Virus record (IMG/VR): IMGVR_UViG_3300017952_000118
Location: 1 to 22,114 of that record
Length of the DNA stretch: 22,114 nt
Direction: 5' to 3' (one strand)
Source: a virus
In this document: in pieces, positions 1-22,114 of the stretch
Layout: every line of letters starts with the position of its first letter
How positions within the stretch are numbered: position 1 is the stretch's first letter
The notes under the pieces: model-generated
Seen by the model: the letters and a program-made list of their open reading frames with translations, nothing else
Database searches by the model: none
Told to the model about the DNA's origin: nothing
Position numbers and translations under genes: made by a program

Positions 1-963
1 CAATCGGTTAAAGACGTCTTCCCAGTCGGAGATGTTTTTACCGGTTCGAATCAGATAAGAGAATTTCTGATATCTCAAACTATCCTGTAGCTTTATATTA
101 TAAGATAGGAATCCTTTGTTGTCTAGGTATTGTCCACCCTTTGGCAGTGATGGATTCACCTCCCATTTACCTGAAGACGGTATTAAAGTCTGGTCATAGG
201 GAAATGTAACTTCCACATTGTCATTAAACAGCAATCTGAAAAAAATCTCGATCGAGTCAGAAGATCCTCTCACTCTATAATAGTCGATGATGTTTTTATA
301 TAAGTTTCTTTTGTTGACTGTGAGATCTCTTGGAATAACAGCTGCGATCTCCTTCTGCATCAGCTCTAGATATTTCTCCGTATTGGCATCAATATCCATT
401 GCCTCCTCGATCGAGTTTAAAACATATGATGGTCCAGGACCAACCCAATATTTTACAATTGTTGTCAGTGTTGCTGTATATGTGTTATATGAATTGAGGT
501 TCAGTACAGTAAAGGTCTTACCAATCTCTGACGTTGATTCTGCCAAAGATCCTGGTAATTCGTTACCGTTTGTGATTGAAACATTAACGTCATTCAGAGG
601 AATTGTTGTAACGTTTCCGTCTGAGTCTGTGACTGTGAGTGTAGAATCCGCACCAGTTTCATCTGTAAAGAACTCATCGTTCTCATTGTTTGGATCTGAG
701 ATACGAAACACTGCCTTATTGTCTAATACAATGTCTGTAAAGGTCTTTGTCTCTTGATAGATAAACTCCTCAAGGTTCATAAAGGTATAATAAGCTTTGA
801 GAAGTTTTGAGAGTTCATCTGAAGCCTCAAGTATCTCTGAAGGCATCAATTGATCTAATCTTAAAGTCTCCTTACTCTTCTTCTTTGAAGAAGCCACAGA
901 CTGAAGATAACCAGGTGTGGCTATATCAGATGAGAATAATGTATTCGCCTTTTCGTGCGCCAT
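1..963 (-). CDS. Baseplate/virion structural protein, gp7 position (partial)
   Basis: The reading frame is open for 321 codons from an ATG at 963 to the left edge, so only the N-terminal part is seen. It starts MAHEKANTLF. Residues around 200-245 hold a helical stretch (LTVNKRNLYKNIIDYYRV followed by RGSSDSIEIFFRLLF) that I associate with large structural proteins encoded next to gp6 in marine T4-like phages. It begins one base after the gp6 stop (TAA-T-ATG), so translation is probably coupled. By position it should be a baseplate wedge component corresponding to T4 gp7, but I cannot confirm that from this fragment. The assignment as a late structural protein is firm; the specific gp7 name is inference. 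Confidence 0.7.
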   Translation of the reverse strand, partial: MAHEKANTLFSSDIATPGYLQSVASSKKKSKETLRLDQLMPSEILEASDELSKLLKAYYTFMNLEEFIYQETKTFTDIVLDNKAVFRISDPNNENDEFFTDETGADSTLTVTDSDGNVTTIPLNDVNVSITNGNELPGSLAESTSEIGKTFTVLNLNSYNTYTATLTTIVKYWVGPGPSYVLNSIEEAMDIDANTEKYLELMQKEIAAVIPRDLTVNKRNLYKNIIDYYRVRGSSDSIEIFFRLLFNDNVEVTFPYDQTLIPSSGKWEVNPSLPKGGQYLDNKGFLSYNIKLQDSLRYQKFSYLIRTGKNISDWEDVFNRL

Positions 964-964
964 A

Positions 965-2809
965 TTATCTTAACCTTGAGTTTGTTGTATACTTGATTGT
1001 ACCAGAAGAACCACTGAGTGCAATTGTATCTACCTGTGGAGTAATGTTCACTCTCAAAGAATCAATTGAAATAAGCTGATCTCTCTTTGGTGCTAGATCT
1101 AATGAGTTTGGTGTCACTGTGACACGAATTGCTGCTGTTGTATCAGGTCTAAAGTTATTCAATGTCACAATACCTTTCTCAACATCAACAAGTCCTGCAT
1201 CATTCACAACCGTTACGTTCTGACCCTGTACGATCTTATATACAATCACCTGTCTATTTGTAGAGCCTTGAATCGGAATGTCCCCGAAGAAGTGCTCTAC
1301 ATTATTAATCAGAAAGGCTGTACTGTTCACGATATATGTGGTGCTTTGCCCTGATTGATAGAATGGAGATGTGAACCTCAACTCAAAGTTATTGTCACTT
1401 GAATTTGAGGGAGTGATGTTCATGAACATATAAGGACGCACAGTCGAAGACGTAATTGAAGGATCAGAAGCGTCGATGGCTTTTAATACTTTTGAATGTC
1501 TGAACACACCGTCGAACTTATTTAACTCATTGAAGTTATAGTCTGAGATTGTGTCACGAACTACAGATGTCAGTTCAACTGCTGTACGGTCTGTCAGGTT
1601 TGGATTGTACTTAAAGAATACATCTAACTCTAAGTAAGTATAGTTTGGATCCACAATTGTTGGTGTAATCGAAACGACGTTCTTACCTTTGAGAATAACC
1701 CCAGTGATCTCATCTTTCTCTGCAGTGGTCAGTACATCAGATGTCAAAGGCTTAACAGCAATATAGACTTTACCATAGTCAGGCGGATCATTGTCTTCTC
1801 CACCCCAGCATGAAATTGAATCGATGTTAGAGAATTCTCTCTGAATGATTGCTCTATAGTCATCTGATGTCACCGCTCTGTTCTGAGAGGTAAAGGTCAG
1901 CGGAGCATTGAATCGAATAGACTCTGTTGTCTCCTGCTCAACACCACCAGATGATTTCACCAGTGTTGTCACTGAAGCATTTGAGAATCCACCAATTGAA
2001 GAAGAGAGTGAGAAGGAGTTTGCTCCATTTGACTCTCCTCCATTTGTATACACATAGTCAAGAGTCACGATGTTGTTGTTTGTTGGTTTCTTACCAGTCA
2101 CACCATCGCCGAAGTAGATTTCATAGTAGTTGTTTGCATTCTCTTGTAGGTAATATACCTTTGATGTCTCATCAACATTCAGAAGAGATTCAAACACTGT
2201 ATAGATGTCAAACGAAGTAGACTCTTGGTTCTCTTGGACACGTACTCTCAATGTAGAAGTATCTGCATCTGAGTCGTTGAGTTGGAACTTCTGATTCTCA
2301 ATGTCATTGTCCACTCTGTACTTCACTGTCTTATAAGAGCCTTCTGCAATGACGACATTATTGAATGTAAATGTATCGTTTGAGATTGTTGCTGTCTGTG
2401 TATTTAAAACCACATACTGATACTCTGTACCAGAAACGATTGAGGTTAACTTTGTTCCACGGTTCAGTGTCAGAGTTGTAGGAATAGTTCCTGTCTCTGT
2501 ACTGACATCGACTACGATACGAACTGTGGCTCTTGGTGCTAATGTTGAACGTGGAACATATCCCAATAGCTTAGCGCGGGTGACTACATTACCGCGGATC
2601 TGAGCTGAGTCCAGAAAAGCCTCATTTAAACTGAAGTGGGCTGTGATTGCATTATAGTGTGTATTATAAGCCAGCACATCCAATAACGTAGAAAGGCCAG
2701 AGCCCTCAAAGTCATAGTCATTGAATTCAGTCTGTGTTTTTAAATAGTTCTTCAGATTCTGTTTAATCTGATCGAAGTCTAGTTCTGTTACATTTAAATT
2801 TGTAGCCAT
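965..2809 (-). CDS. 6: Baseplate wedge protein gp6
   Basis: A 614-aa protein close in size to T4 gp6 (about 660 aa). Gp6 dimers form the inner ring of the baseplate that ties the wedges together around the hub. The N-terminus is characteristic: an LDFDQIKQNLKNYLK helix followed by a segment with STLLDVLAYNTHYNA and AFLDSAQIRGNVVTRAK, the conserved start of the gp6/baseplate-J type proteins. The rest is beta-rich and Ser/Thr-rich. Its ATG shares one base with the gp25 stop (TAATG), and gp25 is its partner in the wedge. The next structural gene follows one base after its stop, so the three are one translationally coupled late unit. Confidence 0.93.
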   Translation of the reverse strand: MATNLNVTELDFDQIKQNLKNYLKTQTEFNDYDFEGSGLSTLLDVLAYNTHYNAITAHFSLNEAFLDSAQIRGNVVTRAKLLGYVPRSTLAPRATVRIVVDVSTETGTIPTTLTLNRGTKLTSIVSGTEYQYVVLNTQTATISNDTFTFNNVVIAEGSYKTVKYRVDNDIENQKFQLNDSDADTSTLRVRVQENQESTSFDIYTVFESLLNVDETSKVYYLQENANNYYEIYFGDGVTGKKPTNNNIVTLDYVYTNGGESNGANSFSLSSSIGGFSNASVTTLVKSSGGVEQETTESIRFNAPLTFTSQNRAVTSDDYRAIIQREFSNIDSISCWGGEDNDPPDYGKVYIAVKPLTSDVLTTAEKDEITGVILKGKNVVSITPTIVDPNYTYLELDVFFKYNPNLTDRTAVELTSVVRDTISDYNFNELNKFDGVFRHSKVLKAIDASDPSITSSTVRPYMFMNITPSNSSDNNFELRFTSPFYQSGQSTTYIVNSTAFLINNVEHFFGDIPIQGSTNRQVIVYKIVQGQNVTVVNDAGLVDVEKGIVTLNNFRPDTTAAIRVTVTPNSLDLAPKRDQLISIDSLRVNITPQVDTIALSGSSGTIKYTTNSRLR

Positions 2810-3267
2810 TATCGTAACCTTCTCAATACGATCTCAACATTCTCATTTGAGTCATATTCTTTAATTAAAAATTTTACTTGTATATGATATGCATTCTGAT
2901 CACTTAAATCATTGATGTAGACACCTTTGCATCTTACCCTTGGTTCATAGTCCTGTAATACTCTCTGAATCGATTCCTGAAGAGCCAGCTTTGTAATTTC
3001 ATCTGCGGGCTCAAAGAGTAAACCTCGGAGGTTAGCGCCGGTGGCTGCTTGAAAAGGTCGCTCATAGAAGTTTGTTAAGATTAAATTCTTGACAGCGTTC
3101 TTTACTGCCTTTTCATCCCTTAGCGGTACTATATCCTTACGGATTGGATGAAGCTTCAGGGAAAGGTCCAGATCACTCCATTCTTTCTTCTTCGCCACGA
3201 CCTTGGCGCGCTGGGTATCTCCAATTACGCCAGAAGAGTCTGATATTTGTATAGTACTTGATGCCAT
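2809..3267 (-). CDS. 25: Baseplate wedge protein gp25
   Basis: A 152-aa protein of the GpW/gp25 family, a sheath-initiating wedge component (T4 gp25 is 132 aa). Conserved family features are visible: DLDLSLKLHPIRKDIVPLRD, then AVKNAVKNLILTNFYERPF, then the RGLLFEP segment (residues about 83-89), and a C-terminal beta hairpin with VKFLIKEYD. The stop overlaps the gp6 start as TAATG. The ATG at 3267 has no Shine-Dalgarno sequence; instead a late-promoter-like CATAAATA ends five bases before it. The mRNA from that promoter may therefore be leaderless, while readthrough from upstream genes would also cover it. Confidence 0.94.
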   Translation of the reverse strand: MASSTIQISDSSGVIGDTQRAKVVAKKKEWSDLDLSLKLHPIRKDIVPLRDEKAVKNAVKNLILTNFYERPFQAATGANLRGLLFEPADEITKLALQESIQRVLQDYEPRVRCKGVYINDLSDQNAYHIQVKFLIKEYDSNENVEIVLRRLR

Positions 3268-3272
3268 AGTAT

Positions 3273-3280
3273 TATTTATG
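3273..3280 (-). promoter_or_regulatory. Late-promoter-like box CATAAATA before gp25
   Basis: CATAAATA on the minus strand differs at the first base from the T4 late consensus TATAAATA. It overlaps the TAA stop of the preceding gene and lies five bases from the gp25 ATG. The box and start context (ATAAATA, one variable base, TACTATGGCA) is the same as at the plus-strand late promoter at 8435. Function as a promoter is inferred. Confidence 0.5.
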
Positions 3281-4418
3281 ATCCTTCAGCAGGCGGATTG
3301 ATATAATTCTCAACCGCGTCGGCGATTCCTTCACCCGATTCTAAAGCGCCGGAAAAGGATTCCGGAAGAGAAACTGTAATGCCGTCCGGGAGCGATATTG
3401 TTCGGGGAAAGCCTATAACCCCGAGGAAGTCACACCAGTCAAATGTCACCCACTCAAACAGGGCCCCCAGGCCAATCGCATCAAAGAACTTCTTCACAGT
3501 TTCCATCCACTTTAATAAGAGATACTTCGGCCAATTCTGACCAAAGTCTCTTAATCCTTCTAAGAAGCGATCAATCTTTCTTTCAGAAGAAACAATCTTA
3601 TCTTCAATTGAACCACCTATAATCTCTTCGAGAGAGAAAGGACCTATTTGTAATTCAAGTAAAGAACTTTCTATTTGATCTCTTATCTCTTGTTTCAGAT
3701 CATCAGGAGCATTTCTCAGATCTTCTCTCAAAGATTCAATCTTCTCTCTTACAAGGGATTCAACATCAATGGCAGCAAGGTCAGGTAGTTCAGGTAGATC
3801 TAATGCATCCCATATCACCTTAAACTTATCAATGACTGCACCAAGTATATTATGTAATACACCAAGGGCAGAAACATTCAGTTTACCCATTAGATTAGAC
3901 CAGGCAATCTCACAACGTATATCAGAAGAATCAATGCCGAACTCTCCAGCATACGTACGAAAATCTGACGGTACAAGCAGAGAATAGTATGTATCTAAAT
4001 CATCACATATCTGATTTTTGAGAGTGGCCCTATACCCCGGGTCTGAGAAGAGTCTCAATATATCTACACTCAAACCGGGCCCCACCTGAATTTCGAAGTC
4101 TATTGGTATGATTGCATCTATTAATTCTAATATCCTTACCTGAACATATAAATGATATTCTTGTAACATTGCTGTTACTCTTCTTTCCCATTCCAATTCA
4201 GGTATCTTCAGTGTACCATATATTGGATCAGAAAGAGAGATCGGCCAATTCCCTAATAAAGATTCTATTTGATCTAATATTTCTTGTACTTGATCTCTTA
4301 TCTCTTCTTCGAGTGAAAGGTCCACAGAAAGAGATGTAATCTGTGTAAAGATGTTTACCAAATCCGCTTTGGTTGGTAATAATGTACCGTTACAAGGTAG
4401 ACTAATTTGGTTTGCCAT
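3276..4418 (-). CDS. Unassigned acidic helical protein in the baseplate operon
   Basis: A 380-aa protein that I do not recognise by name. It sits between gp5 and gp25, so it is most likely a virion structural or baseplate-associated protein. The N-terminal third contains an acidic amphipathic helix (EEEIRDQVQEILDQIESLLG, residues about 37-56). Residues about 215-255 form a long charged coiled-coil-like stretch (EKIESLREDLRNAPDD onward). A Trp/Phe-rich hydrophobic segment at residues about 290-330 may be a packing or membrane-proximal region. The start overlaps the gp5 end by 17 bases, and the stop lies eight bases before the gp25 start. No catalytic motif is seen. Confidence is high that it is coding and low about its role. 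Confidence 0.8.
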   Translation of the reverse strand: MANQISLPCNGTLLPTKADLVNIFTQITSLSVDLSLEEEIRDQVQEILDQIESLLGNWPISLSDPIYGTLKIPELEWERRVTAMLQEYHLYVQVRILELIDAIIPIDFEIQVGPGLSVDILRLFSDPGYRATLKNQICDDLDTYYSLLVPSDFRTYAGEFGIDSSDIRCEIAWSNLMGKLNVSALGVLHNILGAVIDKFKVIWDALDLPELPDLAAIDVESLVREKIESLREDLRNAPDDLKQEIRDQIESSLLELQIGPFSLEEIIGGSIEDKIVSSERKIDRFLEGLRDFGQNWPKYLLLKWMETVKKFFDAIGLGALFEWVTFDWCDFLGVIGFPRTISLPDGITVSLPESFSGALESGEGIADAVENYINPPAEGS

Positions 4419-4932
4419 TGAGATATATCACCGGGGCGATTACAGATATACTTCCATCTGTATTAAATTTTATATGGGATAAACCAGACGAATGTTCTAT
4501 TTTAATCTCTTCTGATCCTTCTGTATTATCCATTTCAATCGTATGTCCCGCCGCGGTCTTATGTACTTTACGATTTGGGTAATTGTCTTGTGTCTCTGTA
4601 GGTATATCTGTAACACCATCTGTTTGTGTTGCAATTGATCCCATTATAATCGGATCTTGTGCACTTGGTCCGTCACGGAAGAATCCTACCACCCATGAAC
4701 CAACCATTAACTCATGATTTGATCCAGTACCTTTATATGATGCAGATGTAGTAGGCATCATTACTGTTGCCCATGGTAAAGAATCTATAGAGATCTTATT
4801 TGTATCTGTTGTATGATAACCAAAACAACGTACACGTACTCTGTTTATTTTATCCGGATCATTTATATCTTCTACTACACCAATAAACCATTCGAATCTC
4901 CCAGAGAGAAACTGATCATCACTTCTTTTCAT
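4402..4932 (-). CDS. 5: Baseplate hub/spike protein gp5-like, without lysozyme domain
   Basis: A 176-aa protein with the N-terminal OB-fold of T4 gp5 (FEWFIGVVEDINDP with NRVRVRCFGYH at residues about 13-41, LPWATVMMPTTSAS at about 53-66, and VGSWVVGFFRDGP). It is followed by a short C-terminal beta segment typical of gp5/VgrG spikes (HTIEMDNTEGSEEIKIEHSSG). T4 gp5 is about 575 aa because a lysozyme domain and a long beta-helix are present; here the lysozyme part is absent and the spike is very short. The protein should form the trimeric OB platform of the hub under gp27. Its ATG shares one base with the gp27 stop. A separate membrane-puncturing tip or endolysin may be encoded elsewhere. Confidence 0.88.
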   Translation of the reverse strand: MKRSDDQFLSGRFEWFIGVVEDINDPDKINRVRVRCFGYHTTDTNKISIDSLPWATVMMPTTSASYKGTGSNHELMVGSWVVGFFRDGPSAQDPIIMGSIATQTDGVTDIPTETQDNYPNRKVHKTAAGHTIEMDNTEGSEEIKIEHSSGLSHIKFNTDGSISVIAPVIYLNGKPN

Positions 4933-6308
4933 TATGTTCCTTCCTCCACTATTACTTCATTTGCTTCTGTTTCTATCTTATCTACTATATCATTTAAAGG
5001 AGTTATAAAGGAGTCTTTTTTACATTCACATTCAATTAAATATTTCGTATCAAAGACATGTTTTATATTAATGATGAGGTACCTTCCTGACAACAGTTTG
5101 TCGATTTTTAAATTCGAATTTTCCTCGCGAAATTCCGTACGCAGTATCTCTAGATAGATTGGTACACCGACTTCGATATCGAAATCACCTGGTAATATGA
5201 TCGTTTGTGTAATGCCATCGATACATGACATATGTGCTTCTGCCTTATGTATTGTAGGATTACATGGAGAATGATAGTTTTTGAGTGTATCTCCAAAGGA
5301 TTTACTGTTTAATGAGATGAAATATTGCTTACTTTCTGGATAATCTGAGAGAGAAGAGCCTTTGAACTTCATCTCTTTGATGTAAGGATCCTCGTTATTC
5401 ATCTTTTGTATAGAGTTATCATATGAATATTTGTATGTATTATACTCTTTCTTTGCAATATCGAGTGTATGTACTGTAGATGCATAGGCACCTTCAGCAG
5501 ATGAAATGAATTGTGAGTTGTTATATGATGAGGCAATCTTACGTATTTTATACTTTTCTGCTTCATATCCTTCTGATGTACCGACTTGTTGTTCGGTTTC
5601 GAAGAATGGTGAGTGTGTATAGGTGCCAAAGTCTTCCTTTTCGACCATGCTTTTATATGAATCGAAGTATACACCACCTTTCAGTGTCTCGTAGAAGAAG
5701 AATGGTGTATCATCGTCAAAGGCGTTACGGGTTAGCCATTGTATTGCTCGTAATGGTCTCAGTTTTGGATATATTCCCTGAATCACCTCTTTTGACTCTG
5801 TATTCACATGTTTTCTGTCATCTGATATACCGATATCTTTACATATTTTACTGATCTCGTTACCAATCGAACCTTTGAAAGAACGATTATACTGTATTAA
5901 AGAGTTCAGAAATGCGTGTTGAGAGATACATTTTAAGACGTAAATCTGGGCGCCGGGCTTCGGTTTTGAGTAGTGCATGATCTCCGCAATGTTCAGTTTC
6001 ATGTCAAATTTCTTCGAATCTCCAGATTCAGAGCGCTGAATTAAGATAGAAATCTCCTCGTTTGCGGATATCTTCACTGATTCTAAGAAGTTTACAGCAT
6101 CATACACATATACATCGACGTCCAAAGATCCTCTGTAAAGGCTTTCTTGAACTGTAATTTTTTGTACGAGATCGGTAAATTCGAAGCTTTCACCATTGTT
6201 TGCCACCATTTTGACTTCTTGTATGACAAATGATGTTGGTGTAACAGCCTGTGGTCCAGCGGATTGCTGATCAGGAAATGTAACTGTTCTGGATGTTTGT
6301 CTAGCCAT
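4932..6308 (-). CDS. 27: Baseplate hub protein gp27-like
   Basis: A 458-aa protein placed immediately before gp5, the arrangement expected for the gp27-gp5 hub. T4 gp27 (about 390 aa) forms the trimeric torus joining the tube to the spike, and VgrG N-termini share the fold. Visible features are early beta-strands with DLVQKITVQESLYRGSLDVD (residues about 46-65), a segment FLNSLIQYNRSFKGSIGNEI, then RPLRAIQWLTRNAFDDDTPF, which resembles the domain-swap region of gp27/VgrG proteins. A C-terminal strand contains GRYLIINIKHVFDTKYLIEC. It overlaps gp53 by eight bases and gp5 by one. The assignment rests on these motifs plus gene order; marine phage annotations sometimes use other hub names for this protein. 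Confidence 0.82.
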   Translation of the reverse strand: MARQTSRTVTFPDQQSAGPQAVTPTSFVIQEVKMVANNGESFEFTDLVQKITVQESLYRGSLDVDVYVYDAVNFLESVKISANEEISILIQRSESGDSKKFDMKLNIAEIMHYSKPKPGAQIYVLKCISQHAFLNSLIQYNRSFKGSIGNEISKICKDIGISDDRKHVNTESKEVIQGIYPKLRPLRAIQWLTRNAFDDDTPFFFYETLKGGVYFDSYKSMVEKEDFGTYTHSPFFETEQQVGTSEGYEAEKYKIRKIASSYNNSQFISSAEGAYASTVHTLDIAKKEYNTYKYSYDNSIQKMNNEDPYIKEMKFKGSSLSDYPESKQYFISLNSKSFGDTLKNYHSPCNPTIHKAEAHMSCIDGITQTIILPGDFDIEVGVPIYLEILRTEFREENSNLKIDKLLSGRYLIINIKHVFDTKYLIECECKKDSFITPLNDIVDKIETEANEVIVEEGT

Positions 6309-7119
6309 TTGAGTTCAATACCTTTTCGAAACGATCCTGGAATATGTCTACATAATTCGGATCGATGATACGCATACGAGAGCGTTCTTCATTCAAGTGA
6401 AAGAGATAATCTCTATTCGAAACATAGGATAGTTGCGAATTAGGTACTGCACCCGGAAAGAATAGTCCATTGGACTCTGGTCTTTCGTGTTCGTCCCCAG
6501 TTAAGAAGTAATGATGTGGTGCATCTGCATATCGGAAAGCCTGGTATGTAGACACTGAGTCTTCAGTTGTTTGCCCAATTACGAGCTCGGTTGACAAGTT
6601 AATTGAGTCAGGATCACCAATAAAAGAACCTGTTGTGTCTTGTATCACTAATTGATTCAGATCGAGATTCTTCTGTACGAGTGTTCCTCGAGCGCCTGAG
6701 ATTGATCCACGGAGTTCTTCTCCAATCTGGAATCTTCCTGAGAGAGAATCACGATGATCAATGACAATTTGGTCTGTGTTTCTGATAATATCTGGTCTCG
6801 TATTCACGACCCAGCCATTATATTCTTCTTCGATATATGAGAAAAGATTCTCCTGTGACATTGGCCATGCAGCAAGTCCATCGTGAAGATATTCGTTAAT
6901 GATAAAGAATGTCCAGTAATACGAGGGTGTTCCATAGATTCTTTGCGAGACAATGTCAGGTCTTTCTCCATTTTTGATCTCGTAGTACTTGTATGCTGAA
7001 ATGTTGTCTACAAAGTTTTGTAATGGTCTGACGGATCGATAGATGTTGACTACATTCTGGAGTACACCGTTTCGATTCAGATCATATCCAACCTTGGGAA
7101 ATTGACGAAAAAATGACAT
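6301..7119 (-). CDS. 53: Baseplate wedge protein gp53
   Basis: A 272-aa protein matching the gp53 family (T4 gp53 is 196 aa). Gp53 is the LysM-like clamp that locks neighbouring wedges in the dome-shaped baseplate. The N-terminal core is characteristic: PLQNFVDNISAYKYYEIKNG, then RPDIVSQRIYGTPSYYWTFF and IINEYLHDGLAAWPMS (residues about 33-92). The C-terminal half (IGEELRGSISGARGTLVQK) looks like an added beta domain, and the end has SYVSNRDYLFHLNEERSRM, common in the marine versions. It shares one base with the gp48 stop and eight bases with the gp27 start. Confidence 0.92.
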   Translation of the reverse strand: MSFFRQFPKVGYDLNRNGVLQNVVNIYRSVRPLQNFVDNISAYKYYEIKNGERPDIVSQRIYGTPSYYWTFFIINEYLHDGLAAWPMSQENLFSYIEEEYNGWVVNTRPDIIRNTDQIVIDHRDSLSGRFQIGEELRGSISGARGTLVQKNLDLNQLVIQDTTGSFIGDPDSINLSTELVIGQTTEDSVSTYQAFRYADAPHHYFLTGDEHERPESNGLFFPGAVPNSQLSYVSNRDYLFHLNEERSRMRIIDPNYVDIFQDRFEKVLNSNG

Positions 7120-7943
7120 TAGGTATCTCCTCCTTCACTGTTTCCTTCTTCATCTTCATTTGCTGGGTCTTCTGGGTATATATCTGCTCTCGTAAGTGCT
7201 CTTGTTTCTTGGAATGAAAGACTCATGTCGATCTCTGATGGTGCACCTCCGCGGAAGAAAGAATTTGATGTACTGTTATAAGTTGTGCTAAAAGATGTCA
7301 AGAAAGATTCGAATATCTGAGGAAGATAGTCGTTTTTCTTTGATCCATAAAAGAAATCTATCTGGAATGTCGCAGGATATTCCAAAGAAAGCTTACCAGA
7401 TTTCAGTGGATACATGTTCTTACGGAAGAAATTCTCTATGTCTTTTGCTGTTTTTGATTCTTTTTCTGACTCTGCAATGAGTTTAAAGTTTAAGTTAAAT
7501 GTTCTGACCTGGGTAGAATTGAATGCCATTTGTGTATATGGATTAAGTGCAACACCCTTTGCGTTTGCACCCGCAGCGGCACTAGCACCTGCAGCAGCAC
7601 CTGTAGCTAAGTTTGTAACTACTCCTCCTGGAAGAACTGATCCCAATATATTTGCCTGGAGAGAAGCAGCAATTGCATCTGATGTTGTACCACTTACTGA
7701 TCCTGTTTCCATGAATTCACTTACAACACTAATTGCACCACCAATCAGTCCTAGATCGAGTGTTCCATAGTCCATTGCATCAGGAAATGAAACCCCCTGA
7801 GGCATGTATAGGTGAACAATCTTCTTCTCTGGAGATCCTCTTTTGATAAGAGAGAATCTTACGTGAGGACTTCCATTTGAAACTTTCGATCTCAGATCAG
7901 CTGGAAAGACCAATATTGGTGTTTCTTCATTCTGTTCAGCCAT
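7119..7943 (-). CDS. 48: Baseplate tail-tube cap protein gp48 (gp48/gp54 family)
   Basis: A 274-aa protein first in the minus-strand baseplate operon. The features fit gp48, the cap that joins the baseplate to the tube. There is an early HVRFSLIKRGSPEKKIVHLYMP strand region, a hydrophobic Ala/Gly-rich insertion at residues about 105-130, and a tube-like domain with VRTFNLNFKLIAESEKESK, then a C-terminal block including TTYNSTSNSFFRGGAPSEID. The related gp54 is an alternative name, but the position before gp53 favours gp48. The start is supported by a GGAG Shine-Dalgarno six to seven bases upstream and by a late promoter at 7988-7981. Confidence 0.85.
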   Translation of the reverse strand: MAEQNEETPILVFPADLRSKVSNGSPHVRFSLIKRGSPEKKIVHLYMPQGVSFPDAMDYGTLDLGLIGGAISVVSEFMETGSVSGTTSDAIAASLQANILGSVLPGGVVTNLATGAAAGASAAAGANAKGVALNPYTQMAFNSTQVRTFNLNFKLIAESEKESKTAKDIENFFRKNMYPLKSGKLSLEYPATFQIDFFYGSKKNDYLPQIFESFLTSFSTTYNSTSNSFFRGGAPSEIDMSLSFQETRALTRADIYPEDPANEDEEGNSEGGDT

Positions 7944-7953
7944 TCTTTCTCCG

Positions 7954-7961
7954 TATAAATA
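7954..7961 (+). promoter_or_regulatory. T4-type late promoter TATAAATA for the gp4 block
   Basis: An exact match to the T4 late promoter consensus, recognised by the gp55 sigma with gp33 and the sliding clamp. It lies 26 bases before the gp4 ATG in the 44-base gap between divergent genes. Transcription would start near 7968, giving a leader of about 20 bases without a visible Shine-Dalgarno. Confidence 0.8.
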
Positions 7962-7980
7962 TAGTTAAACTTTATGGTAT

Positions 7981-7988
7981 TATTTATA
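7981..7988 (-). promoter_or_regulatory. T4-type late promoter TATAAATA for the gp48 operon
   Basis: An exact consensus match on the minus strand, facing away from the plus-strand box at 7954. Its first base is the A of the gp4 ATG. Transcription would start near 7974 and give a leader of about 30 bases containing the GGAG ribosome site of gp48. It is the only clear promoter for the left operon apart from the weaker box at 3273-3280. Confidence 0.8.
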
Positions 7989-8434
7989 TGAGTTACAAAG
8001 GAAGATATACAATTAAAAATAAATCCAAGTACCTTGGCAATCCAGATTCAGTTGTATACAGATCGTTATGGGAAAGGCAAGTGTTCAGATGGTGCGAGGA
8101 CAATCCAAGAGTGAAGAGATGGAACTCAGAAGAGATTGTTGTACCATATAAGTGTCAGATAGACAATCGTATACACAGATATTACGTTGATCTATTGGTG
8201 GAATTAGACACAAAAGAGATTATTCTTGTGGAAATTAAGCCAAAAAAACAGACACAACCCCCAAAACAACCCAAGAGAAAGACCAAGAGATATATCAATG
8301 AAGTCATGACTTATATTAAGAACAATGATAAATGGAATGCTGCTCAGAAGTATGCAGACCATAAAGGTTGGAAGTTCCAGGTTTGGACCGAAGATACTTT
8401 AAAGAATCTAGGCATCAAACTACTGAAATCTTAA
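7988..8434 (+). CDS. 4: Head completion protein gp4, PD-(D/E)XK nuclease-like
   Basis: A 148-aa protein, the size of T4 gp4 (150 aa), which acts on filled heads before tail joining. The start MSYKGRYTIKNKSKYLGNP is typical of the family. An in-frame ATG further upstream (7877) would lie inside the gp48 coding region and before the promoter, so it is rejected. A nuclease-type core is visible: Glu29 (SLWERQ), Asp68 (YYVDLLVE) and Glu82-x-Lys84 (LVEIKPK), the spacing of TnsA/PD-(D/E)XK enzymes. The middle is basic (residues 84-100). It opens the plus-strand late block under the TATAAATA at 7954. The catalytic role is inferred from motif spacing. Confidence 0.9.
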   Translation: MSYKGRYTIKNKSKYLGNPDSVVYRSLWERQVFRWCEDNPRVKRWNSEEIVVPYKCQIDNRIHRYYVDLLVELDTKEIILVEIKPKKQTQPPKQPKRKTKRYINEVMTYIKNNDKWNAAQKYADHKGWKFQVWTEDTLKNLGIKLLKS

Positions 8435-8442
8435 TATAAATA
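8435..8442 (+). promoter_or_regulatory. T4-type late promoter TATAAATA abutting a start codon
   Basis: An exact late consensus beginning one base after the gp4 stop and ending five bases before the ATG at 8448. With the usual late start distance of about six bases, the transcript would begin at or next to the ATG, so the mRNA would be leaderless. No Shine-Dalgarno is present. The same context is seen before gp25. Confidence 0.7.
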
Positions 8443-8447
8443 GTACT

Positions 8448-9035
8448 ATGGCAAGTTTATTTGACACACTACAAGCACAAGCGTTCCGAGCAGGAATACA
8501 GTCTAGGACAACAAGATCTCGTAAATGGTTCCAAAACAAGGTACAAGATCTGAGAGTACCTCCTAGAACAACCCTCTTGAAGGATGATAGATTAGAACAG
8601 ACTGATAGAACAGTTTGGGGTAACATGTACATGTATTTCTATGATCCAAAGATGAAAAAAGAACTACCTTATTATGATAGATTTCCTCTTACCATTATGA
8701 TACAACCAGCACCAGGTGGATTCCACGGATTAAATCTCCATTATTTGAACTATAATGTAAGAGCAAAATTCCTGGATGCTTTAATGGAAACAGCTCCTAA
8801 GAACGTAACAGATAAAACAAGATTAAGAATGAGATATGATTTACTTGCAAAGACTCGTAAGTATAAAGAATTTAAGCCTTGCTTTAAGCATTATTTAAGT
8901 AGTCACGTAAAGTCTAGATTCGCTCGTGTTCCGATGTCGGAATGGGAGATAGCAATATTCTTACCAGTAGAACAGTTTAAGAAATCTGATAAGAGAAAGG
9001 TCTGGTCAGATTCAGTACGTATCGCGAGAGGATAA
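8448..9035 (+). CDS. Conserved late morphogenesis protein, function unassigned
   Basis: A 195-aa basic protein. The segments MYMYFYDPKMKKELPYYDRF (residues about 61-80), FHGLNLHYLNYNVRAKFLDA and a C-terminal SEWEIAIFLPVEQFKKSDK resemble a protein I have seen beside gp4 in many T4-like genomes, usually left as a structural or hypothetical protein. The position between gp4 and the tube gene points to a head- or tail-joining role. It could correspond to one of the T4 head or tail completion proteins, but I cannot tell which. There is no signal peptide, membrane helix or catalytic motif. It starts MASLFDTLQAQ directly behind a late promoter box. Confidence 0.8.
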   Translation: MASLFDTLQAQAFRAGIQSRTTRSRKWFQNKVQDLRVPPRTTLLKDDRLEQTDRTVWGNMYMYFYDPKMKKELPYYDRFPLTIMIQPAPGGFHGLNLHYLNYNVRAKFLDALMETAPKNVTDKTRLRMRYDLLAKTRKYKEFKPCFKHYLSSHVKSRFARVPMSEWEIAIFLPVEQFKKSDKRKVWSDSVRIARG

Positions 9036-9037
9036 AA

Positions 9038-9676
9038 ATGGCAAACACAGTAGAAGATATGAAAGCGATTATATCCAAGAAAGGAGGTCTCGCGAAGACA
9101 AATCGATTCAATGTAATCTTTACACCTCCTTCGGCTTCATTGTTAAATCTAGATCCTCAGGCTATTATCGGATCTTTAATTGGTGGAAGATTTAATGTAA
9201 AGAATCTGATCAATGATCCGAGAGATATATCTTTGCTTTGTGAGAGTGCACAATTACCTGGAAGACAAATCACTACTCACGATTATATGGCACACAAACA
9301 ATCAGTTAAAATTCCTTATACATTTATAAATGAGGATGTTAGTCTTACATTCCTTCTTACAAACGATTATTCTATGAAGGTTTTGTTTGATGATTGGATG
9401 GGTTCTATAATAGATCAAAATTATAGACTATCCTATAAAAAAGAATTCACTACAGATGTTATTATTCAACAATTAGACCATGATGATGTTCCAGTGTACG
9501 GTGTGAAATTAGAAAACGCCTTTCCTACATCATTACAGGCAATTGAATTAAATAATACATCTGATAATAGTGTACAAAAGGTAACAGTGCAATTGAGTTA
9601 CGATAATTGGGTCCCAGAAGGACCGCTCAGTAGTACAGGAAGTGCTATTCGAGCAGTAATTGATGCGATAATATAA
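9038..9676 (+). CDS. 19: Tail tube protein, gp19 family
   Basis: A 212-aa protein of the T4 gp19/tube-initiator type. Family features are TNRFNVIFTPPSASLL near the N-terminus (residues about 21-36), LLCESAQLPGRQITTHDY (about 67-84), VSLTFLLTNDYSMKVLFDDW and the terminal strand VQKVTVQLSYDNWVPE. Gp19 (163 aa) stacks as hexamers to form the inner tube. This one is longer and its neighbours are hub genes, so it could instead be the gp54-like initiator on which gp19 polymerises; a second tube gene elsewhere would decide. The start has GAGAGG eight bases upstream, and the gene follows its neighbour after two bases. Confidence 0.8.
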   Translation: MANTVEDMKAIISKKGGLAKTNRFNVIFTPPSASLLNLDPQAIIGSLIGGRFNVKNLINDPRDISLLCESAQLPGRQITTHDYMAHKQSVKIPYTFINEDVSLTFLLTNDYSMKVLFDDWMGSIIDQNYRLSYKKEFTTDVIIQQLDHDDVPVYGVKLENAFPTSLQAIELNNTSDNSVQKVTVQLSYDNWVPEGPLSSTGSAIRAVIDAII

Positions 9677-9690
9677 TATAGGAGAATATA

Positions 9691-10398
9691 ATGGCATTAC
9701 CAAAGTTGAATGTTCCTCGTTATTCGGTAAATTTACCGTCTACTGGGAAAAAATTAAGTATGAGGCCTTACCTTGTAAAAGAGGAAAAGGTATTAATGAT
9801 AGCATTAGAGTCAAATGACGTTGTTCAGATCTCGAATGCAGTGAAGGATGTTATTCAGTCTTGTTATGATATTGATGATATGGACGAATTAACAATGTTT
9901 GACATTGAGAAACTGTTCTTAGACTTACGCGGTAAGTCTGTTGGTGAGAATATGGATATCAAGATTAAATGTAAGTCTTGTGATCATATGACACCAGTAA
10001 CAGTTAATGTTGACGATGTTAATGTGTCTAACCTAGATCAAGACAGAGTTATTATGTTGGATGAAAAAACCGGTGTTGGTGTGAAGATGAGATATCCCAC
10101 AGTAAAGACACTACAAGGTGTGAATCCAGAAAAATTAAATTCTGTTGAAGGTGTAATGGAAATAATTGGTAGTTGTATGGATACCATCTTTGATGAAGAC
10201 AATGTTTATGATGTTTCAGGAGAATCGAAAGAGTCTATCCTTGATTTTATTGATACCCTTAGTGGTGATCAATTTAGAAAAATCCAGGGATTCTTTAAAG
10301 AATCTCCAGCTATAGTATATGGCAGTAAGTTTAAGTGTGAGTCCTGTAAAGAGGAAAACGAGTTTGAGCTCAAGGGTCTAAACAGTTTTTTTTCATAG
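9691..10398 (+). CDS. 26: Baseplate hub/tail assembly protein gp26, zero-frame product
   Basis: A 235-aa protein of the T4 gp26-type baseplate family (T4 gp26 is 208 aa). Two CxxC pairs, Cys94/Cys97 (KCKSCDH) and Cys216/Cys219 (KCESCKE), probably bind one zinc ion as a split ribbon. The region between them has an acidic helix and MRYPTVKTLQGVNPEKL. The start is supported by AGGAG six to seven bases upstream; the same 14-base module AGGAGAATATAATG precedes the gene at 13308. The last codons are AGT TTT TTT TCA TAG. A slippery run there, with spacer and hairpin, suggests that part of translation shifts to -1 and adds 65 residues. The place just before a tape-measure candidate is where frameshifted tail assembly chaperones lie in many tailed phages. 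Confidence 0.85.
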   Translation: MALPKLNVPRYSVNLPSTGKKLSMRPYLVKEEKVLMIALESNDVVQISNAVKDVIQSCYDIDDMDELTMFDIEKLFLDLRGKSVGENMDIKIKCKSCDHMTPVTVNVDDVNVSNLDQDRVIMLDEKTGVGVKMRYPTVKTLQGVNPEKLNSVEGVMEIIGSCMDTIFDEDNVYDVSGESKESILDFIDTLSGDQFRKIQGFFKESPAIVYGSKFKCESCKEENEFELKGLNSFFS

Positions 10399-10414
10399 GT
10401 CTCTCGCATGAGAG
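10386..10414 (+). promoter_or_regulatory. Probable -1 ribosomal frameshift signal at the gp26 end
   Basis: In the zero frame the sequence reads AGT TTT TTT TCA TAG. Positions 10386-10392 form T-TTT-TTT, a canonical X-XXY-YYZ heptamer. An eight-base spacer (10393-10400) is followed by a hairpin: CTCTC at 10401-10405, loop GCAT, GAGAG at 10410-10414. The -1 frame after the heptamer is open for 65 codons and has no start codon before its 20th codon. All three elements are seen; frameshifting itself is inferred. Confidence 0.72.
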
Positions 10415-10589
10415 CTTAACAAATTATTATCAAACTAACTTTGCCTTAATGCAACACCATAGGTATAGTTTGACAGAGTTAGAAGAGATGATGCCATGGG
10501 AGAGACAGATATACATTGCGCTTCTACAACAGTACATTGAAGAAGAAAACCAAAAGATAAAGTCGAAAAAAGGCTTTAAGGGGTTATAA
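10392..10589 (+). CDS. -1 frame extension of gp26 (gp51-position domain)
   Basis: Reading in -1 from 10392 gives 65 residues, FIGLSHESLTNYYQTNFALM then HHRYSLTELEEMMPWERQIY and a Lys/Glu-rich helix. The MPWERxIYIxLL helix looks like genuine phage protein and resembles the C-terminal parts of frameshifted tail assembly chaperones; in T4 order this is the gp26-gp51 junction. The only in-frame ATG (10449) lies 20 codons in, lacks a ribosome site and would cut off the conserved NYYQTNFALMQ part. The stop TAA (10587-10589) directly touches the ATG of the next gene. The gp26 fusion would be 299 aa. A separate short protein from a non-standard start is the alternative. Confidence 0.72.
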   Translation, partial: FIGLSHESLTNYYQTNFALMQHHRYSLTELEEMMPWERQIYIALLQQYIEEENQKIKSKKGFKGL

Positions 10590-10910
10590 ATGACAGAAGA
10601 AGTTAAAAGTAATTATCATCCGGCTGATACAAACGGAGATGGTAAAGTATCGAAAGAAGAAGAAAGAATGTACTTAGAGTTCAGAAGAAAAGAACTCGAA
10701 GATATGGATGCAATGAGGGATGCACAACGCTCTATGGCATGGTTTGCACTTTTTGGAATGTTATTATATCCATTTGCCGTAGTATTAGCATCTTTATTTG
10801 GATTAGAAAAGGCATCAGATATTCTCGGTGATATGGCAGCAACGTACTTCGTTTCAGTTGCAGCAATCGTTGCAGCGTTCTTTGGTGCTCAGGCTTTTAC
10901 TAAAAAATAG
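10590..10910 (+). CDS. EF-hand membrane protein, unknown function
   Basis: A 106-aa protein with one canonical calcium-binding EF-hand loop at residues 13-24 (DTNGDGKVSKEE, ligands Asp13, Asn15, Asp17, Lys19 carbonyl, Ser21, Glu24). A charged helix follows, then two membrane segments at residues about 50-72 (AWFALFGMLLYPFAVVLA) and 83-103 (ATYFVSVAAIVAAFFGAQAF). The loop lies on the same side as the N-terminus, with both ends probably on one face of the membrane. It starts directly at the stop of the frameshift product and precedes the tape-measure candidate. I recall similar proteins, unnamed, in marine T4-like genomes. Its late, tail-gene context suggests a virion or lysis-time membrane role; that is inference. 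Confidence 0.82.
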   Translation: MTEEVKSNYHPADTNGDGKVSKEEERMYLEFRRKELEDMDAMRDAQRSMAWFALFGMLLYPFAVVLASLFGLEKASDILGDMAATYFVSVAAIVAAFFGAQAFTKK

Positions 10911-10920
10911 GGCATAAGAA

Positions 10921-12903
10921 ATGGCTGAAGATCAAAAACCACAAGATCCTAGAGAAAAGAAAAAGGATAAGTTCCAACAACTGATTGAGCAGATGGCTAA
11001 GAATAATGAGCTATCTAAATCAACAGATGACCATTCTAGAAATTCTCGAAGACATCTATTAGAAACCAAAAAGATTAATACGAGTATAAAGGAAACTTTA
11101 GACTCTATGGTGAAATCTTCAGAGGCTTCCAAGGGTGATGAGAATGAAAAAGAAATGGAAAGGATGCAGGTTTTTGAAGATATTAGAGACTCAATTGCAC
11201 AAGGATTTTCTGCCCCAGCCTCTTCAGGGGGAGAAGGCGGTGGTCCTGGATTATTAAGTGGTGCGGGAGATCTTCTGAAGGGTGCTGGACTTGGCGTTGG
11301 TGCTGGAGCAGCTGGTATAGGTGCACTACTCGCTGGAGGAGGATATCTCCTTGGTGAAATTAATGATATGGATGGGGAGAAGATTAAAAATAACATTATG
11401 TCTATACTCTCTATTGGTGATGAATTAGTTGCTAGGGAAGGAAGTGCACTCAAAGCATTTGGAGAGGCAGGATTATTAGCTCTTACCCTTGGAGGATTAG
11501 GAGTTGGTTTAGCAGCATTTGCAATTGGCGCTGGTGCAGCATCAGTTGTTACTCGATTCGAAACTCCAGGATGGCCAGAACAAATTAAAGAAAATGTGTT
11601 GACCCTACTATCAATTGGTGATTCAGGCGGAGGCAATTTAAATGTTTTGGGTGATTCAGGAACTCTTACACTTGCACTTACAGGATTAGGGATTGGACTT
11701 GCAGCATTTGCAGTTGGATCAGCTGGAGCATCTACTGCTACAGCTATAGCTAAGTTCGAAGGACAAGAGAATTGGGCACAATCTATTAAAGACAACGTAT
11801 TAACATTATTATCAATTGGTGATTCCGGTGGGGGTAATCTAAATGTTTTGGGTGATACAGGAACTCTTGTACTTGCACTTACAGGATTAAGCGTAGGTTT
11901 AGGTATATTTGCCCTTGGTACTGCAGCTGGTGCATCAGCACAAGCTATAGCTAAATTTGAAGGTCAAGAAGATTGGGCTCAGACTATTAAGAATAACGTT
12001 CTCACTCTTCTTTCAATTGGTGATTCTGCAGGAGGTAATTTAGAACTATTAAAAGATAGTGGTGCAGTTACCCTTGCTCTTACAGGGTTAGGAACAGGGT
12101 TAGGAGCATTTGGAATTGGATCTGGAACAGCTGCAGGAGCACAGGCATTCTACGAATTAACAAAACAAGAAGGATCTGGATCGTTTGCTGAACATATTAA
12201 ATCAGAAGTAGAAACGTTATTGAGTATCGGTGATATAGAAAATATAGGAAATATTGATACTGCAATGGAAGCTCTTGGTAAGTTAGGAATTGGACTTGGT
12301 GCATTTGGAACAGGATCCTGGATTGCAGCATTAGGACAAGCAGGAGCAGCACTACTAGAATTTTTCTCAGGGAAAGAAGGTCCAGTAGAAACAGCTTTAA
12401 CTATAGCAGATAACGCATCTAGAATTGATGAAGGTGCTGCAGCATTTGAAAGGTTTGCCGATTCCTTGAAGAAGTTTGAGAACATTACAATTGATTTTGA
12501 TGCATATCAATTCTCTCAAAACCTAGGAAGAGGAGTTAGTAATTTAGAATCTATTCTATTAGGTGGTAACGTAAGTATACCTGGTCTTGGTAACGATATA
12601 GAGCTAAAAGGATTAACTAATTTAGGAACTGAAACAGAGACTGCGGCAATGCACATTGAGAGATTAAGAAATGTTCTTTCGATGAGCGATGGATCACAAA
12701 CTATGAATTCAACATCAAGTTCTACGGGTTCGAACCTTATGTCTATCTCAGCAGAAAACGTAGAGCTCAAAGCAGATTCTGTAACTATACCTCCAATAAC
12801 AAACATATCAAACGTCAGAGGTGGAGACACAAGAGGTGGAGATCAATACACCCTTGCTACACCAACACCAAGTAGAACAGTCGAAGCATTAGAAACAAGG
12901 TAA
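10921..12903 (+). CDS. Probable tape measure protein (gp29-like), tandem-repeat rich
   Basis: A 660-aa protein. The N-terminal 90 residues are highly charged and coiled-coil-like. Residues about 100-145 are Gly/Ala-rich and hydrophobic. Five tandem units with the core LLSIGD follow (LSIGD, then a GGNL/GTLTLAL block, a hydrophobic GLGAFxxG stretch and an xWAQxIK linker). The first four cores are exactly 67 residues apart (11398, 11599, 11800, 12001); the fifth follows after 70. The C-terminus is polar with a Ser/Thr-rich tail. The length is near that of T4 gp29 (590 aa), the tail ruler, and the gene directly follows the gp26 frameshift cassette as a tape measure gene usually does. I see no sequence motif proving it is gp29. 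Another virion protein is possible. Confidence 0.7.
   Translation: MAEDQKPQDPREKKKDKFQQLIEQMAKNNELSKSTDDHSRNSRRHLLETKKINTSIKETLDSMVKSSEASKGDENEKEMERMQVFEDIRDSIAQGFSAPASSGGEGGGPGLLSGAGDLLKGAGLGVGAGAAGIGALLAGGGYLLGEINDMDGEKIKNNIMSILSIGDELVAREGSALKAFGEAGLLALTLGGLGVGLAAFAIGAGAASVVTRFETPGWPEQIKENVLTLLSIGDSGGGNLNVLGDSGTLTLALTGLGIGLAAFAVGSAGASTATAIAKFEGQENWAQSIKDNVLTLLSIGDSGGGNLNVLGDTGTLVLALTGLSVGLGIFALGTAAGASAQAIAKFEGQEDWAQTIKNNVLTLLSIGDSAGGNLELLKDSGAVTLALTGLGTGLGAFGIGSGTAAGAQAFYELTKQEGSGSFAEHIKSEVETLLSIGDIENIGNIDTAMEALGKLGIGLGAFGTGSWIAALGQAGAALLEFFSGKEGPVETALTIADNASRIDEGAAAFERFADSLKKFENITIDFDAYQFSQNLGRGVSNLESILLGGNVSIPGLGNDIELKGLTNLGTETETAAMHIERLRNVLSMSDGSQTMNSTSSSTGSNLMSISAENVELKADSVTIPPITNISNVRGGDTRGGDQYTLATPTPSRTVEALETR
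11398..12400 (+). repeat. In-frame tandem repeat, 201-bp period, inside the tape-measure candidate
   Basis: Successive LSIGD cores start at 11398, 11599, 11800 and 12001 (three exact 201-bp steps) and a fifth at 12211 (210 bp). Units two and three are most alike at DNA level, for example CTTGCACTTACAGGATTA in both. This points to recent unit duplication. Confidence 0.85.
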
Positions 12904-12930
12904 AAAAAAGGGAGCTTAGTGCTCCCTTTC
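12902..12930. terminator. Bidirectional rho-independent terminator
   Basis: GGGAGC at 12910-12915, loop TTAGT, GCTCCC at 12921-12926. On the plus strand it follows the tape-measure stop directly and is followed by TTTCCTT. On the minus strand it is followed by eight T (12909-12902), a strong signal closing the 13308 gene after its frameshift extension. The convergent genes share it. Confidence 0.85.
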
Positions 12931-12931
12931 C

Positions 12932-13048
12932 TTAATATTCGCATTCCTCAGGATTCTCAGAACAATATTCTTGTATTTGTTTAATTAATACCTTAATATC
13001 GATTTCATTATCTTGCCTTTTCCCTCTGCGTGAGAAAAGGATTAATCC
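12932..13048 (-). CDS. -1 frame extension of the small exported protein
   Basis: Shifting to -1 after CCA AAA AAG gives 38 residues, GLILFSRRGKRQDNEIDIKV then LIKQIQEYCSENPEECEY, ending in TAA at 12934-12932, two bases before the terminator. This frame has no ATG, GTG or TTG anywhere between its upstream stop and its end, so it cannot be started independently in the usual way. The acidic, Cys-containing ending looks like protein. The combined product would be 125 aa. The coding sense of the extension is an inference from the shift signal and composition; it is too short to be sure by itself. Confidence 0.6.
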   Translation of the reverse strand, partial: GLILFSRRGKRQDNEIDIKVLIKQIQEYCSENPEECEY

Positions 13049-13054
13049 TTTTTT
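13016..13054 (-). promoter_or_regulatory. Probable -1 ribosomal frameshift signal (A AAA AAG plus hairpin)
   Basis: On the minus strand the zero frame is CCA AAA AAG GAT TAA. Positions 13054-13048 are A-AAA-AAG, the most efficient bacterial -1 slippery heptamer. A seven-base spacer GATTAAT (13047-13041) leads to a hairpin: CCTTTTCTC (13040-13032), loop ACGCAGA, GGGAAAAGG (13024-13016), nine pairs including one G-U. All elements have textbook spacing. Use in vivo is inferred. Confidence 0.72.
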
Positions 13055-13308
13055 GGTTCTTGCAATTCGTCAGTTTGTTTGTCAACTTCATCAGCAACTG
13101 TATCAACTACACCTACGGTAGTATCAACTGCAACTGTTGCAACAGAAACAACATCATCAGCTACTGCACCAACGATTGTTCTGGAACCTTGAACAGCCCC
13201 ATCAACAACACCTGTAGTGAATTGCTTACCGCCTTCAATGACTGCTCCTACTGATGCGCAACTAGCAGCAAAAACCAATCCGACGAATATAGAAAATAAT
13301 GCTTTCAT
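13042..13308 (-). CDS. Small exported or lipoprotein-like protein, Val/Thr-rich
   Basis: An 88-aa zero-frame product beginning MKALFSIFVGLVFAASCASV, a clear signal peptide. Cys17 after AAS could be a lipidation site, but the lipobox is weak. The mature part is a run of Val-Val/Asp-Thr units (GVVDGAVQGSRTIVGAVADD, TTVGVVDTVADEVDK) likely to form an amphipathic or membrane-associated stretch, ending in EPKKD. Similar small proteins occur in marine T4-like phages without known function. It has AGGAG six bases before the ATG, a late promoter at 13374-13367 and is a single-gene late unit. A frameshift signal at its end would replace the final Asp by 38 further residues. Confidence 0.78.
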   Translation of the reverse strand: MKALFSIFVGLVFAASCASVGAVIEGGKQFTTGVVDGAVQGSRTIVGAVADDVVSVATVAVDTTVGVVDTVADEVDKQTDELQEPKKD

Positions 13309-13361
13309 TATATTCTCCTATGCATAGGTTAATTCTGATAAAGGTTAACTTTATCCCCAAT

Positions 13362-13379
13362 TATCTTATTTATAAGATA
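13362..13379 (-). promoter_or_regulatory. Late promoter TATAAATA within a perfect palindrome
   Basis: The minus strand has TATAAATA at 13374-13367, the T4 late consensus. It is embedded in a perfect inverted repeat, TATCTTAT-TT-ATAAGATA (13362-13379). The predicted start near 13361 gives a leader of about 50 bases to the ATG at 13308. Whether the symmetry matters is unknown. Confidence 0.72.
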
Positions 13380-13402
13380 CCTTTGTCCACATGTTGAACA
13401 CT

Positions 13403-13446
13403 AAAAAAAGGGGTGCCGAGCACCCCTAAAAACCGTGAGGGTTTTT
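13403..13446 (-). terminator. 32: Tandem terminator hairpins after gp32
   Basis: Right after the gp32 stop the minus strand has AAAAACC, loop CTCAC, GGTTTTT (13446-13428), then a second, stronger hairpin GGGGTGC, loop TCG, GCACCCC (13426-13410) followed by seven T (13409-13403). This isolates gp32 from the late promoter just beyond. Confidence 0.87.
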
Positions 13447-14344
13447 AATCTTTCGCTAACCTAGCAAAATAGCTTAGAGTGTCGTCCTCATCACCGGAAT
13501 CAGAATCTAATGATTCATTAGATTCAAAGGGTGAATCATCAACAACGTTTACAGTTACTGATTTCATTTCAGGCATTTCTGCTGAAACTCCTGCATCGAC
13601 TCCAAGTACTCGATTCAGCTTTGCTTTGAGTTCATCATATGTTTTATAGTTTTTAGGATCTACAAACTCCTGAAGAGAATATAGCTTATTGTATACCTCT
13701 TCGAGTCTTGATTCATCCCCTTCAAACAATGATGCTGGAGAGCTAAACTCTGACTTATCATAGTTTACCCAACCATCAACTTTTCTGATTTTGATCTTAA
13801 AGTCAGCGCCTTCCCAGAAATCGTATGGATTCACTGGTTGTTCGTCGGCAAATTGAGGTTGCATCTGATCCATTAGTTTATCAAAGATTTTCTTACCGAA
13901 CTTGTATAAGAATACCTTACCCTCGTTCTGAGGATTTTCAGGATCAGAAATTACCAACACATTTGAAACATAATGTAGTCTTCTCTTTCTTTCACGAGCA
14001 ATAGCCTTATCCTCATCACGGCCAGAGTTCCAAAGTACAGTGTTTGACTCTGAGACTGGGTCCTGCTGCCCAATAGAAGTTAAGGAGTTTTCGATATACC
14101 ATAGACCGGTAGGACCTTTAAACCCATGATCCCAATATCTTACCCAAGGAAGATCTTCACCTTCTTTTGCGGGTAAGAATCGGATTACGGCATAACCGTT
14201 TCCTGCCTTATCTCTGGTTGGTTTCCAAAAGCGATCATCTTCATAAGATGTTGTTTCGGTTTTGGGTGAGGATACTGCTTCTGCAGCTTTTACGAGTTTG
14301 TCGATTGACGAGCCTCGGGTGCTCTTTAAGTTTGCAAATGACAT
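13445..14344 (-). CDS. 32: Single-stranded DNA-binding protein gp32
   Basis: A 299-aa protein (T4 gp32 is 301 aa) that coats ssDNA in replication, recombination and repair. The N-terminus MSFANLKSTRGS is the usual basic LAST-type motif for cooperative binding. The OB core includes DRFWKPTRDKAGNGYAVIRF, then VRYWDHGFKGPTGLWYIENS and LHYVSNVLVISDPENPQNEG. The acidic tail ends ESLDSDSGDEDDTLSYFARL, the part that contacts partner proteins. The start at 14344 is chosen because GGAG lies six to seven bases before it; the longer frame opens only with a GTG (14377). The zinc-site cysteines of T4 gp32 are absent: the His of YWDHGF remains, but WYIENS follows where the Cys cluster would be. An early promoter lies at 14424-14396. 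Confidence 0.95.
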   Translation of the reverse strand: MSFANLKSTRGSSIDKLVKAAEAVSSPKTETTSYEDDRFWKPTRDKAGNGYAVIRFLPAKEGEDLPWVRYWDHGFKGPTGLWYIENSLTSIGQQDPVSESNTVLWNSGRDEDKAIARERKRRLHYVSNVLVISDPENPQNEGKVFLYKFGKKIFDKLMDQMQPQFADEQPVNPYDFWEGADFKIKIRKVDGWVNYDKSEFSSPASLFEGDESRLEEVYNKLYSLQEFVDPKNYKTYDELKAKLNRVLGVDAGVSAEMPEMKSVTVNVVDDSPFESNESLDSDSGDEDDTLSYFARLAKD

Positions 14345-14395
14345 ATTTTTCTCCGTTGTATTTACTGAATTATCCACTTACGCATAATATTATAC

Positions 14396-14424
14396 ATTAT
14401 ATCATAATATAACATTTATGTAAA
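14396..14424 (-). promoter_or_regulatory. Early sigma70-type promoter for gp32
   Basis: TTTACA (14424-14419), 17 bp, TATAAT (14401-14396), preceded by AAGAGG. The -35 box encodes the last two residues (Phe-Thr) of gp59, so gp32 can be made independently of the upstream operon. Confidence 0.85.
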
Positions 14425-15003
14425 CCTCTTTTTAAGGATTTTTAAACATGAATCCTTATTGAAATCTACAAAGGGTGTATACTTCTCAATCTTCCTCTTG
14501 ATGTCTGGCCATATAATGGTTTCAGATATCTTTTTGGATTCCCTTGGTACAAACCCTAATATGGAATTTAGAATAACAACAGTCTCTAGACTGATCTCTT
14601 CTTGCATCCATATTTTTACTATCATCGGATGTTGTCCATCGTCTGATATAAAGTATTTATCGAAATCATATCCTAAGTCAACTAACTTATTAATATCTAC
14701 TTCGAATGTTCTGTGTATTGACTCTCTGATTTTTTTATGGTCTCTGTAATTTTGTTCGCCCCCTTCATTAAGCATCTCGCCAATATAAGAAGAGCCACGA
14801 ACAAAGTTAGAAACGAAATAATGAACAAGGTCTTTACCATAGTTCTTTGCTACCTTTGCGAAAAAATATTTATCCTTACGTTTGAAAAAAGATTGTGGTG
14901 TGATTTGGGTTTTGAAATTATATTTTATTGCATCATATGTATCTGTTTCAAAGTGAAGTTTGATTGAGTTATAAACTTTATAGGCTTCATATGGATCAGT
15001 CAT
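14416..15003 (-). CDS. 59: Helicase loader gp59
   Basis: A 195-aa basic all-helical protein (T4 gp59 is 217 aa) that loads the replicative helicase gp41 on gp32-covered forks. Recognisable are MTDPYEAYKVYNSIKLHFET at the start, a KRKDKYFFAKVAKNY segment, and YFVSNFVRGSSYIGEMLNE (residues about 62-80), followed by WMQEEISLETVVILNSILGF in the second domain. It lies between gp33 and gp32, the usual neighbourhood in marine T4-like phages. The ATG overlaps the gp33 stop (ATGA). Its final codons contain the -35 box of the gp32 promoter. Confidence 0.92.
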   Translation of the reverse strand: MTDPYEAYKVYNSIKLHFETDTYDAIKYNFKTQITPQSFFKRKDKYFFAKVAKNYGKDLVHYFVSNFVRGSSYIGEMLNEGGEQNYRDHKKIRESIHRTFEVDINKLVDLGYDFDKYFISDDGQHPMIVKIWMQEEISLETVVILNSILGFVPRESKKISETIIWPDIKRKIEKYTPFVDFNKDSCLKILKKRFT

Positions 15004-15233
15004 ACAGGTAGTGTATTTCCTTTCTTTTCTCTTAATAGATTATTTCTTTTTGCTTCTGCTTCGACTTTTTGTTTCAATGAATCAGTCATAAGCTTTGGTA
15101 CATTACGAAAATCTAATTTTCGGTACTCAACAAAATAAGTCATAGCATCTATATAGGACATATCTTCCTTTGCAACTAAAGTTTCTACGGCTTCAGAGAA
15201 CCTTTTCTTTGTCATTATCTTATCTTCAAGCAT
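15000..15233 (-). CDS. 33: Late transcription coactivator gp33
   Basis: A 77-aa protein similar to gp33 of T4-like phages (T4 gp33 is 112 aa), which binds RNA polymerase and links it to the sliding clamp for late transcription. The helical core is KKRFSEAVETLVAKEDMSYI with DAMTYFVEYRKLD, and the C-terminus ends in a short GNTLPV tail of the type that binds the clamp. The ATG at 15233 overlaps the previous gene by eight bases; Met7 (15215) is a possible alternative start. It shares ATGA with gp59. The presence of this factor fits the TATAAATA promoters in the window. Confidence 0.85.
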   Translation of the reverse strand: MLEDKIMTKKRFSEAVETLVAKEDMSYIDAMTYFVEYRKLDFRNVPKLMTDSLKQKVEAEAKRNNLLREKKGNTLPV

Positions 15234-16389
15234 CCATCACTCTTAGTAGTATACAGTCAGAATTGATTCTTCCTGTGGGTTGATATATTTTAGTTGTAAG
15301 ATTTCCCCAGATGTTCTCAATCTGTCTTGCAGTCTTGTTTAGAATCTGAGGTAGAATCTCATCAGGCTTACGTAAAGTTGTAGTTCTACTCATCTTAGGA
15401 TCAAAGAATTTAAGGGTTGATCCACTTACTTCGAATCCACTAGTTCTATCACAGATATACTCAGTGAGTTTCTTTTGCTTTACGTTATACACAAACAACC
15501 TGTAATTACCTGGTATAAGAACAGGATTAATTGATGTTAGTTTAGATTCGAGATCTTCTTTGTTATATTTAAGATTTATGACTTGCTTATCGGATGCTTT
15601 CGGCTTCTTCGCTCTTGGTATTCTTGTAGCCTTAAATGAATCTCTTAATCTTTCAAGATCAGAGAAGGCTTCATCTAGGGTTTTAATCATTGATTTCAGT
15701 TGGGGTTTAGATACATGCGAATAAGCTTCTACAGCTTGATCACAGGTTTTGTTATACGCGTCACTAAGAACTTCATAATCAAGCTGAATCATATCTTTTA
15801 CCATATTAATGGCGTTAGACTTAAGACCGGCAAGTTTGAATTTGTTGTACATATCGAACTTAATTTTATAATTACCATCAATCCATTGGTCAACAACTTC
15901 TTCTTGGAAGTCCCCATAGACTGTATCAATAACTTTTCTTCGTGTTCTTTCTACAGGAGAGATCTGAGGTGGTTTCTTTTTTTGCTCCTCTTTCTTTTCC
16001 TCTACGACTGTCCTCGCTTTTTCTAATATTTCAGAATATGCTTCACGAAAAAATTCTAGATCTCTTTCATTATTTTCCCAACCCCTAAAATGGAGTATTG
16101 CACTTTTTACCCTTAGGAATTGCCAATCTTTTAATTTCTTTAGAGCTAAGATATCTTTCTTTTTATATCCTAGTACCTCTTCAGCAAATCGAATACAGTA
16201 TGGAACATAGTCCTTTGGCTTATAATGATAGTTGTAGTAATTCATGGACTTTTGCCATACATTACCTCTTTTAACTTCGTCGGTTGGGGTTTCTCCAGGA
16301 TTAAAAATAGGCTCTGCACCAACATACTTGTCGTCCAGAGTTATCCTATTCTTTCTTAATGTAGTTCTTAATTTGTTTTCTTTTGCCAT
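15226..16389 (-). CDS. Conserved 387-aa protein upstream of gp33, function unknown
   Basis: A basic protein without a motif that I can assign. Residues about 45-70 are Tyr-rich (QKSMNYYNYHYKPKDYVPYC), about 125-145 form a Glu/Lys coiled-coil segment, and the C-terminal half includes a beta-rich region (PGNYRLFVYNVKQKKLTEYI). I recall proteins of this size beside gp33 in marine T4-like genomes, unnamed. It heads the gp33-gp59 operon, so a replication or transcription role is plausible. The early promoter at 16424-16396 places the transcription start at about the ATG itself, there is no ribosome site, and the next in-frame Met is residue 49, so the message may be leaderless. Confidence 0.82.
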   Translation of the reverse strand: MAKENKLRTTLRKNRITLDDKYVGAEPIFNPGETPTDEVKRGNVWQKSMNYYNYHYKPKDYVPYCIRFAEEVLGYKKKDILALKKLKDWQFLRVKSAILHFRGWENNERDLEFFREAYSEILEKARTVVEEKKEEQKKKPPQISPVERTRRKVIDTVYGDFQEEVVDQWIDGNYKIKFDMYNKFKLAGLKSNAINMVKDMIQLDYEVLSDAYNKTCDQAVEAYSHVSKPQLKSMIKTLDEAFSDLERLRDSFKATRIPRAKKPKASDKQVINLKYNKEDLESKLTSINPVLIPGNYRLFVYNVKQKKLTEYICDRTSGFEVSGSTLKFFDPKMSRTTTLRKPDEILPQILNKTARQIENIWGNLTTKIYQPTGRINSDCILLRVMDA

Positions 16390-16395
16390 ACGTAT

Positions 16396-16424
16396 ATTAT
16401 ACCGTAGATAAAATTAAAAGTAAA
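16396..16424 (-). promoter_or_regulatory. Early sigma70-type promoter for the gp33-gp59 operon
   Basis: TTTACT (16424-16419), 17 bp, TATAAT (16401-16396), preceded by AGGGGG. The start codon follows six bases after the -10 box, so the predicted RNA start coincides with the ATG at 16389. Confidence 0.85.
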
Positions 16425-16478
16425 CCCCCTAAGTGGACTTTTTGATAAGGAGTAAGGGATGCCACAAAGGGGGTTTAC
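16420..16478 (-). terminator. Long inverted repeat, terminator-like, overlapping a promoter
   Basis: GTAAACCCCCT (16420-16430) plus GTGG (16433-16436) pair with CCAC (16462-16465) plus AGGGGGTTTAC (16468-16478), with an AA/AA internal loop and a 25-base loop. On the minus strand it follows the 16720 gene and is trailed by TTTTAATTTT, so it could end that transcript. One arm is also the -35 region of the promoter at 16396. Confidence 0.6.
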
Positions 16479-16483
16479 GTAAA

Positions 16484-16720
16484 CTATTCTAATCCGTCTT
16501 CCCTTTTATATTTCTTAATTCCTTCAACATAGTTCTCTGCAGCGCTTTCTGCATATTCCTCACTATGTCCTTCATACCATTCAAGTCCTAAGCAACAATC
16601 TGAATCATACATACGAATACCATAAACATGATTCTCTCCTGTGCTTCGAACAACTTCTGCTTTTAGCTTTCCATTATAAAATTCGGAAAGAGTAATATAA
16701 TTTTTTGAAAGGTTCATCAT
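16484..16720 (-). CDS. Small conserved early protein, unknown
   Basis: A 78-aa protein starting MMNLSKNYITLSEFYNGKLK. The C-terminal half has RMYDSDCCLGLEWYEGHSEE then YAESAAENYVEGIKKY, a pattern I recall from unnamed small proteins of marine T4-like phages. It has two adjacent Cys, is acidic overall and has no membrane segment. The ATG overlaps the upstream stop as ATGATGA, indicating coupled translation. It is the last gene of its cassette and is followed by the long inverted repeat. Confidence 0.75.
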   Translation of the reverse strand: MMNLSKNYITLSEFYNGKLKAEVVRSTGENHVYGIRMYDSDCCLGLEWYEGHSEEYAESAAENYVEGIKKYKREDGLE

Positions 16721-16872
16721 TTTTTTCCCTTAATCATATTGTTTAAAAATCCACCTTCTTCCCAAGCAAGTGGGATATGTTTTTTTTGTCTTTTTTCCTC
16801 ACTCATATGAGCACCTACATAGACAAATAAAAGTCCTATTGTGATAACTACTAATCCTATAATAAAATCCAT
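16717..16872 (-). CDS. Small single-pass membrane protein
   Basis: A 51-aa protein, MDFIIGLVVITIGLLFVYVG at the N-terminus (one membrane helix, residues about 3-22), then a charged tail with SEEKRQKKHIPLAWEEGG. The ATG shares one base with the upstream stop (TAATG) and the stop overlaps the next start (ATGATGA), so it sits exactly in the chain of coupled genes. Function unknown. The charged cytoplasmic tail suggests an inner-membrane protein acting early in infection. Confidence 0.72.
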   Translation of the reverse strand: MDFIIGLVVITIGLLFVYVGAHMSEEKRQKKHIPLAWEEGGFLNNMIKGKK

Positions 16873-17228
16873 TATCGTGCCATCCTTGATATTTCTGTTG
16901 CTTGTTCTTGATTAATTACTGGAACTGCATTCGACTTATGCATCGTAGCAATTCCTTTGATGAGAGTTCCTGTATATTTTATAGGTTCTTTACGATCACC
17001 TTTACCAGATCCCATCTTACAGAATGTCCCATTCTTTACAGCTTCTTCCATGAGAGACTTATACTGCCTGGATTGTTCTTGCCTTAGAAGTTCCAAAGTG
17101 GATGGTTTATATTCCATTGTTTTAAATTCCACTGGCTTTTTCTTAACAGGATTTGCTGCATGTTTCTTACGACGCTTACCAGTTGGTCCGTAGCGTAGAG
17201 AACCCATATAGAAGCTAGTCATACCCAT
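16872..17228 (-). CDS. Small conserved basic protein, unknown
   Basis: A 118-aa, strongly basic protein. The N-terminus MGMTSFYMGSLRYGPTGKRR with KKHAANPVKKKP is Lys/Arg-rich. The C-terminal block KGIATMHKSNAVPVINQEQA is highly reminiscent of a conserved ending in marine T4-like phage proteins of unknown function. A nucleic-acid or ribosome contact is possible from the charge but not shown. It overlaps both neighbours by one base (TAATG). Confidence 0.77.
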   Translation of the reverse strand: MGMTSFYMGSLRYGPTGKRRKKHAANPVKKKPVEFKTMEYKPSTLELLRQEQSRQYKSLMEEAVKNGTFCKMGSGKGDRKEPIKYTGTLIKGIATMHKSNAVPVINQEQATEISRMAR

Positions 17229-17548
17229 TAGAAGGATAACTCCATTTGTTTCTTTCTTTCATGAGTCATTTGGATATCGGCTTGATTACTTTGGTAATCG
17301 TACATGATTTCTTCGATTGACTTCGGTTCCTTCATTGTAACAACTTCACCACTTGATGAGATTGTTCGAATAATAGAACCATCGTTATATTCAATGTCAG
17401 TTACATTACCATCCTCTGGCCTAGTTTCATACCACATTGAAGAGATTATATGAGTGTTAAAAAGATGTAAGGATTTTACACCCTTAGCCCACTCTTCTGC
17501 TTTTAGACGAAGTCTTTGTCTGTTTACTTCATATTCATACTGACCCAT
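17228..17548 (-). CDS. Small early protein, unknown
   Basis: A 106-aa protein, MGQYEYEVNRQRLRLKAEEW at the start, a central beta-rich part with DGSIIRTISSSGEVVTM and a polar helical ending. I do not recognise a family. It has no membrane helix or signal. The start lies 14 bases inside the end of the upstream 45-aa gene, and the stop shares one base with the next ATG, so it is part of the same coupled transcript. Confidence 0.7.
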   Translation of the reverse strand: MGQYEYEVNRQRLRLKAEEWAKGVKSLHLFNTHIISSMWYETRPEDGNVTDIEYNDGSIIRTISSSGEVVTMKEPKSIEEIMYDYQSNQADIQMTHERKKQMELSF

Positions 17549-17672
17549 TCTTACCCCCAGCCTTTGCTATTAGTTCTCTTAGTTTCTGATCCCAAAGTTT
17601 TTTGAACTCTGGATTCTTAGCATTCTTCTTCGCATTTCGAAGCGCGATAGCCCTACGTGTAACACTATCCAT
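17535..17672 (-). CDS. Very small basic protein, 45 aa
   Basis: An open frame of 45 codons starting MDSVTRRAIALRNAKKNAKN and ending GGKNGSV. Its ATG shares one base with the upstream stop (TAATG), the same junction found throughout the cassette. The composition is basic and helical, like a short nucleic-acid-binding peptide. It overlaps the next gene by 14 bases. It is called mainly on position and codon sense; function unknown. Confidence 0.62.
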   Translation of the reverse strand: MDSVTRRAIALRNAKKNAKNPEFKKLWDQKLRELIAKAGGKNGSV

Positions 17673-17944
17673 TAGTTCCACTCATCCTTCATGGATTGAT
17701 AAGTTTCGTAGTAAGAAGTACCTTGGATATAGTTCTGAGTCTCTTTCTCAGTGTAGTACATGTTTTCTTCCTTAAAGCATTCCAAAGAAGATGGAGCTTG
17801 ATGAGCTGCTTTTTTTACAGTCTTCGTAAGCTTGTTATAACTACGAACAGGTTTGCTATAGATTTTCTTAACTGTTTTCTGAAAAGCCATTTCTTCTTTT
17901 TCTTTCTTCAGAAAGTCCATTATTTCGTCAAATGAATCTGCCAT
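17672..17944 (-). CDS. Small early protein, unknown
   Basis: A 90-aa charged protein, MADSFDEIMDFLKKEKEEMA then FQKTVKKIYSKPVRSYNKLT, and a C-terminal part rich in Tyr and Glu (MYYTEKETQNYIQGTSYYET). It is helical and lacks membrane segments. It shares one base with each neighbour (TAATG junctions). No family is recognised. The repeated Tyr/Thr pattern is typical of many short early phage proteins. Confidence 0.72.
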   Translation of the reverse strand: MADSFDEIMDFLKKEKEEMAFQKTVKKIYSKPVRSYNKLTKTVKKAAHQAPSSLECFKEENMYYTEKETQNYIQGTSYYETYQSMKDEWN

Positions 17945-18273
17945 TACGCTGCCTCCTTCATATTCATATTACTAGGATTAACTGGAATAAGTCTTTCACA
18001 GAGGAACTGCTGATAGTCCTCTGAATATTCCGAAATTTGGTCTTGCCATTCAGACAAGGTTTGAACACCAATTGGAAACTCTTTTTGAGCAATGGTGTTG
18101 ATGCTGAAAGCAGCCATCACGAATGCCATAGCATCTTGAGGTCGATCCAAACCAGTAACAAGATAGTCGCTACCGTTTTTGAATTTCCAATAAGAATTCC
18201 CAGATGAGAATTTACCATCCTCACAGTGAGCCCCATAATTTTCGAGATATTGTGTACTAACTACGAATTCCAT
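17944..18273 (-). CDS. Small conserved early protein (TQYLENYGAH type)
   Basis: A 109-aa protein. The start MEFVVSTQYLENYGAHCEDG followed by YWKFKNGSDYLV is a pattern I know from unnamed proteins common in T4-like marine phages. The middle is helical (AMAFVMAAFSINTIAQKEFP). No catalytic residues are obvious. The start is well supported: AAGGAG lies six bases before the ATG, and the early promoter at 18332-18304 precedes it, so this is the first gene of a six-gene coupled cassette running to 16484. Confidence 0.8.
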   Translation of the reverse strand: MEFVVSTQYLENYGAHCEDGKFSSGNSYWKFKNGSDYLVTGLDRPQDAMAFVMAAFSINTIAQKEFPIGVQTLSEWQDQISEYSEDYQQFLCERLIPVNPSNMNMKEAA

Positions 18274-18303
18274 AACTTACTCCTTTTTTTAAATTACCTG
18301 TAT

Positions 18304-18332
18304 ATTATACCAAATTTTTGGCCCCTTGTAAA
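18304..18332 (-). promoter_or_regulatory. Early sigma70-type promoter for the small-gene cassette
   Basis: TTTACA (18332-18327), 17 bp, TATAAT (18309-18304), preceded by TAGGGGGG and followed by AGGGGCC. The leader is about 24 bases and carries AAGGAG. Confidence 0.88.
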
Positions 18333-18352
18333 CCCCCCTAGGTGAAAAAAAC

Positions 18353-18562
18353 TCAACTTTTTTCATCCAAGCACTCAACGGTAACCCTGTATTGGGTACC
18401 ATATTTGTCCTCAACCGAGATGGTTTTCTTTGTAGATTTAAAGTAACCCTCAGGGGTTAAATCCATTTTAGGGTAGGACACATTAGATAACATTGGATCG
18501 TGTGTCTTCAAAGATTTCGAAATTGAATCAGCAATATAATCACAATAAACTAAACCTTTCAT
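18353..18562 (-). CDS. Small early protein, unknown
   Basis: A 69-aa protein beginning MKGLVYCDYIADSISKSLKT and ending with a beta-rich TISVEDKYGTQYRVTVECLD. The start at 18562 is preferred over a longer frame opening at 18619, because its ATG overlaps the stop of the small membrane gene upstream (ATGA) and GGAG lies nearby. No family recognised. It is the last gene before the promoter at 18332, so it ends the 19237 transcript. Confidence 0.72.
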   Translation of the reverse strand: MKGLVYCDYIADSISKSLKTHDPMLSNVSYPKMDLTPEGYFKSTKKTISVEDKYGTQYRVTVECLDEKS

Positions 18563-18678
18563 GACCAAACTCCTATATAAGCCATTACAGTAATGATTGT
18601 GGCACAGATGAAGATCCAAACAATGACCTTAGCAATAGCTGTAACCAAATCTCCTAAAAATCCAAAAAAGTGTTTCAT
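18559..18678 (-). CDS. Very small membrane protein, 39 aa
   Basis: An open frame of 39 codons, MKHFFGFLGDLVTAIAKVIV then WIFICATIITVMAYIGVWS, almost entirely one membrane helix after a short amphipathic start. It fits precisely between neighbours: TAATG at its start and ATGA at its end. An amphipathic or holin-like toxicity cannot be judged from sequence. It is called on the exact junctions and membrane composition. Confidence 0.68.
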   Translation of the reverse strand: MKHFFGFLGDLVTAIAKVIVWIFICATIITVMAYIGVWS

Positions 18679-18863
18679 TATAAAGATACCTCCACGAATT
18701 TTCTTCCACGTTGTTCGAAAGTCTTTGGCTTAGAGAACACAAAGGGAGTGTCAGTACCTTCCTTGATGTACCCCACCATTTTCTGATTCTCTATCATATA
18801 GGTATGACACGGAACACGATAATCTGTTTTCCAATCAGAGGTTATTTCTTTTAGAAACTTCAT
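18678..18863 (-). CDS. Small conserved early protein, unknown
   Basis: A 61-aa protein, MKFLKEITSDWKTDYRVPCH then TYMIENQKMVGYIKEGT and KTFEQRGRKFVEVSL. The order of a Trp-Lys-x-Asp-Tyr-x-Val-Pro segment, a TY strand and GYIKEGT matches an unnamed small protein that I recall from marine T4-like phages. It looks like a compact beta fold. It shares one base with each neighbour (TAATG). Confidence 0.75.
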   Translation of the reverse strand: MKFLKEITSDWKTDYRVPCHTYMIENQKMVGYIKEGTDTPFVFSKPKTFEQRGRKFVEVSL

Positions 18864-19237
18864 TATGCTGCCACCTCAATTTCGTCGAATCCAAATCCAG
18901 CGACGATATAGTGCTTATTCGTTTCATTATCAACAATGATGTCACCAACTGAAGTTGAATGACCACGTTCGTAGATATGGACCTTTTCCAAATCATTCCA
19001 CATATTGGTTAGATGGAAAACGTGATCTAAGCTTTCGGCTTGGACCAAGAACTTATCGTTATAGAGAGCAATATCGTCCTTATTGAATATATCACCTTCA
19101 CGGTCTTGAAAGTGCATATAGTCCATCTTTGCCCTCCACTTATCTGAACGAGCGACTGCGCCATCCCAACCAAGTTTGTTAGGCATGTCATCTTCTTCTT
19201 TGTTAAAAGTGATTTGTTTAACGGTGTATGTTTTCAT
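18863..19237 (-). CDS. Early protein with a YodL-like C-terminal segment
   Basis: A 124-aa acidic protein beginning MKTYTVKQITFNKEEDDMPN. The second half reads HVFHLTNMWNDLEKVHIYER then GHSTSVGDIIVDNETNKHY and IVAGFGFDEIEV. The run HSxSVGDII...Y.V.GFGF resembles the YodL-type module found in phage and plasmid proteins of unknown role; this is a distant similarity by eye. The start at 19237 is chosen because AAGGA precedes it; a frame six codons longer opens only with TTG and would cover the ribosome site. It is the first gene after the early promoter at 19293-19265. Confidence 0.75.
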   Translation of the reverse strand: MKTYTVKQITFNKEEDDMPNKLGWDGAVARSDKWRAKMDYMHFQDREGDIFNKDDIALYNDKFLVQAESLDHVFHLTNMWNDLEKVHIYERGHSTSVGDIIVDNETNKHYIVAGFGFDEIEVAA

Positions 19238-19264
19238 AATGTAGTTCCTTATCAAGATGTGTCT

Positions 19265-19293
19265 ATTATACCAAATCTCGGGGGCCTTGTAAA
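19265..19293 (-). promoter_or_regulatory. Early sigma70-type promoter for the 19237 operon
   Basis: TTTACA (19293-19288), 17 bp, TATAAT (19270-19265), preceded by AAAAGGGGG and followed by AGGCCCCC. It serves the YodL-like gene and its three downstream partners. Confidence 0.88.
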
Positions 19294-19321
19294 CCCCCTT
19301 TTCGTGACTTTTTCGTGACGT

Positions 19322-19396
19322 TTAGTTGGTGAATGGAAGGTGGAATGGGAAGCATTTTGAGAAGACCTGAAGCTCTTTTCGATAGGCCTCTTTTTC
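19322..19396 (-). other. In-frame coding continuation after the TAG of the metallopeptidase
   Basis: Directly after the TAG (19399-19397) the same frame stays open for 24 codons, reading EKEAYRKELQVFSKCFPFHL to a TAA at 19324-19322. With Trp in place of the stop, the junction would read NQPWEKEAYRKE, a pattern typical of this peptidase family. One base (TGG to TAG) explains the stop. It may be a nonsense mutation, readthrough, or an error in the sequence. Confidence 0.62.
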
Positions 19397-19741
19397 CTAT
19401 GGTTGGTTCTTGTATTTGTATCCCTCTGCAGATCGACCTTTCCAAGCCCATTGACCTTGAGAGGCGTCCAATTCTTTTCGGAGGAATTGCTTCGCATGGA
19501 TCATTTCATGTGCTAGGGTCTGCATCATTTCCATGAAGGTGAATTCACCCTTAGAAATATCGATCTCGATGATTCCATAATCGTAAGAGCATAGGCCTGA
19601 AGCTTCGGTAAGTTTTTTGCTGAAGGTAATAACAATAGGTTTTTTGAACCTAGAAATTTTTAGGTGTTTGGCTATGTTCTGTACGTATTCGTGTACGGTA
19701 GCTTTGTTTTTAATCTGACCTTTGATAAGTACTGGTACCAT
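19397..19741 (-). CDS. SprT-like zinc metallopeptidase, ended early by TAG
   Basis: A 114-aa protein with the zincin motif HEMIH at residues 78-82 (preceded by MEMMQTLA), followed by AKQFLRKELD and an aromatic WAWKGRSAEGYKYKNQP ending. Similar small peptidases occur in many T4-like phages; their substrate is unknown. The start at 19741 (MVPVLIKG) is chosen because AAAGGA lies eight bases upstream and the promoter at 19801-19773 would start RNA about at the longer ATG (19768). The protein stops at TAG, but coding sense resumes immediately after it. In relatives the part following NQP probably carries the third zinc ligand (a PWExEA-type helix), so the 114-aa product could be inactive. Confidence 0.75.
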   Translation of the reverse strand: MVPVLIKGQIKNKATVHEYVQNIAKHLKISRFKKPIVITFSKKLTEASGLCSYDYGIIEIDISKGEFTFMEMMQTLAHEMIHAKQFLRKELDASQGQWAWKGRSAEGYKYKNQP

Positions 19742-19772
19742 TTTTTGGGTCCTTTTTATTAAATACATGAGT

Positions 19773-19801
19773 ATTCTATCATATTTAGGGGCCCTTGTAA
19801 A
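19773..19801 (-). promoter_or_regulatory. Early sigma70-type promoter for the metallopeptidase
   Basis: TTTACA (19801-19796), 17 bp, TAGAAT (19778-19773), preceded by TTAGGGGG and followed by AGGGCCCC. The RNA start falls near 19766-19768, which excludes the ATG at 19768 as a normally led start and supports 19741. Confidence 0.85.
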
Positions 19802-19834
19802 CCCCCTAAATCAACTTTTTTTCAACTTTTTTCT

Positions 19835-19921
19835 CTAATAAAATCAATAACTTATGTGTATATTGCTCTAAGTATATGATTTATATAGAGATTTATTTTT
19901 CCTAATAAAATCAATAACTTA
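19835..19921. repeat. Two 20-bp direct repeats in an AT-rich gap
   Basis: CTAATAAAATCAATAACTTA occurs at 19835-19854 and again at 19902-19921, 67 bp apart. They lie in the 131-base non-coding gap (19802-19932) between the secreted-protein gene and the early promoter. The gap otherwise holds A/T runs and a TATAAATC sequence (minus, 19885-19878) close to the late consensus. No gene is seen in it. Confidence 0.7.
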
Positions 19922-19932
19922 AGAAATTACCC

Positions 19933-20451
19933 CTATCTTTTACTGCAATTCCTCTTGGCTCTATCATATACCTTCAGATTGTTATGGACTACAATTGAGG
20001 TTATTATTGTTGTAGGCATAAGAACCTCATCTGTAATTAAGCCTCTTCGGTCTATCTCAGGTAATAGATTACCGAATATGAAGGTTTTTAAAAGTATCAT
20101 TTCGCGAACTTCAGGTACCCTTGGTAATAAAGGATTCATTTCATATACACAATCGTAAGCGAGGGCTCTTTTGGTAGACCAGATATCTCCAGCTTGAGCC
20201 AGAAAAAATAATGTCCAGGTAGCTAAGCTGGCAGGATCCTCCTCTGTTATTTTTATATCATTTAATATATTAGATTCAATAATGTATATTTCAGGGGATC
20301 TGTGTCTTTTTATATATTCTTCGTTATATGGTGCATAATACCCAGCATCAAATAATACCTTTCTTTGAGGAGATATATCTGCTTGTACTGAAGTACTTAT
20401 AAGAAGTATTCCAAGTATTAATTTATTTAGTTGTAGCAATAAAGACTCCAT
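19933..20451 (-). CDS. Secreted or membrane small protein next to the cyclase
   Basis: A 172-aa protein with a signal peptide, MESLLLQLNKLILGILLIST and SVQA before a likely cleavage at DIS. The second half resembles an uncharacterised phage and bacterial domain (DUF5658-like by eye): TWTLFFLAQAGDIWSTKRAL followed by DCVYEMNPLLPRVP, where a Asp-x-x-x-Thr helix and Glu-x-Asn-Pro-Leu are the marks, then hydrophobic helices. The C-terminus is basic. The start lies 29 bases inside the cyclase coding end, so the two are co-translated. The role is unknown; it could be a periplasmic or membrane partner of the cyclase, which is inference from the overlap only. Confidence 0.78.
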   Translation of the reverse strand: MESLLLQLNKLILGILLISTSVQADISPQRKVLFDAGYYAPYNEEYIKRHRSPEIYIIESNILNDIKITEEDPASLATWTLFFLAQAGDIWSTKRALAYDCVYEMNPLLPRVPEVREMILLKTFIFGNLLPEIDRRGLITDEVLMPTTIITSIVVHNNLKVYDRAKRNCSKR

Positions 20452-22114
20452 CCCAATCCTTCGGTAAATCTTGCGTTTTCATATATTCGCAACGCTCTAT
20501 CCACATATCATAATAGTTATCCATTTTACCATCAAACTCACCTTTTAAATCATTACAGAATTTTATAGCCATATCAAATTGTTGTGATCTATATAACTCA
20601 TGCATCTTATTATGTGTATCTTGTCTTGAGGGCCAATCTGTATTATGCCATGCCCAAAACCATGTATCTAAAACTGTATAAATCCCTATACCAACACTCT
20701 TACCTTTTACTGCAAGATCATCAATCTTAAGGAAAAAGAAATCCTCCTCACATTGTTTTACAGTAGATTCACCAACTAATAATAAGCAACCATACTCTTT
20801 GCATTTAGATTCTATTCTTGCTGCTGTGCTAACTGCATCTCCTAAAACATCATATGAATGCCTGCTTGTACTTCCCATTTCTCCAAGGTAACCCAAGCCA
20901 CTATTAATTCCAGCACCCATACCAATCGGAGGTCTACCTTCGGCTGTGATTTTTTCATTAAACCTCTCCACTGCCTTTAACATATTGAGTCCAGTTTGGA
21001 CTGCGCTCTTTGGATGATTTGGGTCATCATTTGGAGCATTATGGACATGCATACTAGCATCACCAATATACTTTATAATCATACCATCTGCATTCAATAC
21101 TGGTTGTGTAATAGCATCCATATATTCGTTCATGAGTTTAGTTAATCCCTTTACATCATCACCAAAGGATTCTCCCAATGGGGTAAATCCTCTTAGGTCA
21201 GAGAAGCATATAGAAATTTCCCTTTTCATACCGTCTTTAATTAATGATGGATTTTCTTGTAACATACGAACGACTGTTGGAGAGCAATATCCTGCAAACT
21301 GTTTTTGTATTTCTTGTCTAAGTTTAAATTGAACCCAGAAGTTATTAAATGAAGCAGATGCGAATGATATTATAAATATTAGTATGACTATAGTTGGGGA
21401 AAGAAGTATTCCAAAGTTAGTCCAAGAATACCAGAATCCTCCTAAAACACCAGAAGATAAAGATATAAAGGTAATTAATGATGCCCAAAGTGGAAGATAA
21501 TATACACCCAATACAATCAAAAGAGATCCAATTAGAGTTAGACCTATTTCCAATAGAGATCCATATATCGGACGAGAAATTGATTGATCCGATAATATTG
21601 TCTGCAGAGACATTGCCTGAAGATGATGAGCTGGAAGAAGACCAACCGGTGTTGCTATCTGAGAAGCTACCCCACTTGCAGTTAGACCTACAATTATAGT
21701 TTTACCTTGTAGGTTAGGAAGAGTATCAACCCCATACTCATATCTTTCAAATTCATAATTGGTATTTAACCATATAGATCCATTTGCATCTGTAGGTATT
21801 TGAAATGGTCTCAATATAATTTCTTCGATTCCTAAATCATTTACCTTAATCGTATATGATGGTTTCTCGTTTAATATTCTGATTGTCTCTAAAGAAAATG
21901 ATGGATATAATTCATTATTAATCTGAGATAGAAGAGGAATCCTTCTTGTAACACCATCAACTTCTGGCATACCATTTATTAATCCCACACCCCAAGCCTG
22001 TTCTTCGATTATAGGAATATTTGTTACGAGTCCATTATATCGTATTGCCCAATCAAGAGGATCACCAGTACCAAACACAGCGGTACCTACATAAGGAGCC
22101 TTTTCACTTCTTCC
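20423..22114 (-). CDS. CHASE2-type membrane class III nucleotide cyclase (partial at right edge)
   Basis: The frame is open to the window edge; 563 residues are seen and the start lies outside. Numbering here begins at the codon at 22078. Residues 1-165 are the C-terminal part of a CHASE2 extracellular sensor (AWGVGLINGMPEVDGVTRR and LQGKTIIVGLTASGVASQ). Three membrane helices follow (about 173-245). The cyclase domain spans about 285-470: metal Asp294 (ICFSDLRGFT) and Asp340 (KYIGDASM), base-selecting Lys336 and Asp410 (SYDVLGDAV), catalytic Arg421 (AARIE). Lys and Asp predict ATP as substrate. The usual Asn four residues before the Arg is Ser417. A helical tail ending DWDGVFIATTK is typical of CHASE2 cyclases. 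It probably makes cAMP in response to a periplasmic signal. Confidence 0.9.
   Translation of the reverse strand, partial: GRSEKAPYVGTAVFGTGDPLDWAIRYNGLVTNIPIIEEQAWGVGLINGMPEVDGVTRRIPLLSQINNELYPSFSLETIRILNEKPSYTIKVNDLGIEEIILRPFQIPTDANGSIWLNTNYEFERYEYGVDTLPNLQGKTIIVGLTASGVASQIATPVGLLPAHHLQAMSLQTILSDQSISRPIYGSLLEIGLTLIGSLLIVLGVYYLPLWASLITFISLSSGVLGGFWYSWTNFGILLSPTIVILIFIISFASASFNNFWVQFKLRQEIQKQFAGYCSPTVVRMLQENPSLIKDGMKREISICFSDLRGFTPLGESFGDDVKGLTKLMNEYMDAITQPVLNADGMIIKYIGDASMHVHNAPNDDPNHPKSAVQTGLNMLKAVERFNEKITAEGRPPIGMGAGINSGLGYLGEMGSTSRHSYDVLGDAVSTAARIESKCKEYGCLLLVGESTVKQCEEDFFFLKIDDLAVKGKSVGIGIYTVLDTWFWAWHNTDWPSRQDTHNKMHELYRSQQFDMAIKFCNDLKGEFDGKMDNYYDMWIERCEYMKTQDLPKDWDGVFIATTK

Follow-up and report, generated by a model that had tools for sequence, protein, structure and literature searches.

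A conserved -1 frameshift site putatively joining gp26 to a gp51-type domain as a tail assembly chaperone in marine T4-like phages

The analysis of the window (the whole stretch of 22,114 bases of a virus record) points to a gene pair of the phage tail in which gp26 very probably represents the short tail assembly chaperone (TAC-N), and the product of a -1 frameshift, i.e., a gp26-gp51 fusion, the corresponding long form (TAC-NC), as in the gpG/gpGT system of phage lambda. The original prediction had already proposed gp26 and its neighbour as the counterpart of the lambda pair, and this reading turns out to be well supported by the conservation of the slip site and of its phase, by the missing starts in the second frame, by the domain that this frame encodes, and by a predicted fold resembling that of a TAC. 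The features of the locus are reported in Table 1.

Table 1. Coordinates (within the window) and supporting evidence of the features of the predicted chaperone locus and of its neighbours
Feature	Position	Strand	Evidence
Tail-tube-family protein, upstream	9038..9676	+	PF23849 E 2.8e-9; PF06841 gp19 E 1.4e-8; phrog_45 E 1.8e-37
gp26 / putative TAC-N (0-frame product, 235 aa)	9691..10398	+	PF12322, phrog_150, AlphaFold2 model
Slippery heptamer T TTT TTT, in gp26 phase	10386..10392	+	Sequence; TTTTTTN of the relatives
-1 frame: putative TAC-C (gp51-type domain), 67 codons	10386..10589	+	phrog_634, tblastn, three-helix model
gp26 0-frame stop TAG	10396..10398	+	Sequence
Predicted hairpin, 9 bp with a one-base bulge	10396..10418	+	RNAfold
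660-aa Gly/Leu-rich repeat protein, tape-measure candidate	10921..12903	+	Position, length, composition

The last codons of gp26 are AGT TTT TTT TCA TAG, so that the heptamer T TTT TTT, which is included in a run of eight T's (T8, 10386-10393), falls in the X XXY YYZ phase; both the position and the phase of this motif at the 3' end of the gene are as they had been predicted. Before the slip site, the -1 frame is open for just six codons, and no ATG occurs in it until codon 22 (10449), which is embedded in the conserved core of the domain; hence, the frame has no credible independent start. Its TAA (10587-10589) abuts the ATG of the next gene at position 10590, in agreement with the initial description of a frame devoid of an early start and ending at the following ATG. 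In-phase TTTTTTN motifs occupy 3 of the 6311 codon positions of the 27 ORFs of the window, and only the one of gp26 is located 13 nt or less from a stop; the arrangement of the slip site is more than chance would produce.

As for the domain content of the two products, gp26 matches the Pfam family PF12322 (T4_baseplate) over residues 9-234 with an E value of 1.4e-59 and 201.9 bits (cut-off 24.5), a full-length match above the curated cut-off that assigns it to the T4 gp26 family; it also matches phrog_150 (E 1e-65). The -1 product matches positions 56-116 of the 121 of phrog_634 (baseplate hub assembly catalyst, gp51) with an E value of 6.7e-28, and also the tail of phrog_150 (E 1e-7). Against NCBIfam, neither of the two products nor the tape-measure candidate could be credibly assigned to a family. 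When the -1 product was used as a tblastn query, 587 of 50,697 phage records matched at E <= 0.01, most of them belonging to Synechococcus phages and cyanophages, with further matches in Vibrio, Prochlorococcus, Aeromonas, Rhizobium, Sinorhizobium, Methylophilales and Pseudomonas phages. The pattern of change in the -1 frame is that of a coding sequence: summed over all pairs of 16 loci, there are 1249, 491 and 2569 differences at codon positions 1, 2 and 3, respectively.

The junction was then compared in 258 loci (the window, 12 phage records and IMG/VR loci), corresponding to 184 distinct junctions; L093, which duplicates a portion of the window, and the loci from L259 onward were left out of this count. 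Since only the best 80 IMG/VR loci per search were taken where more matched, the IMG/VR counts are biased towards the queries. The alignment of the junction across phages, which had been suggested along with the original prediction, revealed that the slippery site and its phase are conserved: among the loci listed, the -1 offset is present in 180 of the 184 distinct junctions and TTTTTTN in 179, its last base being C in 131, T in 41, A in 4 and G in 3. The stop is found at +13 from the slip site in 130 of the 184, at +10 in 27 and at +34 in 23; offset, heptamer and stop position are common to the window and to 80 out of 80 of the best-80 IMG/VR loci. L122 shows the -1 offset with the heptamer TGTTTTC, and TTTTTTN is present in all the 43 gp26 clusters obtained at 60% identity, one of which also includes the TGTTTTC locus. 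The -1 offset is shared by named Kyanoviridae, including P-SSM2, S-PM2, Mosig, Melnitz and BUCT-ZZ01, as well as by Vibrio phage nt-1 (Straboviridae), Astolliot (Otagovirus) and Nitratidesulfovibrio phage SRB7757. The exceptions are L088 and L089, two T-even type loci with a fused gp51, Campylobacter phage CP21 (L090), having an offset other than -1, and Rhizobium phage RL38J1 (L086), which carries the same heptamer as the others in a locus cut by the end of the record. The RL38J1 record begins inside the chaperone gene, with the frameshift domain (1-246) lying within an annotated repeat (1-320) at the record start and the -1 part annotated as a separate hypothetical protein. In an alignment of 63 sequences, the two Phe encoded at the slip site do not vary. 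The putative -1 frameshift arrangement is, as far as these junctions go, widespread in marine T4-like phages.

It might be argued that gp51 is a separate small protein, translated by re-initiation or from its own start just past the gp26 stop, as the records of P-SSM2, S-PM2 and other cyanophages would have it, where gp51 or an unnamed small ORF is reported as a gene of its own right after gp26. In the start-codon count, from which 9 of the 258 loci were dropped for having fewer than 150 open upstream codons, 33 of 179 distinct junctions contain a -1-frame ATG no later than codon 14, and re-initiation could therefore contribute in those phages. However, 110 of the 179 have no ATG, GTG or TTG in this frame through codon 14, a Shine-Dalgarno-like motif precedes the start in 0 of the 69 distinct junctions having a start codon, 30 of the 43 gp26 clusters (60% identity) contain one or more members lacking any start, and in the window itself the first such ATG comes only with codon 22. 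Moreover, an independent downstream start would have no need of the invariant Phe pair of the slip site, and gp51 of the T-even type is a fused protein; taken together, these data make a separately translated gp51 very unlikely. Long homopolymers can provoke transcriptional slippage, and the RNA polymerase might slip on the eight T's of the window, giving mixed mRNAs and a fusion translated from edited transcripts with no ribosomal shift; nevertheless, the commonest junction, TTTTTTC (131/184), has only six T's, the heptamer is held in codon phase, and the excess of RNA structure on its 3' side would be needless for slipping transcripts, so that this explanation appears very improbable. Lastly, a homopolymer error of sequencing or assembly in the T8 run, splitting one continuous gene, is refuted, because relatives have the same -1 offset (180 of the 184 distinct junctions, from many phages including named isolates), and its probability is practically nil.

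The reading of the frameshift product as a TAC-NC is further favoured by the T-even type phages, which hold the same two domains fused. In Aeromonas phage 25 and JS98, gp26 is a short protein encoded on the opposite strand, whereas the gp51 product, of about 250 aa, matches PF12322 over residues 1-201 in JS98 and 2-198 in Aeromonas phage 25, with phrog_634 at the C-terminus; T-even type gp26 matches PF12322, not phrog_634. The gp26 and gp51 sequences of JS98 share 20% identity (E 3e-5 in a single comparison). The best reading is that phages of the T-even type reach the same two products via separate homologous genes, gene 26 encoding the short one and gene 51 the long one. Frameshifting is said to be conserved in several T4-like groups, and T4 reportedly uses genes 26 and 51. 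Two Campylobacter phages show other organizations: CP220 harbors one fused ORF of 244 aa, and in CP21 the gp51-type chaperone (1355-2084) is split with an offset that is not -1; since its relative CP220 has one fused ORF, that of CP21 looks like a split copy. In cyanophages and marine vibriophages, gp51 is described by Sullivan et al. 2010 (PMC3037559) as devoid of the first ~200 residues, a shortening that would be explained if the missing part came from gp26 via the shift.

The AlphaFold2 model of gp26 has a mean pLDDT of 91.5, and its residues 1-84 can be superimposed on the HK97 tail assembly chaperone 2ob9_A (82 aligned residues, rmsd 3.9) with a Z of 7.5, which falls under the value of 8 below which a structural alignment possibly reflects only a common arrangement. 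A single structure, the uncharacterised protein 3fgx (Z 7.8), is ranked above 2ob9, which is followed by 5ir0 (Z 5.3) and then by other folds at 3.6 and below. The Foldseek search of the same model against the PDB gave nothing at E <= 0.001, the matches having E values of 1.1 and above. As modelled, the N-terminal domain of gp26 resembles the HK97 tail assembly chaperone with a moderate score. The -1 domain is predicted to consist of three helices (pLDDT 79.5), the first of which begins at the slip site.

In regard to the RNA downstream of the slip site, the predicted 5-bp stem (10401-10405/10410-10414) with its 8-nt spacer is actually present in the window, as part of the 9-bp hairpin of Table 1 (-8.8 kcal/mol; z -2.0, RNAfold versus 200 dinucleotide shuffles), but it is not conserved across the relatives: in 102 representatives with a junction identity under 85%, 2.86 of the 5 pairs are kept versus 2.92 in codon-permuted controls, and the stem was rejected as a conserved element. 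Compared with the codon null, the hairpin region of the window is unremarkable (z -1.1 at +9). Among the 19 distinct junctions of the near relatives of the window, the stem is retained in some through a compensatory substitution (CTTTC/GAAAG) and disrupted in others (CTCTC/GAAAG). When six-pair stems were scanned in all registers, none was found to dominate, the fullest one (+28) being complete in 14% of the sequences.

From +9 to about +80 past the slip site, the folding of the RNA is more stable than in the codon-permuted controls, with z values from -10.2 to -11.9 at +9 to +21 (-11.9 at +9, -11.8 at +15), which weaken to -2.3 by +57 and go back up to -4.2 to -6.0 in the folding windows from +93 to +117 (unstratified null). 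These z values are inflated by the relatedness of the sequences, since a signal is also obtained from 11 upstream windows submitted to the same test (z -1.5 to -6.2). A fairer test, using 52 clusters as units instead of single sequences, gave P values of 8e-6 at +9, 3e-7 at +15, 1.5e-5 at +21 and 5e-5 at +33; in 11 other windows the smallest P was 0.002, two upstream windows having 0.002 and 0.004. The hairpins differ between lineages and some of them are very strong, such as those of S-PM2 (L083), L164 and L113. It seems that a putative stimulatory structure is kept downstream of the slip site while its register drifts. The balance is even on whether one or more lineage-specific hairpins within ~80 nt stimulate the shift in T4-like TAC genes, in which case selection would keep the presence of the structure and not its place, the protein being conserved.

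The tape-measure candidate is located two genes downstream of the chaperone and contains Gly/Leu-rich repeats of ~70 aa; it has no credible match in the Pfam, PHROG or NCBIfam profiles and no tblastn match in the phage records. Between the two, on the same strand, a small protein (10590-10910, +) contains an EF-hand-like loop and two hydrophobic stretches. Its score against PF13202 is 20.0 bits, below the cut-off of 25.9, and its relatives are found in 10 phage records (pelagiphage HTVC008M, Methylophilales Melnitz phages, roseophages CRP-207, CRP-345 and CRP-810, and a Limnohabitans phage). Toward the end of the window, on the opposite strand (20423-22078, -), a 551-aa ORF appears, as judged by eye from its translation, to combine a sensor and a putative adenylate/guanylate cyclase catalytic domain; such a cyclase-like ORF is unusual for a phage contig.

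On the basis of these data, the following mechanism can be proposed. gp26 would be the short chaperone, TAC-N, and a minority of the ribosomes translating it would slip back by one base at 10386-10392; the shifted ribosomes would bypass the gp26 stop (10396) and continue in the -1 frame as far as 10589, giving rise to TAC-NC. By analogy with lambda, in which these roles of gpG and gpGT are established, many short copies might coat the tape measure, and the TAC-C of the few long copies might recruit the tail tube subunits. The occurrence of the shift in cells, its rate and these roles of the two forms are inferred.

The original prediction knew of no earlier description of this arrangement for T4-like phages; it had already been reported, given that the TAC genes of these phages were identified by Vladimirov, Gautam and Davidson in 2022 (Virology 566:9-15), and that PMC12846349 credits the same study with poly-T -1 signals in T4-like TAC-N genes. 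The finding accordingly holds as a further example of a system already described. It consists of the same genes as the T4-like gp26 (TAC-N)/gp51 (TAC-NC) pair, and the groups other than T-even reportedly have the same poly-T -1 frameshift; compared with those systems, the locus analysed here comes from an uncultivated virus contig, and an analysis of the downstream RNA structure has been added. What may be new is that, across lineages, the RNA immediately following the slip site is more structured than in the controls, with no fixed register. According to the PRFect paper (PMC10885494), the short and the long TAC are encoded by separate genes in some T4-like phages. The lambda gpG/gpGT system, as outlined in PMC5009743, shares with this locus a short chaperone, a -1 slip near the 3' end and a C-terminal extension, the fusion being the minority product in lambda; it differs from it in the protein family and in the slip sequence, which is TTTTTTN here. 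In a different phage family, the Pakpunavirus/Vandenendeviridae TAC gene likewise shows a conserved -1 shift, there at the motif GTTTTT (PMC12846349).

In many records, the frameshift product is annotated as two genes, a baseplate hub and a hub assembly catalyst. For T4, the long-standing names of gp26 and gp51 are hub subunit and hub assembly catalyst, respectively. Together with the fused gp51 of the T-even type, the arrangement described here supports the idea that T4 gp26 and gp51 are the short and the long forms of a chaperone, and the gp51 annotation of cyanophages and pelagiphages should become a joined CDS.

Follow-up and report, generated by a model that had tools for sequence, protein, structure and literature searches.

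The window analysed here, a 22,114-nucleotide stretch of viral DNA, carries genes for T4-like structural and replication proteins, and gp32 adjoins a small lipoprotein locus on the minus strand. An element resembling a T4-like late promoter (TATAAATA, 13367–13374, minus strand) lies about 60 nt 5′ of the ATG, and an AGGAG ribosome-binding site occupies positions 13315–13319 on the same strand. Among 114 loci, such a promoter-like element occurs at most 200 nt upstream in 14, against about 0.025 expected per locus. The gene itself (13308–13042, minus strand), recognized as an open reading frame (ORF) and through its homologues, encodes 88 amino acids with a signal peptide and a cysteine at position 17 (Cys17). 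Its final codons, CCA AAA AAG GAT TAA, hold a slippery heptamer, A_AAA_AAG (13054–13048), in phase and 3 nt ahead of the 0-frame stop. A 7-nt spacer, GATTAAT (13047–13041), includes that stop (TAA, 13044–13042) and is followed by a predicted stimulatory hairpin of 9 bp with a 7-nt loop (13016–13040), a prediction based on folding and on covariation in relatives. In the stem, CCTTTTCTC (13040–13032) pairs with GGGAAAAGG (13024–13016), one of the nine pairs being U-G.

Read in the −1 frame, the same strand encodes an extension of 38 codons (GLILFSRRGKRQDNEIDIKVLIKQIQEYCSENPEECEY, 13048–12935) that includes the motif YCSENPEEC and ends at a stop codon (12934–12932). ATG, GTG and TTG are all absent from these 38 codons. 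An intrinsic terminator stem, AAAGGGAGC/GCTCCCTTT (12907–12929, minus strand), comes next and is followed by a run of T nucleotides. Peptides of the −1-frame tail include QDNEIDIK and the end EYCSENPEECEY. The original prediction, made from this sequence alone, had described the in-phase heptamer, the spacer and the hairpin at the end of the 88-aa gene, and a Cys-containing −1 tail that lacks a standard start and stops just before the terminator; all of these were located where it had placed them. It had also called the product an exported protein with a signal peptide. The signal peptide stands, but the protein is more exactly described as a lipoprotein than as merely secreted, with Cys17 invariant in a 15-row alignment of the family (alignment A7).

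We searched IMG/VR with the 88-aa protein, which returned 80 loci, and this set grew through independent searches with a profile of the protein and with one of its tail. When all fetched loci were scanned with a profile, 310 homologous ORFs were recovered; these have 123 distinct 3′ ends and come from marine viral contigs. An in-phase slippery heptamer is present in 97 of the 123 ends (A_AAA_AAG in 77, G_GGA_AAG in 17 and C_CCA_AAA in 3), always 0 or 3 nt from the stop codon. As for joint conservation of heptamer and −1 peptide, which had been proposed as a check, all 97 of these ends have an open −1 tail, 31–74 codons long, with a Cys motif of the form Tyr/Phe-Cys-X5-6-Cys (most commonly YCSxNPKEC). 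Both heptamer and tail are missing from 22 of the 26 remaining ends, where a terminator or another gene comes next. Fisher's test of this association gives 3e-27, for relatives that are not phylogenetically independent. The last three codons of the 123 homologous genes contain 102 such heptamers, compared with 29 in about 11,285 other codon positions, and of 82 Lys-Lys pairs at the 3′ end, 77 are encoded by AAA-AAG and none by AAA-AAA. Furthermore, every locus returned by a search with the extension alone has the lipoprotein upstream in another frame. The possibility that assembly or sequencing indels have split a single ORF, which metagenome contigs and a homopolymer at the junction might invite, is negligible, since 97 distinct 3′ ends, drawn from many samples, show the identical offset, homopolymer-free G_GGA_AAG sites among them, and no motif-bearing relative is fused in frame.

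Three lipoprotein queries against 50,697 phage records gave no usable match (weak matches in Vibrio phages, with E of at least 0.7, were dropped), and scans of the joined products against Pfam, PHROGs and NCBIfam gave only weak matches on helical or low-complexity stretches. Bacterial genomes yielded no match to the lipoprotein and one to the extension, on a contig of a metagenome-assembled genome (L320) that has this lipoprotein together with its heptamer and −1 tail and is probably a viral piece within a mixed assembly. A Cys-motif match at L311 was rejected as a chance match, because it belongs to a different downstream gene.

Selection on the tail was estimated as pN/pS from 31 disjoint ungapped pairs. 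The ratio is 0.254 (0.195–0.311) in the −1 frame, where it is still 0.285 with the Cys motif left out, whereas the two remaining frames give 1.14 and 1.62; substitutions at the three codon positions number 104, 63 and 215. By these measures the extension is under purifying selection. The original prediction had named in advance three outcomes that would count against it, namely a heptamer, a −1 reading or a selection on the extension found wanting in the homologues; we examined all three and saw none of them.

Since an in-frame ATG, GTG or TTG precedes the Cys motif in 82 of the 97 tails, the extension could instead be a separate small ORF, translated from an internal start or by re-initiation. 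However, the window has no such start, and the first eight codons hold one in only 3 of the 97. When only codons ahead of the first possible start are considered, pN/pS is 0.318 (0.22–0.41), compared with 1.06 and 1.57 in the other frames. As selection thus holds before any possible start codon, the selected reading would enter at the heptamer and not at an internal start. A separate ORF also leaves the conserved heptamer unexplained, and we regard it as very improbable. Standard gene callers are expected to miss the tail, since it lacks its own start codon close to the junction.

RNA structure downstream of the heptamer, at a spacing of 5–9 nt (typically 6–7 nt between stem and heptamer in the relatives), is conserved, with weak folding in some lineages. 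In 32 non-redundant representatives, the 50 nt 3′ of the heptamer fold with a mean z of −2.19, compared with −0.58 further downstream and −0.15 upstream; a minority of representatives (L209, L278, L264 and L282) fold weakly in these first 50 nt. Among twelve close relatives, 5 of the 11 stem pairs have changed on both sides. Stem cells are paired in 91.6% of cases versus 80.5% after shuffling, a value reached by only a few of 500 shuffles and by none of the slid versions of the stem. For example, L054 and L056 share the stem TTCTCC...GGAGAA, but its closing pair is G-C in one of them and A-U in the other. Stems are also found in lineages of unrelated sequence, such as GCCATTC/GAATGGC in L093 and L099, and CCTTTTCTCT/AGAGAAAAGG in L258.

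Most sites contain a run of 6–7 A nucleotides, which raises the alternative of transcriptional slippage, in which the transcript would gain or lose a base as RNA polymerase copies the run, so that part of the mRNA joins the two frames. However, the runs are too short in the 17 G_GGA_AAG and 3 C_CCA_AAA sites, and homopolymers at which transcriptional realignment occurs are often eight nucleotides or longer (PMC3711429). Slippage by the polymerase also fits poorly with the preservation of the in-phase X_XXY_YYZ form and of a hairpin at a set spacing, and we consider it improbable. The heptamer type varies among relatives, yet each type remains a predicted tandem-slip site. It is highly probable that this phage-encoded lipoprotein is subject to programmed −1 ribosomal frameshifting and that the frameshift is conserved. 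The earlier suggestion of two forms of one protein made by −1 frameshifting is supported by the comparisons of homologues, selection and hairpins.

The direction of the shift is not universal, because four loci (L159, L168, L223 and L239) retain the complete tail in the +1 frame and so need a +1 or −2 shift. Their genes end in GAA or GAC GAA followed by AAG AAG TAR, which forms the site GAA_AAG_AAG_TAR, at which tRNA-Lys could re-pair from AAG to AAA two bases upstream. The tail in the +1 frame has pN/pS values of 0.18 and 0.25 in two pairs, indicating purifying selection. These patterns suggest that the shift direction has switched in this branch. Shift direction also interchanges among phage tail and coat genes (PMC5009743), which the switch resembles. 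Other relatives (L240–L243, L246, L247 and L297) have lipoproteins beside gp32 without heptamer and tail, and represent natural short-form-only relatives.

Familiar phage frameshifts yield tail chaperones, virion extensions or transposases. The lambda tail assembly chaperones gpG and gpGT (PMC5009743) share with the present case a −1 slip close to the 3′ terminus of a small phage gene and a C-terminally extended form made in the minority, but the gene described here lies outside the tail genes and encodes an exported lipoprotein, and the Pfam, PHROGs and NCBIfam scans of the joined products found no match to tail-chaperone families. The −1 frameshifts of dnaX and IS elements use the same heptamer, A_AAA_AAG, and a downstream stem-loop. 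Here, by contrast, the 0-frame stop is adjacent, the protein is a different one, G_GGA_AAG and C_CCA_AAA are also used, and the frameshift product is the longer form, whereas in dnaX it is the shorter one. Capsid and tail extensions in T3/T7, A2 and Listeria phages (PMC5009743) are likewise optional C-terminal modules with variable shift direction, but they add an Ig-like domain to a virion protein rather than a short helix and a Cys pair to an envelope lipoprotein. The frameshift has as much support as comparative sequence can give, and it puts a known mechanism to a new use. We found no prior description of such a frameshift in the papers searched.

The homologues carry LPSC, AQGC or SGC as lipobox, to which the AASC of the window is a weaker match, and the residue following the lipid-attachment Cys is Ala or Ser. 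Under the usual sorting rule, Ala or Ser at this position means an outer-membrane protein that faces the periplasm, and we therefore infer that both forms are so placed. An AlphaFold2 (AF2) model of the tail in the window has a helix at residues 10–33 and then a turn, with block means of 96 and 91 in the second half and an overall mean of 79; the model of the lipoprotein is uninformative (pLDDT 55). The tail cysteines, which flank an Asn-Pro turn, could form a disulfide or touch a similar motif in a neighbouring secreted protein. In 36 of 47 relatives, that secreted protein has a YCDNNPxxC motif, like that of the frameshift tail.

In many tail-bearing relatives, the lipoprotein gene stands in a cluster with the order FecR-like protein, curlin-repeat protein, small membrane protein, lipoprotein, secreted protein and CHASE2 cyclase. 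The FecR-like gene is upstream in 33 loci and the curlin-repeat gene in 46, the small membrane protein is found in 49 and the secreted protein in 47, and the cyclase is present in 64 and lies downstream in nearly all of them. CsgG and FecR are also found on larger contigs. Pelagiphages have been reported to carry this cluster, the viral type VIII secretion (curli) cluster (PMC7029224, PMC9599517), with the same genes for CsgG, curlin-repeat proteins, FecR and adenylate cyclase. Searches of both papers turned up neither a lipoprotein nor a frameshift, and cultured HTVC008M and Methylophilales phage Melnitz differ from our loci in that the curli cluster is present but the lipoprotein gene is absent.

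The window itself holds two members of the cluster, about 7 kb from the lipoprotein gene: a CHASE2-type adenylate/guanylate cyclase (20423–22078, minus strand), incomplete at the window edge, and a secreted protein of 172 aa (19933–20451, minus strand) whose homologues in relatives stand between the lipoprotein and cyclase genes. The cyclase has a best-match identity of 58–62% to cluster members and is 57% identical to the Melnitz cyclase, while best matches to the secreted protein are about 31–46% identical. In a second lineage (L135 and others), the lipoprotein lies between gp43 and a nuclease, with CHASE2, CsgG and FecR elsewhere on the contig.

An obligate link between the extension and curli or cyclase was considered and rejected: no CHASE2 or CsgG was found on the 80- and 110-kb contigs of L074 and L093, which have the tail, and L248 has CHASE2 and CsgG but no tail. 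The frameshift could be real and yet serve a role unrelated to the curli module, for example in excluding other phages at the host envelope or late in infection. The gene lies beside gp32 in the window, beside gp43 and a nuclease in the L013 group and beside capsid-type genes in the L075 group, some lipoprotein-bearing contigs are without curli genes, and the late-promoter-like element precedes the window gene. On the other hand, about half of the distinct loci have the lipoprotein within the curli cluster, and among the several lineages in which it lies outside, the cluster is often found elsewhere on the contig (L135, L052 and L020). We judge such a separate role to have a little less than an even chance. 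That the lipoprotein's role is tied to the curli/cyclase module is a tentative proposal, to which we would give somewhat lower odds.

The sequence features suggest the following mechanism. Most ribosomes would end at the 0-frame stop and make a short, lipid-anchored helical protein. The hairpin and the adjacent stop codon would stall the ribosome, and a minority would shift one base backwards, the two tRNAs moving in tandem, and add a charge-rich tail of about 30–74 residues that forms a helix and then the Tyr-Cys...Asn-Pro...Cys turn. Slippage would thereby set the ratio of short to long form. In the simplest reading, as with gpG and gpGT, the long form would be a minority adaptor among an excess of the short protein. 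Its partners might be a curli component or exporter, the secreted Cys-motif protein encoded nearby, or the cyclase through its CHASE2 domain, although these are guesses. Taken as a whole, a conserved frameshift that yields two forms of a lipoprotein is in our estimation quite likely the best explanation, with the long one perhaps an adaptor of the curli module. The fully specified version, in which the frameshift determines how much of each form is made, the long form couples phage curli secretion to the CHASE2 cyclase and one branch has switched to +1 or −2, is unlikely to hold in every part.

If the frameshift is confirmed, it would constitute a widespread family of frameshifts on an exported lipoprotein, and viral curli clusters would gain a further, previously unreported component made in two forms. 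The family also offers natural variants for studying how frameshift sites evolve, with three heptamer types, a switch of direction, and 22 ends without site and tail.

The window contains one other candidate site, a T_TTT_TTT heptamer at position 10386 on the plus strand, 3 bases ahead of the stop codon of a gp26-like gene (9691–10398), and this is probably the first −1 signal of the original prediction. From it, a −1 frame of 65 codons (10386–10592, plus strand) runs into a gp51-like ORF that has its own ATG. Nearby, a 106-aa protein (10590–10910, plus strand) has an N-terminal EF-hand-like stretch, DTNGDGKVSKEEE, followed by two hydrophobic segments, and a relative of this protein also lies near the gp32-type locus of L297.

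Follow-up and report, generated by a model that had tools for sequence, protein, structure and literature searches.

The window, a 22,114-nucleotide stretch of viral DNA, carries T4-like structural genes together with a gene for a gp32-like ssDNA-binding protein. The phage is a marine myovirus of the T4-like type with Methylophilales phage Melnitz among its relatives, and its relationship to the Melnitz group follows from a cyclase that is 57% identical to its counterpart in those phages. This protein, encoded on the minus strand at 20423-22114, associates a CHASE2 domain with an adenylate/guanylate cyclase domain and is predicted to be a phage-encoded membrane cyclase. It is 35% identical to a protein of pelagiphage HTVC008M, and its relatives are carried by 24 viral contigs. 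A SprT gene near the cyclase was not detected by tblastn (E <=1) in 23 cyclase-bearing relatives.

The feature of interest is a peptidase open reading frame on the minus strand, which spans 123 codons from its first ATG (19768-19397) and whose product ends in ...YKYKNQP. Residues are numbered from this ATG throughout. The terminating TAG is followed in the same frame by 24 further open codons (EKEAYRKELQVFSKCFPFHLPFTN), which lead to a TAA. The first-pass annotation had described this ending, the open frame behind it and base 19398 as the altered position, and all three were found as it placed them. The remnant beyond the stop contains neither a frameshift nor a second difference from the intact alleles described below.

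Table 1. Coordinates of the features found at the peptidase locus of the window.
Feature	Position	Strand	Basis
Truncated SprT-like / gluzincin-like metallopeptidase ORF	19397..19741	-	Pfam SprT-like PF10263 match, HEMIHAKQ motif; probable start 19741, longest ORF from 19768
In-frame TAG (19399-19397), TGG (Trp124) in two other contigs of the phage population	19397..19399	-	Differing base 19398
Remnant of the C-terminus beyond the stop, 24 codons minus overlap (EKEAYRKELQVFSKCFPFHLPFTN + TAA 19327-19325)	19325..19396	-	Sister alleles; last helix (123-139) of the modelled intact protein
HEMIH zinc-binding motif, residues 87-91 from the first ATG	19496..19510	-	Sequence and alignment
Sigma70-like promoter site TTTACA-17-TAGAAT with TG, immediately upstream of the peptidase gene	19773..19801	-	Consensus match only
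Second promoter-like site, TTTACA-17-TATAAT, just past the stop codon of the intact allele and ahead of the following gene	19265..19293	-	Consensus match only

Translation probably does not begin at the first ATG, because this codon sits at the expected transcription start of the promoter-like sequence located immediately upstream. The ATG at 19741 (M10) is probably the better candidate, since it is preceded closely by AAGGA and aligns with the beginnings of the related proteins. The nine residues preceding M10 are poorly ordered in the structure model of the intact protein. With this start, the truncated product would measure about 114 aa, against about 138 aa for the intact protein. The pattern TTKACA-N14-TGNTAKAAT has four exact matches, all on the minus strand, at the two promoter-like sites of Table 1 and at 14396-14424 and 18304-18332; three of the four have TTTACAAGG in common. 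When up to two mismatches are allowed, 8 sites are found in the window against 1.5 expected. These sites are probably early promoters of the small-gene region.

The product of the truncated ORF matches the Pfam SprT-like family PF10263 (E=2.4e-7, 31 bits for a cut-off of 25.6; 30.5 bits with the intact allele) as well as the phage families phrog_10499 and phrog_16532. With the model of the intact protein as query, Foldseek retrieved the SprT domain of Spartan (6mdx/6mdw, E 3.4e-4). VIA-align returned the YbeY-like AQ_1354 (1oz9) as its top match with a Z of 10.7, along with M1 aminopeptidases (Z 7-9) and Wss1, selecase and IrrE (Z 7-8), values under 8 being weak according to the tool's own note. 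Several SprT-like phage proteins are present among the viral fold matches. The resemblance to the SprT-like family and Spartan lies in the Pfam cut-off being passed and in a common HExxH helix. However, the match to Pfam is confined to residues 28-99 of the phage protein, whose third conserved acidic residue is found in a PWExEA segment on the last helix, where the protein ends. The gluzincins, such as the minigluzincin selecase (4qhj/MJ1213) and the M1 aminopeptidases, offer a second likeness: in the phage protein the HExxH motif is followed 34 residues on by an invariant Glu in the next helix, and the fold matches include selecase, Wss1, IrrE and M1 enzymes. The sequence similarity to selecase is weak (E 0.006) and stops short of this Glu, and the top structural row is the YbeY-like AQ_1354. 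The layout HExxH...PWEKEA is shared by the intact allele with phrog_10499, phrog_16532 and the Melnitz protein QZI94801.1, in which a PWEKEAYRLQDKYA segment stands intact close to the C-terminus. Unlike the gene of the window, these relatives have no stop at the Trp codon.

Two other IMG/VR contigs, L019 and L020, come from different metagenomes and belong to the same phage population as the window. L019 aligns over 13,466 bp with positions 6676-20141 (17 mismatches, no gap, 99.87% identity) and L020 over 7,783 bp with positions 13237-21019 (6 mismatches, no gap, 99.92% identity). Both have TGG in place of the TAG and encode the longer protein, which bears out the earlier proposal that a single transition had converted TGG into TAG. 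A degenerate DNA pattern accepting either codon matched only these two contigs in the viral collection, both with TGG, and the same two were recovered with a pattern drawn from the HExxH region; the TAG allele was seen in one contig only, that of the window. The 24-codon extension is not a chance open frame, since in L019 and L020 the same stretch makes up the C-terminal end of the intact protein, and it aligns with other relatives. The presence of an intact gene in contigs so nearly identical points to an ordinary broken allele or to a base-call error rather than to a new mode of coding.

The differences between the three contigs allow the window to be compared with its sisters. In their common overlap (13237-20141, 6,905 bp), the private differences number three in the window, four in L019 and three in L020, so that the window appears no more error-prone than the other two. 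Those of the window are synonymous at 16700, missense at 16741 and nonsense at 19398. The 20 differences among the three contigs amount to 10 synonymous, 8 missense, one nonsense and one noncoding, and no other nonsense difference was seen between the window and L019 or L020. For these genes, 3-5% of random point changes would create a stop codon. Between 0.6 and 1.0 nonsense change is therefore expected among 20 differences without selection, and the single one found needs no special cause.

The segment removed by the stop is conserved. In 73 aligned sequences, a set biased towards the PWExE motif because part of it was retrieved with a PWExE pattern, residues H87, E88, H91, Q94, E125 and A128 are invariant, and P123 and W124 are each conserved in 72. 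The PWExEA-type segment that the first-pass annotation had attributed to the relatives is thus real, with PW in all but one sequence. Each of the 73 continues for 17-46 residues from the W124 column onward and none ends at NQP. Among the loci retrieved only with patterns located before the stop, PWE is present in all those aligning over the region; only the divergent L016 is devoid of the segment. In the model of the intact sister protein (pLDDT 89.7), residues 87-91 of the HEMIH motif belong to helix 78-96, and W124 and E125 open the last helix, made of residues 123-139. Gluzincins use as third zinc ligand a Glu located 20-60 residues past the second His (PMC3356374). The position immediately after the stop is E125, 34 residues past H91 and inside this range in the intact allele; it is missing from the product of the TAG allele. 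Its invariance, its spacing and the predicted fold suggest that E125 is probably the third zinc ligand, in agreement with the earlier suspicion that the lost part held one. Since the TAG removes the last helix along with this likely ligand, the short product is predicted to be probably inactive.

Three origins had been proposed for the stop codon, a recent nonsense mutation, a programmed readthrough and an amber suppression, and only the nonsense mutation is supported as an explanation. Stop reassignment and suppressor tRNAs are known from other phages, and the intact and conserved frame past the TAG would suit a phage or host reading this codon as an amino acid to make the full protein. Such a reading is nevertheless very improbable. 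The 30 ORFs examined end in TAA (19), TAG (7) or TGA (4), and the six other TAG-ended ORFs would be lengthened by only 1-9 codons through readthrough. One of them, the baseplate hub gene (9691-10398), encodes 235 aa that align with the family right to the end. The peptidase TAG is a single case, no in-frame TAG having been seen in further conserved genes, and the sister phages use TGG. Recoding is consequently refuted, TAG terminating 7 of the 30 ORFs with no other broken gene. The search for a suppressor tRNA advocated in the first-pass annotation was also negative: no tRNA gene was found in the window, L019 or L020. The complete genome of Melnitz encodes two Arg tRNAs, a Trp tRNA, a Leu tRNA and a tmRNA, and a CUA anticodon was seen neither there nor in the 15 cyclase-bearing relatives scanned. 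Suppression by a tRNA encoded outside the analysed sequence is unlikely. A programmed readthrough yielding a short and a long form is, if anything, even less credible. Two reading lengths are possible in principle and the extension is conserved, but the sense codon of the sister alleles means that readthrough does not characterize this gene, and the short form would be deprived of the invariant E125. No recoding signal was apparent either, as the 81 nt past the TAG fold no better than shuffled sequences (z -0.70; 47 of 200 shuffles being equally or more stable). No Rfam match was obtained within the window. It is equally hard to believe that the TAG allele is maintained by a selected role of the helix-less short protein, perhaps that of a zinc-free binder or inhibitor, or by an amber suppressor of the hosts.

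A more serious competitor, although still an unlikely one, is an assembly or base-call error, in which the sampled phages would all carry TGG and the consensus base of the window would be wrong. The TAG is indeed a singleton that breaks a conserved gene, and the population's two other contigs read TGG. On the other hand, base 19398 lies outside any homopolymer, and the private differences of the window do not exceed those of the other contigs. The change is probably real, recent and private, marking a dispensable or deleterious allele rather than a sequencing error. The explanation in which we place good confidence is accordingly a G-to-A transition that created a private nonsense allele in this accessory peptidase gene. 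The phage would normally encode a small SprT-like zinc peptidase of the gluzincin type, probably from an early gene. In the copy of the window, one such transition on the coding strand would have turned the TGG of Trp124 into an amber stop. Translation would then halt at the TAG, depriving the product of its last helix and of the invariant Glu125, the probable third zinc ligand. The resulting product would most likely be an inactive peptidase, its zinc binding and activity presumably abolished.

Taken by itself, one nonsense allele in an accessory early gene of an uncultivated marine phage is a minor finding. It teaches nonetheless that candidates for readthrough or recoding in metagenomic phages should be compared with sister contigs first. 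The alignment also singles out an invariant Glu, that of PWExEA, which probably serves as third zinc ligand in a widespread family of phage SprT-like peptidases.

Two other genes of the window deserve mention. On the plus strand, positions 10921-12903 encode a 660-aa protein without clear family match, in which about four glycine/alanine-rich internal repeats (NVLTLLSIGDS...GLGIGLAAF...) can be recognized. On the minus strand, the 176-aa protein encoded at 4402-4932 matches only the N-terminal part of the gp5-like baseplate hub/tail lysozyme, and this split gp5 resembles the separate OB-domain gene of Melnitz.

Follow-up and report, generated by a model that had tools for sequence, protein, structure and literature searches.

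A CHASE2 receptor cyclase gene with a variant active site in a T4-like phage contig, from the family found in phage curli–FecR modules

Podoviruses and myoviruses of SAR11 bacteria carry a type VIII secretion (curli) module that consists of CsgF, CsgG, curlins, FecR and an adenylate cyclase (Wittmers et al. 2022, PMC9599517), the curli part of which was also described by Zaragoza-Solas et al. 2020 (PMC7029224) and Buchholz et al. 2022 (PMC9004378). Among the roles proposed for the phage curli system are aggregation by means of the fibres, import of nutrients and the timing of lysis, and an alphaproteobacterial origin of the module has been reported (PMC9599517). A word search of that paper returned no mention of CHASE2 or catalysis, and we found no literature on phage-encoded cyclases beyond it. 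Related receptors are known from bacteria. An operon of FecR and a CHASE2 histidine kinase controls biofilm in Burkholderia (PMC5192318), and CHASE2 cyclases of S. meliloti increase cAMP upon an external protein signal that arrives via the outer-membrane beta-barrel NsrA (PMC13001267), a precedent for signal input from an outer-membrane protein to such a cyclase.

We analysed a stretch of 22,114 bases (the window), which is an entire IMG/VR record and ends inside a cyclase gene (Table 1). The contig is T4-like, as the original prediction had described it, with strong PHROGs matches to gp32, gp59, baseplate wedge and tail tube proteins. A gene for a protein with a TnsA-like endonuclease N-terminal domain (Pfam, 6.4e-18) lies between tail genes (7877–8434, + strand). 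An independent IMG/VR record (L024) matches positions 13237–21019 of the window at 99.9% identity. Because the junction between the cyclase and gp32 recurs in this second record, it is not a unique chimera, and the concern that the edge of the window might be an assembly artefact is not supported on the cyclase–gp32 side.

Table 1. Features of the window around the cyclase gene and its associated gene families.
Feature	Positions	Strand	Remarks
CHASE2–class III adenylate cyclase gene	20423..22114	-	Truncated at the 5' end by the contig edge; 563 aa are visible
Visible part of the periplasmic CHASE2 sensor, plus three membrane helices, up to the linker	21336..22114	-	Pfam and hydrophobic segments
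Catalytic domain core, from the FSDLRGF metal motif to VKGK	20696..21205	-	Variant D..S active site
D..S active-site stretch SYDVLGDAVSTAARIE	20857-20810	-	Inside the catalytic core
C-terminal tail DWDGVFIATTK	20423..20458	-	Shared with alphaproteobacterial CHASE2 cyclases
172-aa predicted membrane protein, weakly DUF5658-like	19933..20451	-	Overlaps the cyclase stop by 29 nt
88-aa putative lipoprotein	13042..13308	-	Adjoins gp32 in the window

The reading frame has no start codon and is 551 amino acids long when counted from the first GTG; full-length relatives have 611–707 amino acids. Its CHASE2 match (Pfam, 2.3e-18; 67.1 bits against a gathering score of 26.3) spans positions 102–249 of the 257 in the profile, and the first approximately 100 are missing because the gene is cut at the contig end. 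The Guanylate_cyc match (7.8e-17; 61.9 bits against 21.9) exceeds the family cut-off and establishes homology to class III nucleotide cyclases. Between the two domains are three hydrophobic segments (approximately residues 186–252), and the order of CHASE2, three membrane helices and catalytic domain is that of a receptor cyclase. The original prediction of such an architecture in a gene on a T4-like contig, including the sensor region, the three helices and the DWDGV tail, is thus borne out. An AlphaFold2 model of the full-length relative L002, built from an alignment of 57 sequences that included the window, has a pLDDT of 90. It shows an N-terminal helix, then a periplasmic domain of mixed alpha/beta structure, three long helices and the cyclase domain. 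Its matches in the PDB are class III cyclases (CyaB 3r5g, 6fht and CyaC), and its catalytic domain aligns with P. aeruginosa CyaB (3r5g) at a TM score of 0.88 by target length. The protein is a real, intact-looking phage receptor cyclase and a predicted user of ATP.

The gene was originally thought to have no described counterpart in phages, but cyclases are annotated in two isolates and belong to the module of PMC9599517. Searches of complete isolate genomes with tblastn recovered four Melnitz strains (57% identity over 99%) and HTVC008M (35%); the genes of both Melnitz (OM43 host) and HTVC008M (SAR11 host) are annotated as adenylate/guanylate cyclase. The Melnitz protein (QZI94387.1), from a T4-like phage, resembles that of the window over nearly the whole visible length and has the same D/S active site (see below). 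It is encoded by the last gene of a csgF–csgG–curlin–FecR–curlin module. However, its sensor is just 36% identical, its genome position is not the same, and no 172-amino-acid partner gene was detected beside it. HTVC008M (YP_007517885.1) shares the CHASE2–cyclase architecture and the module of the family of the window cyclase, but has the canonical Asn site and lacks the DWDGV tail. The window gene is a further member of the cyclase family of the described phage module; the D/S site and the exchange of sensor and catalytic halves were not found described.

Two scans of viral contigs yielded at least 104 cyclase loci, and we counted module genes by profile searches over all open reading frames of these loci. 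Among the listed viral loci with 6.5 kb or more of sequence before the cyclase, 55 of 56 encode csgG, curlin and FecR on the cyclase strand and 53 of 56 csgF, usually in the order csgF, csgG, curlin, FecR, curlin, cyclase. Beyond the upstream side of the cyclase, relatives have curli genes and then phage genes. Many of the module cyclases are 56–62% identical to that of the window, which places the window gene in the module family, and its own csg genes may lie just past the contig edge. This operon context, which was outside the view of the original prediction, is the main clue to function.

Two further gene families found beside the cyclase in relatives tie the window to the curli module. 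The 172-amino-acid family adjoins the cyclase, upstream or downstream, in 18 relatives among the matches listed. For this family, structure modelling predicts a helical membrane protein (pLDDT of 78), the resemblance to DUF5658 is a weak match in relatives, a structure search returned one significant match (a viral protein without an assigned function), and the window gene has no PADLOC match. Homologues of the 88-amino-acid lipoprotein occur inside the curli module, directly upstream of the cyclase, in approximately 16 of the relatives listed; the lipoprotein gene is probably a module gene that has been displaced in the window phage. Most module loci also have homologues of two small proteins (92–115 amino acids, phrog_18771; 8871–9149 and 9162–9509 in L026), one of which has a weak holin match, and which are encoded either before csgF or downstream of the cyclase on the opposite strand. 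The genes that precede csgF are termed histidine kinases in PMC9599517; Pfam found no kinase domain in the small proteins before csgF, which are possibly the ones meant. Large viral contigs of 245, 168 and 152 kb (L140, L187 and L161) carry the module as well, so it is not confined to one phage size class.

The nearest relative of the window among the matches listed, L002, has no csg genes in the 2.1 kb that its contig offers upstream of the cyclase. Directly upstream of its 172-amino-acid gene and cyclase are a cytochrome c gene and a gene for a 412-amino-acid unclassified CxxCH protein (1–1519).

A profile scan of GTDB genomes found 80 bacterial loci. One of them, L033 (JADHSL010000081.1, a 64% match labelled Pirellulales), was rejected as a close bacterial relative: it is an 11.5-kb contig from a metagenome-assembled genome that carries the curlin, FecR and cyclase genes of the phage module and is probably a misbinned phage contig. 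Apart from it, no close relatives were found in bacterial genomes. None of the other 79 loci has csg genes beside the cyclase in flanks of up to 8 kb. A FecR gene lies within approximately 500 bp of the cyclase in about 18 of the 79 by profile, and three of these neighbours were confirmed with Pfam. Such pairs without curli suggest that FecR and the CHASE2 cyclase are a bacterial pair that appears to have been joined to curli genes in phages. Alphaproteobacterial CHASE2 cyclases, for example those of the S. meliloti CyaD1/CyaD2/CyaK type, share CHASE2 and the class III domain with the window protein, and in the genomes searched the homology of the C-terminal region extends up to the last residues. 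Relatives of the catalytic domain and tail occur in 234 of 385 alphaproteobacterial genomes, but with at most 40% identity, the canonical Asn and no curli genes nearby.

A search of 22 phage records, the complete Melnitz and HTVC008M genomes among them, detected no cNMP_binding domain. We also examined 150 genomes of the putative host order, which are small alphaproteobacterial genomes from the order of G052. This order is probably Pelagibacterales; one strong match to the SAM-V riboswitch was found in it (G412, 70.8 bits). The cNMP_binding domain exceeds the cut-off in 58 of the 150 genomes; class III cyclases occur in 47, and CHASE2 in none. A cAMP target is thus available in some such hosts and absent, by the profile test, in most. 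In locus L226 (57–1343, + strand; 1354–3024, − strand), and also in L229, a soluble class III cyclase gene is convergent with a gene for a channel that combines MS_channel and cNMP_binding domains. The pair is likely to be a cAMP system native to the order, present in about a third of its genomes.

The absence of cNMP-binding domains from the 22 phage records and from most genomes of the putative host order makes a simple CRP route doubtful. The roles suggested originally, raising host cAMP to redirect metabolism or interfering with nucleotide-based defence, are not supported either. A free-standing host-manipulation gene that increases host cAMP and redirects metabolism through CRP or a cAMP-gated channel, independently of curli, would also be at odds with a periplasmic sensor that has been kept and diversified rather than lost, and with the curli/FecR genes that precede the cyclase in nearly every listed relative with enough flanking sequence. 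We consider this explanation unlikely, although it would accommodate both L002, in which the cyclase and the 172-amino-acid gene have no csg genes nearby, and the host-order genomes with a cNMP-binding protein, including the channel beside the native cyclase.

The catalytic residues named in the original prediction are all present (metal-binding Asp306 and Asp352, base-site Lys348 and Asp422, and catalytic Arg433; numbering of the reading frame), but it overlooked that Ser replaces the transition-state Asn in the VNxAxR motif (VSTAAR). The register of the motif was confirmed by alignment to P. aeruginosa CyaB. The Ser marks a variant without excluding membership of class III, because the family is defined by its fold and other residues. 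Among the 108 phage and 79 bacterial cyclases in the matches listed, both metal Asp residues and the catalytic Arg are kept, and the base-site Lys nearly always is. Asp at the second base-site position combined with Ser at the transition-state position is found in 72 of the 108 phage enzymes, including that of the window; the remaining 36 have Ser or Thr at the base site together with Asn, as in bacteria. The aligned bacterial relatives, a sample of best-scoring matches only, have Asn at the transition-state position in 79 of 79 cases and in 29 of 29 further alphaproteobacterial ones, and Ser in none of these 108. Because the search pattern allowed both Asn and Ser, this absence was not forced by the search. 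The D/S active site, which sets these phage enzymes apart from all sampled bacterial relatives, looks new.

In mammalian adenylyl cyclase, the transition-state Asn plays an important part. Its replacement in the 72 phage enzymes could therefore be taken to mean that the D/S site leaves the enzyme nearly inactive and that the protein is mainly a scaffold or sensor. We regard this as improbable, given that the metal Asp residues, the Lys and the catalytic Arg are kept in essentially all enzymes and that the catalytic domain is the best-conserved part of the protein (83–93% identity in most pairs, versus approximately 30% for distant sensors). Purifying selection on the catalytic domain is strong (dN/dS near 0.03–0.06 in unsaturated pairs), which argues for an active enzyme. 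Nevertheless, the Ser could lower or change cyclase activity, and this counts against our main reading.

It is very improbable that the product is a different cyclic nucleotide (cUMP, cCMP or cGMP) or that the protein is a decoy against Pycsar/CBASS-type defence. PycC profiles do match the catalytic domain (5e-16), and D/S replaces the T or S/N of bacterial relatives. However, the PycC models describe class III cyclases and should match any domain of this kind; Lys and Asp together form the canonical set for ATP, and the protein is a membrane receptor with no adjoining effector gene. Assignment as a Pycsar cyclase was likewise rejected, because there is profile overlap only, no PycTM or PycTIR effector lies beside the gene and the neighbours in relatives are curli/FecR genes.

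The sensor and catalytic halves of these proteins have separate histories. Among the Ser-type phages of a first alignment, the catalytic domains are at least 81% identical in all pairs, and sensor identity falls to approximately 30%. L025 and L003 share 79% identity in the sensor and 41% in the catalytic half, with the fall at the KQF linker, and L026 and L108 likewise resemble each other more in the sensor than in the catalytic half. The Ser type forms one clade in the catalytic tree (support of 100) and requires five changes on the sensor tree, where keeping it together is rejected (delta lnL of 293; AU test, p = 0.00016). Recombination at the linker is the simplest reading of this mismatch. 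Sensor and enzyme halves thus seem to have been swapped between phages, which also looks new. Single metagenomic contigs may be chimeric, but the pattern spans more than one contig. We also raise, as a rather unlikely possibility, that receptor cyclases of marine phages place periplasmic sensors swapped by recombination before a conserved, phage-specific catalytic module (Asp and Ser) with altered kinetics or product, and so combine a swappable input with a fixed nucleotide output during infection.

On balance, we think it probable that the protein is an active adenylate cyclase and signals the state of a curli/FecR envelope module made by the phage. The domains, catalytic residues, purifying selection, synteny in relatives and module exchange on which this reading draws are established from the sequences compared. 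We hypothesize that the infecting phage installs a CsgG/CsgF pore in the outer membrane and that curlin-repeat proteins and a periplasmic FecR-domain protein are exported during infection. The cyclase would be an inner-membrane receptor, with an N-terminal helix, periplasmic CHASE2, three membrane helices and a dimerizing cytoplasmic class III domain, and would provide the signalling output of the phage-borne curli (type VIII secretion) module. CHASE2, perhaps with FecR and the 172-amino-acid membrane partner, would sense the state of the envelope system, and the sensed state would switch the conversion of ATP to cAMP, the product suggested by the catalytic residues. FecR or curlin is the presumed input to CHASE2, gene adjacency being the one line of evidence for contact between FecR and CHASE2, and a downstream effect on host or phage is likewise presumed. 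Two further observations count against this reading: no cNMP-binding protein was found in the 22 phage records or in most genomes of the putative host order, and L002 has no csg genes within its 2.1 kb.

The cyclase is the only evident signal output of the curli module. If cAMP is made, and if its production is tied to curli and FecR, these phages would equip streamlined hosts, which have no CHASE2 receptors of their own, with a transmembrane signalling circuit.
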